Shown: piece by piece, positions 1-64,000 of the stretch | How positions within the stretch are numbered: position 1 is the stretch's first letter | How the letters are laid out: the number at the start of each line of letters is the position of its first letter | DNA from: Desulfobacterales bacterium | GTDB lineage: Bacteria; Desulfobacterota; UBA8473 | Length of the DNA: 64,000 nt | Reading direction: 5' to 3' | NCBI GenBank assembly: GCA_016209225.1 | Contig: JACQWO010000008.1 | Coordinates: 1 to 64,000 of the forward strand | Made by a program: the position numbers and the translations under genes | Notes under the pieces: model-generated | What the model was told of the DNA's origin: nothing | Seen by the model: only the letters and a program-made list of their open reading frames with translations | Databases searched by the model: none

Positions 1-201
1 GAGTTATCCACAACCATAGGTCCCGCCATGCTCCGCAAGGGCTGCGGGAAAATGGCTATGGATAACTCCTGCACAAGAATAACTGGTGAGGGGAGCGAAC
101 ATCCGCCGCTCACCTCCTGTTCCAAAAAGGCAACTTTGAAGGACAGAAAAAGCGGACAATTCATTTGCTACAAAAGCGGACAATTCTATTTACTCTTGAC
201 A
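1..201. mobile_element. remnant end of an IS21-like insertion sequence
   Basis: Two direct copies of AAAAGCGGACAATTC lie at 148-162 and 172-186. The block ends at about 201 in CTCTTGACA, so read inward the element starts TGTCAAGAG. Multiple subterminal repeats and a TGT...ACA end are typical of IS21-family elements (family knowledge). Bases 1-68 form an imperfect inverted repeat (GAGTTATCCA at 1-10 with TGGATAACTC at 59-68; TCCCGC at 21-26 with GCGGGA at 44-49). No transposase gene is visible; the rest of the element would lie left of the window. The IS21 assignment rests on the repeat architecture only. Confidence 0.5.
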
Positions 202-453
202 GGGAATAAATATGATTTAATAAGTCTGGATTATATTCTTCCAGGAAAAATTAGCGGGATGGATGTATATCACCATATTCGAAAAACAAATCAAAGCATT
301 CCAATCCTGTTTATTTCCGGGAATATAGAATTCTTGGAGTCGGTAAAGAGCCTGAAACAAAAAGATATCAATCTTGATCATCAGTCAAAGCCCTGCCAGA
401 ACAAAGATTATGTGAAAAGCATAAATAGGTTGCTGGAAAGCGCCTTTGGCTAA
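202..453 (+). pseudogene. truncated response-regulator receiver domain
   Basis: The frame downstream of the IS end reads as the C-terminal two thirds of a CheY-like receiver. It has the phospho-acceptor region SLDYILPG (Asp followed by x-x-x-PG), the switch Ser in ILFISGN, and the conserved Lys-Pro in QSKPC. The first beta strand and the acidic Asp pair that binds Mg are missing, because the IS end at 201 lies where they should be. The frame stays open upstream to 28 only by reading through IS sequence. No output domain follows; the stop is at 451-453. I read it as a stand-alone receiver gene destroyed by insertion. It could also be the broken C-terminal receiver of a hybrid kinase. Confidence 0.6.
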
Positions 454-550
454 ACAAACAATGGCGATAGCTTTTGTTGTTAAAGGCTTTCAAAAATTGC
501 AGAACAATTGGAATATTCTTCTGATTTTTCAATTAAAATCTGACCTCATA

Positions 551-612
551 TCTTGACGGCTTCGTAAAAAGTCTTAATTCCGTCATTCCGGCGAAAGCCG
601 GAGTCCAGATGC
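551..612. repeat. dispersed hairpin repeat in the gap 454-670
   Basis: This is the only structure seen between the receiver remnant and the epimerase gene. It contains CTTCGTAAAAAGTC (shared with the termini of the MITE at 3939-4090) followed by a hairpin CCGGC-GAAA-GCCGG at 588-601 in the context CATTCCGGCGAAAGCCGGAG, a short palindromic repeat of REP type. It lies beyond the 3' end of the minus-strand epimerase gene and could act as a transcript end. Confidence 0.5.
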
Positions 613-670
613 AGATTTGTATCTACCTATTTACATCGAGCCGGAAATGATGGAAGTGCTGAGAAGATTC

Positions 671-1609
671 TCACTCCTCATCCCTCAACCATTCATATTC
701 CTTCTTTAAACCTTCGCAAAGTGTTACCTTAGGCCGGTAACCAAATGCATTTTCTGCCTTCGAAATATTGGCACATGTATGACCCACATCTCCCTTTTGA
801 GTGTTTTTGTAATTAATCTTTGCCTTGACGGATAAAATTTCCGTTAAGATTTTAAGCACAGAATTTATTGTTACTCTGGAACCTCCTCCAATATTAAAGA
901 CTTCCCCGACAGAATCTGCCTTCATAGCCAGAATATTTGCATCAACAATATCATCGATATACGTAAAATCCCTTGTCTGTTCTCCATTACCATAGACTGT
1001 TATCTCTTTCCTTTTTAGCATAGAGGCAATAAACCTGTTAAATGCCATGTCTGGCCGCTGCCCTGGGCCATATACAGTAAAGTACCGTAAGGAAAGCGTC
1101 GGAAGTTTATAGTTTTTATAATAAAGATAACATAGATGTTCAGCCGCCAGTTTTGATACACCATAGGGGGAAACCGGCTTTAAAATTGACGTCTCACGCA
1201 TCGGCAGATCCTCGGTGTCTCCATAAACGGAAGAAGATGAAGCAAAAACAAACTTTTTGATTCCGGAATGTATTGAAGCTTCAAGTAATCGTTGAGTGGC
1301 CAATATATTATTATCAGAATATATATGAAAACTCTCTCCCCAACTGGCCCTCACTCCGGCTTGGGCAGCTTGATGAAATATATAACTGATATCAGAAATC
1401 AATTCTCCAAGATCGATGGAAACCAGGTTTGCCTCAATAAATTTGAATTCCTCTCTTTTTTTTAACTCTTTAATATTCCTCTCTTTCAATGCCCTTGGAT
1501 AGTAATCCACGAAGCAGTCAATCCCTATGACCTCGTAGCCTTCATTGATTAATTTTTTTGAAAGATGGGACCCGATAAAGCCGGCAGCTCCCGTGACTAA
1601 ACATTTCAT
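671..1609 (-). CDS. NAD-dependent nucleotide-sugar epimerase (UDP-glucuronate 4-epimerase-like)
   Basis: 312-residue extended short-chain dehydrogenase/reductase. The N-terminal Rossmann motif GAAGFIG is at residues 7-13, a Ser run at 124-127 precedes VYG, and the catalytic Tyr149-x3-Lys153 sits in SPYGVSK. DYYPRALKERN after beta-2 and the PYG context resemble UDP-glucuronate/UDP-glucose 4-epimerases that supply uronic acid or galactose for LPS and exopolysaccharide. Substrate cannot be fixed from the sequence. It is the last gene of the minus-strand LPS supercluster, 26 bp after the GT4 gene, so a role in core or O-chain sugar supply is likely. Length is normal for the family and the ATG start immediately precedes the Rossmann strand. 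Confidence 0.85.
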   Translation of the reverse strand: MKCLVTGAAGFIGSHLSKKLINEGYEVIGIDCFVDYYPRALKERNIKELKKREEFKFIEANLVSIDLGELISDISYIFHQAAQAGVRASWGESFHIYSDNNILATQRLLEASIHSGIKKFVFASSSSVYGDTEDLPMRETSILKPVSPYGVSKLAAEHLCYLYYKNYKLPTLSLRYFTVYGPGQRPDMAFNRFIASMLKRKEITVYGNGEQTRDFTYIDDIVDANILAMKADSVGEVFNIGGGSRVTINSVLKILTEILSVKAKINYKNTQKGDVGHTCANISKAENAFGYRPKVTLCEGLKKEYEWLRDEE

Positions 1610-1635
1610 AAAATGTCATTAACCTCTCAATGATT

Positions 1636-2745
1636 TTAGGGTTTTCCTCTCTTCTTCGATAGGATTGTTTTATACAAATTGGTTATTCTGTCTATCATAG
1701 CATCACAACTAAATCTATATTCGACCAATTTTCTTGCATTATTACCGATTCTTTGGGCAAATTCTCTATCCTTAAGTAGTCGGAGTATGCTCTTTGCCAA
1801 TTTATCTGCATCATTTGGCTCAATCAGCATTCCAGTCTGACCATCACTTACAATTTCCGGTATACCTCCAGCATTGGTTGCTACTACGGGTCTGGCCATG
1901 GCCATTGCTTGAATTAAGGCTTGAGGGACTCCCTCAGACGATTCAGAGGTTAGCACTGATATATCTGAGATAGAAAGGATCTCCGGGATGTCTTCTCTAT
2001 GGCCTGTCATAATGGTGAAATCATTAATACCAAGCTCTTCTATCTTTGCTTCTACATTTTTTCTCCTCGGTCCCTCCCCTACTATTAAGAACTTGGCTTT
2101 AGGGAAGTCTTTCAGTACTAATCTCGCTGCATCCAAAAAAATCTCATGCCTCTTCCAGCTTCTCAAAACGGCTACCATTGTAACTATCGGTGTTATACCA
2201 TCTATTCCAAGCTCCTTCTTTAAATACTGTCCATTTATGTTAGGATCAAACTCTTCTAGTTTAACGCCAGTGGGAATTGAAAAAATCTTACTGTTGTCAA
2301 GCTTATTTATCTTTACCATCCTCTCTTTTATAGATTCACCAGTGGTTATTATAGCATCAGGAAGCCGATAAATGAAATTTAGGGGATTGGTAGATATTGG
2401 TACAGACAAATGTCGGGTTCTTATTAGAATTGGACTCCTGGCTAATTTAGCCGAAAAAGAAGCAACCCAGCTATCAACTGAACTATGGGTATTTACAATC
2501 TCAATCCCCTTTTCCTTTATCAATCTGAATATCCTGAAAGACGCTGAGAGATCGAAGCTATGGCGCATAGGTATAGTGACGGTTGGTATCCCTGCCTCTC
2601 TAGCCCTTTTACCAATCTCACTTTCTCCCGTAGATGCCAGGACTACATAGTGTCCCCTCTTCTGAAACTCAGTAGCCTCCAGTAATATCCTCTTCTCCTG
2701 GCCACCCCAACCATCAGACCATTCCGTATGTAGTATGTTATACAA
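1636..2745 (-). CDS. GT4 family glycosyltransferase
   Basis: 369 residues with the GT-B fold of family 4. The N-terminal EWSDGWGGQEKR is the acceptor-side glycine-rich loop. The C-terminal donor-binding segment SESSEGVPQALIQAM at about 267-281 is followed by RPVVATNAGGIPEIV. Such enzymes transfer a sugar from a nucleotide donor, here probably to LPS core on the cytoplasmic face (inference from the neighbouring heptosyltransferases). The start is TTG at 2743-2745: AAGGAG lies 5 nt upstream and there is no better ATG nearby. It is preceded by a candidate terminator at 2790-2859 after waaC, so it may be read at a lower level than the genes above it. Confidence 0.85.
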   Translation of the reverse strand: MYNILHTEWSDGWGGQEKRILLEATEFQKRGHYVVLASTGESEIGKRAREAGIPTVTIPMRHSFDLSASFRIFRLIKEKGIEIVNTHSSVDSWVASFSAKLARSPILIRTRHLSVPISTNPLNFIYRLPDAIITTGESIKERMVKINKLDNSKIFSIPTGVKLEEFDPNINGQYLKKELGIDGITPIVTMVAVLRSWKRHEIFLDAARLVLKDFPKAKFLIVGEGPRRKNVEAKIEELGINDFTIMTGHREDIPEILSISDISVLTSESSEGVPQALIQAMAMARPVVATNAGGIPEIVSDGQTGMLIEPNDADKLAKSILRLLKDREFAQRIGNNARKLVEYRFSCDAMIDRITNLYKTILSKKRGKP

Positions 2746-2789
2746 CCTTACTCCTTAAACTTTTTCAATTTTTTAATGAGTCCACCCTG

Positions 2790-2859
2790 AAAAATTCCCT
2801 TTTCCGCTCTCTGGAGCAGTTTTTTTGACCCATCTAAGCTCACTCCAAAGGGAATTTTT
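2790..2859 (-). terminator. long hairpin after waaC
   Basis: AAAAATTCCCTTT at 2790-2802 pairs perfectly with AAAGGGAATTTTT at 2847-2859 (13 bp arms). The minus-strand transcript therefore ends its hairpin in a U-rich tract just after the waaC stop at 2865. The loop is 44 nt and contains its own small GCTC/GAGC hairpin. Terminator or partial attenuator; efficiency unknown. Confidence 0.5.
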
Positions 2860-2864
2860 CATTT

Positions 2865-3917
2865 TTAAGGATGAGCTATTTGGGTTAATTTCTGTGCTGC
2901 TAAAGAGAATACATTATCAACAGTTATTTCAGCCATACATTCTTTTGTATTGCATTTTTTCTTGAAGCACGGGCTGCAGGCAACGCTGCTTTTTATGACC
3001 GCATGACCATTACCATAAGGCCCGGTCCTCCATGGGGCTGTTGGGCCGAATATGGCTACTACAGGGGTCTTCATTGCGGATGCAACATGCATGGGGCCTG
3101 TATCAGTTGTAATCATCAGATCTGCTAAACTCAAGAGACATGCCAGTTGCTTAAGATTCATCTTGCCTGCGGTATTAAGTGCAGGGCTTCGCATTCCAGA
3201 AGATATGGCATCTATCATTTGCAGATCGTTTTTACCCCCAGTAAAGACAATATTAGCATCGAGCTCATCGATTATCCTATCGCATAAAGAGCTAAACTTC
3301 TCCCGCTCCCATAACTTGGTCTCCCATCCTGAAGCAGGATTGACAGCAATTGTCCTTTGCGTTTCATCTATTTCATTATCCCTTAAAAACCCCTTAACAT
3401 ACTCCATATCTCTTTCGTCAAAAGGGATTAAAAACCTGGGGCTGTTAACCTGAGCCCCCAGACATTTTATAAGGTTTAGATACCTTTCAACAGCATGGAA
3501 ATCAGGGTTATAGGGAGAAACCCGTTCATTAAGAAATAAATAGCTCAGTTCCCGGGTTTTATTATAGCCTAGCCTTCTTTTACCACCACTTAATAAGGTT
3601 AGAATCCCACTTTTAAAAAGCCCCTGGAAGTCTATAACGAGATCATACTCTTTTCTTCTCAATCCTTTAACAAAAGACACAATTTCGCCAAAAGTCCGGA
3701 GGCAAGTAGATGGCTTAAATATACTTTTCATCCATGTCTTCCTTTTAGATACTATTATGTTATCCAGGCATGGATGATTTCTAATTATCTGCTCCGCATC
3801 CTCCTCAACCAGCCAGGCAATATGGCTATCAGGATATGCAGCACGTAAAGCCTCCAAAGAAGGAAGGGTGTGGACCACATCACCGATAGCACTTAATTTC
3901 ACAATCAGGATTTCCAT
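2865..3917 (-). CDS. waaC: lipopolysaccharide heptosyltransferase I
   Basis: About 350-residue GT9 enzyme that adds the first L-glycero-D-manno-heptose to Kdo of the inner core from ADP-heptose, on the cytoplasmic side of the inner membrane. The N-terminus MEILIVKLSAIGDVVHTLP is the hallmark GDVVHTLP segment of heptosyltransferase I. The donor-site motif TTDTGPMHVASA lies near residue 255, followed by PVVAIFGPT. A Cys cluster CSPCFKKKCNTKEC is near the C-terminus. The open frame runs 41 codons further upstream to 4040, but that stretch translates the MITE at 3939-4090, so ATG at 3915-3917 is chosen. It is paired with gmhB and waaF just upstream. Confidence 0.88.
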   Translation of the reverse strand: MEILIVKLSAIGDVVHTLPSLEALRAAYPDSHIAWLVEEDAEQIIRNHPCLDNIIVSKRKTWMKSIFKPSTCLRTFGEIVSFVKGLRRKEYDLVIDFQGLFKSGILTLLSGGKRRLGYNKTRELSYLFLNERVSPYNPDFHAVERYLNLIKCLGAQVNSPRFLIPFDERDMEYVKGFLRDNEIDETQRTIAVNPASGWETKLWEREKFSSLCDRIIDELDANIVFTGGKNDLQMIDAISSGMRSPALNTAGKMNLKQLACLLSLADLMITTDTGPMHVASAMKTPVVAIFGPTAPWRTGPYGNGHAVIKSSVACSPCFKKKCNTKECMAEITVDNVFSLAAQKLTQIAHP

Positions 3918-3938
3918 TGTTATTTCATGTTTAAGTGT

Positions 3939-4090
3939 GATGGACTCGTAAAAAGTCAAATTGGGATGGCAAAGTAAAAAGCTCCAGATGCAAGGCGCGC
4001 AAATCCTGAGGAGTGAGGCGTACTTAGAGGTACACCGCAACGACGAAGGATGCAGCGCAACACCGCAGATGGACTTTTTACGAAGTCATC
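3939..4090. mobile_element. 152-bp MITE with terminal inverted repeats and 6-bp target duplication
   Basis: The left end GATGGACTCGTAAAAAGTC (3939-3957) and right end GACTTTTTACGAAGTCATC (4072-4090) are inverted copies with only a few mismatches. The element is flanked on both sides by AAGTGT (3933-3938 and 4091-4096), a direct target-site duplication. It has no coding capacity; the interior is GC-richer than its surroundings. Removing it with one AAGTGT rejoins gmhB and waaC with a 2-nt gap. The insertion replaced the last codons of gmhB (now ending M-T-S-stop inside the element) and separated waaC from its upstream neighbour. Confidence 0.85.
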
Positions 4091-4662
4091 AAGTGTAGAT
4101 CATGCAATATCCAGTTAACTGCCTCAAGGATATCCCTGGCAATATAATGTGGCTGTTTCTTTGATCCTTCATTAAGGGATTCCACCTGGTCTTTGCCATA
4201 GCCGGTCAAAACAACGATTCCCTTAGCACCAACCTTATATGCAGGCTCAATATCAGTGAGTTTATCTCCAATAACATAAGAATGAGAAAGATCTATTTCC
4301 AGCTCGGCAGAGGCCAGCTCCAACATACCAGGGGCTGGTTTCCTGCAGCTACATTCTTTACGATACTCAGGATGTCCAACCTCTGGATGATGGGGACAGT
4401 AATATATGCCATCCAGATAAACACCCTTTTCCCCCAGTAGCTCCCTCAAACGTAGATGGATTTTTTCCACCATTTCTTCAGAGAAATATCCCCTGGCTAC
4501 TCCTGACTGATTAGTAATAACAACTGCCTTAATCCGGTTCTCATTGATCAGTCGTATGGCATCCACTGCCCCGGGCAATATGTTTAAACCACAGGGGTCA
4601 CTCAGATAACCCCTCTCCTCATTTATAGTCCCGTCCCTATCCATAAAGACAGCTATATTCAT
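4078..4662 (-). CDS. gmhB: D-glycero-beta-D-manno-heptose 1,7-bisphosphate 7-phosphatase
   Basis: 194-residue HAD phosphatase of the histidinol-phosphatase-like family, which makes heptose-1-phosphate for ADP-heptose. Motif I is D8-R-D10-G-T, motif II is ITNQSG near residue 50, and a Zn-binding insert C89-x-H91...C104-x-C106 lies in YYCPHHPEVGHPEY...CSCRKP. GDKLTDIEPA carries the motif IV acidic residues. It lies between waaF and waaC, so heptose supply and transfer are co-transcribed. The last three residues (MTS) and the stop come from the inserted MITE; the pre-insertion frame would have ended N-M-K-stop, so enzyme function is probably unaffected. Confidence 0.92.
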   Translation of the reverse strand: MNIAVFMDRDGTINEERGYLSDPCGLNILPGAVDAIRLINENRIKAVVITNQSGVARGYFSEEMVEKIHLRLRELLGEKGVYLDGIYYCPHHPEVGHPEYRKECSCRKPAPGMLELASAELEIDLSHSYVIGDKLTDIEPAYKVGAKGIVVLTGYGKDQVESLNEGSKKQPHYIARDILEAVNWILHDLHLMTS

Positions 4663-4672
4663 TCTAACTCAC

Positions 4673-5749
4673 TCAGCATGATCTCATAACTCTGACCGTT
4701 AAAGCCTGCTTTACATGTTGATAAACATCACCAACCTCAATCAATCTCATACATTGGTGATCTGTGGGGCATTCTTTCTTGAGACATGGACTGCAAGATA
4801 CTTCCTTTCTGACAATTACACTGCTACTTCCCAGGGGAGAGGTAGTAACAGGGTCGGTTGACCCAAAAATAGCTATGAGCGGAATCTTTAAAGCGGCGGC
4901 TAAATGCATTAATCCAGAGTCGTTAGTTATAAAAAGACTGCATTTCTCTATCAAAGCCATAGTCTCTAAAAGGGATGTCTTACCAACAAGGTCTATGACA
5001 TCTGATTTAGCAATGCTCAGTATCATTTCAGATATCGCTTTTTCTTCTCCACTGCCAAAAAGCAATATCTTACCGCCAAAATCCTTATTTATCATATCCG
5101 ATAATAAGGCATACCTTTCAGGAAGCCATCTTTTTGCAGAGCCAAAATATGCCCCAGGGTTTATGCCTATCAATAACTCACTTTCTTGGATATTGAACGA
5201 ATCCAATATTTCCGTTGCCCTCTTCCTTGCCTCATCAGAAACTTCAATCGCAGGATGATCATCCACGATGTCCATCCCCACAGCTTTTAACATCTCCAGG
5301 TAGTAATGGCTCTGGTGTTTTTTCAGCACTGCTTTATCTAATATTACCTTGTTCGTCAATAGAGGCCCTCTGGCATCAGTGTTATACCCTGCCCTGATGG
5401 GGATACCTGCCAAAAAGGCTATCAGGGCAGCATCAAAAGCGTTCTGGAAGAGAACAGCCAAATCGAAACCCTTTTCTCTCAGAGCCTTCGCCAGCCTAAG
5501 CTTTCCCAACATCCCATTGTGTATTTCTTTATGGTCGTAGATAATAACCTCATCCACTTCAGGATTATTTTCAAGTAAAGGGGCTACCCAGGGTCTGCTC
5601 AACGTCGCTATATAAGATTTGGGGAAGTTCTTCCTTATAGTTGCTATAGCAGGAAAAGTAAGGATAACATCGCCAATCCAGTTAGTTGACCTGACCAGGA
5701 TTTTATCAATGCTGTTAAAGTCTATATCTTTTTTATTCTTTGCTTTCAT
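4673..5749 (-). CDS. waaF: lipopolysaccharide heptosyltransferase II
   Basis: 358-residue GT9 enzyme that adds the second heptose of the inner core from ADP-heptose. KILVRSTNWIGDVILTFPA near residues 17-35 is the diagnostic heptosyltransferase II N-terminus (NWIGD rather than the AIGDVVHT of WaaC). FITNDSGLMHLAAAL with IPLIAIFGSTDP is the donor site near 275-300. A C-terminal Cys cluster, CSPCLKKECPTDHQC, matches the one in waaC here. It starts 7 nt after lpxK and ends 10 nt before gmhB, so these are one transcription unit. Confidence 0.92.
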   Translation of the reverse strand: MKAKNKKDIDFNSIDKILVRSTNWIGDVILTFPAIATIRKNFPKSYIATLSRPWVAPLLENNPEVDEVIIYDHKEIHNGMLGKLRLAKALREKGFDLAVLFQNAFDAALIAFLAGIPIRAGYNTDARGPLLTNKVILDKAVLKKHQSHYYLEMLKAVGMDIVDDHPAIEVSDEARKRATEILDSFNIQESELLIGINPGAYFGSAKRWLPERYALLSDMINKDFGGKILLFGSGEEKAISEMILSIAKSDVIDLVGKTSLLETMALIEKCSLFITNDSGLMHLAAALKIPLIAIFGSTDPVTTSPLGSSSVIVRKEVSCSPCLKKECPTDHQCMRLIEVGDVYQHVKQALTVRVMRSC

Positions 5750-5756
5750 AAGCAGT

Positions 5757-6875
5757 CTACAGTGAGAAAGCCCCTACTCTTCTCAACAAAAAATCTTTAA
5801 ACTCTTCCTCTTTCTCCAAACGTAATTCTATTTCAAGGGCAAATGTTTTAACATTGCTAAAAAAAGAACTGTGTATCTTGACCATATCCTTCTCTGTAGT
5901 TAGAGCGAAATTGACCTCTCTTGAATTCTCCTCTATCCTCTTATAGTCTATTGATGAATACCAGTGATGGTCTGGAAAAATCAATTCCTTTACCACTATC
6001 GCCCCCAGCTCTTCCAATAAAGTGGTAAAGTGTTCTGGATTAGCAATCCCGGAGAAGGACAAAACCCTTTTGCCCTTTAAACAATCCAAACCTTTCCTCT
6101 CTCCAAAAGGGTCTATCAGATGTTTAGCCTGAAAATATCCGTAAAAGATTTCAGAGTCTTTTTTAATGCTTCTTATTGTGTGGGTCAATTCCCTTTGTTC
6201 ATCTGATTTTGCCCTCGTAACCAAAAACACATCGGCCCGCTTCAGGTTCCCTAATGGTTCTCGAAGCACCCCTCTTGGAAAAAGATAATTATTACCAGAT
6301 ATTGTTCGTGAATCCAGCAAGAGAATATCTATGTCTCTTTGAAGCCTTATATGCTGAAAACCATCGTCTAAAATCAATACGTTGCTATTAAAATGTTCAA
6401 TCGCATATCTGCCCCCCTGATAACGATCCTTCGAGGTCAGAACCGGAATGCCTTTCAATTTCTTTGCCAGCATGTACGGTTCATCGCCAGCCTCTATCGA
6501 GGACAATATGATGTCATCACCATTGGATATCAGGCTTACCTTCCCCGTTCTCTTGCTTCTGTAACCTCTGCTCACTATTCCGACTCGGAAGCCATTTTCT
6601 TTTAGTAATTTGGCAATATAGTGAGTTGTAGGAGTCTTTCCTGATCCACCTAAAGAGATGTTCCCGACGCTAATGATTTTGCAGGGAAGTTTCTTTGATC
6701 GTAAGATACCCCTCTGGTATAAGCAATATCTGGTCTGGACAACACCCCTGTAAAGCAGAGAGAACAGGGATAATGGAAACAGGATTACTTCTACATATTT
6801 TTTATCGTGCCTCTGCCAAATGATCCTTTCAAAAAAACTTCTGAGATTCATGAGCTCCATGCTAGGAAAAATCAT
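5757..6875 (-). CDS. lpxK: tetraacyldisaccharide 4'-kinase
   Basis: 372-residue inner-membrane P-loop kinase that phosphorylates the 4' position of the lipid A disaccharide. GNISLGGSGKTP (Walker A, about 71-82) follows an N-terminal hydrophobic helix (about 28-42) that anchors it to the membrane. VLILDDGFQHIRLQRD is the conserved LpxK acidic motif. FSGIANPEHF and FALTTEKDMVK are also family segments. The N-terminus is slightly long: ATG at 6875 has only a weak AAAGA, and in-frame ATGs occur at codons 6 and 9, so the true start may be up to 8 codons downstream. It lies between waaA and waaF, a common arrangement. Confidence 0.9.
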   Translation of the reverse strand: MIFPSMELMNLRSFFERIIWQRHDKKYVEVILFPLSLFSLLYRGVVQTRYCLYQRGILRSKKLPCKIISVGNISLGGSGKTPTTHYIAKLLKENGFRVGIVSRGYRSKRTGKVSLISNGDDIILSSIEAGDEPYMLAKKLKGIPVLTSKDRYQGGRYAIEHFNSNVLILDDGFQHIRLQRDIDILLLDSRTISGNNYLFPRGVLREPLGNLKRADVFLVTRAKSDEQRELTHTIRSIKKDSEIFYGYFQAKHLIDPFGERKGLDCLKGKRVLSFSGIANPEHFTTLLEELGAIVVKELIFPDHHWYSSIDYKRIEENSREVNFALTTEKDMVKIHSSFFSNVKTFALEIELRLEKEEEFKDFLLRRVGAFSL

Positions 6876-6907
6876 AATTCTTTAATAGCATTGAATGGCG
6901 ATGGTAT

Positions 6908-8299
6908 TTACCGGAGACGTGCCCCATCCTTTTCGCCTTCTTTTCTCATTGAAGGGCACGTTGCAACGTGCCCCTTCAATCTTGGGGACCCAACATCTAT
7001 CGGTCTTATGAATCTGTCTATTATCTCCATATTTCTTAGGGTAGCCCCCTGATTCTTTTCAATTACACTGTAGGCTGCCTCCCCTAATCGGTGCAAAAGA
7101 GAAGGATCACCAAGCAACCTTCTTGCTTGAAATAGAAACTCATCTTTATTTCTGACCTGAATCCCTCCGCCACTATCTTTCAACACCCCTGAAATCTCTA
7201 AAAAGTTGTGCATATACGGGCCAAATATTACGGCTTTTTTGTAAGCCGCTGGTTCAAGTAGGTTATGCCCACCGATTTTAACTAAACTCCCCCCCACGAA
7301 GACCAGAAGTCCGACAGAGTATATCTTACACAATTCTCCTATTGTATCGAGGATGATTACCTCAGTAGGGGCGGTTGGCGAACCGCCCATACGTTCTTTA
7401 CCCCTCGTCTTTCTTACACAATTAAGACTTCGTTGGGATGCTAAATTTTCAACCTCAGTAAACCTCTCCGGATTCCTGGGCGCCAGAATCAGGACCAAAT
7501 CGGGGTATTCTCCCTTGAGAACTTCAAAGACATCCAAAACAATATCTTCTTCTCCTTTATGGGTGCTGCCTGCAATAAAAACCCTCTGGTCCGGCTTTAA
7601 ACCCATTGAAGCCAAAAGCCTTTCCTTTTCTGCCTCAGTGAGATCAGGAACCGTCTGGTCAAATTTTAGATTTCCTGTCGTTACCACCCTGGTGGCATCT
7701 GCACCACTCCTTATTATCCTGTCTGAATCTACTTTAGATTGCATGGAAAAAAAGGATAGGCACTCCAATACCGCCTTGAAAAACCACTTGAACCACCTGT
7801 GTCCTCGATATGACCGGGGGGAAACCCTGCCATTAATAATAATGGATGGAATTTGTTGTTTCCTTAATTCTCTTAAAAAATTAGGCCAGATATCAGTATC
7901 TACAATTACAAACAGTAGGGGGTTAACTGCATCGATAACTCTTTTAACCACCCATGGGTAATCCAGAGGGAAATAGATTATACTGTCTATCCCTGTGAGT
8001 CTGGAATTTGCCGTATAGTTTCCCGTCTCTGTTACTGTAGAAAGAATGATTTTGCGGTTTGGGTATCTATCTCTGATCATCCTGATTATGGAGATGGATG
8101 AGAGGACTTCACCTACTGAAACGGCGTGAAACCAAATGGGGCTTTTCCCATCAAGGCATTCTGTTAACTTTTTTGGCAGGAAGCCTAACTTTTGAAGAAA
8201 ACTCCTCCGGTATTTACCGGCAGTTATCATCTTAAACGAATAAAAAGGAAGAGCCAGTATAGACCCAAGAATCAACACTACATTATACAATAGATACAT
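6908..8299 (-). CDS. waaA: 3-deoxy-D-manno-octulosonate transferase (Kdo transferase)
   Basis: GT30 enzyme that moves Kdo from CMP-Kdo onto lipid IVA at the inner membrane. After M34 of the longer open frame come a membrane helix (YLLYNVVLILGSILALPFY), then PIWFHAVSVGEV with the catalytic Glu, TVTETGNYTA, and FVGGSLVKIGGHNLLEPAAY, all typical of KdtA. The frame extends 33 codons upstream to a GTG at 8398, but those codons translate a 7-bp tandem repeat (8348-8391), so ATG at 8297-8299 is preferred. The last 20 or so residues (GHVATCPSMRKEG...) run through a palindromic repeat at 6951-6977 and are not typical of the family. Length is about 463 residues. Confidence 0.9.
   Translation of the reverse strand: MYLLYNVVLILGSILALPFYSFKMITAGKYRRSFLQKLGFLPKKLTECLDGKSPIWFHAVSVGEVLSSISIIRMIRDRYPNRKIILSTVTETGNYTANSRLTGIDSIIYFPLDYPWVVKRVIDAVNPLLFVIVDTDIWPNFLRELRKQQIPSIIINGRVSPRSYRGHRWFKWFFKAVLECLSFFSMQSKVDSDRIIRSGADATRVVTTGNLKFDQTVPDLTEAEKERLLASMGLKPDQRVFIAGSTHKGEEDIVLDVFEVLKGEYPDLVLILAPRNPERFTEVENLASQRSLNCVRKTRGKERMGGSPTAPTEVIILDTIGELCKIYSVGLLVFVGGSLVKIGGHNLLEPAAYKKAVIFGPYMHNFLEISGVLKDSGGGIQVRNKDEFLFQARRLLGDPSLLHRLGEAAYSVIEKNQGATLRNMEIIDRFIRPIDVGSPRLKGHVATCPSMRKEGEKDGARLR
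6951..6977. repeat. perfect 20-bp palindrome inside the 3' end of waaA
   Basis: GGGCACGTTGCAACGTGCCC at 6954-6973 is its own reverse complement, flanked by GAA/TTC that extends the symmetry. GACGTGCCCC recurs at 6916-6925. In the waaA frame it encodes the odd tail GHVATCP. It looks like a dispersed palindrome captured by the reading frame. Confidence 0.7.
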
Positions 8300-8347
8300 T
8301 ATTGTACCACTTGCTATCCTATCTGTTCTTGTTTGGTATCTTTTTAT

Positions 8348-8391
8348 TCTGACTTCTGACTCCTGACTTCTGACTCCTGACTTCTGACTCC
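8348..8391. repeat. heptamer tandem array GACTCCT/GACTTCT
   Basis: About six consecutive 7-bp units alternate GACTTCT and GACTCCT between the lpxJ-like stop (8399) and the chosen waaA start. The same units recur around 35485-35690 and near 29230 and 36440. They explain the spurious N-terminal extension of waaA. Confidence 0.85.
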
Positions 8392-8398
8392 TAATCAC

Positions 8399-9103
8399 CT
8401 ATTTTTCAAAATAGTTATCGGCCAATTTAGTGACGGCCATAAGTCCCTCTTCCAACAGCCTTCTTTTGTTCTCCAGATAGTCCTCATCACCTTTGTTCTC
8501 AACATAAAGAGGCTCTCCCCATACAAAAACGCCCCTGGAAAAGGGGAGAGGCAGTAAAAAAGCATCCCAACTTTTGAATACCTTCCTTTTGGAAGAACTG
8601 AAAGCCATTGGGAGTATAGGGGCTCCACTCAACTTTGACAGATCAATAATACCTCTTTGAACCTTATGTCTCGGTCCATTAGGACCGTCTGGAGCCAAAG
8701 CCAGGTCAGAACCATCTTTTAAAACTCTAATCATCCTGCGAAGGGCAGAAAAACCACCCTTGTTAGTTGAACCTCGAATTGTCTCATATCCAAAAAGTGC
8801 TGTAGATCTGCTGATAATCTCTCCGTCACTATGACGACTTGTAAGCCCATAAACCTGCCTTTCTTTATAGCGCTTAAACAATATTGGAACCATAAGCAAT
8901 CTTCCATGCCAGAATGCAACTATTACATTCCTCTTTTTCCCCCAAATTTGTCTGACATTTTCCGGATTATGCTCTGTTATCCTCAAAGTTAAAGACAATA
9001 ATTTAATTAATAAAACTATTAATAATGGTGCTGCCTTTGCCTTTATCTTCTTCTCTAACTTTTTGCTGATGAGCCTTTTTCTAATCTCTCTGAACTTTAC
9101 CAT
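8399..9103 (-). CDS. lpxJ: DUF374 lysophospholipid-acyltransferase-like protein, candidate lipid A secondary acyltransferase
   Basis: 234 residues, LPLAT superfamily, DUF374 type. After a basic N-terminus there is a hydrophobic segment (APLLIVLLIKLLSLTL), then VIVAFWHGRLLMVP, the putative catalytic SRHSDGE, RGSTNKGGFSALR, and LAPDGPNGPRHKVQRG. DUF374 includes the LpxJ lipid A secondary acyltransferases described in epsilonproteobacteria (family knowledge, from memory). Lying between msbA and waaA, with no lpxL/lpxM homologue in the window, it is a good candidate to add the late acyl chains. The gene symbol is therefore tentative. It starts 9 nt after msbA. Confidence 0.72.
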   Translation of the reverse strand: MVKFREIRKRLISKKLEKKIKAKAAPLLIVLLIKLLSLTLRITEHNPENVRQIWGKKRNVIVAFWHGRLLMVPILFKRYKERQVYGLTSRHSDGEIISRSTALFGYETIRGSTNKGGFSALRRMIRVLKDGSDLALAPDGPNGPRHKVQRGIIDLSKLSGAPILPMAFSSSKRKVFKSWDAFLLPLPFSRGVFVWGEPLYVENKGDEDYLENKRRLLEEGLMAVTKLADNYFEK

Positions 9104-9112
9104 GTTTTTGTT

Positions 9113-10888
9113 CTATTTAACAACCTCTCCATTGTCTCTAAACTGTAATTCATATAGTTTTGTATATTCTCCGTTCTTCTTGAGAATATCTTCATGTATT
9201 CCTTCTTCAACAACTTTCCCACCAACGATAACTATTATCCTGTCAGCATTTCTAATAGTAGAAAGCCGGTGGGCAATGATGAAAGTAGTCCTATTCTTCA
9301 TAAGGTTTTCCAGGGCATTTTGTACCTCAATTTCAGACTCAGAATCTAAAGATGAGGTTGCCTCATCAAGTATTAAAATGGGGGCATCTTTTAAGATTGC
9401 CCTGGCAATTGAAATTCTCTGCCTCTGTCCACCCGAAAGTTTCACCCCTTGTTCTCCAATCATGGTATCATATTCCAGGGGGGTTTCCATAATAAAATCA
9501 TGTGCATTGGCAGCTTTCGCCGCCATCATAATATCATTTTTAGACCTCTTTATATCACCATAGGCAATATTGTTCATTACAGTATCGTTGAATAAAATTG
9601 TCTGCTGGGTTACTATAGCAATTTGTGATCGAAGGGACTCAATGGTAACATCCCTAATATCCACGTCATCTATCAATATTGCCCCTTCTGACACGTCATA
9701 GAAACGGGGAATTAGATTGACCAGTGTAGTCTTTCCTCCACCACTCATCCCAACAAAGGCAACAGCCTCTCCTGCCTTTACCTTGAGATTAATATTCTTT
9801 AGGACCACCTCGTCATCATACTTAAAGGAGACACCTTTAAATTCTATGCTTTTTGAAACAGCTGCAAGAGGCTTTGCGCCTTTTTTATCCATAATCTCAG
9901 GTTCGGTATCGAGAATTTCAAACACCCTAGAAGAAGCAGCCAGTCCTTGTTGAACTGTATTGTTTACTCCACTAAGTCTCTTAATTGGCTCATAAAGCAT
10001 AATTAAACCCGCAAGAAAGGAAAAAAAGTTACCTGGGGTGGAATAGCCTTTTATAACGGAGTATCCACCATACCAGATAATCAATGCAGATCCTAATCCC
10101 CCAATGAATTCCATCACAGGAGACGATATGGAACGAACCTGCTGGGCTTTCATAAAGGCTCGGAACAGCCTATTGTTTTCCGCAGAAAACCTATTGTTTT
10201 CGTATCCTTCCATCCCAAAGGCCTTTACAATTCTATTCCCGGATATGGTTTCATGCAAAAGTGCCGTCAGAGTTCCCATAATATTTTGGTTCAGGGTACT
10301 AATCCGTCGAAGCCTTCTGCCAAATTTTACAATAGGGATAATCGCAAATGGAAAAACCAAAAAGGCAAAGCTTGCCAATTTCCAATCCCGATAAAATACA
10401 ACACCGATTAATCCAATAATGCTGAAGGAATCTTTCAGGACACTTGTAACTGCACTGGATACTGCTCCTTGTATGAGGTTGACATCATTGGTGACCCTGG
10501 ACATCAGAACTCCAGTAGGGTTTTTAGTAAAGAACGAGAGAGAAAGGGTCTGTATTTTGCGATACAATTTATTTCTAATGTCTGCAACTATTCTTTGGCC
10601 TACATAGCTCATCAAATAGGATTGCCCATAATCGAATGCACCCTTCATAAAATACAATAAAATAATAACCAAAGGGATCAAATGGAGCATAGATATTTCA
10701 TTTATGGCTAATGGGAATAAAACGGGAGCAATTAAATCTTTTTTAAAGAACAGCTCATCTAAAGCCGGCTTTATTAAAAAAGCAACTCCTGCTGTAAACA
10801 CGGAGACAAATACCATACAGATCATGGCACCGGATAACCTAAACCAATATGGCTTCACAAACTGTAGTAAACGCTTGTACAATTCCAT
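9113..10888 (-). CDS. msbA: lipid A export ABC transporter MsbA
   Basis: 591-residue half-transporter that flips core-lipid A across the inner membrane. Six transmembrane helices occupy residues 1-310. The ATPase domain has Walker A GMSGGGKTT (about 385), Q-loop VTQQTILF, signature LSGGQRQRIS, Walker B APILILDEATSSLD and the switch His in IIAHRLSTI. Length and helix pattern fit MsbA/HlyB-type homodimeric exporters, and the neighbours (Kdo transferase, lipid A kinase, acyltransferase) support lipid A as cargo. The C-terminus reaches the lpxJ-like start with a 9-nt gap. Confidence 0.92.
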   Translation of the reverse strand: MELYKRLLQFVKPYWFRLSGAMICMVFVSVFTAGVAFLIKPALDELFFKKDLIAPVLFPLAINEISMLHLIPLVIILLYFMKGAFDYGQSYLMSYVGQRIVADIRNKLYRKIQTLSLSFFTKNPTGVLMSRVTNDVNLIQGAVSSAVTSVLKDSFSIIGLIGVVFYRDWKLASFAFLVFPFAIIPIVKFGRRLRRISTLNQNIMGTLTALLHETISGNRIVKAFGMEGYENNRFSAENNRLFRAFMKAQQVRSISSPVMEFIGGLGSALIIWYGGYSVIKGYSTPGNFFSFLAGLIMLYEPIKRLSGVNNTVQQGLAASSRVFEILDTEPEIMDKKGAKPLAAVSKSIEFKGVSFKYDDEVVLKNINLKVKAGEAVAFVGMSGGGKTTLVNLIPRFYDVSEGAILIDDVDIRDVTIESLRSQIAIVTQQTILFNDTVMNNIAYGDIKRSKNDIMMAAKAANAHDFIMETPLEYDTMIGEQGVKLSGGQRQRISIARAILKDAPILILDEATSSLDSESEIEVQNALENLMKNRTTFIIAHRLSTIRNADRIIVIVGGKVVEEGIHEDILKKNGEYTKLYELQFRDNGEVVK

Positions 10889-10989
10889 TATTGCCTTTCT
10901 GTTGAGTCGTCTCAGAGATATTACAACCTGTTAGGGTTGAGAGAGTTTTTAGGGATAAGAACAAACTTCATAATTTCGCTACTTACCTG

Positions 10990-11562
10990 CTATAAAGTAG
11001 ATTTCCGTTTTCTCTTTTCAATAAATAAAGATACTCTTCTTTCAATAATCAAGATAATCCCGGCGCATATAACCCCAACAACTGCCCCTCCAAGAACATC
11101 AAAAGGATAGTGCACTCCTACATATACTCTGGAGTAGGCCACCAGAACAGCTATAGAGATAAAGGCTACAACAAGCCTCTTGTATTTGTACCCAAAAAAA
11201 CCAGCAGCTGCAAAGATATTCGATGCATGAGAGGAAGGGAAGGAATAGGATTCCAGACCGCCACATCCAACCAGCAAATTAACATGGGGCAATACATTAC
11301 AGGGACGAACCCTTGCCACGACAGGCTTTATGACCTGAGCGATTAACAGATCACTAAACCCGACAACGACAATCACCAAGATAGCTGCTACCCTTCCTTT
11401 CTTGCCGCCTTTTACAATCAAGGCAAGCCAAACAATCAAAATAACAATCTTCCAGTTATCAACGTCTGTTATTACAGGCATGATTCTGTCGAAAAAACTG
11501 TTCTGCATAGTGTTATTGATAAAATAAAATAGACTTGTGTCGATCTGTAAAAGGTGGTCCAT
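10990..11562 (-). CDS. PAP2-family membrane phosphatase (lipid A or undecaprenyl-PP phosphatase)
   Basis: 190 residues, about five membrane helices, all three PAP2 signatures: KPVVARVRP, FPSSHASN (motif 2 with His), and SRVYVGVHYPFDVLGG. Such periplasm-facing enzymes remove phosphate from undecaprenyl diphosphate (BcrC/PgpB) or from the 1/4' positions of lipid A (LpxE/LpxF). The location next to a GT39/83-type transferase and within lipid A genes makes a lipid A phosphatase attractive, but the sequence does not separate the options. It is one of two PAP2 genes here; the other (14158-14730) differs at the motif 2 His. Confidence 0.85.
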   Translation of the reverse strand: MDHLLQIDTSLFYFINNTMQNSFFDRIMPVITDVDNWKIVILIVWLALIVKGGKKGRVAAILVIVVVGFSDLLIAQVIKPVVARVRPCNVLPHVNLLVGCGGLESYSFPSSHASNIFAAAGFFGYKYKRLVVAFISIAVLVAYSRVYVGVHYPFDVLGGAVVGVICAGIILIIERRVSLFIEKRKRKSTL

Positions 11563-11602
11563 TAGGCTATGCCCATCCCCTGTCTGGTTTTCAATCCGGA
11601 CA

Positions 11603-11628
11603 CAACAGCGGGCTTAAGCCTGCTGTTG
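11603..11628. repeat. palindromic repeat, copy 1
   Basis: CAACAGCGGGCTTAAGCC followed by TGCTGTTG forms an 11-bp-arm hairpin with one mismatch, in the gap between the PAP2 and GT39/83 genes. An almost identical, fully symmetric copy lies at 31292-31315. Confidence 0.75.
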
Positions 11629-11652
11629 AGAACCATTAGTCTATACCATTCC

Positions 11653-13152
11653 CTAGCTAGGTTTCAATCCCTTAAAATTGTAACACTTATAGATATAAAT
11701 ACTCCTTATAGGAAAGCCATTTCGTTTAATCGTTAAACATCTGCTTTCTTCTATGCGATCAAAAACAGCCGTTACAAAGCTGGATTCGCCATAGCTTTGT
11801 TCAGATACCAAAACCGCATTATTACCCAAACGCGTTGAAAAGTCATTCCAAATATTGTACTGATTAAACCGCCCTTCCCAGGATACTTCATAGACTGGAT
11901 ATGTTTCACTCTCAGAGTAAAATGCCAACTCCCCCACAACCTGATGACGATGACCTAATATAAAGGTGGGAGTCTCTTTCGGCATTTCATGAAGGACTTT
12001 GTTTACCTCTAATCCCATCTCTCGCCATCCATGGAGCGCACTGGTCGGGTCATCCTTCAGGGGGATCGGTAAGAGAGGATATATAGCCTGTACATGAGCA
12101 ACAGTAGTTAGCAGAAGACTGGAGGAGAATACTATTATCAGCCATGCAACATGGAGTTTCCTTTTCTTTCCTCTGGAAAGTGATAAAAGAGACAGACCTG
12201 TCATAGCTATAAGACCCGAGAAATAAGCCATCCCAGGCCAATTCCCTTCAACCTTTGTACGAAGACTAATCATCGCGAAGAACAGAAACACAGGGGCAGA
12301 TGCACAGAATAGCAACAGGAGGTTGGCATTCTGCCTTTTCAGACCTAAATAGAGGCTCTTTGCCATTATATACAACCATGCAATAAAGACGAAAGGGGAT
12401 AATATCCCCATTTGTCCTCCGATATAATCTAAGAAGTATTTCATTCCCGGGTTTTCCTTCGTTGAAAAACCATGTGTGAATTGAAAATTAAAGGATATCC
12501 AATCATGCTTAAAATTCCAGATAATAACCGGGCTAAAGACAACCAATCCAATAATCAATGCCAAGTATGGTTCCTTTCTCATCAACCACTTTCTGTTGTC
12601 TCTTGACAATAGTAAAAATAGAAGTATAGAAGGGACAAAGAGAAGCATCGTATATTTGCTTAAGAGCCCAAAGCCTAAAGCTAACCCAACAAGATACCAC
12701 CAAAATTCCTTACTGGTGGATATTGCCTTATATACGAAGTACAATCCTAATACCCAAAAGAACCCCTGCGGGGCATCTGGGGTAACTATTACGGCTCCTA
12801 TTGCATGTCCGGGCACAATATTTACCAGAAATGCTGACAGTAATCCTACTCTTTCATCTCCAAAAATGTCTTTGCCTAATCTGTATGCTATAATGGTCAT
12901 AAGAAAAATCAGCACAACACAGCTAACCCTTGTAAAGAATTCACTATTACGGCCTAGCAGGGTAAAAAGAGAGATAAAATAAGCTATCATAGGAGGATGA
13001 TCGTAATAACTGAGACCCAGATTACGGGACCAGTCCCAATAATAAGCCTCGTCCGGAGATAAGTCTAAGAATCCTATAAATACAAGCCTAACCACTGTTA
13101 CACTAAAGAGAAAGATAAGGAAGTAAGTTTTGTATCTGTTTATATTTTCCAT
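11653..13152 (-). CDS. ArnT/PMT-like polyprenyl-phosphate-sugar glycosyltransferase (GT39/GT83), copy 1
   Basis: About 499 residues with some 11-12 membrane helices. The first periplasmic loop holds SPDEAYYWDWSRNLGLSYYDHPPMIAY, the acidic Asp-Glu signature of ArnT/RgtB-type enzymes. They use an undecaprenyl-phosphate sugar on the periplasmic face to glycosylate lipid A or other acceptors. The upstream frame begins 9 codons earlier, but ATG at 13150-13152, 4 nt after the stop of the adjoining GT2 gene, gives the normal N-terminus. It is paralogous to 14738-16243 (same loop and same C-terminal NGFPIRSIYIYKCYN / NGEHIRTFYIYKCYN). Together with the GT2 and PAP2 genes it looks like a lipid A decoration module. 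Confidence 0.85.
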   Translation of the reverse strand: MENINRYKTYFLIFLFSVTVVRLVFIGFLDLSPDEAYYWDWSRNLGLSYYDHPPMIAYFISLFTLLGRNSEFFTRVSCVVLIFLMTIIAYRLGKDIFGDERVGLLSAFLVNIVPGHAIGAVIVTPDAPQGFFWVLGLYFVYKAISTSKEFWWYLVGLALGFGLLSKYTMLLFVPSILLFLLLSRDNRKWLMRKEPYLALIIGLVVFSPVIIWNFKHDWISFNFQFTHGFSTKENPGMKYFLDYIGGQMGILSPFVFIAWLYIMAKSLYLGLKRQNANLLLLFCASAPVFLFFAMISLRTKVEGNWPGMAYFSGLIAMTGLSLLSLSRGKKRKLHVAWLIIVFSSSLLLTTVAHVQAIYPLLPIPLKDDPTSALHGWREMGLEVNKVLHEMPKETPTFILGHRHQVVGELAFYSESETYPVYEVSWEGRFNQYNIWNDFSTRLGNNAVLVSEQSYGESSFVTAVFDRIEESRCLTIKRNGFPIRSIYIYKCYNFKGLKPS

Positions 13153-13156
13153 ACTA

Positions 13157-13900
13157 CTAGAACCTAAATCGAAGCACAAACATCTTCAATAGACTTTCCC
13201 TTATTATTCTAAAATTAAAGGTAGACTCCCCACTCATTCTTTCTTCAAAGACAATTGGGACTTCCTTAATTTTGAACCCTTTTTTGTATGCCTTGTATAA
13301 AACTTCCTGGACAATAGAAGGCCCAGAGGAGATCATACTATTGAGGTCTATAGCCTCCAAAACATCTCTCCGAAAGACCCTAAACCCAGAGGTGCAGTCT
13401 TTTATCTTCAAGTTTAGAATGATTCTTATATATATATTTGCTAATTGGGTTACCCATGTTCTCATAATATTTCTCCCAGATTCCCCTCCCTCTTTCAAAA
13501 GCCTGGAACCAATAACTACATCACAAGTATCCATCTCCTTTAGCATTAGAGGGATATAAACCGGCTTATGGGAAAAATCCCCGTCCATTTCAATGACATA
13601 ATCGGCTCCCTCCCTCAGTGCATACTGAAACCCCTCTATACCTGCTGTTCCTCTACCCCTTATGCCAATCCTGTGAATAACATGAACCCTTGGGTTTGTT
13701 TCCCTCATCCGATCCAGAATCTTGCCTGTTCCATCGGGAGAATCGTCATCCACCACAACCACGGAAATATCATTGGATACAGCTAGTACTTCTTGAATCA
13801 GTCTCTCTATGTTTCCAGCCTCATTATATGTGGGAATCATTGCCATAGTCTTTGCCTGAAAATGCCCTTCTTGCTCAACCGCTATCCGATTTTGATTCAT
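13157..13900 (-). CDS. polyprenol-phosphate-mannose synthase-like GT2
   Basis: GT2 enzyme of the dolichol-phosphate-mannose synthase family: IPTYNEAGNIERLI, VVVVDDDSPDGTG (nucleotide-binding Asp), EMDGDFSHKP (DxD-like metal site), CTSGFRVFRRDVLEAI, and VPIVFEERMSGES. No C-terminal membrane helices, so it is a soluble DPM1-type enzyme that charges polyprenyl phosphate with a hexose in the cytoplasm. ATG at 13898-13900 is chosen; the 13 codons before it translate repeat DNA, and ATG 18 codons further in is also possible. It sits between the two ArnT-like genes and probably makes their donor (inference). Sugar identity (mannose versus another hexose) is not provable from sequence. Confidence 0.85.
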   Translation of the reverse strand: MNQNRIAVEQEGHFQAKTMAMIPTYNEAGNIERLIQEVLAVSNDISVVVVDDDSPDGTGKILDRMRETNPRVHVIHRIGIRGRGTAGIEGFQYALREGADYVIEMDGDFSHKPVYIPLMLKEMDTCDVVIGSRLLKEGGESGRNIMRTWVTQLANIYIRIILNLKIKDCTSGFRVFRRDVLEAIDLNSMISSGPSIVQEVLYKAYKKGFKIKEVPIVFEERMSGESTFNFRIIRESLLKMFVLRFRF

Positions 13901-13919
13901 TTCACATGCCTTCTCATGT

Positions 13920-14101
13920 GTGTCAAACCCAAATGACAAAATCCAAATGTCAAATGAAATCCAAATACCTAAATCCCGTTAAAGGCCTAATTTCTAGAAA
14001 CCTCTAACTGGATAAATGCCAACACATTAAATCAGTGACTAGTTTTGTCATTTGAACTTTGGGCTTGATTTGACATTTGAGTTTTGTCATTTGTCATTTT
14101 T
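13920..14101. repeat. inverted heptamer array (CAAATGA/TCATTTG family)
   Basis: The left arm (13920-13970) carries CCAAATG, CAAAATC and TCAAATG units. The right arm (14041-14100) carries their complements (TTTGACA, TTTGTCA, TTTGAAC). The transcript would fold into a long imperfect hairpin between the PAP2 stop and the GT2 start. A sister array is at 17480-17610. Confidence 0.8.
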
Positions 14102-14157
14102 AGCTTGGTCACCTGAACATGCCTCTAATAATCTTCACGCCTCTTTGTGACTGAAGG

Positions 14158-14730
14158 TCATGGATTCTTTCTTCCTGGAAAATATCTGTAGCCAAAATAG
14201 CAGACCACGAAAGATGCCAAAGCACCTATCACTCCCCCAATAAAGACGTCTGAAGGATAATGGACTCCTACATAGATTCGCGATATACCCGTTATAAAAG
14301 CAACTACAAATAGAAGCGTTACATGTTTTCTATAGGTGTAAGCGAGAAACATGGCCGTTCCAAAGGCTGTCTGAGTGTCACCAGAGGGGAAAGAACTGTG
14401 TCTCAATGGTTCCAGTACTATGTTTATGTGGACTCTATTTGCCAATATTAAATCAGCCATATCCTCCAAAGGACGGGGCCTTGCCACTAACTCCTTTAAA
14501 ACGTGAACGAATATTCCCCCTGCCAGCACAGCAACAATACCAATCGTAAAATTACGCCTAAAATTCTCCCTGTCAAAAATATAGAGTCCCAGACCTATGA
14601 GACCAGCCAACACATACCCTGAACCAAACCACGAAAATACAATCATTATCAGATCAAAGATCGGGCTTGAAAGTCCATTATTTATAGCAAGGAATATAGA
14701 TTTATCTAAAGCGACAATGTCCTCTAACAC
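14158..14730 (-). CDS. PAP2-family membrane phosphatase, variant motif 2
   Basis: 190 residues with about six membrane helices. Motif 1 is KELVARPRP, motif 3 is SRIYVGVHYPSDVFIGG, but motif 2 reads FPSGDTQTAF, with Asp where most PAP2 enzymes have the His that protonates the leaving group (PSGH). Motif 3 His and Asp are intact. It either uses Asp in that role, belongs to a PAP2 branch with this signature, or has altered activity. It lies 8 nt after an ArnT-like gene, the same PAP2/transferase pairing as 10990-13152, so I suspect each pair treats one phosphate position of lipid A (inference). Confidence 0.82.
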   Translation of the reverse strand: MLEDIVALDKSIFLAINNGLSSPIFDLIMIVFSWFGSGYVLAGLIGLGLYIFDRENFRRNFTIGIVAVLAGGIFVHVLKELVARPRPLEDMADLILANRVHINIVLEPLRHSSFPSGDTQTAFGTAMFLAYTYRKHVTLLFVVAFITGISRIYVGVHYPSDVFIGGVIGALASFVVCYFGYRYFPGRKNP

Positions 14731-14737
14731 CTCTTTA

Positions 14738-16243
14738 TCACCTCATGGATTTGAAGTTGGACGTATTGTAATTATAACACTTGTAGATATAAAAAGTCCT
14801 TATATGTTCTCCATTTCTATAGATTTTGAGGGGCGGCTCAGCCTCTATAGAAGAAAACATACCCTTATATACCTCGTGAGGGTCCTTGTTATATCGATTA
14901 TCTGCTAAAAAGATTGCATCCCCTCCTAAAAAATCATCCGGTCCAGGCCAGAAGTCATATTGATCAATATATTCATTTAAACAGTATATCCTTAATCTAG
15001 CTCCGGTATAAAATGCAATATGACCGGCCAGAACAGGGCGATGAGTAAAAATAAATGTTTTATTGTGCTGAGACATCTTACTATATATCTCTAAAATCCT
15101 TTCTCCAGCCTTGGGCCATCCATATAGTTCGTTGGTTCCATCTACCTCTGCAGGAAGGGGTATAATTTTAAAAAGGGCCTGGGCAGGCATAAGAGCGGAG
15201 AATAGAACCGCAGTTACTAAAACGAGATAAGTCGCCGCAAACAGCCGTATTCTGCTACTGCCGGTCTTTTTCTTAAATGATTCCGATGTTAACTGAGCCA
15301 GAATAATAAATGCGGTAACAAACCCGAGAGTTGGCCAATGAGGCAATACTTTCTTAAAAAAGCTTAAACCAGCAAAAAAAAGCAGAATGACAACCGAAAA
15401 AGAAAAAAGAAAAAGATAACGATCATCTCGTTTTACAATTCCTCGATACCCACCAATAGCAATGGCATAAAGGGATGCAAAAAACAGGAGAGGAGAGATA
15501 TAACCCATCTGTCCTGCCAAACCGGCAGCAAACCATTTCGGAGAAAATTCAAAGGTGCCTCCATAACCACGGGAAAGTTGAAATCCAAAGGATGCCCATC
15601 CATTTTTAATATTCCATATTATGACAGGGCTAAATATTAACAGGGCGATAAATAATGATATGTAGGGTTCCTTACGGGTAAGCCAAAACCTATTCTTTTT
15701 AGACAACAGGAGGAAAAGAAAAACAGAAGGAAATAAAAAAAAGGCGTTGTATTTACTTAAGAGTCCTAGACCTGCCACGCAACCTGCCATATACCAAAAA
15801 GACGCCCTCCCCTCTTTCATAATTCTGTAAAGGAGATACATGGTTATAACCCAACTCAACCCCAGAGGAGTATCCGGCAGTATAAGTATTGCCTCTAATA
15901 CAGTAAATACCGGTGTTAAATTCAGCAAAAGGGCTGAAAAAAAGGCTACTCTATTATCGTTGAAAATCTCTTTTGCAAGAAGGAAAACAAAAATGGAAAC
16001 AAAGAAAAAAAATATCACAGATCCAATTCTGACTGAGAATTCATTTATCCCCCCAATCTTTGTAAACAGGGCTATCAGGTAAGCAGCCATAGGAGGATGG
16101 TCAAAGTACGAGAGGCCTAAATATTGAGACCATGCAAAATAATGGGCCTCATCGTCTCCCAGTCCAATCTTTCCTATGACACTCAGTCTAAGTAGAGTCG
16201 CAACTATCAGCAGGATAAAGAATAACTTTTTATATCTTTCCAT
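14738..16243 (-). CDS. ArnT/PMT-like polyprenyl-phosphate-sugar glycosyltransferase (GT39/GT83), copy 2
   Basis: 501 residues, about 11-12 membrane helices. The first periplasmic loop GDDEAHYFAWSQYLGLSYFDHPPMAAY has the catalytic-type Asp-Asp-Glu. WLTRKEPYISLFIALLIFSPVIIWN matches the same segment in copy 1, so the two arose by duplication. They have diverged enough to treat different acceptors. It overlaps the end of the GT9 gene by 14 bp and precedes the PAP2 gene by 8 nt: tight translational coupling in one operon. The function proposed is transfer of a lipid-linked hexose to lipid A on the periplasmic face; lipoglycan or protein acceptors are alternatives. Confidence 0.85.
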   Translation of the reverse strand: MERYKKLFFILLIVATLLRLSVIGKIGLGDDEAHYFAWSQYLGLSYFDHPPMAAYLIALFTKIGGINEFSVRIGSVIFFFFVSIFVFLLAKEIFNDNRVAFFSALLLNLTPVFTVLEAILILPDTPLGLSWVITMYLLYRIMKEGRASFWYMAGCVAGLGLLSKYNAFFLFPSVFLFLLLSKKNRFWLTRKEPYISLFIALLIFSPVIIWNIKNGWASFGFQLSRGYGGTFEFSPKWFAAGLAGQMGYISPLLFFASLYAIAIGGYRGIVKRDDRYLFLFSFSVVILLFFAGLSFFKKVLPHWPTLGFVTAFIILAQLTSESFKKKTGSSRIRLFAATYLVLVTAVLFSALMPAQALFKIIPLPAEVDGTNELYGWPKAGERILEIYSKMSQHNKTFIFTHRPVLAGHIAFYTGARLRIYCLNEYIDQYDFWPGPDDFLGGDAIFLADNRYNKDPHEVYKGMFSSIEAEPPLKIYRNGEHIRTFYIYKCYNYNTSNFKSMR

Positions 16244-17348
16244 TGTCCTTAAGCAGATCTAATACTGCATGGTAAACCTCATCCACACTTATTGTATTCA
16301 TGCAGTTAACCTCTTTATTGCATTCCCTCTTGTAACAGGGGCCACATCCCAATTCCGAAACTATCTTTCTACCTCTACCGTAGAGTTCAATCTCTTGTGC
16401 ACAGGTAGGACCAAAGATAGCAACTACCAGTTTTCTAAGTGCTATAGCTATGTGCATGGCAATGGTATCACCACTTACCACTAGATCGCAGAGATTTATC
16501 AGGGCACAGAACTGTTGGAGGGTATTATGACAGCCAACATCATAAACCAGATATTTAATCCTTGAGCATATTTCTCTATTCCGTTGTATTTCATTGGGCC
16601 CTCCTAGAAGGAGGATCTTTGCATCCATTTCTGAACTAACAGTTTCGATTAATTCAACAAAGCAATCAATAGTCCATGCCTTATTTGCGAAGATATCTCC
16701 TGCACCGGTATTCAATCCAATAATTAAAGCCTCTTCGCTTATCCCATGCTTTAGCAAGAACGACCTGGCATAATTTACATCTTCATCAGGGATGGTTAGG
16801 ATGTATTCATCCTGCTGGTATTCTAATCTTGATGACTCATATATCAACTCAGGATAAGTTTTAGCGTTAATCACAAATTTTAATGGATCGGATAGACCTA
16901 ATTTAAACAGGTATACACTTTCTTCATTTAAAGGAAAGACATTACCTTCGGGACTCATTCCAAAACCTAATTTTTCTTTTGCCTTGATCTTTATAGCCAA
17001 AGCAGTTGCTCGCGGTTCCTTGTCAAGACACAAAAGCAAATCAAATTCTTCTACTTCCAGTCGAAGGACAGTTTCGACATTAAAAACCAACAGTCTATCT
17101 ATCAATGGATTCTCTTTAAGCAGACCATATACGTTTTCGTCGGTTAACCACGTAATATGGCTTTCAGGATATTTCCTCTTAAATCCTCTCAAAATCGGGG
17201 TAGTCCTTAACACATCTCCCATGGCAGCCAATTTTATTATCAATATCCGACTACCCATTGGTGCGTATTTATCACAATCTTCGCAGAGCAACTTGTATCT
17301 GCATGGTTTTTCACCCACAAAGTGCTTGCAATCAAGCCTTAGTTTCAT
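16230..17348 (-). CDS. GT9 heptosyltransferase-like protein with N-terminal Cys motif
   Basis: 372 residues. A GT9 core begins at about residue 32 (SRILIIKLAAMGDVLRTTPI), with the donor motif VVSGDTIAMHIAIAL and VVAIFGPTCAQEIE. Ahead of it is a 30-residue leader with four Cys in DCKHFVGEKPCRYKLLCEDC, a likely small metal-binding knuckle. A further Cys set, CGPCYKRECNKEVNC, is near the C-terminus. It is distinct from waaC/waaF and may add a later heptose or another ADP-sugar to the core. The start is ATG at 17348; the leader is conserved-looking (regular Cys spacing), so I keep it rather than starting at M31. Confidence 0.8.
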   Translation of the reverse strand: MKLRLDCKHFVGEKPCRYKLLCEDCDKYAPMGSRILIIKLAAMGDVLRTTPILRGFKRKYPESHITWLTDENVYGLLKENPLIDRLLVFNVETVLRLEVEEFDLLLCLDKEPRATALAIKIKAKEKLGFGMSPEGNVFPLNEESVYLFKLGLSDPLKFVINAKTYPELIYESSRLEYQQDEYILTIPDEDVNYARSFLLKHGISEEALIIGLNTGAGDIFANKAWTIDCFVELIETVSSEMDAKILLLGGPNEIQRNREICSRIKYLVYDVGCHNTLQQFCALINLCDLVVSGDTIAMHIAIALRKLVVAIFGPTCAQEIELYGRGRKIVSELGCGPCYKRECNKEVNCMNTISVDEVYHAVLDLLKDNGKI

Positions 17349-17411
17349 CTTTTTTTCATCCCATTCCTTCCCCCCTCCCCTCTTTTCAAAAAAGGGGGGG
17401 CTAAACTAAAT

Positions 17412-17430
17412 TCCCCCTTTTAAAGGGGGA
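17412..17430. repeat. C5/G5 palindrome in the lptF-GT9 gap
   Basis: TCCCCCTTTTAAAGGGGGA is a near-perfect palindrome (9-bp arms, one central base) just upstream of the GT9 gene. A second half-site (TTTTCAAAAAAGGGGGGG) lies at about 17383-17400. Confidence 0.65.
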
Positions 17431-17479
17431 TATTAGTCTCTTATAAATGAAATTGTGCGCAAATTGGTAAGAAAATTTT

Positions 17480-17610
17480 AAGTTCAAAGTTCAAAATCCA
17501 AATGCCAAATGAAGCCCAAAGCTCAAATGACAAAGGGGGTAAATCTTTTGATATTAAGTCATTTGACATTCATTTGAACTTTGAGCTTTGAGCTTTGACA
17601 TTTGAACTTT
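17480..17610. repeat. inverted heptamer array (TTTGAGC/TTTGACA family)
   Basis: The right arm at 17559-17610 reads TTTGAGC, TTTGAGC, TTTGACA, TTTGAAC in 7-bp steps. The left arm at 17480-17530 carries complementary units (GTTCAAA, GCCAAAT, GCTCAAA). Together with 17349-17479 it fills the roughly 290-bp gap between GT9 and lptF; no gene is seen there. Confidence 0.8.
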
Positions 17611-17641
17611 TTCTGACCTTTTTGGTTCCGGCTTGTCCGGG

Positions 17642-18805
17642 TTAGGTTTTCAATCCAATTTTCCGTAAAATACGTTCTATCCACACTATAAAATTAATGG
17701 GCAAATCATTGGCTGTTTTATATAACATGTATATTCCTAATATACCAATGAAAAAATTTGGCGCCCATAATGCGATGGGGAGAGGAATCTCACCATTCTT
17801 GGCTAAAATCTCTCCACCGGTAAGAAAAACATAGTAAGTCAGTATTACTCCCAGGCTAAGTATAAATCCCCAAAATTTACTGGATGGTCTGGATTGTATA
17901 CCTAATGGAATTGCAGTTAAACCAAATACTAAACAGGCAAAAGGGAGAGAGAACTTTTCATATAGTACCTGTAAGGGATGGTAAAAACTTTTTTTTTCTT
18001 CTCTTAACTCTTCGATCTTTCTTTGCAGTTCACCAATTGACATTTCACTGTATTCCTTGGCAAAGCTCCCTTGCTCTTTTATAATCGTTCCTAAGTTCAG
18101 ATTTATATCGTAAGCACTAAAACCAATCTCTTGATATGTATTCAAATCCTTACTGGCTCTATGAATCTTCCCATCAATCAATCTAAGTGTAATAATGAGA
18201 GATTTTGGATCAGAGATTAGATAGCCCTCTCTGGCAACAATAGTATTGGGTTCCCCGGTTTCTCCTTTTTCAGAAACCAAAATCCCTTTTAGTTTTTCAC
18301 CCCTGACAGCTATTTCATTCACATAAAGAACCAACCCCTTAAAGTCACTATTGAATGTTCTCTCTTTTATACCAATGTTTACCTTGTTTCTGGCGATATT
18401 GAAGATCAACTCGCTGGTAGAGCTATTCCCCCAGGGAAGGGCATAAACTGCCACAAAGGAAGTCAAGACCGAACAAACCAGAGAGAAAATCATTATCGGA
18501 GCAACCAGTTGGTATGTGCCTATTCCAGATACCTTCATCGCAGTAATCTCATTATCTCCAGAAAGTCTTCCAAGGGCAGCCAAAACAGCCATTAATAGAG
18601 CCATGGGAAAGGTCAACACAAGAAAGGAGGGCATGGCATAGAGAATTAACTTTGAAATGTCAATAAGTTTTACTCCTTTATTTACCACCAATTCAGTTAA
18701 TCGTAAGATACTATTCATTAAAAAAATGAAGGTAAATATCAAAAGCCCAATAAAAAAAGGGCCCATAATCTCTTTGATTAAATATAAACTGATAGTCCTT
18801 TTCAT
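17642..18805 (-). CDS. lptF: LPS export permease LptF/LptG (YjgP/YjgQ family)
   Basis: About 387 residues. Three N-terminal membrane helices (residues 12-120) contain PFFIGLLIFTFIFLMNSILR and LSGDNEITAMKVSGI, the conserved cytoplasmic coupling segment. A periplasmic beta-jellyroll region follows (about 140-270), then three C-terminal helices with FGLTAIPLGIQSRPSSKFWG. LptF and LptG form the membrane part of the LptB2FG transporter that extracts LPS toward the Lpt bridge. ATG at 18803-18805 is used; 24 upstream codons in frame lack family similarity. Only one of the usual tandem lptF-lptG pair is here, so the partner must be elsewhere. The symbol is a best guess between F and G. Confidence 0.82.
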   Translation of the reverse strand: MKRTISLYLIKEIMGPFFIGLLIFTFIFLMNSILRLTELVVNKGVKLIDISKLILYAMPSFLVLTFPMALLMAVLAALGRLSGDNEITAMKVSGIGTYQLVAPIMIFSLVCSVLTSFVAVYALPWGNSSTSELIFNIARNKVNIGIKERTFNSDFKGLVLYVNEIAVRGEKLKGILVSEKGETGEPNTIVAREGYLISDPKSLIITLRLIDGKIHRASKDLNTYQEIGFSAYDINLNLGTIIKEQGSFAKEYSEMSIGELQRKIEELREEKKSFYHPLQVLYEKFSLPFACLVFGLTAIPLGIQSRPSSKFWGFILSLGVILTYYVFLTGGEILAKNGEIPLPIALWAPNFFIGILGIYMLYKTANDLPINFIVWIERILRKIGLKT

Positions 18806-18880
18806 CGAATTAGTCCATTCTGAAAAATGAAAAATTTCCTTTGGGGCAAACATGAGCAGGATTTTTGGGGAACCCAACTG

Positions 18881-18960
18881 AAAGTGCCTAAAGTGAACTA
18901 AAGTTAAAATATTTAAACCATAACTTTAGGCACTTTGGCTCACTTTACACTTTACACTTA
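18881..18960. repeat. inverted heptamer array (ACTTTAG/ACTTTAC family)
   Basis: AAAGTGCCTAAAGTGAACTA on the left is answered by AACTTTAGGCACTTT, then TCACTTTACACTTTACACTT on the right. The region folds into a hairpin upstream of lptF. The same units occur at 36527-36566. Confidence 0.8.
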
Positions 18961-19019
18961 GATTTTTGGGTCAAAAAATGTATGCTGACGCGAAAAGGGG
19001 TACTTTTCCAAAGCTCCCT

Positions 19020-20189
19020 CTATGTCAAATGTAAAGGCTCAATTCCCATCATTCCTGTGGCTATTCTGGCAGCCTTAAAAGAAGCTCCGGGGGGGCCCAG
19101 TTTCTCCTTAACCCAGGTTAATTCATTTTTGATCTTGGAATACAACTCACTATCTTCGAGGATTTTAAGGACTTCACCTGCTATTCGCTCTGGAGTAACA
19201 TCATGCTGGATTAATTCAGATACAACTCTCCTCTGTGCCACCAGGTTTACCAGTCCAATATTCTCAACCTTTATCATCAATTTACCAATCAAATACGTCA
19301 AAGGAGAAACTTTGTACAGGATGACCATAGGAGAATTAATTATGGCCGCTTCCAGAGTAGCCGTTCCGGAAGCCACTATTACTACCCTGGATATATTTAT
19401 AGCGTCATAATTGTTATCTGTAATAACATTGACCCTTAAGCTGTTACAGGTGTTACCGATGATTTTTTCTATTTGGATCTTATTTATAGTAGAGGCAACC
19501 GGTAATACGAACTGCAGGTTCCCAAGTTTTCTGTTCAATATCTCAGCGGCTTTTAACATTTGGGGCAGAAGAAGTCTAACCTCGCTCTTTCTACTTCCAG
19601 GAAACAACCCTATGGTTATCCTATCCTTGTCAAGGTTAAATCTTTCTAAGGCTTTCTCTATGGAAAACTTCGGTTTTGCAATATCAATCAAAGGATGTCC
19701 CACAAATTCAATATCAATCCTTTCTTTTTCATAAAAAGGAGCTTCAAAAGGGAGAATTACTAAGAGTTTGTTCACCAGTCTGGCGATTTTTTTCACTCTC
19801 CTCCTTCTCCATGCCCATACCTGCGGGCTAATATAGTATAGAACCGGAATACCTCTTTTCCTGGCAAATTTCGCTAGGTGAAGATTAAAATCCGGGTAAT
19901 CAATCAAAATTACCAGGTCTGGATGGTTTACCTTCAGCGATTTTTTCAACTCTCTAAATGCTTTTATAATCGTCTTTAATTTGGAGAATACCTCCATAAC
20001 CCCAACTACCGCCATATCAGAGGAATCAAATAGGACACTAACGCCTGCCTCCTTTATCCTTTGCCCACCGACACCATAGAAATGCACATCGGGGGTAAGT
20101 TCCCTTATGGCATTAATTAAATTAGAGCCATGAAGGTCGGCAGAGGCTTCTCCTGCTACTATTAGAATTCTCTTTGAAGGTTTATTCAT
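19020..20189 (-). CDS. lpxB: lipid-A-disaccharide synthase
   Basis: About 389-residue GT19 enzyme that joins UDP-2,3-diacylglucosamine (or its 3-amino analogue) and lipid X to the disaccharide at the inner membrane. RILIVAGEASADLHGSNLI is the conserved N-terminus, then FYGVGGQRIKEAGV, VVGVMEV, ISPQVWAWRRRRV, GLFPGSRKSEVRLLLP and ASGTATLEAAI. ATG at 20187-20189 is preferred to the TTG four codons upstream, which lies at a repeat boundary. It follows the gnnB-like gene across a repeat. Confidence 0.93.
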   Translation of the reverse strand: MNKPSKRILIVAGEASADLHGSNLINAIRELTPDVHFYGVGGQRIKEAGVSVLFDSSDMAVVGVMEVFSKLKTIIKAFRELKKSLKVNHPDLVILIDYPDFNLHLAKFARKRGIPVLYYISPQVWAWRRRRVKKIARLVNKLLVILPFEAPFYEKERIDIEFVGHPLIDIAKPKFSIEKALERFNLDKDRITIGLFPGSRKSEVRLLLPQMLKAAEILNRKLGNLQFVLPVASTINKIQIEKIIGNTCNSLRVNVITDNNYDAINISRVVIVASGTATLEAAIINSPMVILYKVSPLTYLIGKLMIKVENIGLVNLVAQRRVVSELIQHDVTPERIAGEVLKILEDSELYSKIKNELTWVKEKLGPPGASFKAARIATGMMGIEPLHLT

Positions 20190-20203
20190 TTTATTGCCCA
20201 AAA

Positions 20204-20323
20204 GGGTTCCAGGAGTCGAGGGTTCTAGGGTTCAAGTGTTTAAAGTATTTATAGCTTTGATCACTCGACCCCTTGACTCCTTGAATCCTTGAACCCTCAA
20301 ACCATCGGCTTTAGCCGATGGTA
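20204..20323. repeat. inverted octamer array capped by CCATCGGCT hairpin
   Basis: The left arm carries AGGAGTCGAGGGTTCTAGGG and TTCAAGTG units. The right arm has CACTCGACCCCTTGACTCCT, TGAATCCT, TGAACCCT. The cap ACCATCGGCT-TT-AGCCGATGGT (20301-20322) contains the last three codons and stop of the gnnB-like gene. The same cap occurs at 39921-39940 beside another octamer array. Confidence 0.8.
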
Positions 20324-21477
20324 GTTGACATTGCATCTTTAATTGTTTTACAGACTCTCTGTATCTCATCCTCCGTCAACTCCGGATACATAGGCAGTGA
20401 TAATACCTCAAGAGACGCCGATTCACTTTTCTTAAGGTCATTTGCATCAAAACATAAGCCCTTAAACACTTGCTGTTGATGAAGAGGTAGAGGATAGTAA
20501 ATTGCCGAAGCAATACCCTCATCTCTAAGGCATTTTGTTATCCTATCTCTATATCTGGTTCTAATCGTATACTGGTGATATACGTGTTTAACGTGCTCAT
20601 CCTCATAGGGCGTAATTAGATCTACTCCCCTAAGGCAATCATTATAGAGGCTGGCATTCTTTCGACGCAATTCGTTGAATTTATCTATCTTTCTTAACTT
20701 CACCCTTAGAATTGCTGCTTGGATCTCATCAAGCCTGCTATTGAAACCCATCTCAATATAATAGTACTTCACCTTACTTCCATGGTTTCGCAGGATCCTA
20801 ATCTTATCTGCCAGGTCTTCACTATCAGTAATAATCATACCTCCATCGCCGTAACAACCCAGGTTCTTGCTGGGAAAAAAGCTGAGGCATCCAATCTCGC
20901 CAAAAGTCCCAACTTTTCTCCCTTTGTATTCAGATCCAAATGCCTGAGCACAATCCTCTATAAGTAGAAGATTGTACTTACTGCATAGGCTTACAATATG
21001 TTCCATATCAGCAGATTGTCCATAAAGATGGACTGGTAGAATAGCCCTTATCTGATTTCCATTTTCCTTATTTATTAATATCCCCTCTTTCTCATTAAAG
21101 GATGTTTTTGTCTCGATAAATTCTTCAATCTTTTCCGGGTCAATATTATATGTTATGGGATTTATATCCACAAATATGGGGGTTGCCCCTACAGAAACAA
21201 TGGTTTCTACAGTAGAAACAAAGGTAAAAGGGGTAGTAATTACATCTTGTCCTTTTCTTACCCCACAGGCAAGAAGTGCCAAGTGTAATGCATCAGTGCC
21301 TGATGCAAGACCAACGGCGTATTTGGCTCCTAAGTAAGACGCAATTTCTTTCTCCAGTTTCTCTACTGACGGACCTAAAATGAAGTTCCCATCCTCCAAT
21401 ACTTCTTTAATAGCTCTGTCAATTTCATCCTTCATTATTTCATACTGAACTTTGAGATTAACCATGGGAATCATCAT
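20311..21477 (-). CDS. gnnB: DegT/DnrJ/EryC1 aminotransferase, candidate UDP-3-keto-GlcNAc aminotransferase
   Basis: 388-residue PLP enzyme, fold type I, of the sugar aminotransferase family. GLASGTDALHLAL binds PLP phosphate, LIEDCAQAFGSEYKGR carries the ring-stacking Asp, and FFPSKNLGCYGDGGMI holds the Schiff-base Lys. AAGGAG sits 5 nt before the first ATG of ATGATG (21477). It overlaps the oxidoreductase gene by 20 bp, so the two work in sequence. In Acidithiobacillus ferrooxidans a Gfo/Idh enzyme and a DegT enzyme (GnnA, GnnB) between lpxA and lpxB convert UDP-GlcNAc to UDP-GlcNAc3N (family knowledge), and this is the same arrangement. O-antigen WbpE-type function is the alternative. The C-terminal T-I-G-stop lies in a repeat hairpin. 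Confidence 0.8.
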   Translation of the reverse strand: MMIPMVNLKVQYEIMKDEIDRAIKEVLEDGNFILGPSVEKLEKEIASYLGAKYAVGLASGTDALHLALLACGVRKGQDVITTPFTFVSTVETIVSVGATPIFVDINPITYNIDPEKIEEFIETKTSFNEKEGILINKENGNQIRAILPVHLYGQSADMEHIVSLCSKYNLLLIEDCAQAFGSEYKGRKVGTFGEIGCLSFFPSKNLGCYGDGGMIITDSEDLADKIRILRNHGSKVKYYYIEMGFNSRLDEIQAAILRVKLRKIDKFNELRRKNASLYNDCLRGVDLITPYEDEHVKHVYHQYTIRTRYRDRITKCLRDEGIASAIYYPLPLHQQQVFKGLCFDANDLKKSESASLEVLSLPMYPELTEDEIQRVCKTIKDAMSTTIG

Positions 21478-22426
21478 AAATTCTCCTTAACCGGTCAATT
21501 TGTTCTAGAATTCGTAACGCTACAGAAAGTGCCCTTTTAGCATCGGCCCCGGACACTAAGGGTGGTTTCCTGGTGTTAACTGAATCGATAAAAGACTTAA
21601 TCTCTTCTTCTAGAGAGTCCCTTGCGTTTATTTCCACATTGCTAGCCACAATTTTAGGCAAACCACCATTTTTTTCTCCATTTTCAATCTTATTATAGAT
21701 ATCAACCTTTTTTGAGAGAAAATCTATGGAGATATAGGCATCTGGTTGAAATATGCGAATCTTTCTCATAGTCTTTTCTGAAACCCGACTGGCAGTGATA
21801 TTAGCTACACAACCATTGATAAAAGTTATTCTAGCATTGGCTATATCTATTTTAGGAGAAATCACAGGGACACCCACAGCATCAATAATATCTATATCAG
21901 AATTAACAATACTCAATACGATATCAAGATCATGGATCATCAGATCCAGAACCACATCTACATCGGTAGCTCTTTCAGTAAAGAAACTCAATCTATGGGA
22001 TTCAATGAACATAGGATTATTCAAAACATCTTCTATAGCAACAATAGCTGAGTTATATCTTTCTAAATGTCCAACCTGAAATATTAGATTTTTCTTCTCA
22101 GCCATCTCTACTAAAGTGTCTGCTTCTGCAACAGTTGTGGCAATAGGTTTCTCAAGCAAAATATCTATACCATTATTATAGTAATCCTTGGCAACTCTGT
22201 AGTGTAATTTGGTTGGAACAGCAATGCTCACTGCCTGTACTTCACCGAAAAGATCAGAGTAGTCAAAAAAAGCCCTTGTATTAAAACGATTGGCAATCTC
22301 TAATGCCCGTGCATGATTAATGTCAACTACCCCAATTAGATTAACCCCTGATAGTTTTGAATACTTTTCCGCATGATATTGGCCTAGATACCCTACCCCT
22401 ACTACGCCAACTCTTATCTTTTCCAT
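21458..22426 (-). CDS. gnnA: Gfo/Idh/MocA oxidoreductase, candidate UDP-GlcNAc 3-dehydrogenase
   Basis: 322 residues. The N-terminal Rossmann domain has GVVGVGYLGQYHAEKY (residues 7-22), VSIAVPTKLHY, and the signature DILLEKPIATTVAEAD with the catalytic Lys of EKP near residue 93, followed by FQVGHLERYN. The C-terminal alpha/beta domain is typical of Gfo/Idh enzymes. Its tight overlap with a sugar aminotransferase and its place between lpxI and lpxB suggest oxidation of the 3-OH of UDP-GlcNAc as the first step to a diamino sugar (GnnA). The start ATG follows AGGGC at a short spacing, 20 nt after lpxI. Confidence 0.8.
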   Translation of the reverse strand: MEKIRVGVVGVGYLGQYHAEKYSKLSGVNLIGVVDINHARALEIANRFNTRAFFDYSDLFGEVQAVSIAVPTKLHYRVAKDYYNNGIDILLEKPIATTVAEADTLVEMAEKKNLIFQVGHLERYNSAIVAIEDVLNNPMFIESHRLSFFTERATDVDVVLDLMIHDLDIVLSIVNSDIDIIDAVGVPVISPKIDIANARITFINGCVANITASRVSEKTMRKIRIFQPDAYISIDFLSKKVDIYNKIENGEKNGGLPKIVASNVEINARDSLEEEIKSFIDSVNTRKPPLVSGADAKRALSVALRILEQIDRLRRIYDDSHG

Positions 22427-22446
22427 TTTTGCCCTAGTGTTTGAGG

Positions 22447-23247
22447 TTAGATTGCTACAATTGAAATGCCTTCCTCGTCAGCAAACCTAACCATTTCCTC
22501 CTTCTCCATGATAATTGTGTTGCCGGCTTCTATAGCCAGCACTGAACCTCTTACCTCCTTTAAAGAACGGATTGTTTCCATTCCAACTACCGGGATGTCA
22601 AAACGCATATCCTGATGAGGCTTGCTTACTTTTATAACCACTACCTGTCCATTTCCTAATCTCCCTCCCCGCTTGATAGTCTCATCAGTACCCTCTATAG
22701 CTTCAACCGCTAAGATTACTTGATCTTTGACAACAACGGTTTGCCCAATATCCAGCTTACCAATGCCCTTCGCAATATCCCAGCCAAAATTTATATCCTT
22801 GTATTGATCCTTGGTTGGCACCCCTTTTGTAAGCACCCCTTTTTGGGCTAAAATCGAAGGAAGGTAACGAGTAGAGCTCTGAACATTTATCCCTTCTTTT
22901 TCTAATACTTTTGCAAAAGAACGCAATAATAAATCATCTTTCTTATGCGCCAATTTTGACAGAAGGGATGTCGCCTTGGCATCAGGTTTTATTCCAGAAA
23001 ACATCGATGCTTTAGTCACCCCCCCAATCATTATTACATTGCTGATCTGTTCCTCCTTAAATATTTCGATTAACCTTTGAAGTTGTCCCACATCAATCCA
23101 GAAGATTCTGTCAACGTATTTTTCAAGGCTATCAAGAGTTTCTCCTCTATGAGCAATAGCTGTCACTTTTAAATTCTTTTGCGCTAATACCTGGGCAAAT
23201 ACAATGGGTAGTTTACCGTTTCCGGCAATTAAGCCGATCTTTTCCAT
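22447..23247 (-). CDS. lpxI: UDP-2,3-diacylglucosamine pyrophosphatase LpxI
   Basis: 266 residues, LpxI (formerly DUF1009) family, which cleaves UDP-2,3-diacyl-GlcN to lipid X and UMP and replaces LpxH in many non-enteric bacteria. N-terminal KIGLIAGNGKLPIVFAQ, then VIMIGGVTKASMF. The C-terminal catalytic domain has WDIAKGIGKLDIGQTVVVKD and VLAVEAIEGTDETIKRGG, with DMRFDIPVVGMETI near the end. It overlaps the lpxA stop by one base (TAATG), so translation is coupled. Confidence 0.94.
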   Translation of the reverse strand: MEKIGLIAGNGKLPIVFAQVLAQKNLKVTAIAHRGETLDSLEKYVDRIFWIDVGQLQRLIEIFKEEQISNVIMIGGVTKASMFSGIKPDAKATSLLSKLAHKKDDLLLRSFAKVLEKEGINVQSSTRYLPSILAQKGVLTKGVPTKDQYKDINFGWDIAKGIGKLDIGQTVVVKDQVILAVEAIEGTDETIKRGGRLGNGQVVVIKVSKPHQDMRFDIPVVGMETIRSLKEVRGSVLAIEAGNTIIMEKEEMVRFADEEGISIVAI

Positions 23248-24017
23248 TATCTACAGATACCTCTTTCAGATTTTCGTATAAACCCTACAAGATTGTTAAC
23301 CTCTTCTGAGTCAAGAATTTCGAGCTTCACTTTCTCTAATGCATTATTCAGGGTCATGCCTGATCTAAATATAATCTTGTATGCCTTCTTAAGGTTGTTT
23401 ATTGTGGCTTTGGGGAAATTGTTTCTCTTAAGCCCTGTAATATTCAGGCCAAATAATCTAGCTCTATTGCCCACAGCCATAACGTAGGGTGGAACACTCT
23501 TAGAAACCGCTGAGGCCCCCCCAATAATGGAATAAGTCCCAACCCTAACAAACTGATGGATGGCAACTAATCCACCAATAATTGCAAAGTCTTCTATTTC
23601 AATGTGCCCAGCGAGGGTAGCGGCATTGGCCATTATGATATTACTTCCTATTTTACAGTCATGGGCTATGTGGCAATATGCCATAAGAAAGTTATTGTTC
23701 CCTACCGTTGTTACCCCCCCGCCATGGGAGGATGCCCTATTTATGGTTACAAACTCTCTGATAGTATTATCGTTACCGATGATTAAATCAGATTTTTCCC
23801 CTTTAAACTTCAAATCCTGCGGAGGGGTTCCAATAGACACAAATTGATATATATGACACCGCTCCCCTATCTGTGTGAATTTTTCTATTGTTACATGAGA
23901 GCTTACATTTGTATCCTTACCAATCTTGACATTCTCGGCTATTATAGAATATGGTCCTATTTCCACCCCTTCATCTAACTCTGCCTTTGGATGAACAATC
24001 GCTGTTGGATGTATCAT
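23247..24017 (-). CDS. lpxA: UDP-N-acetylglucosamine acyltransferase
   Basis: 256-residue left-handed beta-helix acyltransferase that adds the first 3-hydroxyacyl chain. IHPTAIVHPKAELDEGVEIG begins the hexapeptide coils. YCHIAHDCKIG carries the catalytic His of the HIAHD motif. HQFVRVGTYSIIGGASAVSK is the acyl-chain-length region, and GLKRNNFPKATI starts the C-terminal helices. GGAGGAG precedes ATG by about 10 nt. In organisms with GnnA/GnnB the enzyme acylates UDP-GlcNAc3N through an amide. Whether this LpxA has switched specificity cannot be told from the motifs I can see. Confidence 0.95.
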   Translation of the reverse strand: MIHPTAIVHPKAELDEGVEIGPYSIIAENVKIGKDTNVSSHVTIEKFTQIGERCHIYQFVSIGTPPQDLKFKGEKSDLIIGNDNTIREFVTINRASSHGGGVTTVGNNNFLMAYCHIAHDCKIGSNIIMANAATLAGHIEIEDFAIIGGLVAIHQFVRVGTYSIIGGASAVSKSVPPYVMAVGNRARLFGLNITGLKRNNFPKATINNLKKAYKIIFRSGMTLNNALEKVKLEILDSEEVNNLVGFIRKSERGICR

Positions 24018-24055
24018 CGCAATAACTCTCCTCCAAATATATTAATTACTTATGG

Positions 24056-24195
24056 TTCTTCTCCCAATTAGTTGGGAGAAAGTGGTATAGGATTCAAGGA
24101 TTCCAGGATTCAAGTGCTTATTTATCCCACCTGAATCCTCGACTCCTTGACCCCTTGAATCCTTTTCATCGACCAACTCTTTGGGAGATGAACCT
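24056..24195. repeat. dispersed hairpin element with TCTCCCAA cap, copy 1
   Basis: TCTCCCAA-TTAG-TTGGGAGA (24060-24079) is followed by AAAGTGGT and an inverted octamer array (GGATTCAA... / ...TTGAATCC), then CGACCAACTCTTTGGGAGATGAACCTTA. A clearly homologous copy with the same order and ends is at 58385-58530. It fills the gap between lpxA and fabZ. Confidence 0.85.
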
Positions 24196-24632
24196 TACTT
24201 ATTAGATATTATACCTTGCAATTCACCTTCAGCAACCAAAGATTCCCCAACGAACGCCTTGCCACCAAATCTCCACAGGAAACTTCTATGTTTAATTACC
24301 TCCACTTCAAACCTTACTTGATCACCTGGCAATACAGGTTTCCTAAATTTAACTTTATCTATGCTGGAAAAGTAAAAATTCTTGTTCTTAACCCTTTCAG
24401 GTTCATAACTCAAAAAAGCCAGGACTCCCCCGGCCTGAGCCATTGCCTCAATTAACAAAACTCCAGGCATAATAGGGTAATCAGGAAAATGCCCTTGGAA
24501 AAAGGGTTCATTAAAAGTAAGATTTTTCATACCTACAATCCTTTTTCCCTTTTCCATTTCTAATATCCTATCAATTAAAAGAAAGGGGTACCTATGGGGC
24601 AAAACCTTCATAATGCCTATAATGTCTAACAT
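24195..24632 (-). CDS. fabZ: 3-hydroxyacyl-[acyl-carrier-protein] dehydratase FabZ
   Basis: 145-residue hot-dog-fold dehydratase. LPHRYPFLLIDRI begins the domain, and the catalytic His and Glu sit in FFQGHFPDYPIMPGVLLIEAMAQAGG. It commits hydroxyacyl-ACP to chain elongation and so competes with LpxA/LpxD for the same pool; clustering with lpxA and lpxD is common. The ribosome site GGAGGG lies within the last codons of lpxD, whose stop ends 2 nt before the ATG. Length is normal for the family. Confidence 0.95.
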   Translation of the reverse strand: MLDIIGIMKVLPHRYPFLLIDRILEMEKGKRIVGMKNLTFNEPFFQGHFPDYPIMPGVLLIEAMAQAGGVLAFLSYEPERVKNKNFYFSSIDKVKFRKPVLPGDQVRFEVEVIKHRSFLWRFGGKAFVGESLVAEGELQGIISNK

Positions 24633-24633
24633 T

Positions 24634-25680
24634 TCATCCCTCCAGTTCAGATTTGATTTTTTTCTCTATCTTTTCTACCTTTGATTCTAACTCTTTTAAA
24701 GACTTCCTCATTTTCGGCAATTTGGTAATACATACCTGGGACTTTAACCACTCTTTATGAGGGATTGCCGGAATGCCTGAAACAATCTGGTTTGGCGCTA
24801 TATCTTTAGTAATGCCAGACCGCCCTCCAACCATAACATTATCCCCTACTTTCAGATGACCTCCAACACCAACCTGACCAGCTAAAACAACATTATTGCC
24901 TATTTCTGCACTTCCTGCTATAGCCACCTGGGCAACTATAATTGTATCCTCTCCAATAATTACATTATGACCAATTTGTACCAGATTATCGGTTTTAACC
25001 CCCCTTTTAATCCAGGTTTTCCCCAGGGCTGCACGATCGATGGCATTGTTGGCGCCGATTTCCACATCATCATCAATCTGGACCATACCAACCTGGGGAA
25101 TCTTGTGGTGCATCTTCCCATCTTTGGCAAAGCCAAAACCATCACTACCAATAACGGCCCCTGAATGGATTATAACTCTTTTACCAATCTTACATCCTTC
25201 ACGGATAGAGGTATTTGCATAGGCTACAGTATCTTCACCAATGTGTACATCGTCACCAACATATACCCCAGGATACAGGGATACCCTGTCCCCAATCCTC
25301 ACATTGTCACCCACATATACAAAAGGATAAATAGATACATCTATTCCAATCTCCGTATTATTCCCAATAACGGCGTTTGGATCAATACCTCTTGCATGGT
25401 AAGGCTTTTTATGAAATAAGCCGGCAATCTTTGCGTAAGCCAGGTAGGGGTTGTCAGTACACAGAAGGGGTTTTTCAGACTCTTTAAAACCGGAGGAGGC
25501 TATTATTGCAGAAGCTTTAGTGGTTTTTGCCATAGACAAATACCTGGGGCTGGAAATAAAGGTTATCTCCCCATTTTTTGCTTCATCGATACTGTTTATT
25601 CCGGTAATGATAATATTACCATCACCTATTACCTTACCATTGATAAAATCTGCCAACTCTTGCAGACTTTTCTTTATCAT
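24634..25680 (-). CDS. lpxD: UDP-3-O-(3-hydroxyacyl)glucosamine N-acyltransferase
   Basis: 348 residues. The N-terminal uridine-binding domain (about 1-100) contains SLQELADFINGKVIGDG and ITGINSIDEAKNGEITFI. It is followed by a long run of hexapeptide repeats (IGNNTEIGIDVSIYPFVYVG and on), the catalytic His region NLVQIGHNVIIGEDT, and the C-terminal helix KSLKELESKVEKIEKKIKSE. It adds the second acyl chain at N-2. GGGGGAG lies just before ATG. It sits 80 nt after the skp-like gene in the same minus-strand unit. Confidence 0.95.
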   Translation of the reverse strand: MIKKSLQELADFINGKVIGDGNIIITGINSIDEAKNGEITFISSPRYLSMAKTTKASAIIASSGFKESEKPLLCTDNPYLAYAKIAGLFHKKPYHARGIDPNAVIGNNTEIGIDVSIYPFVYVGDNVRIGDRVSLYPGVYVGDDVHIGEDTVAYANTSIREGCKIGKRVIIHSGAVIGSDGFGFAKDGKMHHKIPQVGMVQIDDDVEIGANNAIDRAALGKTWIKRGVKTDNLVQIGHNVIIGEDTIIVAQVAIAGSAEIGNNVVLAGQVGVGGHLKVGDNVMVGGRSGITKDIAPNQIVSGIPAIPHKEWLKSQVCITKLPKMRKSLKELESKVEKIEKKIKSELEG

Positions 25681-25760
25681 TTTTCTCCCCCTACATGAGG
25701 CAACAGTTCACAGGGATCAGTTGACAGAGTTCGGGAAAAGACTTTAAGAGCACGAACCCA

Positions 25761-26297
25761 TTACTTACTTTGTTTTCTCTGCTCATTGTGGGCTTTTATG
25801 ACTTTATCGGTCAGATCCACAGCATCAGAGGCGTAGAGTATTCCACTCCTAGTCTTTTCAAGTATTATGGCGTAATTGCCTTCTCCCCCAATTTTGTCAA
25901 CGATCTTTCTCATTTCATCAATTATCTTTTGACTAATTTCGATCTCTTCGCGTTTAAATTCATCCTGAGAGTCTTTGTATAACCTCTCAATATCCCTCAA
26001 TTCTTTCTGGTATTCTTTTTCTTTTCCCGTTCTTGCCTTCTCGCTCAATATTAAACCCTGTTTTTCTATGCTGTCCTTCATCTTTTTTAGCCTCTCTTGT
26101 TTTTCTTCAAGAGATTTTTGAACCTTCATTGCTTTTTCAGAAAGGATTTTTTGTGCTTCCTTCCCTGTATCAGACGTATTTAATGCCTTCTGCAAGTCAA
26201 TATATCCTATCTTAAGAGTATCAGCCCCTAAAACAAAATTAGGAAAAGATAACACTAGAGATAAAATAAAAATCAAGCCTAATTTTTTCATTTTCAA
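25761..26297 (-). CDS. skp: periplasmic chaperone Skp/OmpH
   Basis: 178 residues with a signal peptide (KKLGLIFILSLVLSFPNFVLGA, cleavage near residue 24). Then IGYIDLQKALNTSDTGKEAQ, typical of Skp, and a long charged coiled-coil (residues 45-145) that forms the tentacles of the trimeric chaperone. It ends in beta-strand residues NYAIILEKTRSGILYASDAVDLTDKVI. It carries unfolded outer-membrane proteins to BamA, whose gene is directly upstream. AAGGAG precedes the ATG by 7 nt. Confidence 0.92.
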   Translation of the reverse strand: MKMKKLGLIFILSLVLSFPNFVLGADTLKIGYIDLQKALNTSDTGKEAQKILSEKAMKVQKSLEEKQERLKKMKDSIEKQGLILSEKARTGKEKEYQKELRDIERLYKDSQDEFKREEIEISQKIIDEMRKIVDKIGGEGNYAIILEKTRSGILYASDAVDLTDKVIKAHNEQRKQSK

Positions 26298-26428
26298 CTC
26301 CTTCTAAAAATTTAGTTGGTAAAAATGATTCAGCGTTCAAATGCTTATTTTCTAAGGATTTTGTAGGCATTAAGCACCCCACTCGAAGCCTTGAACCCTT
26401 GACTCCCCGAATCCTGATGTTTTAACCA

Positions 26429-29074
26429 CTAAAACATCACTCCTATAGCAAACTCCCAGTTACTGAGTTTTTCGCCCGGCTTAGGATCTATATTATACCC
26501 CCATTCGAGTCTAAGGGGGCCTATTGGTGAATACCATCTTATACCAGCGCCAACGCTAGTCCTCAGTCCACTCAGACTATAATTTTCGTTGTCATCGAAG
26601 GCATTCCCCGCATCAAAGAAGACTAAACCTTTAATCCCCGCTTTTTTTAACAGGGGGAAAATATACTCTATATTGAACAGCAATTGTTTATTTCCGCCAA
26701 TAACATCACCAGTGGTAGTGTCCTTAGGACCTACGGAATATGCCTTAAAACCCCTGAGGCTGTTTATCCCTCCCAAAAAAAACCGTTCAAAAAGGGGCAA
26801 CTCTCTGCCTTGATTACCATGGGCATATCCAATCCTGGCACGAGACATAAAGACAGTATCCCAAGATAAGGGGAAAAACCACGTTGTGTTAGCATAATAC
26901 TTTGTGAAATAATTGGTGCCTCCCAAAACACCGCCTGCGTACTCAATTGCTATGCTGTTTTCTGATCCTTTTGTTGGGAATATGCGATCATCCTTAGAAT
27001 CCCTCACCAGAGAAAGTACTATACTGCTCGTAACAGTTTTCCCCCCCTGCTCTTTTATTGCTGCTGCAGCAGTATCCTTGACGTCTGTTATATTTACGTT
27101 TTCATGTTTGTAAGTCGCATACGCCCTAGTATAATCCTCCGTTATTGGGAAACCAAACCTAATATCACCACCCTGAGAGTGTTTGCTATAGTCCAGGTAA
27201 TCTCTTTTAACGTCAAAAATGTCAAAACCGGCAGATACAGGTGTATCAAAGAGCCAGGGTTCGGTAAACCCTAGGTTGTAGCTCGAGCTTTGTCCACCCA
27301 GGCTAGCAACAAAAAATAAATTCTGCCCTCTTCCAAACAGATTGTTTTGGGTTATATTGAACATACCAATAACATTGTCAACAGAACTGTAGCCGGCTCC
27401 CACACTTACTGCCCCTGTTGGTTTTTCCTTTACCTTAATATTCAGATTAAGCCTGTCATCATCAGTACCTTTTTCAGTATCAAAACTGAATTCTTCAAAG
27501 TATCCCAATCTATTTACCTTTTGGTAACTCTTGCTCAATTTTTCTTTGTCATACAGGTCACCTTCTACAACTTTTAACTCTCGTCTAATTACCTTATCTC
27601 GGGTTCTAGTATTCCCGGTTATGGAGATCCTCTCGAAATACACCTTTTTGCCCTTATGGACATCAAGGGTTAAATCAACCAATTGAGTTTCTTTATCAAT
27701 AGAGGTTAAAGGTGTTACATCAGCAAATGCATATCCGGCTCCAGCATATTTATCAGTAAGATTAACTACGTCTTTTCTGAGTAACTGACGACTGAATATT
27801 TTTCCTGTGGTCATGTTTAATTTCTTCAGAAGTTCCTCTTTTTCCTCTATTAAGTCACCTTTAATATCGACTTTCCCGACCTTAAACTGTTTGCCTTCAT
27901 TAATCGGAACAGTAATATATATCCAATCTTTATCGTGGGTTATCTCAGGCTTACCAACTTTGATATCTATATAACCGTTATCGCTATAAAATGCGATTAT
28001 CTTGTCTTGGTCTTGTTGTAGAACATCCTCCTTTAATACCCCAGAATCAGTTAACCAAGAGAAGAAACCCTTTTCATCTGTCTGAATAATACCCCTCAAT
28101 TCTTTATCACTGTACGCCTTGTTATCAATAAATCTAATATTCTTTATTTTGGTTTTCTTATTTTCCGTAATTCTTAAATCTAGTATAGCTTCCTTTCTTT
28201 TCAAATAGTACACTTTATAGTCAACTTCTGCTGCCCAATACCCTTTTCCCCTGTAGAATTTAAGCACACTTTTGATGCTGTCCTCTATTTTGTTAAAATT
28301 CAAAATTGTGTGGGGTTTAATACTGATAACTTCCACAATGTCTTTTTTTTCAATAAACCTATTACCACTTATCTCAATTTTTTTGATAGAGGGTTTTTCA
28401 CTAACAATAAAAGTTATTTCCTTGCCCAACGGGGTGTCTTCTTTAGCAACATTCACATCTTCAAAATAATCCATCTCGTAAATGCGTTTTATATCTTCCC
28501 GCAAGGTCTTTTGTGAAAGCACCTCTCCTTCCTTACTCTCAATATGAGATTTAATGGCATCTGCTTCAATTCTGTCGTTCCCCTTGATAGATATCTTAAC
28601 GATTATATCTTTCCCCAGTAATCTCAGGTTAATGCGCCTTGCCAGCTCACCAAGCTTGGAGGTCAAACTATCCAGATCCCTGCCCTCGATATAAATCCTG
28701 ATGGGTGATTTATGTCCCTTAACCTCTAAAACTCTGGCATCAAGGCTAATGCCTTTTCCTATCTTTGTAAAACTGCCCCAAATTACAAAGTCCGCACCTA
28801 CTTTAGCACCAACTCTCCTTACAAAATCTTCATCTATCTCCCCTTCTGGTCTTCCCTTTAATTCAGCTTCCAGTTCAGATTTTTCTATAAAAGAAGCCCT
28901 TTCACTTTCTTTGATGTGAGAGATTAGAATGTCTGATATCTTCTCTTTCAAATAGCCCAGGTTTTCCGGGCTATTAATCTGAAAAGGAAAGATGCCAATT
29001 TTTATAGCTTCTTGGCCATAAGCAATCTGGCAACTCAAAAAGCATACCAAAAGAATCAATATCTTTTTAAACAT
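26429..29074 (-). CDS. bamA: outer-membrane assembly factor BamA with extra N-terminal TolB/CsgG-like domain
   Basis: 881 residues against a usual length near 760-810. Signal peptide at 1-20. Residues 22-150 (IKIGIFPFQINSPEN..., VGAKVGADFVIWGSFTK...) resemble the alpha/beta N-terminal domain of TolB/CsgG-type periplasmic proteins. Five POTRA domains follow, each opening with a strand such as VKISIKGNDRIEADAI, IKKIEISGNRFIEKKDI, IKNIRFIDNKAYSDKEL, VGKVDIKGDLIEEKEEL and FERISITGNTRTRDKVI. The 16-strand barrel (about 555-881) contains the surface-antigen motif LFGRGQNL, RGF in the lock loop, and a terminal Phe in the beta-signal. It folds and inserts outer-membrane proteins. AGGAGG lies 13 nt before the ATG. 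Confidence 0.93.
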   Translation of the reverse strand: MFKKILILLVCFLSCQIAYGQEAIKIGIFPFQINSPENLGYLKEKISDILISHIKESERASFIEKSELEAELKGRPEGEIDEDFVRRVGAKVGADFVIWGSFTKIGKGISLDARVLEVKGHKSPIRIYIEGRDLDSLTSKLGELARRINLRLLGKDIIVKISIKGNDRIEADAIKSHIESKEGEVLSQKTLREDIKRIYEMDYFEDVNVAKEDTPLGKEITFIVSEKPSIKKIEISGNRFIEKKDIVEVISIKPHTILNFNKIEDSIKSVLKFYRGKGYWAAEVDYKVYYLKRKEAILDLRITENKKTKIKNIRFIDNKAYSDKELRGIIQTDEKGFFSWLTDSGVLKEDVLQQDQDKIIAFYSDNGYIDIKVGKPEITHDKDWIYITVPINEGKQFKVGKVDIKGDLIEEKEELLKKLNMTTGKIFSRQLLRKDVVNLTDKYAGAGYAFADVTPLTSIDKETQLVDLTLDVHKGKKVYFERISITGNTRTRDKVIRRELKVVEGDLYDKEKLSKSYQKVNRLGYFEEFSFDTEKGTDDDRLNLNIKVKEKPTGAVSVGAGYSSVDNVIGMFNITQNNLFGRGQNLFFVASLGGQSSSYNLGFTEPWLFDTPVSAGFDIFDVKRDYLDYSKHSQGGDIRFGFPITEDYTRAYATYKHENVNITDVKDTAAAAIKEQGGKTVTSSIVLSLVRDSKDDRIFPTKGSENSIAIEYAGGVLGGTNYFTKYYANTTWFFPLSWDTVFMSRARIGYAHGNQGRELPLFERFFLGGINSLRGFKAYSVGPKDTTTGDVIGGNKQLLFNIEYIFPLLKKAGIKGLVFFDAGNAFDDNENYSLSGLRTSVGAGIRWYSPIGPLRLEWGYNIDPKPGEKLSNWEFAIGVMF

Positions 29075-29107
29075 ACAGGCTCAGTTTCCTCCTGTTTAGA
29101 CTTTGTG

Positions 29108-29257
29108 TGGGATTCGGGGTCAGACCCGTAGCATAGTTCAGTTCAGAGTTCAGAGTTCAGGGTTCAGGGTTCAACAGTGAACGGTGAACCGTGAACCGTT
29201 TGAAAATGTCAGGTCAGCCCCCAAATCCCACTGACTTCTGAATCCTGACCCCTCAAG
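29108..29257. repeat. heptamer array GAGTTCA/GGGTTCA with GGGGTCAGACCC ends
   Basis: The left end GTGGGATTCGGGGTCAGACC and right end AGGTCAGCCCCCAAATCCCAC are imperfect inverted repeats. Between them run GAGTTCA, GAGTTCA, GGGTTCA, GGGTTCA and GTGAACC units in 7-bp steps. It lies between lolD and bamA. Confidence 0.8.
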
Positions 29258-29275
29258 TTTGTTGCGGTACCAACT

Positions 29276-29965
29276 TTAAGACAAGACATCTGAAACAATC
29301 ATACCATCCAATAGGCTCACCCTGCGAGGCATTTTGTCCGCCAGTCTATTATTATGCGTAACCACAACCAGGGTTATCTTCAGTTCTCTATTCAAATTAA
29401 TCAACAAATCTTGTACTGAATCCCCTGTCTTTGTGTCCAAATTACCTGTGGGTTCATCGGCAAGTATTACTTCAGGTTTAAGTATCAATGCTCTGGCAAT
29501 AGCTACCCGTTGCTGTTCCCCCCCCGACAACTCACCAGGTTTGTGGGTAATCCTATCTTTCAAGCCAACCTTCTGGAGTATATTCTCAGCTTCAATGCAG
29601 GCGTCTTTCTTTTTGATCCCTCGGATTAAGGCTGGCATCATCGTATTTTCAATGGCATTAAATTCAGGGAGGAGATGATGAAATTGAAATATAAAACCAA
29701 TCGTTCTATTTCTAAACCCTGCTAGTTTTTTGTCGTCCATTAAAAAGAGATCTTCAGTGTCATAAAAGACATTGCCTGAAGTGGGCCGTTCTATTGCTCC
29801 AAGTATGTGAAGCAACGTACTCTTTCCTACCCCTGAAGCCCCTACAATAGAGAGCATATCCCCCTTCTTAATATCTAAATCTATACCTTTGAGAACCTCT
29901 ACCGTTTTATTATTCGATTCAAAGGTCTTATACAGATTTCTTGCTCTGATAGATACGGCACTCAT
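29276..29965 (-). CDS. lolD: lipoprotein-releasing ATPase LolD
   Basis: 229-residue ABC ATPase that powers transfer of outer-membrane lipoproteins from LolC/E to LolA. Walker A GASGVGKSTLLH (about 44), Q-loop FIFQFHHLLPEFNAIEN (the LolD/MacB FQFHHLL form), signature LSGGEQQRVAIARAL, Walker B VILADEPTGNLD, switch His in VVTHN. It begins 2 nt after the lolC stop, so expression is coupled. Confidence 0.94.
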   Translation of the reverse strand: MSAVSIRARNLYKTFESNNKTVEVLKGIDLDIKKGDMLSIVGASGVGKSTLLHILGAIERPTSGNVFYDTEDLFLMDDKKLAGFRNRTIGFIFQFHHLLPEFNAIENTMMPALIRGIKKKDACIEAENILQKVGLKDRITHKPGELSGGEQQRVAIARALILKPEVILADEPTGNLDTKTGDSVQDLLINLNRELKITLVVVTHNNRLADKMPRRVSLLDGMIVSDVLS

Positions 29966-29967
29966 CC

Positions 29968-31200
29968 CTATTCATACCTTAACGCTTCAGCTGGAAGCAA
30001 TCTAGAAGCCTGCCATGAGGGATACAGAGTAGCGAGAAAACTTATTCCAATAGCAGAGATAGCTATCAAAATGGAATCTACACTGCCTATCCTAAAGGGG
30101 AGGGTAGATATATAGTATACATCACTGGGCAGCTTTATAAATTTGTATTCACTGAGAAGAAAACCCAAAGTATAACCTCCGATCGTTCCAAGCAATGTAC
30201 CAACAACCCCAACTACTAATCCCTCAATAATAAATATCTTCATTATACTACTGGCAGTTGCCCCCATAGATTTAAGGATAGCGATATCCTTATTCTTCTC
30301 CATAACTACCATGATAAGGGTGCTAACTATATTAAAGGCTGCTACCATGATTATTAGAACCAAGATTACAAACATTGTAATCTTCTCCAGTTTTAATGCA
30401 GCAAACAGATTCCTGTTCATTTCCATCCAGTCTTTTGTCCAATATGAATAACCTAAATCCCTCACAATACTGGAAGCAATCTCTTTCACTCTATAAATAT
30501 CATTAGTCTTAACTTCTATACCTGTGACAACACCGGGCATATTAATAAAGTCTTGAGCATTCTTCAGTGAAATATATAAAAAAGAGGAATCATATTCATA
30601 CATCCCGGATTCAAAGATACCGACAATCTTAAATTTCTTCATTCTGGGCACCATACCCATGGGGGTCATAACACCCATGGGCGAAATCAGATTTACCGTA
30701 TCACCGTAGAAGATTCCTAAATTCCTCGATAACTCCTTACCAATAATAATTCCAGGATAGTTAGCACTATTGCTAGGTCCTTCTAGGTTCAGCAAACTTC
30801 CCTCTTTCATATTTGATCCTATATTTATTACCTTCCCAATTGTTTTAGGATCAACCCCTCGTAAAACTACTCCCAGAGAACCGGATTTTGAACTTAGCAT
30901 TGCCTGGGTATATGTAAATGGGGTTGCGGATTTCACCCCTTTTACCTTCTCAATCTTTCTCATTATTCTTTCATAATCATCCAACCCTTCGTTCTGTTTC
31001 AACACTACTATGTGAGAATAGTATCCCAGAATCTTGCCTGTAAGATCCTCCTTAAACCCAGTCATGACCCCTATTACCACAATAAGTGTCATGACCCCTA
31101 TGGCGACTCCTCCAATAGAAATAAGGGTGATAATAGAAATGAAAGTTTGTTTTCTCTTGGCTTTTAAGTACCTTAATCCTATAAATAGTTCGTAAGACAT
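29968..31200 (-). CDS. lolC: lipoprotein-releasing permease LolC/LolE
   Basis: 410 residues. One N-terminal membrane helix (about 20-48) with SYELFIGLRYLKAKRKQTFISIITLISIGGVAIG, a periplasmic MacB-like domain (about 50-265) with SPMGVMTPMGMVPRMKKFKIVGIFESGMYEYD, and three C-terminal FtsX-type helices. With a single permease gene present, it probably works as a LolC/E homodimer (LolF-like) with LolD. AAGGA lies 5 nt before the ATG. It is the first lol gene after lysS in the minus-strand unit. Confidence 0.9.
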   Translation of the reverse strand: MSYELFIGLRYLKAKRKQTFISIITLISIGGVAIGVMTLIVVIGVMTGFKEDLTGKILGYYSHIVVLKQNEGLDDYERIMRKIEKVKGVKSATPFTYTQAMLSSKSGSLGVVLRGVDPKTIGKVINIGSNMKEGSLLNLEGPSNSANYPGIIIGKELSRNLGIFYGDTVNLISPMGVMTPMGMVPRMKKFKIVGIFESGMYEYDSSFLYISLKNAQDFINMPGVVTGIEVKTNDIYRVKEIASSIVRDLGYSYWTKDWMEMNRNLFAALKLEKITMFVILVLIIMVAAFNIVSTLIMVVMEKNKDIAILKSMGATASSIMKIFIIEGLVVGVVGTLLGTIGGYTLGFLLSEYKFIKLPSDVYYISTLPFRIGSVDSILIAISAIGISFLATLYPSWQASRLLPAEALRYE

Positions 31201-31291
31201 ACTGTCCTTAAATTTGTTCTATTTGTTCGGTTAGTTCTGATTAACGTTTATTGACGTCCTCCTCTACTGACTTCCACACAACAGCGGGTAC

Positions 31292-31315
31292 AACAGCGGG
31301 CTTAAGCCCGCTGTT
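31292..31315. repeat. palindromic repeat, copy 2
   Basis: A perfect 24-bp palindrome centred on GGGCTTAAGCCC, with a partial extra copy (ACAACAGCGGGTA) just to its left at 31279-31291. It matches the repeat at 11603-11628. It lies in the lysS-lolC gap. Confidence 0.8.
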
Positions 31316-31407
31316 ATATGTTCAACATTAAACCAGTCAAACCAATGAAACAACTCTATTCACCTGCGTCCAAAAAGGAAATTCCTAAGCCCTCAAGTTA
31401 TAGCCAC

Positions 31408-32889
31408 TTACTCCCGTCTCCTCAGTTGGGGGAATAGAATTACGTCGCGAATAGAAGCAGCATCGGTAAAAAGCATAACCAGCCTATCTATTCCAATGCC
31501 TTCACCAGCAGTGGGAGGCATACCGTATTCTAAAGCTTTGATAAAATCCTTGTCTAACATACCAGACTCATCATCACTTTCTCCCTTTTGCCTAAGTTCC
31601 GTTAAAAACCTTTCCTTTTGATCTATTGGGTCATTAAGTTCTGAGAAGGCATTTGCTATCTCTCTTCCGCAGATAAAAAGTTCGAACCTATCAACTTCGT
31701 CCGGGTTTTCATCGTTTCTACGAGACAGGGGAGAGGTATCCGTGGGGTAATGAGTAATAAAAGTAGGTTGAATTAAATTGGGCTCTGCAACTTCTTCGAA
31801 GATTTGGGTCAAAAGATTACCTAAGCTCATTTTTCTATCCAACTGAAGTCCAATCTTTTGTCCATATTCCATTAGTTTTTCTTTATCCCTGAGAACCCCT
31901 TCCTTAAGTTCACTGTATTTTATTATCGCTTCTTTTATAGTCAAACGTCTCCATGGTGGTGTAAAATCGAGTTTTATGCCTTGATATTCAAATTTTAAAC
32001 TACTAAAGAGAGCCTTTGCAATACGAGCTAACAACTCTTCTGTGAGGTCCATAAAATCCAGATAGGTAGCATAGGACTGATAAAACTCCAGCATGGTAAA
32101 TTCTGGGTTATGCTGGGTTGATATTCCTTCATTTCGAAAATTTCGATTAATCTCATAGACCCTCTCCAATCCACCAATAATCAATCGTTTCAAATACAAT
32201 TCCGGGGCAATTCTTAGATAGAGATCCATACCCAGTGTATTATGATAGGTTTTGAATGGGCGGGCAGTAGCCCCTCCAGGTATTGACTGCATCATTGGAG
32301 TCTCAACTTCTAAAAAGTCTCTTTCATTAAGAAATTCTCTAATAAGCTGTATGATGCGAGTTCGTTTGTAAAGTATCTCTCTTGCCTGTGGATTAACAAT
32401 TAAATCCAGGTATCTCTGTCGGTATCTGGTCTCGATATCTACTAACCCATGCCATTTTTCTGGAAGGGGCCTCAATGCCTTGGTTAAAAGTTTAACCTCT
32501 TCAACGTATACCGTTAATTCCTGGGTCTTGGTTCGGAAGGGTTTTCCGAGAATACCAATAAAATCACCAAGATCGAATTTTTTGGAAACTCTAAAATTCT
32601 CTTTCCCAATAAGGTCTTCACGTATGTACGCTTGAATCTTACCCTTTCTGTCCTGGATATGCATAAAGATAGCCCTACCGAAATTTCGAATGGCTATTAT
32701 CCTTCCAGCAAGAGAAAACTTTTCCTTTACCTTTTCTAAATCCTCATTACCTTTATCTTTAAATTCTTCTAAAATATCCTGAGTAACGTGGGTCACTTTA
32801 AAATTATTAGTGTAGGGATTTATACCTTCTCTCCTCAGATCTTCGATCTTCTTGGCCCTCTGTAATATAAGTTGACTCTGCTCATCCAT
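31408..32889 (-). CDS. lysS: lysyl-tRNA synthetase, class II
   Basis: 493 residues, close to the family norm. The N-terminal OB-fold anticodon-binding domain (about 50-150) has AGRIIAIRNFGRAIFMHIQDRKG. The class II catalytic core has motif 1 (FLEVETPMMQSIPGGATARPF), motif 2 (FRNEGISTQHNPEFTMLEFY) and motif 3 (GIGIDRLVMLFTD). The open frame continues 36 codons upstream, but ATG at 32887-32889 has AAAGG 7 nt before it and gives the standard N-terminus DEQSQLILQRAKKIEDLRREGINPY. Head gene of the envelope supercluster. Confidence 0.95.
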   Translation of the reverse strand: MDEQSQLILQRAKKIEDLRREGINPYTNNFKVTHVTQDILEEFKDKGNEDLEKVKEKFSLAGRIIAIRNFGRAIFMHIQDRKGKIQAYIREDLIGKENFRVSKKFDLGDFIGILGKPFRTKTQELTVYVEEVKLLTKALRPLPEKWHGLVDIETRYRQRYLDLIVNPQAREILYKRTRIIQLIREFLNERDFLEVETPMMQSIPGGATARPFKTYHNTLGMDLYLRIAPELYLKRLIIGGLERVYEINRNFRNEGISTQHNPEFTMLEFYQSYATYLDFMDLTEELLARIAKALFSSLKFEYQGIKLDFTPPWRRLTIKEAIIKYSELKEGVLRDKEKLMEYGQKIGLQLDRKMSLGNLLTQIFEEVAEPNLIQPTFITHYPTDTSPLSRRNDENPDEVDRFELFICGREIANAFSELNDPIDQKERFLTELRQKGESDDESGMLDKDFIKALEYGMPPTAGEGIGIDRLVMLFTDAASIRDVILFPQLRRRE

Positions 32890-32932
32890 CTTGTGCCTTT
32901 CACCTCTTAAAGAAAAATAATTTAAGCTCTGA

Positions 32933-32961
32933 AGGTTATCGCAATTTGCTTTTGTAGTCAA
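32933..32961 (-). promoter_or_regulatory. candidate sigma70 promoter for lysS
   Basis: On the minus strand, TTGACT (32961-32956), a 17-nt spacer and TAACCT (32938-32933) lie about 44 nt upstream of the lysS ATG. A second overlapping TTGACT lies just upstream. Confidence 0.4.
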
Positions 32962-32997
32962 GTCAAAAGAATTGGATAAGTGGAAAATGGAAGGCAC

Positions 32998-33207
32998 ATG
33001 ATATCCCCCTGGTTTCTCTTTTTATGTATGAGAAAGCGAGGACATCCGATCCCCTTATACGATATGGTCAAAAATAGTAAAGACCCAAGATGGATTGACT
33101 TAAAGCAACGTCTGCCAACCTGGGGAGCAAAACGAAATATCAAAGGGAATACCATCTACTCTCTTATCCCTATCTATCAAAAACTATCTAAAAATAAAAA
33201 CTCTTGA
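32998..33207 (+). CDS. possible small basic protein (hypothetical)
   Basis: 69 codons from ATG at 32998, between divergent lysS and the HU gene, not opposite any gene. The peptide opens with MISPWFLFLCMRKRGHPIPL and contains DPRWIDLKQRLPTWGAKR, which is basic and Trp-rich and not low-complexity. GGAAGG lies 3-4 nt before the ATG. I do not recognise a family. Its composition looks more like a real or recently lost gene than chance intergenic sequence, but the evidence is thin. Its stop lies inside the -35 box of the HU promoter. Confidence 0.35.
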   Translation: MISPWFLFLCMRKRGHPIPLYDMVKNSKDPRWIDLKQRLPTWGAKRNIKGNTIYSLIPIYQKLSKNKNS

Positions 33208-33232
33208 CTTTAAATCTATTACTTATTATAAA
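33204..33232 (+). promoter_or_regulatory. strong sigma70 promoter of the HU/IHF-like gene
   Basis: TTGACT at 33204-33209, exactly 17 nt, then TATAAA at 33227-33232, followed by an untranslated leader of about 100 nt to ATG 33338. Confidence 0.75.
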
Positions 33233-33337
33233 ATTAGAGCACTTACGCAAGGAAAGGGTCTATTCATGAAGGATTGAGAAAGCGTCTGATGACAACAATG
33301 GACTTTTTCTGAGAAACTTTTCTTGAAGGGAGATTTC

Positions 33338-33613
33338 ATGAATAAGTCTGATTTAGCAAAGCAATTGAGTGTTAAAGCTAATATTACTAAGAAAAAATCA
33401 AATGAGATTGTTAATATAATTTTTGACAGTCTAACTGATGCCCTAATAGATAACGATAGAATTGAAATTCGTGGATTCGGCAGTTTTGTGATTAGGGAGT
33501 ATAAACCGTATATCGGTAGAAACCCTAGAACTGGGCGTAATATTGAAGTCCAGGCAAAAAGGTTGCCTTTTTTAAAGGTTGGTAAGGACTTAAAAGAGAA
33601 GATAAGGACTTAA
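33338..33613 (+). CDS. HU/IHF-family DNA-binding protein
   Basis: 91 residues. Helical N-terminus MNKSDLAKQLSVKANITKKK, then the beta arms with the family signature RIEIRGFGSFVIREYKPYIGRNPRTG, in which RNPRTG is the minor-groove-intercalating tip, and KRLPFLKVGKDLKEKI at the end. It bends and compacts DNA as a dimer. IEIRGFGSF is closer to IHF-beta than to HU, but the partner is not visible. AAGGGAG lies 5 nt before ATG 33338; a longer frame from 33323 lacks that spacing. Confidence 0.9.
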   Translation: MNKSDLAKQLSVKANITKKKSNEIVNIIFDSLTDALIDNDRIEIRGFGSFVIREYKPYIGRNPRTGRNIEVQAKRLPFLKVGKDLKEKIRT

Positions 33614-33718
33614 AAGAACTAACTTCTTAATTCTTCAAACCTTCTAATCCCTCCACTTTTTCACACCCAGATTATTAAGGGTCAAGAGAAGTATATTAAC
33701 TTAACAAATCTTAAAAAT

Positions 33719-34372
33719 ATGAAAGAAGATCACATTTGTCAGATAATGGGGATACTTCGAAAGAAAATAGCACATTGGAAGTCCCCTGTGATAACCCTAG
33801 TTGCTGAGACATCAAAAGACCCCTTTAAGGTACTAACCTCCTGCATACTCAGTACGAGAACCCAGGATGGAACTACAATTCAAGCATCGAGGAGGCTCTT
33901 CGGCATAGCGGACACTCCTGAGAAGATGCTTAAATTGAAGGAATGGGAACTGGAACAGATTATATACCCCGTGGGTTTTTATCGAAATAAGGCAAAAAAT
34001 ATCCTTTCTACATGCAAGAAACTGGTAGAGGAATATAATTCTCATGTCCCCGATGAGATTGACGAACTCCTGAAACTACCAGGGGTGGGCAGGAAGACAG
34101 CAAACCTGGTAGTCACCAAGGGATATGGAAAACCAGGTATATGTGTTGATACCCATGTACATCGAATTTGTAATCGCTTAGGTTATGTAAATACAAAAAA
34201 TCCACAGGCCACAGAATTTGCCCTCAGAGCCAAGCTCCCCAAAGAGTTTTGGATAGAAATTAACGACCTTTTAGTGTCTCTGGGGCAGAAGATTTGTCGC
34301 CCTGTCTCACCCAAGTGCACCGAATGTCCCATAGAGAATCTTTGTGATAAGGTAGAGATAAGGAAGAGCTGA
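33719..34372 (+). CDS. nth: endonuclease III
   Basis: 217-residue HhH-GPD DNA glycosylase/AP lyase for oxidised pyrimidines. The helix-hairpin-helix LPGVGRKTANLVV (about 120) contains the catalytic Lys, VDTHVHRICNRLG the catalytic Asp. The C-terminal 4Fe-4S loop is C-x6-C-x2-C-x5-C in CRPVSPKCTECPIENLC. The usual LSQQTTD segment reads LSTRTQD here. No ribosome site precedes the ATG; another in-frame ATG lies at codon 10. Confidence 0.92.
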   Translation: MKEDHICQIMGILRKKIAHWKSPVITLVAETSKDPFKVLTSCILSTRTQDGTTIQASRRLFGIADTPEKMLKLKEWELEQIIYPVGFYRNKAKNILSTCKKLVEEYNSHVPDEIDELLKLPGVGRKTANLVVTKGYGKPGICVDTHVHRICNRLGYVNTKNPQATEFALRAKLPKEFWIEINDLLVSLGQKICRPVSPKCTECPIENLCDKVEIRKS

Positions 34373-34415
34373 TATTCGTCGGTTAAGCGATAACGAAAAA
34401 CGGTGAACGGTTATT

Positions 34416-35246
34416 TCACATTTTTTCCAGTCTTTCTATCCGTTTCTCTATTGGCGGGTGGGTACTGAAAAGGCTCAATACCCCGCCACCCCGCAACGGA
34501 TTAACTATGAACATATGGGCAGTAGCAGGATTGGTCTCCATAGGGACTCTCTTTACCCCCTGTTCCAGTCTTTTTAATGCCTGTGCCAGATAATGGGGAT
34601 TTCCGCTTATCCTTGCCCCTCCCTCATCAGCCAGGTATTCTCTAGACCGAGAAATAGCCATCTGTATCAACATGGCGGCAATGGGAGCGATTATTATCAT
34701 GGCCAGGCCAGCGATAGGGTTCCCTCCCTCATCCTCGTCCCCCCTTCCAAAGATCATGGCCCACTGTGCCATATGAGCCAGCATACTGATTGCGCCGGCG
34801 ATGGTGGCAGCTATGGTTCCGATCAAGATATCCCCGTGTCTTATATGAGATAACTCGTGGGCCAGGACCCCGGATAGTTCCTCCTTGCTCAAAATTTTTA
34901 AGATACCCCGGGTTACTGCTACTGCTGCATGATGGGGGTTTCTACCGGTAGCAAAGGCGTTTGGGGTATCGTTGGGGATAATATAGAGCTTGGGCATAGG
35001 CATTCCTGCCCTCTGCCTCAATTCCTCTACCATGCGGTACAACTCTGGCTCATCCGCTTGCCCTACCTCCTGAGCCCGATACATCCTCAGAACTATCTTA
35101 TCGCTAAACCAGTAAGTTCCAAGGTTCATCCCGCAGGCTATTACGAAGGCGAAGAACATACCGCCTCTTCCCCCAAATATACCGCCAACCCAAATCAGGA
35201 GTAAAGTTAAACCCACCATTAAACCTACTGTCTTAACGCTATTCAT
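34416..35246 (-). CDS. htpX: membrane zinc metalloprotease HtpX
   Basis: 276-residue M48 protease that removes damaged inner-membrane proteins. Two N-terminal membrane helices (about 5-50), [21 protein letters not shown], the zinc site [10 protein letters not shown] (about 128) with a downstream Glu in [15 protein letters not shown], two further helices between ([20 protein letters not shown] and [20 protein letters not shown]), and [17 protein letters not shown] at the end. GAGGAG lies 7 nt before the ATG. It is convergent with nth. Confidence 0.94.
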
Positions 35247-35476
35247 AATCGATCTCCTCTTGCAGTTGTATGATTTGAGGTTAGCTCACCTCGGTTAAAC
35301 CAGACCCCCTTGCAAACGGGACATTCATAAATAAAAAATACCTTAAAGGAGGGGGGGAAGTCAAGGAATAACGTTTCTATTCGTGACTATTATATCATGT
35401 CCGGTTTAATAAATATCAAATGGCATGGTAGATAGTAAAATCAAATTGACACCATCAGGCTGTTGATATAATATGA

Positions 35477-35687
35477 TAACTACTCAGGGGTCAGGAGTCA
35501 GTAGCCAGAATCCAGAATAAAAGCAGTGGAAAACTATCGCTAAGATGATACGTAGAACAAATATGGGCCTTTTGCTATACAATCAAGTCTTGAAGATATT
35601 TAGCGGGTTTCCTCTCGTCGTGCCTCCTCGAGGCATGCCTTTTCATTCTGACTCCTGAATTCTGGCTTCTGGCTCCTGAGTAGTTAC
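35477..35687. repeat. inverted heptamer element with TAACTACTCAGG/CCTGAGTAGTTAC ends
   Basis: TAACTACTCAGG at 35477-35488 and CCTGAGTAGTTAC at 35675-35687 are inverted ends. Inside, GGTCAGGAGTCAGTAGCCAG on the left mirrors TGACTCCTGAATTCTGG and CTTCTGGCTCC on the right; the middle is unrelated sequence. It fills most of the 468-bp gap between htpX and rnc (35247-35714); no gene is seen there. Confidence 0.8.
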
Positions 35688-35720
35688 GATGCATGTTATC
35701 AGTGGAAGGATAAGTTGATA

Positions 35721-36434
35721 ATGGAGAAGGCTAGAGTCAAAAAACTTAAGAAATTACAAAATAGAATTTCCTATAAATTCAAAAATTTAAATCTACTAGA
35801 TCATGCACTTACCCATAGGTCTTTCGCCAATGAGAATCAATCTCAATCACTTAAGGACAATGAACGACTTGAGCTTTTAGGCGACTCTGTCCTGGATGTG
35901 GTAATTACTCGCCTTTTGATGGACAGGTTTCCCGATTATACGGAGGGAGACCTCTCTAAAGCCAGGGCTGCTATAGTTAATGAGAAAAGTCTCTCTTCTA
36001 TCGCCAGTAATTTAGAACTTGGTGATTATCTTCTCTTAAGTAAAGGAGAGGAGATCACCAATGGGAGAGGCAAAGACTCTATATTGGCAGCATCATTTGA
36101 GGCCCTTGTGGCATCCATTTATCTTGATAGAGGTTTCAACAAAGTATTCAAGGTAATAGCCAGACATTTTTCTCCGATATTAGCTGAGGAGAAAAAAGAG
36201 GGTTTTTATAAAGACTTTAAAAGTCAACTCCAGGAGTATTCCCAGAGTTTTTTTAAAACTACGCCTAGATATGTAATTACTGGAGAATCTGGGCCTGATC
36301 ACGATAAGACCTTTCAGATCGATATCTTAATAAACGGTAAGGTTGTTGGGAAAGGTCTTGGTAAGAGCAAAAAGGAGGCGGAACAGAAGGCTGCAAAGGG
36401 AGCCCTGGATGTACTTCTAAAAACCCGGCAATAG
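35721..36434 (+). CDS. rnc: ribonuclease III
   Basis: 237 residues. N-terminal RNase III domain with NERLELLGDSVLDVVIT (signature with catalytic Glu/Asp, about 44-60), TEGDLSKARAAIVNE and ILAASFEALVASIYLD (second catalytic Glu). The C-terminal dsRNA-binding domain (about 160-235) holds DFKSQLQEYSQ and GKGLGKSKKEAEQKAAKGAL. It matures rRNA and cleaves structured RNA; the many long intergenic hairpins here would be natural substrates (inference). ATG at 35721 is used; TTG at 35715 lies closer to AAGGAT and is an alternative. Confidence 0.94.
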   Translation: MEKARVKKLKKLQNRISYKFKNLNLLDHALTHRSFANENQSQSLKDNERLELLGDSVLDVVITRLLMDRFPDYTEGDLSKARAAIVNEKSLSSIASNLELGDYLLLSKGEEITNGRGKDSILAASFEALVASIYLDRGFNKVFKVIARHFSPILAEEKKEGFYKDFKSQLQEYSQSFFKTTPRYVITGESGPDHDKTFQIDILINGKVVGKGLGKSKKEAEQKAAKGALDVLLKTRQ

Positions 36435-36567
36435 TTCACAGAGATCAGAAGTCAGAAGCCATCCGCCTCTGGCAGATTGCTGAGAAGCAACTAATTTAAT
36501 AGTATAGGAATCTCCTTTTTAAATAACTTTAGACACTTTAAACTTTAGCTCACTTTAGGCACTCTTT

Positions 36568-37686
36568 ATGCGTTACTTTATTATCCCCATCTTTGTACCC
36601 CATCTGGGATGTCCACATCAGTGCATCTTTTGTAATCAAAGGAGCATTAGTGGGGTTTCTAATCTTGCAACAACTCCAAACCTCTTGGAGAAGACCGTAA
36701 AACTCTATCTTAAGACATGGGGAAAGAAGGAGGGCTTTAAAACCCAGATCGCTTTTTATGGGGGGAGTTTTACAGGGCTAGGTTTAAAGATTCAGGAATC
36801 TTTACTCTCCAAAGCCCATGACTTTATCGACAGGGGAGAAGTCAGCTCGATCAGGATTTCAACCCGCCCGGACTATATTGATTCGGAGACTCTATGTTAC
36901 TTGAAAGATTATGGGGTTGATACTATTGAATTGGGGGTCCAGTCCATGGCGGATAGGGTATTGATGCTTTCCAGGAGAGGGCATACCTCATCGGATGTTG
37001 AGATGGCTGTAGAGACCATTAAAGGGTATGATTTAGAGCTGGGGCTTCAGATTATGCCGGGTTTGCCAGGAGATACCCCTGACCTAATCATGAACACAGT
37101 AGATAGGATTATAAAAATGAGGCCGGATTTTGTGCGTATTTATCCTACCCTGGTTATCAAAGATACTCCCTTAGAGGAGCTTTATTTAAGAGGGAGCTTT
37201 TTGCCAATGACATTGGATAAAGCTGTAAATATCTGCAAAAAGGCCCTTTTAAGATTTAAAATTGCTGATATTCCGGTGGTAAGACTTGGGTTGCAATCAA
37301 CCCCTGAATTAGAAAGACAGGGGACCATTATTGCAGGTCCCTATCATCCCTCCTTTCGCCATCTGGTAGAGTCTGCTATTTTTTTCGAGATGGGGAAGAG
37401 ATTGATTGAAAAAAGCCCTCTCTATGATGAAAGATTGACTTTTAGAGTAACGCCGGAAGATTATTCCTACTTCTGTGGCCAAAAAAACGGGAATATTGCT
37501 AAACTGAAGGAAAGATATAACGTAGGACATATACAGGTTATCCGAGAGATGGGTGTCAAAAAGGGCACCCTCGAATTGTTAGCCGGTTCTTCGATATTCT
37601 GTATTGAACGTGAAGAACTCAACCGTTCACCGTTCACCGTTCACCGTTTACCATTGAACCCTGAACCGTTGAACCCTGAACAGTGA
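36568..37686 (+). CDS. radical SAM protein of the HemN/Elp3-like group
   Basis: 372 residues. HLGCPHQCIFCNQRSISG supplies the CX3CX2C 4Fe-4S/SAM site near residue 15. IAFYGGSFTG is the GGE-like SAM motif, followed by IRISTRPDYID, TIELGVQSM and LQIMPGLPGDT. These are shared with archaeal/clostridial Elp3-related and HemN-like proteins; substrate unknown, a tRNA modification being one option. It lies between rnc and era, a position where such genes recur. The final 20 or so codons (NRSPFTVHRLPLN and on) translate a heptamer repeat array and do not belong to the fold, so the original stop has been lost or moved. Confidence 0.8.
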   Translation: MRYFIIPIFVPHLGCPHQCIFCNQRSISGVSNLATTPNLLEKTVKLYLKTWGKKEGFKTQIAFYGGSFTGLGLKIQESLLSKAHDFIDRGEVSSIRISTRPDYIDSETLCYLKDYGVDTIELGVQSMADRVLMLSRRGHTSSDVEMAVETIKGYDLELGLQIMPGLPGDTPDLIMNTVDRIIKMRPDFVRIYPTLVIKDTPLEELYLRGSFLPMTLDKAVNICKKALLRFKIADIPVVRLGLQSTPELERQGTIIAGPYHPSFRHLVESAIFFEMGKRLIEKSPLYDERLTFRVTPEDYSYFCGQKNGNIAKLKERYNVGHIQVIREMGVKKGTLELLAGSSIFCIEREELNRSPFTVHRLPLNPEPLNPEQ

Positions 37687-37710
37687 ACCCTGAACCGAGA
37701 AGCGTGAACC
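37621..37710. repeat. heptamer array ACCGTTC/GAACCCT across the radical SAM stop
   Basis: ACCGTTC repeated three times, then GAACCCT, GAACCGTT, GAACCCT, GAACAGT, GAACCCT units in about 7-bp steps, ending in GTGAACC directly before the era ATG. It supplies the C-terminal peptide and stop of the upstream gene and the whole spacer in front of era. Confidence 0.9.
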
Positions 37711-38598
37711 ATGGAACTTAAATCCGGTTTTATATCCATAATTGGCAATACTAATGTAGGGAAGTCTACTCTGCTAAACTATGTTCTTGGGGAGAAGATT
37801 GCGATTGTCTCTGATAAACCCCAGACTACTAGAAACAGGATACTGGGGATTAAAAACAACCCTATTGCCCAAATGATTTTTCTTGATACCCCGGGAATAC
37901 ACAAGGCAAAACCTCAACTAAACAGATATATGGTGAAGGAAGCGATCAAGACTTACAGTGATGTGGATATAATCCTGCTTTTGGTCCAGGCTAATACAGG
38001 TATTGCTGATGGAGACCGTTTTGTTATTGAGACCCTTGAAAAGGTTAAGATACCAATTATCCTGGTGATAAATAAGATCGATTTAATAAAAAAAGAATCC
38101 CTTTTGCCTTTGATAGATGAATTCAGCAAGTTATACGATTTTAAAAGTATTATCCCCATATCAGCTTTATCAGGGCAGGGAGTTGATCTGTTAATAAAGG
38201 CAATAGAGGGTTTACTCCCCCTCGGACCGAAGTATTTTCCTGAAGAAATGATTACGGATTTACCAGAGCGTTTTATAGTGGCAGAGATAATAAGGGAAAA
38301 GATCTTCCATCTTACCTCTCAGGAGATACCGTATTCAGTGGCTGTTGTAATAAACGATTTTAAAGAGAGGGAGGGTGTAAATACCATTTTTATAAGGGCT
38401 GCAATCCATGTAGAAAAACCCTCTCAAAAGGGGATTCTAATAGGCAAAAAAGGGAGTATGTTGAAGAGAATCGGTCAGCTGGCAAGAATTGACATTGAAA
38501 ATCTCTTAGATGCTAAGGTCTACCTCGAATTATTGGTGAGGGTGGAGAAAGACTGGAGCAAGGATATCAAAGCGTTGAGAAAGCTAGGTTATAGATAA
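37711..38598 (+). CDS. era: GTPase Era
   Basis: 295 residues. G1 GNTNVGKSTLLN (residues 11-22), G3 DTPGIHKAK, G4 NKID, G5 ISALSG. The C-terminal KH domain has IFIRAAIHVEKPSQKGILIGKKGSMLKRIG and the family ending VYLELLVRVEKDWSKD. It binds 16S rRNA and assists 30S assembly. The start codon abuts the heptamer array and has no visible ribosome site (GTGAACC ATGG); the family N-terminus supports this ATG. Der follows after 3 nt. Confidence 0.95.
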   Translation: MELKSGFISIIGNTNVGKSTLLNYVLGEKIAIVSDKPQTTRNRILGIKNNPIAQMIFLDTPGIHKAKPQLNRYMVKEAIKTYSDVDIILLLVQANTGIADGDRFVIETLEKVKIPIILVINKIDLIKKESLLPLIDEFSKLYDFKSIIPISALSGQGVDLLIKAIEGLLPLGPKYFPEEMITDLPERFIVAEIIREKIFHLTSQEIPYSVAVVINDFKEREGVNTIFIRAAIHVEKPSQKGILIGKKGSMLKRIGQLARIDIENLLDAKVYLELLVRVEKDWSKDIKALRKLGYR

Positions 38599-38601
38599 AA
38601 T

Positions 38602-39912
38602 ATGAAACCGGTAATCGCAATTGTTGGCAGACCCAATGTAGGAAAGTCGACCCTTTTCAACAGGATCGTAAGGAGAAAAAAGGCTATTGTAGGGGATGAA
38701 CCGGGTATCACCAGGGATAGAAACTATGCTGAAGCGGAGTGGGATGGCGGTGTTTTTTTATTAATTGATACTGGTGGCTTTGAGCCGGGGGTCAATGACG
38801 AAGTGGCTTTACACATCCATCAGCAAGTTCAGTTGGCGATAGAAGAGGCGGATTTGATTATCTTCTTGTTTGACGGTAAAGATGGGCTTACACCAATAGA
38901 TATAGAGATAGCCGAAAGGTTGAGAGAAGTAAAAAAACCTGTAATCCATGTTATAAATAAGATTGATGGTGAAAGACAAGAGGAGAAGATATATGACTTT
39001 TACCGGATCGGTGTAGAAAACCTATATCCAATATCAGCACAACATGGAAGAGGAGTTGGTGATCTGTTGGATGAGGCACTCAAACTTCTTCCTCCATCCT
39101 CCGAGATAAGATACAACGAGAGTTTAGTAAAGATAGCGGTGCTGGGAAGACCAAACGTAGGAAAATCATCCCTGGTTAACAGGATTCTTGGGAATGAAAG
39201 GGTGATAGTCAGCGAAAAACCAGGTACCACTAGAGACACCATAGATACACCACTTAAAATAGGAGAAAAAGAGTACCTTCTGATCGACACAGCGGGGATT
39301 AGAAGAAAAGGGAGGATCAGTCGCCAACTGGAAAAATACAGCGTAGTTGAGGCATTGAAGAGTATAGACAGATGCGATGTAGCCATTATCCTAATAGATG
39401 CCAAAGAAGGGATCACCGAACAGGATGCCAAAATAGCTGGTCTGTCACATGATAAAGGAAGGGCATCTGTCTTGGTGGTAAACAAATGGGATTTGATTGA
39501 AAAGGACTCTTATACTATTTATAAGTATACGGAAGATATAAGGTATAATCTAAAATTTATCAGATATGCCCCTATTATTTTCGTTTCGGCTCTAACCGGG
39601 CAGAGGGCACTGAAGATTATAGACTTAGTTGACAGAGTAGCAGAACAGTATCAGAGAAGAGTGCCTACCTCTGAGTTAAACAGGATTTTTGAAGAGGTTA
39701 TACTCTCTAACCCACCGCCGATGTACCGAAACAAAGAACTAAAACTCTATTATATAACTCAGGTTTCAATAAAACCCCCTACATTCGTTATCTTTGTCAA
39801 CTATCCTGAAGGAATTCACTTTTCCTATGAGAGATATATAGTGAATAAGATACGTGAAAATTTTGAGTTCGATGGAACACCTGTAAGGGTTTTTTTTAGG
39901 GAGAGGGGTTAA
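38602..39912 (+). CDS. der: ribosome-assembly GTPase Der (EngA)
   Basis: 436 residues with two tandem GTPase domains. First: GRPNVGKSTLFNR (about 8-20), DTGGFEPG, NKID. Second: GRPNVGKSSLVNR (about 181), DTAGIRRKGR, NKWD. The C-terminal KH-like domain has RRVPTSELNRIFEE and KLYYITQVSIKPPTFVIFVN. It is needed for 50S maturation. It is transcribed with era and ends just before a CCATCGGCT hairpin that may terminate the transcript. Confidence 0.96.
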   Translation: MKPVIAIVGRPNVGKSTLFNRIVRRKKAIVGDEPGITRDRNYAEAEWDGGVFLLIDTGGFEPGVNDEVALHIHQQVQLAIEEADLIIFLFDGKDGLTPIDIEIAERLREVKKPVIHVINKIDGERQEEKIYDFYRIGVENLYPISAQHGRGVGDLLDEALKLLPPSSEIRYNESLVKIAVLGRPNVGKSSLVNRILGNERVIVSEKPGTTRDTIDTPLKIGEKEYLLIDTAGIRRKGRISRQLEKYSVVEALKSIDRCDVAIILIDAKEGITEQDAKIAGLSHDKGRASVLVVNKWDLIEKDSYTIYKYTEDIRYNLKFIRYAPIIFVSALTGQRALKIIDLVDRVAEQYQRRVPTSELNRIFEEVILSNPPPMYRNKELKLYYITQVSIKPPTFVIFVNYPEGIHFSYERYIVNKIRENFEFDGTPVRVFFRERG

Positions 39913-39920
39913 ATCAACCA

Positions 39921-40038
39921 CCATCGGCTGAAGCCGATGGCTTGAGGGTTCAAGGATTCGAGGGGTCAAGTGAAAACAGATGTCCATTCTTGTCCTTGAA
40001 CCCTTGAATCCTGGACCCCTTGAATCCTTGCTGCCAGT
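39921..40038. repeat. CCATCGGCT hairpin plus inverted octamer array
   Basis: CCATCGGCT-GA-AGCCGATGG at 39921-39940, the same cap as at 20301-20322, then GAGGGTTCAAGGATTCGAGG on the left and CTTGAACCCTTGAATCCTGG with CCCCTTGAATCCTT on the right. It fills the der-Nudix gap. Confidence 0.8.
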
Positions 40039-40067
40039 ATGTCAGGGAAGGAAAAACAGGGAACTTT

Positions 40068-40499
40068 ATGGAACCAGGTAGGATTATCATTGCTGTAGGG
40101 GCGGTTATCGAGGATGGAAAAGGGAATATCCTCCTTGTAAAGCACGTTCCAGAGAGAGGTGGGTTCTGGCAGAGGAAATGGATCTGCCCTGGCGGAAAAC
40201 TCAATCTTGGTGAAAAGATAGAAGATGGGATTAAGAGAGAGGTGAGAGAGGAGACCCATCTGGATATCATTTTAAAAACCCCTATAAAACCCTTTGAAAG
40301 GATAGTGAGATCAGGGGATCAGATAGAGCTCCATGTAGTCTATATTGATTATCTGGCAGAGGTAATAGGAGGAAAGCTGGAGCCGGATGACGATGTGGGA
40401 GAGGCTATATGGATAGGTAAAAATGCTATTTCAACGATCTGGGATGAATTGCATGAAGATACAAGAAAGCTTTTAACCATGGCTGGGATAAAGGTTTAA
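40068..40499 (+). CDS. Nudix hydrolase
   Basis: 143 residues. The N-terminal strand RIIIAVGAVIEDGKGNILLVKH is followed by the Nudix box G-x5-E-x7-REVREETHLDI (about 45-70), in which the usual Gly before the last hydrophobic residue is His. The catalytic REVREE core is intact. Such enzymes hydrolyse nucleoside diphosphate derivatives; substrate not predictable. ATG 40068 follows CAGGGAACTTT. The frame upstream of it is repeat DNA. Its stop overlaps the end of a convergent radical SAM remnant by a few bases. Confidence 0.85.
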   Translation: MEPGRIIIAVGAVIEDGKGNILLVKHVPERGGFWQRKWICPGGKLNLGEKIEDGIKREVREETHLDIILKTPIKPFERIVRSGDQIELHVVYIDYLAEVIGGKLEPDDDVGEAIWIGKNAISTIWDELHEDTRKLLTMAGIKV

Positions 40500-40684
40500 A
40501 ACCCACTATGCAGTCCGGCCCTTCCGGCAATCGCTATTGCCTCCTGATATTCCTGTGAGCTAATTCTCCGCTTTAACTCTGGAAACTCATCTGCTCTATA
40601 CATAGGACGATATTGGGACATGATATTAAGATAGGAGTCCTTTGATATATCCGTGGCGATAAACTCGCCTCTGATACGTTACGA
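40496..40684 (-). pseudogene. C-terminal remnant of a PflA/PflX-like radical SAM protein
   Basis: Read on the minus strand, about 60 codons give EFIATDISKDSYLNIMSQYR, then a segment containing YRADEFPEL, and RRISSQEYQEAIAIAGRAGL before a stop at 40496. This resembles the C-terminal end of pyruvate-formate-lyase-activating-enzyme-like (PflX) proteins, in which V-N-V-M-x-Q-YRP is followed by Y/F-P-E-L/I and R-R. The radical SAM core is absent and a stop (TAA) closes the frame upstream at about 40685-40687. A 5' piece with its own ATG (about 40759, preceded by GAAGGAGGAAG) runs only 18 codons. The gene is dead; its origin is deduced from this motif only. Confidence 0.6.
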
Positions 40685-40908
40685 AGTTTTTCAGCAAGTT
40701 GTGGCAATGTCAGTCTCTTTTGTGCTATCTATCTTTGCGGCGGTCATATCTTCCTCCTTCGTTAATGTTTTTTGGCAAAAACACTTTATCGGAAGAGAAG
40801 ACTGACTGCCACTTTTTTAACCCGCAAACTGTGCGGGAAGATATTAACTTTTACACAAAAAAATTGTTCACTCAGTAAAGTGGAGCAGGATCACTTGATA
40901 GATAATAA

Positions 40909-40940
40909 CAAAAACCCCCGGCTTTTACCGAGGGTTTTTG
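40909..40940 (-). terminator. hairpin terminator downstream of 40976-41359
   Basis: CAAAAACCC (40909-40917) pairs with GGGTTTTTG (40932-40940) around a GC-rich loop. In either direction the hairpin ends in a run of T. It lies 36 nt after the stop of the minus-strand gene. Confidence 0.75.
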
Positions 40941-40975
40941 TGAATAGATGGAAGATCTCCTCTTTTCTAGTAAAA

Positions 40976-41359
40976 TTATAGTCCGAGATCTAGACCCAAT
41001 TGTTTTTGCATTTCTTTAGTCCATGTAACTACCCAACCACCTTTTTTCGAAACTTCAAACTTTTCAGCCGTAATGGCTTTAAACTTTGCGCTTATATTTC
41101 CTGTAACTCGCACCTTCGTATTTATATATCTCGATAAAACTGCACGGTCCAAATTAGAAACAAAGTAATAGCCATCTTTAGCAGTTAGAACCACAAAGAC
41201 TTGTTCAAGGGCAACCAGCGGGTCTTCTTGCCCAATAGGACAGATCTTACCTTGTGTAACACAATGATAACCCTGGACTGTACCTTCTATTTGCGCCGCA
41301 AATGCCAAAACAGGTAGCAAGACAAGCGCAAATGCAATAAGTATTAATTTTTTCTTCAT
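40976..41359 (-). CDS. small exported protein, OB-fold-like (hypothetical)
   Basis: 127 residues with a clear signal peptide (KKKLILIAFALVLLPVLAFAA, cleavage near 22). The mature part has two Cys close together (GYHCVTQGKICPIGQ), which could form a disulfide or bind a ligand. Beta-rich segments VFVVLTAKDGYYFVSNL and INTKVRVTGNISAKFKAITA look like a small OB-type barrel. No family name can be given. Downstream is a clean terminator; upstream lies a good promoter at 41624-41652 with a leader of about 260 nt. It is next to two exported selenoproteins, so a periplasmic redox or metal role is possible but unproven. Confidence 0.75.
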   Translation of the reverse strand: MKKKLILIAFALVLLPVLAFAAQIEGTVQGYHCVTQGKICPIGQEDPLVALEQVFVVLTAKDGYYFVSNLDRAVLSRYINTKVRVTGNISAKFKAITAEKFEVSKKGGWVVTWTKEMQKQLGLDLGL

Positions 41360-41461
41360 TTTTACCTCCTTTTAATTGACAAACTTTTTCTCAAATCTCA
41401 TCTCAGTTGATATAAAGTGTCCTCAGTACGATCCTTTAAATTGATCTAAAAAATATATATA

Positions 41462-41566
41462 TCAGTCACCTCCTTTCTTATCCTTCACAACATTGGCATC
41501 TTCTCCCAAACTTGTGAAATTATGGAGCATGAAGCACTTTCTTGTGGTAGAACCCCCAAATCGCAT
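41462..41566 (-). CDS. possible leader peptide / small ORF
   Basis: 34 codons within the 5' leader of the 40976-41359 gene: starts MRFGGSTTRKCFMLHNFTSL and ends in a Lys/Gly/Asp-rich tail. It has no strong ribosome site. Its composition is not obviously random, and an AGGAGGT overlaps its stop. It could be a leader ORF or a fragment of a lost gene. Confidence 0.22.
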   Translation of the reverse strand: MRFGGSTTRKCFMLHNFTSLGEDANVVKDKKGGD

Positions 41567-41623
41567 GGCAGTTCTTGATCCCACAAATCAATCTCTTTAA
41601 CCGTCATTCAACTATGGAAAGCA

Positions 41624-41652
41624 ATAGTATCATCTCATATTTATATTGTCAA
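41624..41652 (-). promoter_or_regulatory. sigma70 promoter upstream of the small exported protein
   Basis: On the minus strand a consensus TTGACA (41652-41647), a 17-nt spacer and TACTAT (41629-41624). It points toward the 40976-41359 gene and lies just after the end of the Sec-thioredoxin gene. Confidence 0.7.
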
Positions 41653-41681
41653 CAATTTTTGACAAAAACCCCATTAAATAA

Positions 41682-42083
41682 CTACTGCCTTTTCTTTTCC
41701 CATCTTTTTATATTTCCATATATAAATCTCTCAAGAACTTGCTGTTCTGCCCCTCCTATAAGACGGTCTATCTCTTTATTGTCCTTATCAACAATGATAA
41801 ATGTTGGAGTATAAGCGATTCCGTATTTTTCCACCTTCTCTTTTCCCTTGTCAGTTTTAATATCTAGAATCTGGAATTCTCGAAGCTGAGATGTATATTT
41901 CTTTTTAACCCTATCAACGATAGGTTCCATCTTCTGGCAAACATGTCAGTAAATAGAATGAAATTGTATAAACTTCAATTCGCTTTTACTCTCTTCTTCC
42001 TTAGCCCACCCTAACGGTAAGAACAGAATAAAAAGAAGGACTGCAGATAAAATTACCTTTTTAAAATATTCTAACCGTCTCAT
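41682..42083 (-). CDS. exported selenoprotein thioredoxin (Sec-x-x-Cys), UGA at 41946-41948
   Basis: 133 residues if the in-frame UGA at codon 46 is read as selenocysteine. Residues 1-28 (RRLEYFKKVILSAVLLFILF...GWA) form a signal peptide or anchor. KFIQFHSIY-Sec-HVCQKMEPIVDRV is the thioredoxin active-site helix with UxxC in place of CxxC. YGIAYTPTFIIVDKDNKEIDR supplies the cis-Pro loop, then IGGAEQQVLERFI. Frame, spacing and fold continue perfectly across the UGA, so this is not a frameshifted pseudogene. The ATG lies 1 nt after the stop of the peroxiredoxin gene. A hairpin 3' of the UGA fits a bacterial SECIS. It probably reduces the neighbouring peroxiredoxin or periplasmic disulfides. Confidence 0.85.
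41910..41924 (-). promoter_or_regulatory. candidate bacterial SECIS hairpin of the Sec-thioredoxin
   Basis: On the mRNA, CCTATC-GTT-GATAGG forms a perfect 6-bp stem with a GUU loop, extendable by AA/UU pairs around one bulge. The loop starts 27 nt after the UGA, within the 16-37 nt window known for bacterial SECIS elements, and has G-U at the loop start as SelB prefers. Confidence 0.65.
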
Positions 42084-42084
42084 T

Positions 42085-42669
42085 CTACTCACTTTGTATC
42101 TCCTTAAGTTTTTTGATTACACTCTCAATATCTCTAGGCTCTGATATGCTTGAAGACTGCTTAAAACGAACTATACCTTTCTTATCTATGACAAAACTCA
42201 CTCTATTGGCTACTTTTTCTGTGAAATTAAAAACCCCGTAACGCTTTGATACTTCTCTGCCCCAATCGGACAATAAATCAAAAGGCAACCTCAATTCCTC
42301 ACGGAACCTTTTATGAGAAGCAAAACTATCAACACTGATACCGAAAATCTCGGCATCGAGCTCTCCCAATTTCTTATAATTATCTCGGTATGAGGAGAGC
42401 TCCCCTGCTCAGACTGGCGTAAAATCAAGGGGATAAAAGACCAAAACAACATTTTTCTCTCCTTTAAAGTCACCAAGAGAAACATTCAGCTGATCCTGAT
42501 TCTTTAAGGTAAAGCCAGGCGGCTCCTCACCTATCTCAGGCTGACGATTCTCAACATTCTCAGCAGCTAAGACTGTTCCGTTTTTTGTTATCACTGATCC
42601 TGTATAGCAGTACCATATTAGGGCAAGGAATAGAATCATGCCAATCCGCAAACCTATACTTTTTGTCAT
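42085..42669 (-). CDS. exported selenoprotein peroxiredoxin (PrxU-like), UGA at 42409-42411
   Basis: 194 residues when the in-frame UGA is read as selenocysteine. A hydrophobic N-terminus (LRIGMILFLALIWYCYTG, then VLAAE) indicates export. The AhpC/TSA/BCP core runs PPGFTLKNQDQLNVSLGDF, VVLVFYPLDFTPV-Sec-AGELSSY, FGISVDSFASHKRF, LPFDLLSDWGREVSKRYGV and NRVSFVIDKKGIVRFK. The Sec replaces the peroxidatic Cys of FTPVC; the partner Thr (T-P-V-U) and Arg (NRVSF) are present. No resolving Cys follows, so it is a 1-Sec type that needs an outside reductant, most simply the Sec-thioredoxin encoded next. ATG 42669 has GGGAGG 8 nt upstream; the longer frame to 42747 lacks this. Confidence 0.85.
42358..42402 (-). 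promoter_or_regulatory. candidate SECIS stem of the Sec-peroxiredoxin
   Basis: Downstream of the UGA the mRNA can pair GAGCTCTCC (42402-42394) with GGAGAGCTC (42366-42358): a 9-bp perfect stem with a 27-nt loop. A smaller alternative (AGGGG-AGCU-CUCCU) forms closer to the UGA than is usual. Which of these SelB would use is unclear. Confidence 0.4.
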
Positions 42670-42718
42670 TATATAACCTCCCTGGTAAAAAAATGATTTA
42701 AACTTAAAATATAACATA

Positions 42719-42747
42719 TCAATAAGAAAAAAAAAGTTAGATGTCAA
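42719..42747 (-). promoter_or_regulatory. promoter of the selenoprotein pair
   Basis: On the minus strand consensus TTGACA (42747-42742), 17-nt spacer with a run of nine T, then TATTGA (42724-42719), about 45 nt upstream of the peroxiredoxin ATG. Good -35, weak -10. Confidence 0.5.
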
Positions 42748-43025
42748 GTAAAATCCTGTGCAAGTTTTATTCCCTCTATATCCAGAAGTCTTTTAAAGAA
42801 GAGGGTTGGACCAAAAAACTAGACACCTCTTCTTGCAAAACTCTAAAACCCCCTCCTTGAGGATGTCGGGTATCTTCGGAGAGCCTGCCTCGCCCTTTAA
42901 TGATAATATTTTTAATATGGACTCTTAATTTATTATATGATAAAGTACCTCATAAATATCAAAAAATGAAAGGATTGTTTGCCTAAAGGAAATCTTTTGT
43001 TTTTTAGGATGAACTTTAGTATGTC

Positions 43026-43054
43026 TTGACTCCTCTTGTTAAATCTGCTAGAAA
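43026..43054 (+). promoter_or_regulatory. promoter of the acyl-CoA dehydrogenase gene
   Basis: TTGACT at 43026-43031, 17-nt spacer, TAGAAA at 43049-43054, about 70 nt before the ATG. The rest of the gap from 42748 has no gene that I can support. Confidence 0.5.
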
Positions 43055-43127
43055 ATTCAAGTAAAAAAGTTTATTTACAGGGATTGTGCTATGGTGATGT
43101 TTCCTTTATCCCTGAAGGAGGCAACTA

Positions 43128-44276
43128 ATGGACTTTGAGTTAACTGAAGAGCAAAAAATACTAAGAAAGACCGTACGAGATTTCGCTGAAAAGGAAATAA
43201 GGCCTATTACAGCAGAACTGGATGAAAAACAAGAATTTTCATACGAAATAGTGGAAAAAATGGCAAACCTTGGAATAATGGGGATACCTTTTTCGGATAA
43301 ATACGGAGGGGGAGGGGCAGATTATATATCATATATTATTGCCGTTGAAGAACTTGCAAGAGTAGATGCATCTTCAGCCATAACCATGTGTGCCCATACA
43401 TCATTGGGAGCCAGCCCTATATACTACTATGGAACCGAGGAGCAAAAACAGGAATGGCTGCCAAAACTCACCTCAGGCAAGATGCTGGCATCATTCGGGC
43501 TTACAGAGCCGGATGCCGGTTCAGATGCTGGAGCAACCAGGACAACCGCAAGACTTGAAGGGGATACGTGGGTAATAAATGGATCAAAGTGTTTTATAAC
43601 CAACGCTGGAACAAAAATTAGTGGTATCGTTACGATAACCGCTATTACAGGCAAAAAAGAGGATGGTAGAAACGAGATAGGGTGCATCCTGGTCCCGAAA
43701 GGTACAGAAGGGTACAACATAGGGTCTCACTACAATAAGATGGGATGGCGTTGGTCTGATACAACAGAATTGTCCTTTGTTGATTGTCGTGTTCCCAAAG
43801 AAAATTTGCTGGGAGAGAGGGGCCACGGACTGCGTCAGATGCTGGAAATTCTCGATGGAGGAAGGCTTAGTGTTGGGGCAATGGGTTTGGGTGGCGCTCA
43901 GGGAGCCTATGAGATGGCTTTAAAGTACTCAAAGGAGAGGTACCAATTTGGAAAACCCATATGCAGTTTTCAAGTAAATGCCTTTAAACTGAGCGACATG
44001 TTGACAGAGATTGAGCTAGCCAGGCTGCTTTTATATAAGGCTACATGGTTAAAAGATAAGAACAAACCTTACATAAGAGAAGCCGCTATGGCAAAACTCG
44101 TTTGTTCTGAGACCATGGGCAGAGTCGTAAATCAAGCACTACAACTACATGGCGGATATGGATTTATGAAGGAATACCCTATAGAGAGGTTCTACCGTGA
44201 TCAAAAGGTACTTGATATTGCCGAGGGGACATCGGAGATTCAACGAATAGTTATTTCACGGACAATAGGGTGCTGA
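43128..44276 (+). CDS. acyl-CoA dehydrogenase (short/branched-chain type)
   Basis: 382-residue FAD enzyme. N-terminal helical domain MDFELTEEQKILRKTVRDFA; the FAD/substrate signature FGLTEPDAGSDAGATRTTA (about 125-145) and WVINGSKCFITNAG; the C-terminal domain has GRLSVGAMGLGGAQGAYE, the QLHGGYGFMKEYPIER segment and IAEGTSEIQR, where the Glu is the catalytic base position of short-chain acyl-CoA dehydrogenases. It oxidises acyl-CoA to enoyl-CoA and passes electrons to ETF. AAGGAGG lies 6 nt before the ATG. The PfkB and TPR genes follow in the same direction with short gaps. Confidence 0.93.
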   Translation: MDFELTEEQKILRKTVRDFAEKEIRPITAELDEKQEFSYEIVEKMANLGIMGIPFSDKYGGGGADYISYIIAVEELARVDASSAITMCAHTSLGASPIYYYGTEEQKQEWLPKLTSGKMLASFGLTEPDAGSDAGATRTTARLEGDTWVINGSKCFITNAGTKISGIVTITAITGKKEDGRNEIGCILVPKGTEGYNIGSHYNKMGWRWSDTTELSFVDCRVPKENLLGERGHGLRQMLEILDGGRLSVGAMGLGGAQGAYEMALKYSKERYQFGKPICSFQVNAFKLSDMLTEIELARLLLYKATWLKDKNKPYIREAAMAKLVCSETMGRVVNQALQLHGGYGFMKEYPIERFYRDQKVLDIAEGTSEIQRIVISRTIGC

Positions 44277-44287
44277 GGAAGGCAGAT

Positions 44288-45196
44288 ATGAGTATTTTAG
44301 TGGTCGGTTCTGTAGCCCTGGATTCGGTAGAAACACCATTTGGAAAGGTAAGGGATGTCCTGGGTGGGTCGGCAGTATATTTCTCCACAGCGGCCAGTTA
44401 CTTTGCAGACATTAACATGGTTGCTGTAGTGGGTAACGACTTTCCAGAAGAGCATATCGATTTCTTAAAAAGCAGAAATATTGATATTAAAGGATTACAG
44501 AGGGAAAAAGGGAATACCTTCAGATGGGAAGGAAGATATGGATTTGAACTGAATGAGGCACATACATTGAATACCCAGTTAAATGTCTTCGAGGGTTTCA
44601 ATCCTAAAATACCTCAGGAATATAAGGACTCTGAGTATGTATTTCTGGCCAATATCGATCCTGAATTGCAGCTAGATGTTCTAAGACAAGTTAAAAACCC
44701 TACTTTGGTTGCCTGTGATACTATGAATTTCTGGATAGAAAAGAAACCTAAAGAACTCCGGAAAACCATTGAGAAGGTCGATATCCTAATCATCAATGAG
44801 GCAGAAGCCAGGGAGTTTACCTGCGAACCCAACCTGGTTAAAGCAGCAAAAAGGATTCTGTCTATGGGGCCAAAGACCCTGATTGTTAAAAGGGGCGAAT
44901 ACGGGGCTCTTATGTTTGCAGGTTCATCTATCTTTCATGCCCCTGCCTATCCACTGGAGAATATCTTTGACCCTACTGGCGCTGGAGATAGCTTTGCAGG
45001 AGGCTTCATCGGCTATCTGGCAAATACACGTAACCTGGAGGATGGGAATGTTCGCCAGGCGGTTGTATTTGGAAGTGTAATGGCATCTTTTAATGTGGAG
45101 GACTTTAGTCTGAACAGGCTGAAGGACTTGACCTACCCTGATATGGAATACAGATACAGAGAGTTTAAGAAATTTACGCATTTTGAGGATATATGA
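44288..45196 (+). CDS. PfkB-family carbohydrate/nucleoside kinase, copy 1
   Basis: 302 residues. MSILVVGSVALDSVETPFG and VLGGSAVYFSTAASYF form the substrate-binding start. DILIINEAEAREFT precedes LIVKRGEYGALMF, and the anion-hole/catalytic motif DPTGAGDSFAGGFIGYL contains the base Asp. The annotated open frame begins 6 codons earlier, but ATG 44288 has GAAGG at good spacing and matches the family N-terminus. Sugar specificity unknown. It overlaps the next gene by ATGA (45193-45196). Confidence 0.88.
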   Translation: MSILVVGSVALDSVETPFGKVRDVLGGSAVYFSTAASYFADINMVAVVGNDFPEEHIDFLKSRNIDIKGLQREKGNTFRWEGRYGFELNEAHTLNTQLNVFEGFNPKIPQEYKDSEYVFLANIDPELQLDVLRQVKNPTLVACDTMNFWIEKKPKELRKTIEKVDILIINEAEAREFTCEPNLVKAAKRILSMGPKTLIVKRGEYGALMFAGSSIFHAPAYPLENIFDPTGAGDSFAGGFIGYLANTRNLEDGNVRQAVVFGSVMASFNVEDFSLNRLKDLTYPDMEYRYREFKKFTHFEDI

Positions 45197-45963
45197 AGGG
45201 ATGCTATAACTCAAAAGGGGCTTGTATTTCTCTGCTCCTCATTGCTTCTATCTTCATCTTCAATGGATGTGCCCAGGACAAAACGGTTTTAAAGGAAACA
45301 TCCATGGTACATCTCAGGCTGGGGGTCTCTTATTTTAGTGAAGGAGATACCACCTCCGCATTCCAAGAGCTCCTGAAAGCCAAAGAATTGAATCCCGATG
45401 ACCCCCAAGTTTACAACATTATCGGTTTGATATATTTCAGGAAGAATGACCATAATAAGGCCATCGATAATTTTAAAAAAGCATTGACTTTGGATCTAAA
45501 ATTTTCTGAGGCACATAATAATCTGGGTACAGTGTATATGGATTTAAAACAGTGGGATGATGCCATTCTTGAGTTTAAAGAAGCCCTCAGTAATGATCTA
45601 TATAGCACTCCTGAACGGGCTTACTGTAATATGGGCTGGGCTTATTACAAGCATGGAGACATAGGAAAGGCAATAGACAATTATAAAAAGGCATTGGAGC
45701 TGGCACCTGGTTTTGTTTTGGCCCATTATAACCTTGGAATTGGTTATTTTAGTATTAATAAGGTAAAAGAGGCGATAGACGAGTTAAAACTGGTCATAAA
45801 GTTAGATCCAAAATTCGTCGATGCCCATTACCAATTGGGATTGGCTTACCTTAAACTGGACAGGAAAGCTGAGGCAATAGAGGAATTTGAAGAAGTGGCT
45901 AAGACTTCTCCGTCTGGGGAAACCCAGAATGCAGCTAAGAGGTATTTAGATTTACTAAAGTGA
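45193..45963 (+). CDS. TPR-repeat lipoprotein (PilF/PilW-like)
   Basis: 256 residues. The signal peptide ends in the lipobox FNGC (Cys about 26), followed by six tetratricopeptide repeats, e.g. PQVYNIIGLIYFRKNDHNKA, SEAHNNLGTVYMDLKQWDDA and VLAHYNLGIGYFSINKVKEA. Such lipoproteins act as outer-membrane scaffolds, as in type IV pilus or secretin assembly, but no pilus gene is near. Translation is coupled to the kinase by an ATGA overlap. Its 3' end overlaps convergent uvrC by 9 bp. Confidence 0.88.
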   Translation: MKGCYNSKGACISLLLIASIFIFNGCAQDKTVLKETSMVHLRLGVSYFSEGDTTSAFQELLKAKELNPDDPQVYNIIGLIYFRKNDHNKAIDNFKKALTLDLKFSEAHNNLGTVYMDLKQWDDAILEFKEALSNDLYSTPERAYCNMGWAYYKHGDIGKAIDNYKKALELAPGFVLAHYNLGIGYFSINKVKEAIDELKLVIKLDPKFVDAHYQLGLAYLKLDRKAEAIEEFEEVAKTSPSGETQNAAKRYLDLLK

Positions 45964-47859
45964 TTCGAAGTCAGAAGGGAAACCTCGAAAGAATACAAAG
46001 ACATTTTCGGCAGCCTTGATATTCATTCCTGGAACTGTGGTTAAATCATTTATAGAGGCATCTTTAATGCTTTTTAAGCTGCCAAAGTGTTTCAGCAGCG
46101 CCTTTTTCCTTACTAATCCCACCCCTGGTATATCCTCCAGGATGGATCGTAGGTTTTGTTTTTTCCTGAGCTTTTGATGGTAGTTGAGAGCAAAGCGGTG
46201 AGCTTCATCTCTGATTTGTTGCAGAAAAAGCAGGGCTTTGGAGTTTTTTTGCAGCATTATGGGGTCCCGTCGATGGGGAATAAATATCTTCTCTCTATCT
46301 CCCCCCTTAGCAAGACTTATGGCATCCATGTTATCCCTTTTTAATTCTTTCAGCACTCTCACAGCAACATTCAACTGCCCCTTACCACCGTCTACCATTA
46401 TCAGGTCAGGCATTTCGTTGTTTTCGGATACCCTGCTATACCTTCTTTTAATAACCTCATACATCATTCCATAGTCATCTGCCTGATCCACGGTTTTTAT
46501 CTTAAAGTGGCGATAACCGTCTTTATATGCCATCCCCTCTTTAAAGGTTACCATGGAACCAACCGCCAACTTCCCTGAGATGTTGGATATGTCGAAGCAC
46601 TCTATCTTCCCCGGAAGTTTTTTTAAATGGAGTCTTTTTTGGATTTCCTCCAATGCCTTCAGATTAAAACCTTTCTCTCTTTGCCTATCCATAAATGAGT
46701 TCTTTGCATTTTCCATTACCATCTTTAAAAGTTTAAGCTTTTCCCCCTTCTTAGGGACGTGAATCTTTATCCTTCTGCCGTTTTTTTCCGAAAACCACTC
46801 TCCCAACAACCTTCTGTCTTCTATCTCTATGGGTATTATAATCTCTGAAGGGGTAAACCCCGTTAGATGCTCTCGTCTCATTAGATGGTTGCTATCTGAT
46901 GGAATGCTTTCTGACGTGGTAAATCTATCTTCGCCATAGTACTGTTTGAGGAATGAAGACATAACCTCATTATCCGGCAGTCTTAAATTGGTCAGGGAGA
47001 ATGCCTGAGTATCTAAGACCCTTCCTCCCCGCATGATCATAACCTGGAATTCAACAACACTGCCTTCCCTGTAAAAGGCAAATAGATCCTGATCTATATC
47101 TAAAATAGAAACCACCTTTTGCCTCTCAATGGTCTTTTCGATAGACGAAATATGGTCTCTGACTCTAGCAGCTTCTTCAAAGTTCAAATTATCCGATTCG
47201 TGTTTCATACTCTTTCTTAAAAGTCGTAATAGCTCCTGGTTTTTACCCTCTAAAAACAGAGTCGCTTCTCTGACATACTTCCGGTAAGTCTCCCAATCTA
47301 CAAGTCTACAACAAGGGGCAAGACACCTCTTGATCTGGTAGCTCAGGCAGGGGCGATTTCTGCTTTTAAAATTAGAGTCACTGCAGCTTCTTATATGGAA
47401 GATTCTGGATACCATTTTTAATGTATCTTTTACTGCATAGCTGGAAGAATAAGGACCAAAGTAGTGAGCACCATCCTTCTTTACCTTTCTTACCAGAGAG
47501 AGTTTTGGAAATTTGTCCTGAACGCTCAGTCTTAGGCTGTAATAGGTCTTATCGTCCTTCAGGTTTACGTTGTATCTAGGTTTATGTATCTTAATAAGAT
47601 TGTTTTCGAGAATCAAAGCCTCTTTCTCTGTATCAGTGATTATGCAATCTATGTCTTCTACCTGAGACAATAAAAACCTGATCAGATATCTTGAATCCTC
47701 TATTTTTATAAAGTAGGATTTTACCCGGTTCCGAAGGCTCTTCGCCTTGCCAATATAAATAACATTGCCCTTCCTGTTCTTCATAAGGTAGACACCTGGA
47801 TTGGTAGGCAGTCTGTTTATCTTTTCGTAACTACTCAGGTTGTCAGGTTCACGGTTCAT
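45955..47859 (-). CDS. uvrC: excinuclease ABC subunit C
   Basis: 634 residues. The GIY-YIG nuclease domain at the N-terminus (NPGVYLMKNRKGNVIYIGKA, about 20-40), the UvrB-binding UVR motif (about 205-240, KHESDNLNFEEAARVRDHI), the RNase-H-like nuclease domain with ECFDISNISG and LIMVDGGKGQLN, and C-terminal helix-hairpin-helix IPGVGLVRKKALLKHFGS. It makes both incisions in nucleotide excision repair. The ATG (47857-47859) lies inside a heptamer array, and codons 1-11 (MNREPDNLSSY) translate its end, so the present N-terminus is repeat-derived. Confidence 0.95.
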   Translation of the reverse strand: MNREPDNLSSYEKINRLPTNPGVYLMKNRKGNVIYIGKAKSLRNRVKSYFIKIEDSRYLIRFLLSQVEDIDCIITDTEKEALILENNLIKIHKPRYNVNLKDDKTYYSLRLSVQDKFPKLSLVRKVKKDGAHYFGPYSSSYAVKDTLKMVSRIFHIRSCSDSNFKSRNRPCLSYQIKRCLAPCCRLVDWETYRKYVREATLFLEGKNQELLRLLRKSMKHESDNLNFEEAARVRDHISSIEKTIERQKVVSILDIDQDLFAFYREGSVVEFQVMIMRGGRVLDTQAFSLTNLRLPDNEVMSSFLKQYYGEDRFTTSESIPSDSNHLMRREHLTGFTPSEIIIPIEIEDRRLLGEWFSEKNGRRIKIHVPKKGEKLKLLKMVMENAKNSFMDRQREKGFNLKALEEIQKRLHLKKLPGKIECFDISNISGKLAVGSMVTFKEGMAYKDGYRHFKIKTVDQADDYGMMYEVIKRRYSRVSENNEMPDLIMVDGGKGQLNVAVRVLKELKRDNMDAISLAKGGDREKIFIPHRRDPIMLQKNSKALLFLQQIRDEAHRFALNYHQKLRKKQNLRSILEDIPGVGLVRKKALLKHFGSLKSIKDASINDLTTVPGMNIKAAENVFVFFRGFPSDFESL

Positions 47860-47880
47860 GGTTCACGGTTCACGGTTGGT
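47827..47880. repeat. heptamer array with GTAACTACTCAGG end, over the uvrC start
   Basis: GTAACTACTCAGG (47827-47839) followed by TGTCAGGTTCACGG and ACGGTTC units in 7-bp steps to about 47880. It contains the uvrC start codon and, on its far side, the stop of the PfkB gene (47870-47872). Confidence 0.85.
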
Positions 47881-48772
47881 TTCTTATCTCTTCCCTGCGA
47901 GGCGTGGTTCTCGCCCCCCTTCTGGTTACTGAGATGGACGCAACCAGAGTAGCAAATTCAGTTGCTTTCTCCAAACCTTTATTCTCTAACAAACCACTTA
48001 TAAGACCTGCAGCAAATGAATCACCGGCGCCAGTTGTATCTACTGCCTTCGATCTTAAGGCAGAGACATTTCTGGTTAAATCTTTAGTTATCAATAAACA
48101 GCCTTCTGCCCCCCGGGTTATTATTACTGCCTTTGGTCCATACTCCAGAAGCCTTCTGCCTGCTTTCTCTCCTTTGAGCCCGGTAAGCATGTTTGCCTCA
48201 ATCTGGCTTGGCGTAATCAAATAGCAGTTACCCAGTATTCCACTCAGGGCTTTACACCCTTTTTCGGCAAGTATTGATCCCGGATCGAGTATCACCTTGA
48301 TATTATTATCATAGGCAATACTGGAGGCAAATTCCAGTGTATCTATTGCCTTTTCTCCGATAATGCTGGTTAAGTGTAAAAATCTAGCCTCTTTTATATA
48401 GTCAACGGGTATGAGTGATCTATAAAACCTTGAAGAAACACCCTCTGATGAATAGAGTATCCTTTCTCCAGCAGGGTTTATAGCTGCAAAGACCAGACCG
48501 CTATTGCCCTCTGTTTTTATCAAATGGGACACGTCTACACCTTCTTTCTTTAACCCTTCAATGAGCATCTCTCCAAATTGGTCGGATCCAACCATCCCTA
48601 CAAATCCTGAACAATGTCCCAGCCTTGAAACCCCTACTGCTACATTGGCAGCAGAACCACCATGAAATATCTCTAAGTCTTGAACGGCGACTTCCTCATC
48701 TGCAACAGGAAACCTATTCACCCTGGCAATGAGATCTATATTAAGAGCGCCTATTGAGATTATGTCTAGCAT
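47870..48772 (-). CDS. PfkB-family ribokinase/adenosine-kinase-like protein, copy 2
   Basis: 300 residues. MLDIISIGALNIDLIARVNRF, FHGGSAANVAVGVSRLG (substrate site), LITPSQIEANMLTG, VIITRGAEGCLLI and AVDTTGAGDSFAAGLI (catalytic Asp in GAGD). It is a distant paralogue of 44288-45196. ATG at 48770-48772 has GAGG 7 nt upstream; the 15 extra upstream codons translate repeat DNA. The final codons N-Q-P-stop lie in the heptamer array shared with the uvrC start. Confidence 0.88.
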   Translation of the reverse strand: MLDIISIGALNIDLIARVNRFPVADEEVAVQDLEIFHGGSAANVAVGVSRLGHCSGFVGMVGSDQFGEMLIEGLKKEGVDVSHLIKTEGNSGLVFAAINPAGERILYSSEGVSSRFYRSLIPVDYIKEARFLHLTSIIGEKAIDTLEFASSIAYDNNIKVILDPGSILAEKGCKALSGILGNCYLITPSQIEANMLTGLKGEKAGRRLLEYGPKAVIITRGAEGCLLITKDLTRNVSALRSKAVDTTGAGDSFAAGLISGLLENKGLEKATEFATLVASISVTRRGARTTPRREEIRNQP

Positions 48773-48789
48773 CTTTTTGCCTCGTTCAT

Positions 48790-49145
48790 GGAGTCGTAAG
48801 TCGGAAGTCGAAAGCACTCAGGTGGATAGCCTGTAGACTGTTAGGCTGTAGGCTGTAGCCTAACAGCCTACAGCCTAAACAACCTAATTCGGTCAATGCG
48901 CAGTGACTAACAGCCTTCAGCCTACAGTCTAAACAACCTGAGTAGTTACAATTATCAACAAAACAGAGATAGTGTCAAGGGATAAAAAAAGGGGAAACAC
49001 ACATGGGAAAGGATAGCTGGGGTCAGACCCGTAGTCCGCCAGAGGCGGATCGGGTCAGACCCCACAGGTTGTCAGGTTCACAGTTCACGGTTGGTTGCTC
49101 TAACCTTGAACCGTGAACCCTGGAACTTTGAACCTGAGTAGTTAC
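48790..49145. repeat. two consecutive heptamer hairpin elements in the pfkB-binding-protein gap
   Basis: First element: AAGTCGG/AAGTCGA units, then TAGGCTG repeats answered by CAGCCTA repeats, ending CCTGAGTAGTTAC at 48937-48949. Second: GGGGTCAGACCCG at 49019-49031, hairpin TCCGCC-AGA-GGCGGA at 49035-49049, CGGGTCAGACCCC at 49050-49062, then GGTTCAC units answered by GTGAACC, ending CCTGAGTAGTTAC at 49133-49145. No gene is seen here. Confidence 0.85.
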
Positions 49146-49147
49146 TC

Positions 49148-50395
49148 TTATTTTCCAAAGTACTTTGCCATCTCTGGTGGATAGAGATGTGGGACTTCTA
49201 TCCAATCGCTAAGACCAACAACCTTCGCACCTTTAACCTGATAGAGCCTTATTGCATTACTGGTTCTGCGGTCATTGGGCATAACGGTTACAGGTGGCCC
49301 AAGGTCAAACTCTCCCCTGTAGTCTTTCAGGCGTTCAAAGCCATATTTAATGTAATTCTCGCCAGTGAGTCCTTCATAGCCCTTTGCCTTGTATGCCAAT
49401 CTGGTTGCACCCATCACTACTTCTGCAAAATGAAAGCCACGGATGTATCCTTCAACGAGTTTCTTGCCTCTGTATTTCATTCGAAGTTCATTGAGCTTTT
49501 TTATACCGGGACGGTTGTCTACCTCCATATAGGTATAGGTATTGAAGATGTAACCCTCAAGCATCTCAGGGGATACTCTGCGAAGCATCTCCGTCCCCAT
49601 GGTCCACCAGAATGCTGCTATACCGATCTTCCCCCTAAGACCAAGGGTATTAAAGTTTTTGATAAATACCGTGCCTATCTGGCTGAGCCCCTGAAGCCAT
49701 ATCCAGTCTACACCCTTGTCTCTAAGCCTCAGGATTTGTGCGGTGAGGTCGATAGGAACAACAGGGGCAAACTCCTGACCTACCACATCAACCCCTATCT
49801 CCTTGCCGAATCTTATCCCGGACTCAGTAGCTGCACGACCGTATGCAGCGTCCGGTCCTATTATCCCAACCTTGGGTATCCCTGACTTCCCCTTGTTCTC
49901 CCAATCCTTTTTAACCCACTTTAAGAAGGCACCGAATCCATCGGCATAGCTACAGCCATCAAGGAATATATTGCCTGGGGGGTATATCTGAGGATCACTC
50001 TGGCCGATGTTATAACATGCTATCCCATCTCGTTCCAGGGTCTTCTTCAATGCCTCACCATCAGGGGAAGAAAAGAGGGCAAGGAATTGAGCACCTGATT
50101 GTTTGAACCTTTTGTAGTGGGACCATGTCCTGGACATCATATTTCCAGTTTCTCCCCAGGGGATTTCGAATTGATGACCGTACAGTCCTCCCTTTTCATT
50201 TATGTAACGATAATAGTCTTGTGTCCCCTCAAATATTTCGGGAACAAGAATACCATAAGGGCCGGTTAGGTCAATGATATAGTAGTGTTTTATCGGTGGC
50301 TTTGCCTCTGCTGAAACAGCATAAACAATTAAAGCCATCAATAATATTCCAGCCAAACAAAACTTCATCAAATTACGTAAGATTTTTCCTTTCAT
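49148..50395 (-). CDS. periplasmic binding protein of a Liv-type ABC importer, copy 1
   Basis: 415 residues with a signal peptide (LMKFCLAGILLMALIVYAVSAEA, cleavage near 32). The mature part opens PIKHYYIIDLTGPYGILVPE, a variant of the Leu/Ile/Val-binding opening, and has GIACYNIGQSDPQIYPPGN, VGIIGPDAAYGRAATES and VDWIWLQGLSQIGTVFI. It binds a solute for the LivHM permease. It is closely related to 50761-52014 but separated from it by a terminator and a 365-bp gap. AAGGAGG lies 5 nt before the ATG. Substrate unknown. Confidence 0.88.
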   Translation of the reverse strand: MKGKILRNLMKFCLAGILLMALIVYAVSAEAKPPIKHYYIIDLTGPYGILVPEIFEGTQDYYRYINEKGGLYGHQFEIPWGETGNMMSRTWSHYKRFKQSGAQFLALFSSPDGEALKKTLERDGIACYNIGQSDPQIYPPGNIFLDGCSYADGFGAFLKWVKKDWENKGKSGIPKVGIIGPDAAYGRAATESGIRFGKEIGVDVVGQEFAPVVPIDLTAQILRLRDKGVDWIWLQGLSQIGTVFIKNFNTLGLRGKIGIAAFWWTMGTEMLRRVSPEMLEGYIFNTYTYMEVDNRPGIKKLNELRMKYRGKKLVEGYIRGFHFAEVVMGATRLAYKAKGYEGLTGENYIKYGFERLKDYRGEFDLGPPVTVMPNDRRTSNAIRLYQVKGAKVVGLSDWIEVPHLYPPEMAKYFGK

Positions 50396-50421
50396 CTTCC
50401 CTCCTTTCTAACCCTGCGAAC

Positions 50422-50493
50422 TTAAATCAATCCAAGATTGCTTAAGATATCTGCAAACTCGGTCTCATGTTTCGCGTACTCTCTTATTGCCAT
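50422..50493 (-). other. 23-codon fragment in the 50396-50718 gap
   Basis: ATG at 50491-50493 preceded by GAGGAGC gives a peptide containing REYAKHETEFADILSNLGLI. The same frame is open 13 codons further upstream (containing KTGFREELLE), suggesting the tail of a lost gene rather than a working one. Nothing else is seen in this gap. Confidence 0.25.
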
Positions 50494-50718
50494 TTCTAAT
50501 AGCTCCTCTCTAAATCCAGTCTTTATTGTTTCTTCTTACTGATGCCGCTACAGTCTTTCTATCCAAAATAACTAATTTATGGCAAGTATTTTTGAACTGG
50601 GATTGTTGAATCGAGCGCTAACAGCATTAAAGATGTGTGAGAGGTACTGCTGAAAACCAGATAATCTCGAAGAGAACTTGATGTGAAAAGGAAGAACAAA
50701 TTCCGCGGAAAAGATCAT

Positions 50719-50756
50719 GACAAAGGAGACACCCTCCCTTGGATGTCTCCTTTGTC
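50719..50756 (-). terminator. hairpin after the second binding-protein gene
   Basis: GACAAAGGAGACA (50719-50731) pairs perfectly with TGTCTCCTTTGTC (50744-50756): a 13-bp stem with a 12-nt loop, 4 nt beyond the stop of the 50761-52014 gene. It is not followed by a long U run, so it may serve as a partial terminator or 3' stabiliser that sets the level of copy 1. Confidence 0.65.
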
Positions 50757-50760
50757 GTTC

Positions 50761-52014
50761 TTATTTTTCAAATAGCTTGGCCATATCCTCTGGATATAGA
50801 TGAGGAGCATCTATCCAATCGCTGTATCTTTCTATTTTGCCATTTTTAACCTGGTAGAAGAGCATCTTCTTTGCAGTCCTTCGGTCATTGGGCATAATAT
50901 CAAAAGGTGCACCCAGATCCCAGGGAGTCTTCCAGTTCTTAAAGGTCTCCATCGTCTTCATATAGTTCTCACCAGTGAGACCCTTATACCCATATTTTCC
51001 CAGGGTTCTCTTTGTAAGCTCTATTACAAACTGGGTAGCCCTTACACCTCTTACATAGTACTCATCAGGGGCTTTTTTATGATACTTCTGGCGCATTTGT
51101 GCGCACTTTTTGATGCCCGGATGATTATTCTCCACCTGGGGCAGATAGTTATAACTGTTGAATATGTAACCCTCGGAAAATTTGGGTCCGATACGTCTCA
51201 GCATCTCAGCACCGGTCACCCACCAGAAACCGGCAACAGGTATTTTCCCATGCAGCCCAAGAGAAGCCATATTCTTCATAAATACCGTTGCTATCTGACT
51301 CAACCCCTGCATCCATATCCAGTCCACACCCTTCTCCTTGAGCCTTAATATCTGTGGGGTTACATCAATGGGGACAACCGGGGTAAATTCCTGACCAACG
51401 ACATCAACCCCAATCTTCTTGCCAAACCTCTGACCCGGCTCCAGGGCGGCCCTACCATAAGCTGTATCTGGACCAATGATACCGACCTTCATTATGCCCT
51501 TTTTCCCTGCTTTATCCCATTCTGCCTTCGCCATCTTTAAAAAAGCTCCAAACCCTTCACCGTAGCTTGGACCATCTATATATGTCCATGCCGGGGGATA
51601 AAGCTGTGGATCGCTCTGACCGTAGTTGAGGGGACAGAATATCTTATCCCTGGTCATTGTACTCTTCAGTGCCTCACCGTCAGGAGAGGATGCAAGCCAG
51701 AGCAACTGAGCCCCTGATTGTTTGTACTTCTTGTAGTGGGACCATGTCCTGGCCATCATATTTCCGGTCTCTCCCCAGACAAGGTCTACCGGATAGCCGT
51801 CAATCCCCCCTTGTTCATCTACCAACCTGTAGTAATCGAGCTTGGCCTCCCAGACATCTGGAACAAGAATGCCGTAAGGGCCTGTCAGATCAACAATACC
51901 ATAGTGTTTAATTGTCGGCTTTCCTGCTTCTGCCGTGGATACAAAAACAGCCATCGTTCCAAACAGCAAAATGGCAAGTCCAACAATCATCAAACTCATA
52001 AGCCTTTTTCTCAT
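50761..52014 (-). CDS. periplasmic binding protein of a Liv-type ABC importer, copy 2
   Basis: 417 residues. Signal peptide (MSLMIVGLAILLFGTMAVFVSTAEA, cleavage near 30), then PTIKHYGIVDLTGPYGILVP. FCPLNYGQSDPQLYPPAW, VGIIGPDTAYGRAALEPGQ and VDWIWMQGLSQIATVFM correspond to those of copy 1. The open frame extends 25 codons upstream, but ATG at 52012-52014 has AGGAGGAGGT at proper spacing and starts the signal peptide. It lies in the operon after the LEA14-like gene, so it is the main binding protein of the importer. Confidence 0.9.
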   Translation of the reverse strand: MRKRLMSLMIVGLAILLFGTMAVFVSTAEAGKPTIKHYGIVDLTGPYGILVPDVWEAKLDYYRLVDEQGGIDGYPVDLVWGETGNMMARTWSHYKKYKQSGAQLLWLASSPDGEALKSTMTRDKIFCPLNYGQSDPQLYPPAWTYIDGPSYGEGFGAFLKMAKAEWDKAGKKGIMKVGIIGPDTAYGRAALEPGQRFGKKIGVDVVGQEFTPVVPIDVTPQILRLKEKGVDWIWMQGLSQIATVFMKNMASLGLHGKIPVAGFWWVTGAEMLRRIGPKFSEGYIFNSYNYLPQVENNHPGIKKCAQMRQKYHKKAPDEYYVRGVRATQFVIELTKRTLGKYGYKGLTGENYMKTMETFKNWKTPWDLGAPFDIMPNDRRTAKKMLFYQVKNGKIERYSDWIDAPHLYPEDMAKLFEK

Positions 52015-52039
52015 TTGTTTTACCTCCTCCTTCTGGTGA

Positions 52040-52696
52040 TTATTTCTTTTCTGCCTCAACCATCGTACTCCCAACTTTATCAGTCTCAAATCTCTGTCTC
52101 AACCCACCTGACGGAGAGATTACAACCATTGTCCCTCTTGCCTTCCACTCGGCAGTACCGGTCTCTATCGCCGGCCATGCAATAGCAGCAAGGGAAGGGA
52201 TTTTGAAGATGGTCATAGGCACTTCAAACTGAATTGCTTTCCCTGCTGAAACGTCTACCCAGACTTCTTCTGTCTTGTCCCCTGCAGGGAAGAAGATAAT
52301 GGTCTCCTCAGAAAGCCCAAAGGCTACGCTTGAAACAACAATATCGAAGTTGTTGGGATTGGTCACCTCAAAGGTAACTGTAAGATCGGCCTTCGGTATC
52401 ATGGACAGAAGAACATTGGCCGGCACTTCAACCGGCCCCATCTTCTTATCCTCTCCCATACCCATAAGCTTAAGCCACCCGCTTTTTGAGTCCTCTTTGG
52501 CTAGCCCTTTTGCCTTCAGTATCTTGTCGCTGAGGATATTCTCTGTCCCTAATTGGATTCCCACACTCTTCAACTCAATCTTGATGTCCTCGGGAGCGGA
52601 CTTTACTGCCTTACCCTTTTGTGCACCAATAGCAATAGTTGCGCCACCAAAGAGAAAGATAGAAGCTAGTGTTACTAAAAATAACCTTTTGCCCAT
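52040..52696 (-). CDS. exported LEA14/WHy-domain-like protein
   Basis: 218 residues with a signal peptide (KRLFLVTLASIFLFGGATIAIGA). Residues 35-200 resemble the LEA_2/WHy beta-sandwich: IELKSVGIQLGTENILSDKI, then ADLTVTFEVTNPNNFDIVVS (the NPN motif of the family), and a terminal strand WKARGTMVVIS. Such proteins are linked to membrane or desiccation stress, mechanism unknown. Its place between livM and the binding protein is unusual and suggests a role with the transported, perhaps hydrophobic, substrate (inference). AAGGAGGT precedes the ATG. Confidence 0.7.
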   Translation of the reverse strand: MGKRLFLVTLASIFLFGGATIAIGAQKGKAVKSAPEDIKIELKSVGIQLGTENILSDKILKAKGLAKEDSKSGWLKLMGMGEDKKMGPVEVPANVLLSMIPKADLTVTFEVTNPNNFDIVVSSVAFGLSEETIIFFPAGDKTEEVWVDVSAGKAIQFEVPMTIFKIPSLAAIAWPAIETGTAEWKARGTMVVISPSGGLRQRFETDKVGSTMVEAEKK

Positions 52697-52782
52697 TGCT
52701 TGTTTACCTCCTTTCTAAATTTTCGGAGTAGATCCATAATCCCGATGAACAGGGATCGGATCAAACACCAATTGTTTTCCCC

Positions 52783-53841
52783 TCAATAATTGAAGGGATG
52801 CAACCTGTAGGACTGTTTAAACAACTCCCACCTATGAGCGATCCCTCTGGGTTGAAAGATCAAGAAGAGCATTGTCACAACGGCAAAGGTAATCAAACCC
52901 ATAGAAGACACTACATTGCCGGCTGTACCACCCAGTATATTGTCCAATATTGGAGCAACATAGTTAACACCCTCGCCCAGAATCCTCCAGAAGATTGCTG
53001 CAAAGACAGCCCCCATAATGGACCCCAGTCCGCCCACAATCAGAAATGCCACATAATAGACAGTATCAAGAATCGGGAAAAACTCAGTGTTGATATATGT
53101 AACATAGTGGGCCCAGAGTGCGCCACCGATCCCGGCATAGAAGTTACCAATGGCGAAGGCAAGGAGCTTATAACGGTAAATATCTATCCCCATAACCTCG
53201 GCAGCGATATCGTTGTCTCGGATTGCTACAAACGCTCGACCTGCCTTCGTTCTTACAAGGTTTTTTGCTGCGAGTCCCATTATAACAGTAAGAATAGCAA
53301 CCAGATAAAAATACCTGAAATCCGTATTAAAGGCAAACCCGAACAAAACAGGTGTGGCACACTGTATGCCCTCTGACCCAAAGGTCCATTTCTTAAAGAC
53401 CTCATTCGCGAGGTAGAAGAATATAAAATGGGCGGAGATGGTGGGTATAACCATATAAAGCCCCTTGCATCGTACTGTCGATGTGCCTATTATCATGCCG
53501 TATAGGGCAGCCCCTAGGCCAGCCATTGGCAGGGCAAAGAAGAAGTTCCATCCTAGATAATGTGTAAGCAATGCAGATACATAGGCTCCAAAGCCGACAA
53601 ATCCGGCATGCCCCAGGGTGATCTGCATAGTATAACCTACCATGATCTGCACCCCAAACATGGCAATCATCGTTGTCCCAATTATTATTCCCAGGCTCAA
53701 GATATGTCCCTTTAAAAAGAGGGGTACGGTAAACAGAAAAATGAAAAATAGGATGAACAGGGTCCAGTGAGTCTTGGTCCTCAGTATCGCCCTATCCTGG
53801 CTGTATCTTACATCGAAAACTCCACAAGGTCTTCCCTTCAT
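52783..53841 (-). CDS. livM: branched-chain amino acid-type ABC permease LivM
   Basis: 352 residues, about ten membrane helices. LGHAGFVGFGAYVSALL is the family permease signature near residue 75, RAFVAIRDNDIAAEVMGIDI the EAA-like loop contacting the ATPases, and FLIVGGLGSIMGAVFAAIF a conserved helix pair. With LivH it forms the membrane channel. It precedes the LEA14-like gene and follows livH by 19 nt. Confidence 0.92.
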   Translation of the reverse strand: MKGRPCGVFDVRYSQDRAILRTKTHWTLFILFFIFLFTVPLFLKGHILSLGIIIGTTMIAMFGVQIMVGYTMQITLGHAGFVGFGAYVSALLTHYLGWNFFFALPMAGLGAALYGMIIGTSTVRCKGLYMVIPTISAHFIFFYLANEVFKKWTFGSEGIQCATPVLFGFAFNTDFRYFYLVAILTVIMGLAAKNLVRTKAGRAFVAIRDNDIAAEVMGIDIYRYKLLAFAIGNFYAGIGGALWAHYVTYINTEFFPILDTVYYVAFLIVGGLGSIMGAVFAAIFWRILGEGVNYVAPILDNILGGTAGNVVSSMGLITFAVVTMLFLIFQPRGIAHRWELFKQSYRLHPFNY

Positions 53842-53860
53842 TTATTAACCACCTCCTGCA

Positions 53861-54748
53861 CTAGATTCTCTCTATCCTTTCCAGTCCTAAGAAACCATAA
53901 GGCCTCCAGAAACTCATAAAGAACATAAGAATAAAGGGGGCTGTATCAACGATCCCACCCCCTAAAACACCCGTCAAATAGCCTCCTACCATGGCCTGTA
54001 CTATGCCTATTACCAATCCGGCAATAATGGCGCCAGGAAAGGATTCCAACCCACCCAAGAGGGCAACAATTATTCCATAGACCCCTATAAAGTCCAGGTC
54101 CTGGCTGATCCCCTGCATTGCCCCCACAAAATAGGCCGTTATGAGAAATAAGAGGACGCAGATGATCCATGTATTGGAGAATACCCTTGTTATCTTAATC
54201 CCCAAATTCTCGGAAACGATAACGTCTTCAGCAGTAACCCTCATAGCCAGTCCTGAGCGGGTAAATTTGAAATAAGCCATCAAGGCTATAATCGTAAGGC
54301 TACTTATAATTATGCACCAGATCATTATCTCCGGTATCCCTATCTTACCTATGAAAACAGTGGGACGGCCTGCAAGCCATGCAGGAAACATCCTGGGATT
54401 ACCACCCCAGAAGAGGAACGTTGACCCTCGGAAGAAGAACCAGATCATGTCGGTAAGGATGATAGAGGCTAGAATCGGCTGTCCGATCAACGGACGAAGG
54501 GTTACACGTTCAATTCCCCATCCAATTAGGGCGCTTGCTGCAATAGCTGCTATGATAGCTACAGGGACAGGAAACTTGAACTGGACAAGAAACATCCATG
54601 CAAGGTATGCAGCTATTAAGAGCAGTCCCCCTGGGGCCAGGTTAAGCACCTTGGTCGCTTTATAGACTACCACTACCCCGAGGGCTGCCAGGGCATAGAT
54701 AAGACCGATAGCTATTCCGCTGATCATAAGCTGGATAAAGGTATTCAT
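53861..54748 (-). CDS. livH: branched-chain amino acid-type ABC permease LivH
   Basis: 295 residues, about eight membrane helices. The start IQLMISGIAIGLIYALAALG, APGGLLLIAAYLAWM, the coupling loop SRSG-like RSGLAMRVTAEDVIVSENLG, and ALLGGLESFPGAIIAGLVIG are typical of LivH. It partners with LivM. The start has GGAGG 11 nt upstream and follows the ligase gene by 23 nt. Confidence 0.92.
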   Translation of the reverse strand: MNTFIQLMISGIAIGLIYALAALGVVVVYKATKVLNLAPGGLLLIAAYLAWMFLVQFKFPVPVAIIAAIAASALIGWGIERVTLRPLIGQPILASIILTDMIWFFFRGSTFLFWGGNPRMFPAWLAGRPTVFIGKIGIPEIMIWCIIISSLTIIALMAYFKFTRSGLAMRVTAEDVIVSENLGIKITRVFSNTWIICVLLFLITAYFVGAMQGISQDLDFIGVYGIIVALLGGLESFPGAIIAGLVIGIVQAMVGGYLTGVLGGGIVDTAPFILMFFMSFWRPYGFLGLERIERI

Positions 54749-54771
54749 CTTAGACGTATCCTCCTATTCTT

Positions 54772-56682
54772 CTATTCAACACTGTGTAGGCTAATCTCAG
54801 TTTTTATAACTCCCTTTCTACCGTCCCTGTATGTTACATGTGCCTCTACACTTATGGTCTCTTTATCCTGATATAGAGATTCAATTATATCCTTGTACCG
54901 AGTTTCTACAAATGTCCTCCTCAATTTCCTCGTCCTTGTCAGCTCGGCCTCATCAGGGTCAAATTCCTTATGAAGGTTAACAAACCTCTTTACACGGGCA
55001 AACTCCGGTATATCCTTGTTGACCTTCCTGATCTCACCTGCTATCAAACCGGCTACCTCTGGTTTTTGTGAAAGGTCCACAAATGTGGTATAGGCTATAC
55101 GTTTCTTTTCCGCCCATCTGCCAACGTTTCCGTAGTCAATATTTATCAGGGTACCTATGTAATCTCTGTCTTTACCTCCCACAGCCATACAGTCCTTAAT
55201 GTAGGGACTGAAACGCAGACGTGTCTCAACATACTGAGGAGAATACTTCTCACCGCTCTTCAGCTCGAGAAGTTCATCTACCCTGTCCCAGTAGATAAGG
55301 TGTTGTTCCTCGTCAAAGAAACCGGAATCTCCTGTATGGTACCAGCCGTCCCTTATCTTTTCTGCTGTTGCCTCAGGGTTTTTATAATAACCGGAGAAGA
55401 TCCCGGGGTTCTTTACAACAATCTCGCCATCAACGATCTTTACCTCACACCCCTCGATAGGGGTTCCAACGCTGTCGTATTTAAAATCGGTGCTTCTTGG
55501 GATTGTTACAAGGCTTGCCTCTGTAGAACCATAGATGTTCTTGAGATTCAAGCCTAAGGCGTGGAAGAATCGTATAATATCAGGGCTTACCGCTGCCCCT
55601 GCAGTATAGCCCACCCTGGCCCGTGCAAACCCCATCCTGTGTCGCAATGACCGGAGTGCGATAAGGTTGGCAAAAAGATACAATCCCCTCCATAAAATAT
55701 TGGGATTTCCCTTCTTTTCTGCAAAGTCTGTCATCCTAAGACCAATCTTCATTGCTATATCGAACAGCAGCTTTTTCCACCGTAAGGTATCAGCCATCTT
55801 TACCTGTATGTCAGAGACGAGATTTTCCCACAATCGGGCACTGTAAAACAGGATCTGAGGTCCAAGGTCTACTATATCTTCCTGCACCGTTTCCGATTCC
55901 TCAGGAAAGCTGACACACAGTGCGCCGTCCAGCCCTGAAGCTATTCCAAGAAACTGCTCTGCTGCCCATGCCGGCGATACATAGGAGAGATATTCATCGG
56001 TTTCCTGCCAGGGATCCACAGATCGGATGCCACGACCGAAGAAGATGACGCTGTCATGGGTCATCATAGCCGCCTTGGGAAGCCCTGTCGTCCCTGAGGT
56101 ATAACAAAAGCAGGCTATCTCACTCCCCTTCCCTTTCCTTATGTTATCTTCAAAGAGACCAGAGTGGTCAAGCTCATACTTCTTACCCATTTCTTCCAGG
56201 CCTTCATAACTCAAAAGGATAGGGTCATCATATGACCACAGCCCTTTAGGGTCCCAGTATATGACCTTTTTAACATTTGGTATCTCATTTTCTTCCTTGA
56301 GATTGAGAAGCTTATCGCACTGCTCCTGGTCCTCTGCAAATACGAAGGCGGCATCTGAATGATTAACGTAGTATTTCACCTCGTCATCCATGGAATCAAC
56401 AAAGATCCCTATGGCCGCCCCCCCTGCCGATTGGACAGCCAACTCAGCCCAGTAGTACTGAGGGTCATTATCTCCTATTATACATACCTTGTCTCCCCGT
56501 TTCAAACCAAGGCTGACTAACCCAAGAGAACACCATTTTACATGTTCGTAGTATTCCTTCCATGTATATGTAAGCCATAACCCAAAATCCTTCTTGCGCA
56601 TAGCTACCTTTTTATCACCGTACTTCAAGTAGTTCCTAAGCATCAATTTTGGAAGGGTATCATTGCTCTTGTCTATATCCAT
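54772..56682 (-). CDS. AMP-forming acyl/aryl-CoA ligase (long-chain FadD/FAA type)
   Basis: 636 residues, ANL superfamily. P-loop CYTSGTTGLPKAAMMTH (about 195-210), A5 motif NIYGSTEAS, A7 motif YHTGDSGFFDEEQHLIYWDR and A8 LLELKSGEKYSPQYVE. The catalytic Lys (A10) region TRTRKLRRTFV has Arg/Lys variation typical of long-chain acyl-CoA synthetases. It activates a carboxylic acid as CoA thioester on the cytoplasmic side. Sitting inside the liv operon between livF and livH, it is likely to trap the imported acid, which may be aromatic or a medium/long-chain acid rather than an amino acid (inference). Confidence 0.88.
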   Translation of the reverse strand: MDIDKSNDTLPKLMLRNYLKYGDKKVAMRKKDFGLWLTYTWKEYYEHVKWCSLGLVSLGLKRGDKVCIIGDNDPQYYWAELAVQSAGGAAIGIFVDSMDDEVKYYVNHSDAAFVFAEDQEQCDKLLNLKEENEIPNVKKVIYWDPKGLWSYDDPILLSYEGLEEMGKKYELDHSGLFEDNIRKGKGSEIACFCYTSGTTGLPKAAMMTHDSVIFFGRGIRSVDPWQETDEYLSYVSPAWAAEQFLGIASGLDGALCVSFPEESETVQEDIVDLGPQILFYSARLWENLVSDIQVKMADTLRWKKLLFDIAMKIGLRMTDFAEKKGNPNILWRGLYLFANLIALRSLRHRMGFARARVGYTAGAAVSPDIIRFFHALGLNLKNIYGSTEASLVTIPRSTDFKYDSVGTPIEGCEVKIVDGEIVVKNPGIFSGYYKNPEATAEKIRDGWYHTGDSGFFDEEQHLIYWDRVDELLELKSGEKYSPQYVETRLRFSPYIKDCMAVGGKDRDYIGTLINIDYGNVGRWAEKKRIAYTTFVDLSQKPEVAGLIAGEIRKVNKDIPEFARVKRFVNLHKEFDPDEAELTRTRKLRRTFVETRYKDIIESLYQDKETISVEAHVTYRDGRKGVIKTEISLHSVE

Positions 56683-56743
56683 GCCTCTCTCCTTCGACGA
56701 AAGCTCTTTTAGCTCTCAACTCTCAACTTTTAACTCTTAACTC

Positions 56744-57541
56744 TTAACCAAGCCATCTCTTTCTTCTCTTGTAGTGCTTTATGGTCTTGTAACTCTTCTT
56801 CTCCCCAACCTCAGTGAGTCCCATATAGAACTCCTTGATGTCCTCATTATCCAGCAGCCTGGGACCGGTATCATCCAATACTACCCGCCCGTTTTCCATT
56901 ACATAGCCATAATCTGCAATCTTGAGCGCCGCTCTGGCATTCTGTTCCACAACCAGAAGGGATATCTTCTCCTCCTTGTTCAGTCTTTCTATGATATTGT
57001 ATATTTCTTTAACCAGCATGGGAGCCAATCCCAAAGAGGTTTCATCCAGCAGCATCAGCTTAGGACGAGACATGAGCCCTCTGCCGACTACGAGCTGTTG
57101 CTGCTCACCACCTGAAAGATAGCCTGCCGTTCGATTACGGACATCCTTCAATCTTGGAAAGAATTCATATATCTTGTCTATATCCTTCTTTAACTCCCCC
57201 CGGGTGGGGTTTCTCCCTATAGCACCAGCAATCAGATTCTCTTCTGCCGTGAGTTGCTCCAGAGTTCGCCTGCCTTCCATTATCTGAACGATCCCCATAT
57301 CCACTATGGCTTTGGTTCTCAGTCCATCAATCCTTACACCATTGTACTCGATGGAGCCATCGGTAACCTTCCCCTCCTCTGGATACAGCATACCTGATAT
57401 AGCCTTGAGGGTGGTGCTTTTGCCTGCCCCATTGGCGCCTAATAATGAAACGATCTGCCCTTCAGGCACCTCTATGGTAACCCCCCTCAGTACCAGAATG
57501 ACATTTTGATATTTTACTTCGATGTTGTTTAATACAAGCAT
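56744..57541 (-). CDS. livF: branched-chain amino acid-type ABC ATPase LivF
   Basis: 265 residues. Walker A GANGAGKSTTLKAISG (about 34-49), the LivF-typical GIVQIMEGRRTLEQLTAEEN, signature LSGGEQQQLVVGRGL, Walker B LMLLDETSLGLAP and the switch region VVEQNA. It is about 25 residues longer at the C-terminus (KSYKTIKHYKRRKRWLG), a basic tail not usual for LivF. GGAGGT lies 7 nt before the ATG. Confidence 0.93.
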   Translation of the reverse strand: MLVLNNIEVKYQNVILVLRGVTIEVPEGQIVSLLGANGAGKSTTLKAISGMLYPEEGKVTDGSIEYNGVRIDGLRTKAIVDMGIVQIMEGRRTLEQLTAEENLIAGAIGRNPTRGELKKDIDKIYEFFPRLKDVRNRTAGYLSGGEQQQLVVGRGLMSRPKLMLLDETSLGLAPMLVKEIYNIIERLNKEEKISLLVVEQNARAALKIADYGYVMENGRVVLDDTGPRLLDNEDIKEFYMGLTEVGEKKSYKTIKHYKRRKRWLG

Positions 57542-57557
57542 CTATATACCTCCGTTA

Positions 57558-58358
57558 CTAGTACTCTTCCTCTCCCAGATATGCCTTAATAACCGCTTGA
57601 TTATTCTTGATTTCATCAGGGGTACCTTCGGCAATCTTCTTTCCCCAGTCCAGGGCTACAACCCTCTCAGCAATGCCCATTACCACATCCATCTCATGTT
57701 CCACAAGGACGATAGCCGGTGATTCCTTGATGACGGTCTCCCATTTGGCTTCTCTGATATCGAGCACATATCTCGCCATGTCTTCCTTCTCCTCCATATT
57801 CATCCCGGCCATAGGTTCATCGAGCAGTAGTACCTTCGGCTCCATGGCCAGTGCTCGGCCAAGCTCCACCCTTTTTCTTACCCCATAGGGCAGCACACCT
57901 ACATGCTGGTGCCTATAAGGCTCCAGTTCCAGGAAATCCATAATATACTCTACCTGTCTTCTATGTTCGACTTCGGTCTTTAGCGCCGGACCGAAGTACA
58001 AAAACCCGGACATAAAGTTCTGCTTCATCATGATATGCCTGCCTGAAAGGATATTATCTACAGTGGAAAGCCCTCTATAAAGGGCAAGGTTCTGAAACGT
58101 CCTTGCAATCCCCATGGCAGCGATCTTGCTGGGCTTAATGTTATTGATCCTCTTTTCTTTAAGATAGATATTCCCCTTTTGAGGACGATAGAACCCGGAT
58201 ATAGAGTTAAGAATGGATGTCTTTCCAGAGCCATTGGGACCAATAAGGGCCAATATTTCATCCTTCTTAATATCTATATTCACTCCTGCCAGTGCCTGGA
58301 CCCCTCCAAATGATAAATAAATGTCTTCTAGTTTTAAAACAACTCTATTTTCTTGCAT
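57558..58358 (-). CDS. livG: branched-chain amino acid-type ABC ATPase LivG
   Basis: 266 residues. Walker A GPNGSGKTSILNSISGFYRP (about 38-57), ARTFQNLALYRGLSTVDNIL, signature LPYGVRKRVELGRAL (the LPYG form of LivG), Walker B VLLLDEPMAGMNMEE and switch LVEHEMD. First gene of the importer operon; livF follows 16 nt later. Confidence 0.93.
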   Translation of the reverse strand: MQENRVVLKLEDIYLSFGGVQALAGVNIDIKKDEILALIGPNGSGKTSILNSISGFYRPQKGNIYLKEKRINNIKPSKIAAMGIARTFQNLALYRGLSTVDNILSGRHIMMKQNFMSGFLYFGPALKTEVEHRRQVEYIMDFLELEPYRHQHVGVLPYGVRKRVELGRALAMEPKVLLLDEPMAGMNMEEKEDMARYVLDIREAKWETVIKESPAIVLVEHEMDVVMGIAERVVALDWGKKIAEGTPDEIKNNQAVIKAYLGEEEY

Positions 58359-58384
58359 AGCTATTACACCTGACTTTTATGTTT

Positions 58385-58530
58385 GATTTTTCTCCCAACT
58401 AACTGGGAGAAAGTGGTCCAGGATTCAAGTGTTCAAGTGTTTGTAATTTTTAAGCATTTCACTCGAATCCTTGAATCCTGGACCCCTTGAATCCTTATCA
58501 TCGATCAACTAATTTGGAGATGATCCTTAT
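58385..58530. repeat. dispersed hairpin element with TCTCCCA cap, copy 2
   Basis: TCTCCCA-ACTAAC-TGGGAGA (58391-58410), AAAGTGGTCCAGGATTCAAG, an inverted octamer array, and CGATCAACT...TTGGAGATGATCCTTA at the right end. It matches 24056-24195 in order and ends. It lies 27 bp upstream of the livG ATG, inside the 5' leader if the promoter at 58741-58769 is used. The rest of the gap 58531-58871 has no gene. Confidence 0.85.
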
Positions 58531-58740
58531 GTTTTTATGACTTAATTGAATAAAAACGTTTCTTGAGGCAGGGGATTGAGATTTAGCAGTAATAGGCACT
58601 ATAGAATCAAAACAGATTTCACAATAGGAAACATCAGCCGCAAATCAGATAGCAAAAACCCCTATTTATTTTGAAACTAATACAATTTAAAAAATGAATG
58701 AAGGCTCACTCAAAATGAGCGATTGCAATTGAGGTTCAGT

Positions 58741-58769
58741 TCTTATCACGGCAGCATTTATTCTGTCAA
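58741..58769 (-). promoter_or_regulatory. candidate promoter of the liv operon
   Basis: On the minus strand consensus TTGACA (58769-58764), 17-nt spacer, ATAAGA (58746-58741); leader of about 375 nt including the repeat element. A small inverted repeat GCTCA...TGAGC lies at about 58705-58721. Weak -10, so tentative. Confidence 0.35.
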
Positions 58770-58871
58770 GAAAAAAAATTGATCAATATACATTATACAT
58801 TCTTGTATTCAATTTAATTAACAAGCCCTGTAAGGCAACAGTGATCTAACTTTTTTACCGCTTTAAATCTT

Positions 58872-59957
58872 TTATCCAAGGCTACCGGCTTCCTTTCCTC
58901 TCAAAGTCTTTCTAAAGGACTCACTCTCCTTGGTTAGTCTATCTATATTACCCCCTCTAATAACTTCTACTTTTGGAAGAGACCCTGGATAGATATGCAA
59001 AAGCTGGTCGATTAACATTCTGTCTAGCCTATGTCTTTTAATGGAGTCAATAGACCAGTCACCTGCAAGTTCCATAACCATCTCCTTTCCCCCCAGGGAA
59101 AAGATGTATGCTATAATTGATATAACAATAGTATGACCCGATATACAGGCAATTTCTGCTTTATTTACGGCATACCTGTTACCGTTAAAAGAGACTGACA
59201 CCCCGCCGCTCCTTTTAACCAGATCCAACGCCTGGGCATCGGTAATACTATCTCCCACATACATCACATCATGGAGATCGTTACCTGTCGCTTTTAGGCT
59301 ATGTAGTATAGCATTAGCCTTTTCAATACCACCAACGGGATTGACCTCCTTTAACATCTCCCCCGATTTCATGGAGAGAATTTCTTCCCAGAAGAATTCA
59401 TCCAGCCTTTTTACTACTTTTTTCACCTCATCCGGAAGCTCGTCGAAGCACCTAATGTCTGTAGGAACCTCCAGTTTAGCCAATGAATCTATCTCTTCAT
59501 GGATTTCTTTCAGCCTCTTAATTTCATGTATGTCTATCATGTACTTATCTAAATCGAGTTTGGTACAATAGACATGTCTTCTATCAAAACCTATGTAATC
59601 GCAAAGGGCATTTAAATAAGGTTCATAACTTGTACTGATTATGAAAGATGGCATCCTGCTGCCAATATATTTCAATGTGGCGTCTGCCCCTGGAACAATG
59701 ATCATATTGTTAGAGCTGTATTCCTTAATAGTCCCATTTGAAGCCCCATACGCCTTCAGAAAGGGCAAAATCAACTTAAGGGTGTCTCCAGCCTTATACC
59801 CTGGTCTCTTCAGTATGTCCGCAAGGATATCATCGTATTTGCTTATCTGTGCAAAGAAACGATCTCCATTGGGTATAAAGTGTTTCGTCAATTCATAAGC
59901 ATTATCATTTAACGATATGGGGCCTTCGCAGTCTGTGTTGAATTGTTTTGATCGCAT
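58872..59957 (-). CDS. HAD-like protein related to archaeal EhaR/COG4030
   Basis: 361 residues. The N-terminal FNTDCEGPISLNDNAYELTK corresponds to HAD motif I but reads D-x-E instead of D-x-D. SKYDDILADILKRPGYKAGDTLKLILPFLKAYG follows. IISTSYEPYLNALC matches motif II (Ser/Thr), and DVMYVGDSITDAQAL is motif IV. The same opening is known from methanogen proteins annotated EhaR (from memory); function there is unknown, and no energy-converting hydrogenase gene is present here. The ATG is fixed by the conserved opening, so the gene overlaps the end of the formyltransferase gene by 49 bp in another frame. Confidence 0.75.
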   Translation of the reverse strand: MRSKQFNTDCEGPISLNDNAYELTKHFIPNGDRFFAQISKYDDILADILKRPGYKAGDTLKLILPFLKAYGASNGTIKEYSSNNMIIVPGADATLKYIGSRMPSFIISTSYEPYLNALCDYIGFDRRHVYCTKLDLDKYMIDIHEIKRLKEIHEEIDSLAKLEVPTDIRCFDELPDEVKKVVKRLDEFFWEEILSMKSGEMLKEVNPVGGIEKANAILHSLKATGNDLHDVMYVGDSITDAQALDLVKRSGGVSVSFNGNRYAVNKAEIACISGHTIVISIIAYIFSLGGKEMVMELAGDWSIDSIKRHRLDRMLIDQLLHIYPGSLPKVEVIRGGNIDRLTKESESFRKTLRGKEAGSLG

Positions 59958-60778
59958 ATGTAAGCCTCTATCTCCTTATTCAGACATAGCCCATCTTCTA
60001 TTGCCTCATTACCCATAAACAATCTTTTATTCTCAAACCTTATCCTACCGTCCGCAAACGCTTTGATCGTTTTAATTAAAAGGGGCTGTTCCCTTAGAAA
60101 TCCCTGTCTTCTGATTTCTATAAAAAGCTCATTTCTTTCACCATCCTCTTTCATAATCTGGGTAAGACTTTTGGTCTTTAGCCTTCTGTTTAAGTTGTTC
60201 CAAAGCTTATTGAATACAGAGCGTTTGATAGGAAAGGTACAGTATGTGACCGGAGGGCCTTTATCCAGTTCACTTGTGACCAGGTGTATCATAACACCAG
60301 TTGTATCTGCCCTTGAATCTATCAGTTTCCATATTACTTCTTGCCATGTGCCGGAGGGACCGCCAGGTGCTGCCGGATGAAGGTTTATCATATCCAATTT
60401 CTCACACATCTTACTACTGACTACCAACATATAACCGGCCAGAATATTTAAGTCGGTTGTATATTTAGCCAGCCTTTTTATAATCTCATTATCATACTTT
60501 CTCCTCCACTTCTCCAGAACAACTGGATTAGTTATTCCCATCCTTTTCATATCGGGGTTAAAGTCCTTCGAAGAGTAACAAATTAAATCAATATCGTAAT
60601 CTTTCACCATCTTCAAAAATCGATCGCTCTCTTCACTTTCTCCTAATACCCTATTGCAAAATACAAAAGATAGGCCGGCCTTTATTTCGCCTACCTTCAT
60701 ACTATTATAGATTGTTCTTAATAGGTCTCTTGCAGCCTTATCACGGCCAGTAGAGAACCATCCAATTTTAAAGACCAT
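59909..60778 (-). CDS. formyltransferase-family protein (PurN-like fold)
   Basis: 289 residues. FKIGWFSTGRDKAARDLLRTI resembles the N-terminal nucleotide/ribosyl site of GAR transformylase. ILAGYMLVVSSKM precedes the catalytic INLHPAAPGGPSGTWQEVIW (N-x-HP-A-x-P-G, with His as in PurN's N-x-H...P), and TTGVMIHLVTSELDKGP holds the catalytic Asp-type loop. The C-terminal 90 residues are not PurN-like. It probably transfers a formyl group from formyl-THF to an unknown acceptor. A very good promoter lies immediately upstream and leaves almost no leader. It is paired with the HAD gene. Confidence 0.78.
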   Translation of the reverse strand: MVFKIGWFSTGRDKAARDLLRTIYNSMKVGEIKAGLSFVFCNRVLGESEESDRFLKMVKDYDIDLICYSSKDFNPDMKRMGITNPVVLEKWRRKYDNEIIKRLAKYTTDLNILAGYMLVVSSKMCEKLDMINLHPAAPGGPSGTWQEVIWKLIDSRADTTGVMIHLVTSELDKGPPVTYCTFPIKRSVFNKLWNNLNRRLKTKSLTQIMKEDGERNELFIEIRRQGFLREQPLLIKTIKAFADGRIRFENKRLFMGNEAIEDGLCLNKEIEAYICDQNNSTQTAKAPYR

Positions 60779-60787
60779 AATTTATAT

Positions 60788-60816
60788 TCTATACAGGAAG
60801 CTGGAAGAAAAGTCAA
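60788..60816 (-). promoter_or_regulatory. strong promoter giving a predicted leaderless mRNA
   Basis: On the minus strand TTGACT (60816-60811), exactly 17 nt, TATAGA (60793-60788). Normal transcription start would fall near 60781, 2-4 nt before the ATG at 60778. No ribosome-binding sequence lies between. Confidence 0.7.
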
Positions 60817-60881
60817 TATGTTGAAGATATTAGTGTTTTCAATAAATATCATTGACTATGTATCTTTGATGTGATAATTTT

Positions 60882-61060
60882 GTAACTATTCAGGCACAAA
60901 GAGACAAAGGCACATAGGCACAAAGTTCTAGGAATACGATCGGAATGCAGGACACAACCTGTCCAAATGTCGCTTTGTAAACATCTTTATAGGAACTCAA
61001 GTAGCTCATTCTCTTCATATCTCTCGACATTGTGCCTTTGGTGCTCTGTGCCTTTGGAAA
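60882..61060. repeat. inverted element with GTAACTATTCAGG end
   Basis: GTAACTATTCAGG at 60882-60894, then GGCACAAAGAGACAAAGG and ATAGGCACAAAG on the left, answered by TGTGCCTTTGGTGCTC and TGTGCCTTTGG on the right. It is in the gap between the divergent formyltransferase and TPR genes; no gene is seen there. Confidence 0.75.
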
Positions 61061-61076
61061 AAAAGGGGGCAGATCC

Positions 61077-61114
61077 ACCCGTAGCAATATAACCCAAATG
61101 TCGGGTCAGACCCC
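61077..61114. repeat. 38-bp repeat, left inverted copy
   Basis: Begins ACCCGTAGCAATATAACCC and ends TCGGGTCAGACCCC. The exact reverse complement lies at 63838-63875. The two enclose the TPR and lipoprotein genes. Confidence 0.85.
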
Positions 61115-61134
61115 AATGGAGACTAACTAAGCCA

Positions 61135-62853
61135 GTGTTTAAGAAGAGCGCGAAATACTTTTCAACCCTATTTATAATAATATTTGTCTCCTCTTGTGCT
61201 ACCGTTGATCTTTCAAAGACCCCTCCTCTCAAAGAATCTCCGATAACAGAGGCAGAAAAGGCCAGCTCATTGGCATATTATCACTTTTCTCGAGCTCAAC
61301 TTTTCGAAAATGAAGAAAATATAGATTCAGCCATAGAAGAATACAAATTGGCTTTGAATTATGATATGGATTCCCCTGTCTTAAGAATATACCTGGCGAT
61401 TATTTATATAAAAAAGGGGCTTTTACAGGATGCGATTCACCAGTGCCAGAGTGTAATTAGCAGTCACCCAGAATATTCACCCGCTCATTTACTTTTAGGG
61501 GGGTTATATTCTAGTACGGGTAATGAACTTGCAGCCATCAATGAGTATGAAACCGTAGTCAAGATTGATCCTAAAAACAAAGAAGCTTACTTTTTCTTGA
61601 GTGCTTTGTATCTCAAGGTTAAAGAACACGAGAAATCCATCTCTTCCCTGAAGAGGCTACTTGATATTGACCCGGATTCTGCAATGGGTAATTACTATCT
61701 GGGAAGAGTCTACGCTGAGATAAAATTCTTTAAAGAAGCTGAAAAATACTATCACAAAGCTTTAATACTTAAACCAGATTTTGGCGCTGCCTTAATTGAG
61801 TTAGGCACAATTTATGAGTTTCAAGGAGAAAATAAAGAAGCGATTGAAACATATGAAAAGATATTAAAGATTGACCCTTCTGATGCTTCTGTCTTAACAC
61901 GCCTCGGCCATTTATACATTAAACAAGAGAAACCAGATAAAGCCATTGAAAAGTTTGAAAAGCTAAAGAAGCTAGATATTAATAATAAGGATGTTGGTGT
62001 AAAAATAGGACTGATCTACCTTGAGCAAAAGAAATATGAAGAAGCTATAAGAGAATTTAATCTTATCCTGGGTGTTGATCCTGATTTTCATAAGGCTAGA
62101 CATTACTTAGCTGCTGCTTACGAAGAAAAAGGAGAACTGGAAAGAGCAATCGAGGAGTTTAAAAAGGTACCTTCGAATTCAGATTTTTTCCCCGATTCAC
62201 AGATCAACATAGGGTATATCCTCGAAGAAAAACAAAAGAATCCAAAAAAAGCCATTGAAGTTATTAAAGAGGCTATTGAAAAAAAAGGGGGGAATGTTAA
62301 ATTATATGAGTTCTTGGCATCCCTGTTTGAAAAGGATCGGGACTATGAAAAGAGCATTAATGCATTAAAGAAGGCATTGGAGATAAAACCAGATGATATA
62401 AATCTCCACTATAGTCTTGGCATTCTCTATGACAAAGCTGGAAACATCGAAAAAGGCATAGAGGAGATGAGAGAAGTCTTGAAATTGGATCCTAAAAATG
62501 CCAATGCTTTAAACTATATTGGATATAACTATGCTGACAAAGGTATAGATATAGACGAGGCGGAAAGATTAATAAAGAAGGCATTGGAGATAAAACCTGA
62601 AGACGGTTATATTACAGATAGCCTTGGTTGGGTTTATTATAAAAAAGGGGAATTTGATGAAGCCATTAAAGAGTTGGAGAAAGCTATTAAGTTAGTGCCT
62701 AAAGATCCGATAATTGCTGAGCATCTCGGTGATGCGTACCTTAAAAATAGTAAAAAAGATAGGGCATTGGCTATGTATGAAAAAGCACTAAAGTTAGACC
62801 CAGATAAGAAACTATTGAAAGAAAAGATTAAGATGCTAAAGGAAAACAAATAA
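61135..62853 (+). CDS. large TPR-repeat lipoprotein
   Basis: 572 residues. A short basic start, hydrophobic segment TLFIIIFVSSC with lipobox VSSC (Cys about 21), then about 15 tetratricopeptide repeats over residues 45-565, such as DSAIEEYKLALNYDMDSPVL, AINEYETVVKIDPKNKEAYF and AIKELEKAIKLVPKDPIIAE. It is probably an outer-membrane scaffold for an unknown complex. The start is GTG at 61135; no ATG offers the signal peptide. It begins 20 bp after the 38-bp repeat and has no clear ribosome site. Confidence 0.85.
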   Translation: MFKKSAKYFSTLFIIIFVSSCATVDLSKTPPLKESPITEAEKASSLAYYHFSRAQLFENEENIDSAIEEYKLALNYDMDSPVLRIYLAIIYIKKGLLQDAIHQCQSVISSHPEYSPAHLLLGGLYSSTGNELAAINEYETVVKIDPKNKEAYFFLSALYLKVKEHEKSISSLKRLLDIDPDSAMGNYYLGRVYAEIKFFKEAEKYYHKALILKPDFGAALIELGTIYEFQGENKEAIETYEKILKIDPSDASVLTRLGHLYIKQEKPDKAIEKFEKLKKLDINNKDVGVKIGLIYLEQKKYEEAIREFNLILGVDPDFHKARHYLAAAYEEKGELERAIEEFKKVPSNSDFFPDSQINIGYILEEKQKNPKKAIEVIKEAIEKKGGNVKLYEFLASLFEKDRDYEKSINALKKALEIKPDDINLHYSLGILYDKAGNIEKGIEEMREVLKLDPKNANALNYIGYNYADKGIDIDEAERLIKKALEIKPEDGYITDSLGWVYYKKGEFDEAIKELEKAIKLVPKDPIIAEHLGDAYLKNSKKDRALAMYEKALKLDPDKKLLKEKIKMLKENK

Positions 62854-62862
62854 AAGGAAATT

Positions 62863-63019
62863 GTAGCTATTCAGCCACAGATTCACACAGATGAACGCAG
62901 ATAGGTTTAAATACAAAGAAATCACAGATAGTATTCTTACAGAATTCAAGAGATTTGTATATGACAATAAAAGAAAAAAATCAGCGGTAATCAGCGTAGA
63001 TCGGTGGCTGAATAGTTAC
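62863..63019. repeat. inverted element GTAGCTATTCAG/CTGAATAGTTAC over the 5' end of the lipoprotein gene
   Basis: GTAGCTATTCAGCCACAGAT at the left mirrors GATCGGTGGCTGAATAGTTAC at the right. The interior has CAGATTCACACAGATGAACG and, opposite, AATCAGCGGTAATCAGCG. It covers the first 43 or so codons of the next gene, including its only usable start. Confidence 0.8.
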
Positions 63020-63829
63020 GGTTTTTATACACTCAAAAATATCTTCAAGTTTAGTGTTCTTCTCATATTTTCTGTCTCTATCTTGACTGGGTGTACCAGT
63101 CTCAGATGTTCTACATCCCCAATTAAACCATTAAGCTCTCCAGATGATATCCTAAAAAAGGTAGTAATCAGAGAAGAGAAGATTGAGGATTTAAAAGGAA
63201 TAGCAAAGGTAAGGATAACGAGTGCAGACAAGAATTACTCTCTTAAAGAGGTTATTATTGTTCAAAAGCCATCATCATTGCGAATGGAGACATTGGGTTT
63301 CTTTGGCCGGCCATTGTTTTTTTTAACAGCAAAAGACAATCGGTTCTCTGTCCTATCTCTGATAGAAAATAAGTTTTATCAAGGAAAGGTTACCCCAGAA
63401 AAACTTTCTACTGTATTTCCCCTATATTTAAAATCAAAAGACCTGTTTTCTATACTGCTGGGTAGTACCCCGTTGATTGATCATGCCGATATGGACATTG
63501 GAATTGTTCAAGAAGAGAATCTCTACCTTGTGAGGTTTTCTCAGCAGGGAGGGATTACAAGGCAATTTATATGGATTGAGCCTCTAAATTTTTCTATAAT
63601 GAAAAGCGAGATCTACGACTCTTCAGAGAATCTTATCCTTAAAGTAGAGTTTGATAACTATAAGATGGTAAATAGCTTATTGTTTCCTATGTCTACCAGT
63701 GTTTCGCTGCCTTTAAGGTCAACTAAGATAAAGATCGATTACAGCGAGCTTGAAATAAATACCGGCATAAACCGGAATAGTTTTGACCTGGATGTTCCAC
63801 CAGGTGCAAAAATAGTCTATTTGGACTAA
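62891..63829 (+). CDS. DUF4292/LolB-like outer-membrane lipoprotein
   Basis: 312 residues in the open frame. Residues 1-45 translate a repeat element. The real signal peptide is probably FKFSVLLIFSVSILTGC (lipobox LTGC, Cys near 68), followed by a beta-rich domain: IEDLKGIAKVRITSADKNYS, SSLRMETLGFFGRPLFFLTA, FSVLSLIENKFYQGKVTPEK and KSEIYDSSENLILKVEFDNY. This resembles DUF4292 and LolB-type half-barrels that bind lipid or lipoprotein. No ATG, GTG or TTG lies in frame between the element and the signal peptide, so translation must start in the repeat (ATG 62891) or at a rare codon. It follows the TPR gene by 37 nt. Confidence 0.72.
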   Translation: MNADRFKYKEITDSILTEFKRFVYDNKRKKSAVISVDRWLNSYGFYTLKNIFKFSVLLIFSVSILTGCTSLRCSTSPIKPLSSPDDILKKVVIREEKIEDLKGIAKVRITSADKNYSLKEVIIVQKPSSLRMETLGFFGRPLFFLTAKDNRFSVLSLIENKFYQGKVTPEKLSTVFPLYLKSKDLFSILLGSTPLIDHADMDIGIVQEENLYLVRFSQQGGITRQFIWIEPLNFSIMKSEIYDSSENLILKVEFDNYKMVNSLLFPMSTSVSLPLRSTKIKIDYSELEINTGINRNSFDLDVPPGAKIVYLD

Positions 63830-63837
63830 ATAGATGT

Positions 63838-63875
63838 GGGGTCTGACCCGACATTTGGGTTATATTGCTACGGGT
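63838..63875. repeat. 38-bp repeat, right inverted copy
   Basis: Begins GGGGTCTGACCCGACATTTG and ends TATTGCTACGGGT, the reverse complement of 61077-61114. A further GGGTCTGACCCC core continues to 63882. The ends GGGGTCAGACCC are also found at 29115-29127 and 49019-49062. Confidence 0.85.
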
Positions 63876-63906
63876 CTGACCCCTAATTAACCTAAAGAAG
63901 GAAGAA

Positions 63907-64000
63907 ATGCATCGTATTGGCTCTGTTTTAGAAGACGCTCTGAGAGGGCTGAGATATAACACCAAATTAAAAGAACACCTTGTCCTTGAAATTTGGGATG
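63907..64000 (+). CDS. DciA/DUF721-family protein, 5' part
   Basis: 31 codons before the window ends: MHRIGSVLEDALRGLRYNTK, then LKEHLVLEIWD. The pattern I-x2-V/I-L-x8-L...L-x3-W-D/E is the start of DUF721 proteins, which include the DnaB-helicase loader DciA. AAGGA lies a few bases before the ATG. Incomplete at the right edge, so only the N-terminal signature supports the call. Confidence 0.6.
   Translation, partial: MHRIGSVLEDALRGLRYNTKLKEHLVLEIWD

Follow-up and report, generated by a model that had tools for sequence, protein, structure and literature searches.

A glycosyltransferase and phosphatase cassette in a lipid A operon of a Desulfobacterales bacterium, predicted to replace both lipid A phosphates with sugars

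Divalent cations normally bridge the phosphates of lipid A and so crosslink the outer membrane; polymyxins and TLR4/MD-2 recognize the same phosphates. A locus of a Desulfobacterales bacterium raises the question of whether both phosphates can be exchanged for sugars by a dedicated set of genes. The window, which is the whole stretch of DNA that was analyzed, comprises 64,000 nucleotides of contig JACQWO010000008.1. Positions 10990 to 16243 of its minus strand hold ArnTa, PAP2a, GT2, ArnTb, and PAP2b, in that order. A preliminary description of this DNA had read these five genes as a duplicated module in which each transferase is followed by a PAP2 phosphatase. The ORF listing and Pfam searches bear out all five ORFs, their coordinates, and the transferase-then-PAP2 order. 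Both ArnTs match PMT_2 (E ~1e-40), the two PAP2 proteins match PAP2 (1e-22 and 9e-22), and GT2 matches Glycos_transf_2. The features of the locus are as follows.

21458..22426, minus strand: Gfo/Idh oxidoreductase, GnnA-like (GFO_IDH_MocA, 2e-31)
20311..21477, minus strand: DegT-family aminotransferase, GnnB-like (DegT, 1.2e-123)
17642..18877, minus strand: lptF-type gene, upstream boundary of the cassette (LptF_LptG, 1.7e-89)
16230..17348, minus strand: GT9, heptosyltransferase-family protein of the cassette (Pfam GT9, 2.5e-20; N-terminal motif CKHFVGEKPCRYKLLCEDC)
14738..16243, minus strand: ArnTa, predicted GT-C polyprenyl-phosphate-sugar transferase, partner of PAP2a (PMT_2, 2.8e-40)
14158..14730, minus strand: PAP2a, candidate LpxE-type lipid A phosphatase (best PDB match 6ebu, 1.6e-22)
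13157..13939, minus strand: GT2, predicted soluble DPM1-like polyprenyl-phosphate-sugar synthase and shared donor maker, start codon uncertain (Glycos_transf_2, 1.7e-28)
11653..13179, minus strand: ArnTb, predicted second GT-C transferase, partner of PAP2b (PMT_2, 1.4e-39)
10990..11562, minus strand: PAP2b, second predicted lipid phosphatase, with an RPC...C cysteine pair (PAP2, 1.1e-22)
9113..10888, minus strand: msbA, downstream boundary of the cassette (ORF and homology)

The cassette genes sit in a single operon-like run on the minus strand, from lysS (33.0 kb) to waaF (4.7 kb). The first half of the run reads lysS, lolC, lolD, bamA, skp, lpxD, fabZ, lpxA, lpxI, Gfo/Idh, DegT, lpxB, lptF, and the second half reads GT9, ArnTa, PAP2a, GT2, ArnTb, PAP2b, msbA, a DUF374 acyltransferase gene, waaA, lpxK, waaF. 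The genes from lpxD to lptF form the upstream flank of the cassette and those from msbA to waaF its downstream flank, in agreement with the lipid A setting first proposed for the locus.

The limits of the cassette are evident from related genomes. G005 and G006 represent two further genera of this family. Their operons keep the gene order from lysS (G005) or bamA (G006) through lpxB-lptF-msbA-DUF374-waaA, and lptF runs directly into msbA. GT9, both ArnTs, both PAP2s, GT2, and DegT are all missing from these two operons. Searches of the whole genomes found no match to PAP2a in G005, G006, or G007, and none to ArnTa in G005 or G006. Because G005 and G006 lack GT9 as well as the other five genes, GT9 is counted in the cassette, and the true unit is six genes: GT9 and the five at 10990-16243. 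The five genes first described stand, but not the size of the unit. A search for the same gene order in other genomes, suggested at the outset, recovered it completely in G004, a member of the same genus, and in collinear fragments, as far as the contigs allow, in G001-G003. Family f14 has a single-pair version, GT9-ArnTa-PAP2a-GT2-msbA, at the same operon position. Given this conservation in G004, G001-G003, and f14, the arrangement is not a product of chance. The N-terminal Cys4 motif of GT9, C..PC..C..C, is present in the GT9 of every other cassette-like locus examined, a comparison that took in families f14 and f20, Endomicrobia, and two CSMAG bacteria. One f14 genome, G092, encodes two tandem PAP2a genes, GT2, and a PAP2-WaaA protein; the second PAP2a takes the place of ArnTa, and no ArnT was detected at the locus or elsewhere in this genome, which is 89% complete.

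PAP2a carries the full tripartite site of PAP2 enzymes (KX6RP / PSGD / SRX5HX3D), in the form of KELVARPRP, PSGD, and SRIYVGVHYPSD. Its best solved relative in a PDB sequence search is Aquifex aeolicus LpxE (LpxE_AA, Aq_1706; 6ebu, 1.6e-22), which removes the 1-phosphate of lipid A and in which the histidine of PSGH is an aspartate (PMC6581854). PAP2a shows the same change to PSGD throughout the genus, in all five genomes. The idea that PAP2a is dead through this change is ruled out by the active LpxE_AA, which has the identical change. In the PAP2 tree, PAP2a forms a clade with LpxE_AA, family f14 proteins, and the Endomicrobia fusions (support 97/88), although the LpxE_AA branch is long; the f14 and Endomicrobia members of the PAP2a type carry PSGH, not PSGD. 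The suspected relation to a lipid A phosphatase is thus upheld for one of the two PAP2s, which groups with a proven 1-phosphatase. The NCBIfam LpxE equivalog NF007159 gives no match for PAP2a and 21.7 bits, below the cut-off of 177, for PAP2b. Published LpxEs are just 14-17% identical to Aq_1706 (PMC6581854). For these two reasons PAP2a is called only LpxE-like: by sequence it is of the Aquifex type, and nothing beyond that is claimed. An independent link of the PAP2a type to lipid A comes from family f11: there, the gene immediately downstream of PAP2a-type genes, some of which carry PSGD, encodes an LpxL-type lipid A acyltransferase (PF03279, 1e-40 and 4e-44 in the two tested). Families f11 and f39 also contain PAP2a-type genes without a neighboring ArnT.

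PAP2b likewise has a full site (KX6RP...PSSH...SRX5HX3D) and falls in a second clade, of deltaproteobacterial and Nitrospirota proteins (support 93/92), which includes PAP2-ArnT and PAP2-WaaA fusion proteins. Its model (pLDDT 90.5) has LpxE 6ebu as the best PDB fold match (1.5e-5), followed by the B. subtilis PGP phosphatase, so its specificity is not settled by fold. The RPC...C cysteines lie in the periplasmic active-site loop. Both are present in 38 members of the PAP2b clade, neither in five, and never one alone; this covariation suggests that the pair forms a disulfide. Elsewhere, PAP2b-type genes adjoin waaF/gmhB-like/waaC genes. In deltaproteobacterial MAGs, the order is waaF, a gene for a GmhB-like HAD phosphatase, a second heptosyltransferase gene, and then PAP2b-ArnTb.

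A firm grouping of the PAP2s with undecaprenyl-pyrophosphate phosphatases, which the preliminary description had named as counting against it, was not found, as E. coli YbjG, LpxT, and PgpB lie outside both PAP2 clades. This test is weaker than was assumed, since LpxE_AA is trifunctional: it also hydrolyzes C55-PP and PGP and rescues mutants in the phosphatases for both (PMC6581854). Against the undecaprenyl-diphosphatase models NF008813 and NF047884 (YbjG/BcrC, SepP), PAP2b scores 62.3 and 73.3 bits (cut-offs 229 and 250) and PAP2a 34.7 and 64.8 bits, all below the cut-offs. The genome encodes its own BacA C55-PP phosphatase, so the PAP2s are not required for C55-PP recycling. Taken together, the cut-offs, the tree, and BacA give no support to the view that the PAP2s are simple C55-PP phosphatases like YbjG or PgpB.

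ArnTa and ArnTb are 39% identical. A PDB sequence search gave no match for ArnTa, but comparison of its AlphaFold model (pLDDT 90.5) found ArnT 5ezm as the best fold match (E 5.6e-10, TM 0.60). The two ArnTs of the window score 36.5 and 19.3 bits against the ArnT equivalog NF009784, below its cut-off of 567 bits. In the ArnT tree, the branches nearest to ArnTa are Endomicrobia ArnT-PAP2 fusions (support 99/96), and the f14 ArnTa and the Bdellovibrionota protein L152 are also close. ArnTb groups with transferases of f20 and f46, none of which is encoded next to a PAP2. For the a-type transferases, strict monophyly is borderline (p-AU 0.052). ArnT domains beside or fused to PAP2a-type domains and those beside or fused to PAP2b-type domains occupy different parts of the tree. 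Forcing PAP2a and PAP2b of the genus into one clade is 78 log units worse (p-AU 3.5e-6), and forcing ArnTa and ArnTb of the genus into one clade is 42 log units worse (p-AU 0.0055). These tests rule out duplication of the pair in situ or within the genus, and the earlier view of the pairs as duplicates is abandoned. Judged by their sequences, each of the two PAP2s, and likewise each of the two ArnT-like proteins, represents an old lineage of its own.

The coupling of phosphatase and transferase, also part of the original reading, gains support from fusion proteins. There are 23 single-ORF PAP2-ArnT proteins of ~680-760 aa with b-type PAP2 domains (21 from Nitrospirota and one each from Nitrospinota and Sumerlaeota), as well as three Endomicrobia ArnT-PAP2 proteins of ~710 aa with a-type PAP2 domains. 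A GT2 and an LPG_synthase_TM protein adjoin the Nitrospirota fusions examined (e.g., L112). In three f14 genomes, a PAP2b-type domain is fused to WaaA inside the lpx operon. No description of PAP2-ArnT or PAP2-WaaA fusions was found in the open-access literature. The fusion of the two activities in relatives from other phyla points to a coupling between dephosphorylation and sugar transfer. A precedent for contact between PAP2 and ArnT proteins is Pseudomonas aeruginosa LpxT, another PAP2 protein, which co-purifies with ArnT (PMC13142001). PAP2 and ArnT, joined in one chain in Nitrospirota and Endomicrobia and paired within the operon here, may then form one bifunctional enzyme or periplasmic complex that dephosphorylates and glycosylates the same carbon, so that two separately descended pairs, one per lipid A end, would rid the outer membrane of phosphate altogether in uncultured members of several phyla; this broader proposal is tentative, and we regard it as possible rather than probable.

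The best match of GT2 is the dolichol-P-mannose synthase of P. furiosus (5mlz, 6.6e-26, residues 26-254), and no hydrophobic segment was found in its 260 aa. The genome encodes a ManC-like enzyme (344 bits; cut-off 373) and UDP-glucose-dehydrogenase-like enzymes. The routes to GDP-mannose and to UDP-glucuronate/galacturonate both look available, so donor supply is uninformative as to the sugar. Mannose is favored as a guess, and galacturonate is possible.

We consider it moderately probable that the cassette replaces both lipid A phosphates with sugars, with PAP2a/ArnTa acting at position 1 and PAP2b/ArnTb at 4'. GT2 would load a hexose onto polyprenyl phosphate in the cytoplasm, and the loaded carrier would be flipped by some flippase. 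MsbA would deliver Kdo-lipid A before the periplasmic steps. PAP2a, as an LpxE-type enzyme, would then take off the 1-phosphate and ArnTa would add a sugar to the freed position. PAP2b would take off the other, 4' phosphate, and ArnTb would cap that position. The predicted end product is a sugar-capped lipid A without phosphate. The first pair is placed at position 1 because PAP2a is related to LpxE, and the second is placed at 4' by elimination; we infer the position specificity, the identity of the sugar, and the completeness of replacement. In favor of two-phosphate replacement are the lptF-msbA position in a lipid A operon, the kinship to LpxE, the fusions, the core-gene and LpxL neighbors, the DPM-like GT2, the ArnT fold, BacA, and the cassette-free sister operons. 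Counted against it are the lone PAP2a-type genes, the cleavage of C55-PP and PGP by LpxE_AA, the ArnT-less G092, the relatives of ArnTb without a PAP2, and the borderline p-AU of 0.052.

Three other readings of the cassette were weighed. The PAP2a/ArnTa pair may exchange only the 1-position while the second pair, using the same donor, modifies the inner core (Kdo/heptose) or another envelope lipid. Such a role would fit the PAP2b-type genes that adjoin waaF/gmhB-like/waaC, the fusion of one kind to WaaA, and the situation in f14, whose lpx operon contains just the a-pair, with the second ArnT encoded elsewhere. However, the window genus has both pairs in one lipid A operon, and the 23 phosphatase-transferase fusions suggest that the removed phosphate is the site that is glycosylated. 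We judge this division of labor unlikely, though it is the strongest of the three.

ArnT-type reactions release polyprenyl monophosphate. A somewhat smaller likelihood is given to the PAP2s being general polyprenyl-pyrophosphate/PGP phosphatases that provide or recycle the carrier lipid for GT2 and the ArnTs, with the lipid A phosphates kept and glycosylated by the ArnTs as in E. coli. The monophosphate needs no pyrophosphatase, BacA is encoded, YbjG and PgpB of E. coli lie outside both clades, and it would be superfluous to have two specialized PAP2s, each with a dedicated transferase. These points outweigh the trifunctional, mutant-complementing LpxE_AA (PMC6581854), the weak NCBIfam matches to the SepP and YbjG families, and the PAP2a-type genes that stand alone in other families. 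Finally, the co-purification of LpxT and ArnT in P. aeruginosa (PMC13142001) could point to the PAP2 being an LpxT-like phosphotransferase or an ArnT-bound regulator. This is very improbable: E. coli LpxT is only remotely related, sits on a very long branch that belongs to neither clade, and has a different motif (FPGDH).

Replacement of both phosphates would have parallels in several known systems. GalA-capped lipid A occurs in Aquifex, Caulobacter, and Oligotropha, and the 4'-phosphatase has not been found for Aquifex or Caulobacter (PMC7663294). In Aquifex, GalA occupies positions 1 and 4', and the product predicted here would likewise be a lipid A with a sugar in place of both phosphates; PAP2a is nearest in sequence to LpxE_AA and shares PSGD with it. 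The putative rgtD/F/E-like genes of Aquifex are scattered by locus number, whereas the window has the donor synthase and both pairs together in a single cassette within the lpx operon. The LpxE-LpxF-RgtD-RgtF-RgtE system of Rhizobium, Mesorhizobium, and Oligotropha is likened by description and follows the same logic: a phosphatase and a GT-C transferase per end and one polyprenyl-P-sugar synthase. Unlike the single cassette, the R. leguminosarum genes are at separate loci (PMC7663294), and Rhizobium RgtE is reported to be 338 aa (PMC7795004), compared to the 260-aa GT2 without hydrophobic segments. The Rhizobium plasmid matches included no characterized LpxE, RgtD, or RgtF. In the neutral lipid A of Bdellovibrio bacteriovorus, according to a citation in PMC7795004, alpha-mannose replaces both phosphates. 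The expected type of product is alike, and a Bdellovibrionota transferase, L152, is near the a-type ArnTs; unlike ArnTa, it has no adjacent PAP2 or GT2. ArnT/ArnC, which handles L-Ara4N, also combines an ArnT-fold GT-C transferase with a GT2 donor synthase. In contrast to the cassette, ArnT decorates the phosphate rather than replacing it, and there is no dedicated phosphatase.

The fusions provide a sequence signature that would predict phosphate-free lipid A in uncultured phyla, and single-chain enzymes with which to ask if dephosphorylation and glycosylation couple at the same carbon. Within the family of the window, the operon exists in a form that has the cassette and a form that lacks it, which offers a natural comparison.

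The Gfo/Idh and DegT genes are adjacent to each other, beside lpxA/lpxB, and the Gfo/Idh protein scores 221.5 bits against the UDP-GlcNAc 3-dehydrogenase model NF040723 (cut-off 450). If they are GnnA and GnnB, the backbone of this lipid A is probably the diamino sugar GlcN3N. The DegT gene is present in the window genus g1; in G005/G006, lpxB comes directly after the Gfo/Idh gene. The Gfo/Idh gene is often found unaccompanied by DegT, which makes a diamino backbone likely only for lineages that also have the DegT gene.

PAP2b is the second-lineage phosphatase of the cassette (window 10990-11562, minus strand). Its active-site loop possesses a cysteine pair (RPC...C), and across PAP2b and its homologues the two positions covary perfectly, with both cysteines present in 38 of 43 proteins and neither in the remaining 5. 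The cassette GT9 (window 16230-17348, minus strand) has an N-terminal four-cysteine motif common to all cassette GT9s, which could conceivably serve in metal binding or membrane attachment.

PAP2 domains and genes also occur in other arrangements. In three genomes of family f14, the Kdo transferase WaaA carries an in-frame N-terminal PAP2 domain, and each fusion gene lies between msbA and lpxK:

L052, 15250-17127, PAP2-WaaA fusion gene
L054, 1303-3264, PAP2-WaaA fusion gene
L239, 13530-15566, PAP2-WaaA fusion gene

The f14 genome G092 (L239, 9467-10738) has a tandem pair of PAP2a-type genes in place of its relatives' ArnTa-PAP2a; a search of the genome, which is 89% complete, detected no homologue of ArnTa. 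In family f11, a PAP2a-type phosphatase gene lies immediately upstream of a gene for an LpxL-type acyltransferase and almost overlaps it, with no ArnT adjoining:

L246, 6226-7813, PAP2a-type and LpxL-type gene pair
L244, 3025-4627, PAP2a-type and LpxL-type gene pair
L247, L248 and L245, the same pair

A Nitrospirota mini-module (L112, 9380-13357) is composed of a PAP2-ArnT fusion protein, a GT2 of ~326 aa, and a membrane protein of the LPG_synthase_TM (UPF0104) type, which may be a flippase or a partner in the transfer step. The module is repeated at L115, L101, L120, L131, L133 and other loci, and is not near lpx genes.

All three genera, g1 and the sister genera without the cassette, carry a second WaaA-like gene with ~40% identity to the operon WaaA. 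G004, of genus g1, has a third (27% identity), and a DegT aminotransferase gene is found near the second in G004 and G006. The additional genes are at these loci:

L205 (G004:C26) and L206 (G004:C2)
L202 (G005)
L203 (G007)
L204 (G006)

In the window, msbA and waaA are separated by the gene for a DUF374 acyltransferase (8399-9103), which belongs to the same family as LpxJ, an alternative enzyme for late acylation of lipid A (see PMC6148475). At 49148-58358, a pair of paralogous genes for periplasmic binding proteins adjoins genes for a branched-chain-type ABC transporter and an AMP-dependent acyl-CoA ligase, in what looks like a catabolic uptake locus.

Follow-up and report, generated by a model that had tools for sequence, protein, structure and literature searches.

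Two adjacent minus-strand genes from a Desulfobacterales bacterium very likely encode genuine selenoproteins, a peroxiredoxin and a thioredoxin, each with an in-frame TGA in place of the redox-active cysteine (Cys) and each with a predicted export signal. They lie in a window of 64,000 nucleotides, the whole stretch of DNA analysed here. Sec-peroxiredoxins (PF00578, TxxU) and Sec-thioredoxins are listed selenoprotein families (PMC13188914). New is the arrangement of these two known families, and its outstanding feature is the adjoining Sec-thioredoxin rather than the export of a Sec-peroxiredoxin. No report of such a tandem was found in the open-access papers searched. With moderate confidence, we favor an overall account in which both proteins are decoded, co-translated, exported and recharged through a CcdA-type carrier. 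The locus comprises the following features (window coordinates):

42085 to 42669, minus strand: Sec-peroxiredoxin gene, ATG at 42669 to TAG at 42087-42085, 194 aa, AhpE/PrxQ-like
42677 to 42682, minus strand: Shine-Dalgarno sequence GGGAGG of the peroxiredoxin, 7 nt ahead of ATG 42669
42565 to 42669, minus strand: peroxiredoxin N-terminus (residues 1-35), predicted to act as signal peptide or anchor and perhaps cleaved at VLA/AE (hydropathy, by eye)
42409 to 42411, minus strand: in-frame TGA, Sec87 at the peroxidatic position (FTPV-U-AGEL), from ORF reading and homologue alignment
42358 to 42402, minus strand: stem-loop past the peroxiredoxin UGA (GAGCUCUCC / GGAGAGCUC), a possible but atypical SECIS, −17.3 kcal/mol, z −2.1
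42100 to 42105, minus strand: Shine-Dalgarno sequence AAGGAG of the thioredoxin, inside the end of the peroxiredoxin gene, 7 nt ahead of GTG 42092
41682 to 42092, minus strand: Sec-thioredoxin gene, GTG at 42092 (or ATG at 42083) to TAG, 136 aa
42003 to 42092, minus strand: predicted N-terminal signal peptide of the thioredoxin, residues ~1-30, possible cleavage at GWA/K (hydropathy, by eye)
41946 to 41948, minus strand: in-frame TGA, Sec49, first position of UxxC (IY-U-HVC), from ORF reading and homologue alignment
41910 to 41924, minus strand: SECIS-like hairpin CCUAUC-GUU-GAUAGG, loop 27 nt past the thioredoxin UGA, −4.8 kcal/mol
40667 to 43019, no strand: segment without counterpart beside either flank in the same-genus genome G004, holding both genes and that of a 127-aa exported protein

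An earlier sequence-only reading of this DNA had described a single UGA at the redox-active position of each gene, embedded in conserved family sequence, and this description was borne out. The TGAs at codon 87 of 194 and codon 49 of 136 are the sole in-frame stops within the two ORFs, and neither gene contains a frameshift or any further lesion pointing to decay. With the TGA read through, the Pfam AhpC-TSA profile matches residues 46-169 of the peroxiredoxin across the TGA with 126.3 bits (profile positions 1-123 of 124). The TGA, in the context FTPV-U-AGELSSYRDN, falls on the alignment column in which the peroxidatic Cys/Sec is invariant among homologues, and the TxxU motif of Sec-peroxiredoxins is present as T84-P-V-U87. 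The nearest solved structures are SsoBcp1 (3drn) and Mtb AhpE (1xvw), and the NCBIfam PrxU profile reaches 88.9 bits against a cut-off of 270 bits. The N-terminus is hydrophobic (mean hydropathy 2.24 over 15 residues), and the protein may either be cleaved near VLA/AE or remain membrane-anchored. The lack of a resolving Cys, also claimed before, is correct for the mature protein, which has no Cys, the single one (C21) being located within the signal or anchor.

The thioredoxin matches Pfam Thioredoxin (PF00085) with 47.7 bits over residues 36-124, likewise across the TGA, and PF13098 with 36 bits. Its TGA (IY-U-HVC-QKMEP) aligns with the first Cys of the CxxC motif of homologues. The resulting UxxC motif, U49-H-V-C52, contains the only Cys of the protein, C52. 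Its N-terminus is also hydrophobic, with a mean hydropathy of 3.01 across 15 residues, and cleavage would likely fall at GWA/K, judged by eye, so that signal-type stretches are seen on both products, in line with the export signals proposed previously. A twin-arginine motif is not evident in either N-terminus. When predicted without an alignment, the thioredoxin gave a poor structure (pLDDT 52, pTM 0.30), which was set aside.

The thioredoxin start is most likely GTG 42092, because its spacing of 7 nt from AAGGAG fits better than the 16 nt to ATG 42083. Thus, the two genes would overlap by 8 nt; the gap of 1 nt reported earlier holds only for the ATG start. Nor did the promoter scan favor the shared promoter postulated before, as it returned 8 promoter-like sites versus 6.4 expected and none above chance. 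It is the gene overlap that suggests cotranscription. Downstream of the thioredoxin, the window encodes a predicted exported protein of 127 aa with two Cys (40976-41359, minus strand), which has no match in Pfam or NCBIfam and is preceded by a good promoter-like site of its own at 41652-41624. An Rfam search yielded nothing relevant near the locus. Conceptual translation of short intergenic repeats at ~37640-37720 and 39940-40020 of the window gives runs like LNPEPLNPE and SRVQGFKD.

Peroxiredoxins with one active-site Cys or Sec form a sulfenic or selenenic acid and require an external thiol, often that of a thioredoxin. Extracytoplasmic thioredoxins are in turn recharged by CcdA/DsbD. Two homologues of these membrane proteins are encoded in the genome, one of them adjoining an exported Cys-thioredoxin on contig C11. 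In the mechanism that we propose, the UGA of both genes would be decoded in vivo by tRNA-Sec and SelB on a single message, and the overlap of stop and start would couple their translation. The N-terminal signals would then direct both proteins out of the cytoplasm, where they would fold and where the selenolate of U87 would act as a peroxidase, reducing a peroxide. Since the peroxiredoxin lacks a resolving Cys, its selenenic acid would need a thioredoxin-fold reductant, a role that the co-encoded UHVC thioredoxin could most simply fill; the Se-S bond of this thioredoxin would finally be reduced through a CcdA-type membrane carrier. Given the chemistry of one-Sec peroxiredoxins and the presence of CcdA/DsbD homologues, the co-encoded thioredoxin is a natural but unproven partner, and a dedicated pair is plausible. 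The stronger version, a dedicated extracytoplasmic selenol relay that is co-translated, co-exported and CcdA-recharged and moves electrons from selenium to selenium outside the cytoplasm, is tentative and in our judgment falls somewhat short of an even chance.

The comparative data bear directly on this relay. Sec-peroxiredoxins are common in the phylum, as judged from samples of 148 and 395 genomes. Among 62 other distinct Sec-peroxiredoxin sequences, whose flanks we inspected mostly over 1.5-3 kb and in some cases up to a contig end, none had an adjoining Sec-thioredoxin; in one, a Cys-thioredoxin lies at a distance of more than 2 kb. The conserved tandem for which the sequence-only reading had suggested a test was therefore not found, and because the arrangement occurs in no other genome examined, a functional link between the two proteins receives no comparative support. 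The missing resolving Cys speaks for the proposal that the neighboring thioredoxin is the natural reductant, the unconserved adjacency against it. Both proteins may instead be real exported selenoproteins that form no dedicated relay: another extracytoplasmic thioredoxin would reduce the peroxiredoxin, the UxxC thioredoxin would serve other disulfides, and adjacency would reflect joint acquisition or chance. This explanation draws on the solitary occurrence of the tandem, exported Sec-peroxiredoxins included, and on the Cys-thioredoxin next to CcdA on C11, a real alternative reductant. However, the shared strand and the 8-nt overlap suggest coupled expression, and a peroxiredoxin without a resolving Cys needs an external reductant. 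We regard it as a serious possibility, albeit one that we do not favor.

The earlier view that export is unusual was too strong. Twelve other Sec-peroxiredoxins of the phylum (L120, L126, L135, L141, L145, L156, L037, L169, L175, L177, L183 and L139) possess an export-type hydrophobic N-terminal extension, which makes export nothing exceptional for a Sec-peroxiredoxin. Most of the twelve form one well-supported tree group, and their neighbors include no thioredoxins. The tree does not support membership of the present peroxiredoxin in this clade; it forms a lone long branch outside, the placement of which is unsure as for long branches. Hence, more than one origin of exported Sec-peroxiredoxins is probable. 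Among named genomes, a scan with the peroxiredoxin returned only three Cys-peroxiredoxins from Acidobacteriota (38-43% identity). In the phylum sample, no close Sec-containing relative of the thioredoxin was found, and most TGAs in thioredoxin matches of relatives proved to be ordinary terminal stops read through and were discarded. Relatives have exported Cys-peroxiredoxins of the WTPVCSDQWPGYN type (L162, L163, L165, L166 and L168), which are often adjacent to another ORF of thioredoxin fold bearing a CPHC- or CxxC-type motif. In Cys form, they set a precedent for pairing a peroxiredoxin with a thioredoxin-fold protein.

Within the genus, the peroxiredoxin is present in no other genome. The flanks of the locus are split between two contigs in G004, and neither has a counterpart of segment 40667-43019 beside it. 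The GC content of this segment is somewhat low (36.5% vs 40.8%). Acquisition or rearrangement of the segment in this lineage is likely, and loss in others is possible. Near the orthologous acyl-CoA dehydrogenase gene of G004, the gene of a corrinoid protein with a NVWCAAGKGTFGT motif precedes that of a small ferredoxin (G004:C11, L205:3060-4837), and the two resemble the mercury-methylation genes hgcA and hgcB.

Recoding signals were assessed with a strict hairpin rule known from the bSECIS literature, namely an apical loop of 3-14 nt located 16-37 nt past the UGA, a G in the first two loop bases and at least 4 pairs. With hairpins of −4.8 kcal/mol or lower counted, this rule picked out 31 of 43 Sec-peroxiredoxin sites versus 38 of 200 random TGAs. 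The thioredoxin hairpin just complies, and the peroxiredoxin gene has a strong stem of 8-10 bp past the UGA, yet fails in loop and distance. Taken together, a marginal hairpin and an atypical stem make the SECIS evidence neutral to weakly positive. A reassigned code was ruled out, as TGA is the true stop of 13 of the 48 ORFs of at least 200 aa in the window.

A search for selA, selB, selC and selD had been recommended, and three of the four were recovered from the assembly (95 contigs, 98.5% complete): tRNA-Sec, the product of selC (75.9 bits), a full-length selA (633 bits) and selD (391 bits), whose codon 18 is likewise an in-frame TGA, so that it requires Sec itself. In contrast, neither a profile search nor a query with SelB from the same genus detected selB in the assembly. 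Two candidates were rejected: a selB-like match on contig C10 represents the start of EF-Tu, and the top match on contig C14 is CysN-like. Full selB genes exist in G004 and in other members of the family. The selB of G004 and an mltD-like gene ~370 bp away are divergently oriented. The orthologous mltD of the present genome (79% identity) is situated ~490 bp from the end of its contig, C58. Where G004 has selB, this contig end (G000:C58, L154:1950-2085) carries the sequence TGTCCGGTTT... with the ORF MRRTEMLQEIREMRFEEVYFG, which looks like the beginning of an insertion sequence. A 10-mer of this IS-like sequence recurs between genes at position 35398 of the window. G004 also contains an ORF reading GGU-AGPALG around an in-frame TGA (G004:C11, L205:6262-6639), like a HesB-like selenoprotein (UxGP), and thus seems to use Sec as well.

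Absence of selB had been named in advance as grounds to abandon the selenoprotein assignment, and formally it is absent from the assembly; the contig, however, breaks at the very spot where G004 keeps the gene. Because C58 ends in an IS-like repeat, selB is probably hidden in an assembly gap, and a contig broken on a repeat, with selB within the gap, is the simplest reading and likely, not proven. Loss of selB through IS insertion is possible, the Sec-dependent selD arguing against it. If selB were lost, the UGAs would go undecoded and both genes would be dead or give truncated products, which would agree with the failed searches and the IS-like end at the syntenic position. We nevertheless consider this improbable, given that selA, tRNA-Sec and selD are all intact, that neither gene has acquired a second lesion and that the assembly is fragmented and broken on a repeat at that spot. 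Least credible of all is that the TGAs are random nonsense mutations or sequencing errors: although the locus is known from one assembly and no second genome with it was found, two independent hits on the active-site codons of adjacent genes have a chance of ~1/194 x 1/136, i.e. ~4e-5, given one random stop per ORF and before requiring both stops to be TGA, and Sec is the common state at this peroxiredoxin site in the phylum (63 of 106 rows, the present one included).

Several known systems resemble parts of the tandem. The Sec-peroxiredoxin family, including PrxU of Eubacterium acidaminophilum, shares the AhpC-TSA domain and Sec at the peroxidatic TPVU position (PMC13188914). The present peroxiredoxin differs in staying far under the PrxU cut-off, in its AhpE/PrxQ-like character, its export-type N-terminus and its Sec-thioredoxin neighbor. 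Exported Sec-peroxiredoxins of the phylum (e.g. L135, L126, L175 and L183) have in common with it an FTPxU-type site and a hydrophobic N-terminal signal, but mostly constitute a separate tree group with non-thioredoxin neighbors. Sec-thioredoxin (PF00085, UxxC) and the Sec thiol:disulfide interchange protein (PF13098, UxxC) share the thioredoxin fold with Sec first in the motif; the present thioredoxin is distinguished by UHVC and a predicted export signal. Similar in layout are the Sao and Tso operons, in which two Sec redox genes, one of them a peroxiredoxin, lie side by side (PMC2398784, PMC13188914). Here, in contrast, the partner is a thioredoxin, which could plausibly act as direct reductant, and export signals are predicted on both products.

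In summary, comparison across the phylum shows that exported Sec-peroxiredoxins recur, probably with more than one origin. If the proposed account is true, the tandem would assign a defined electron donor to an exported Sec peroxidase. It would also offer a compact two-gene system in which to ask what makes selenium worthwhile beyond the cytoplasm and by what means reactive selenols withstand export.
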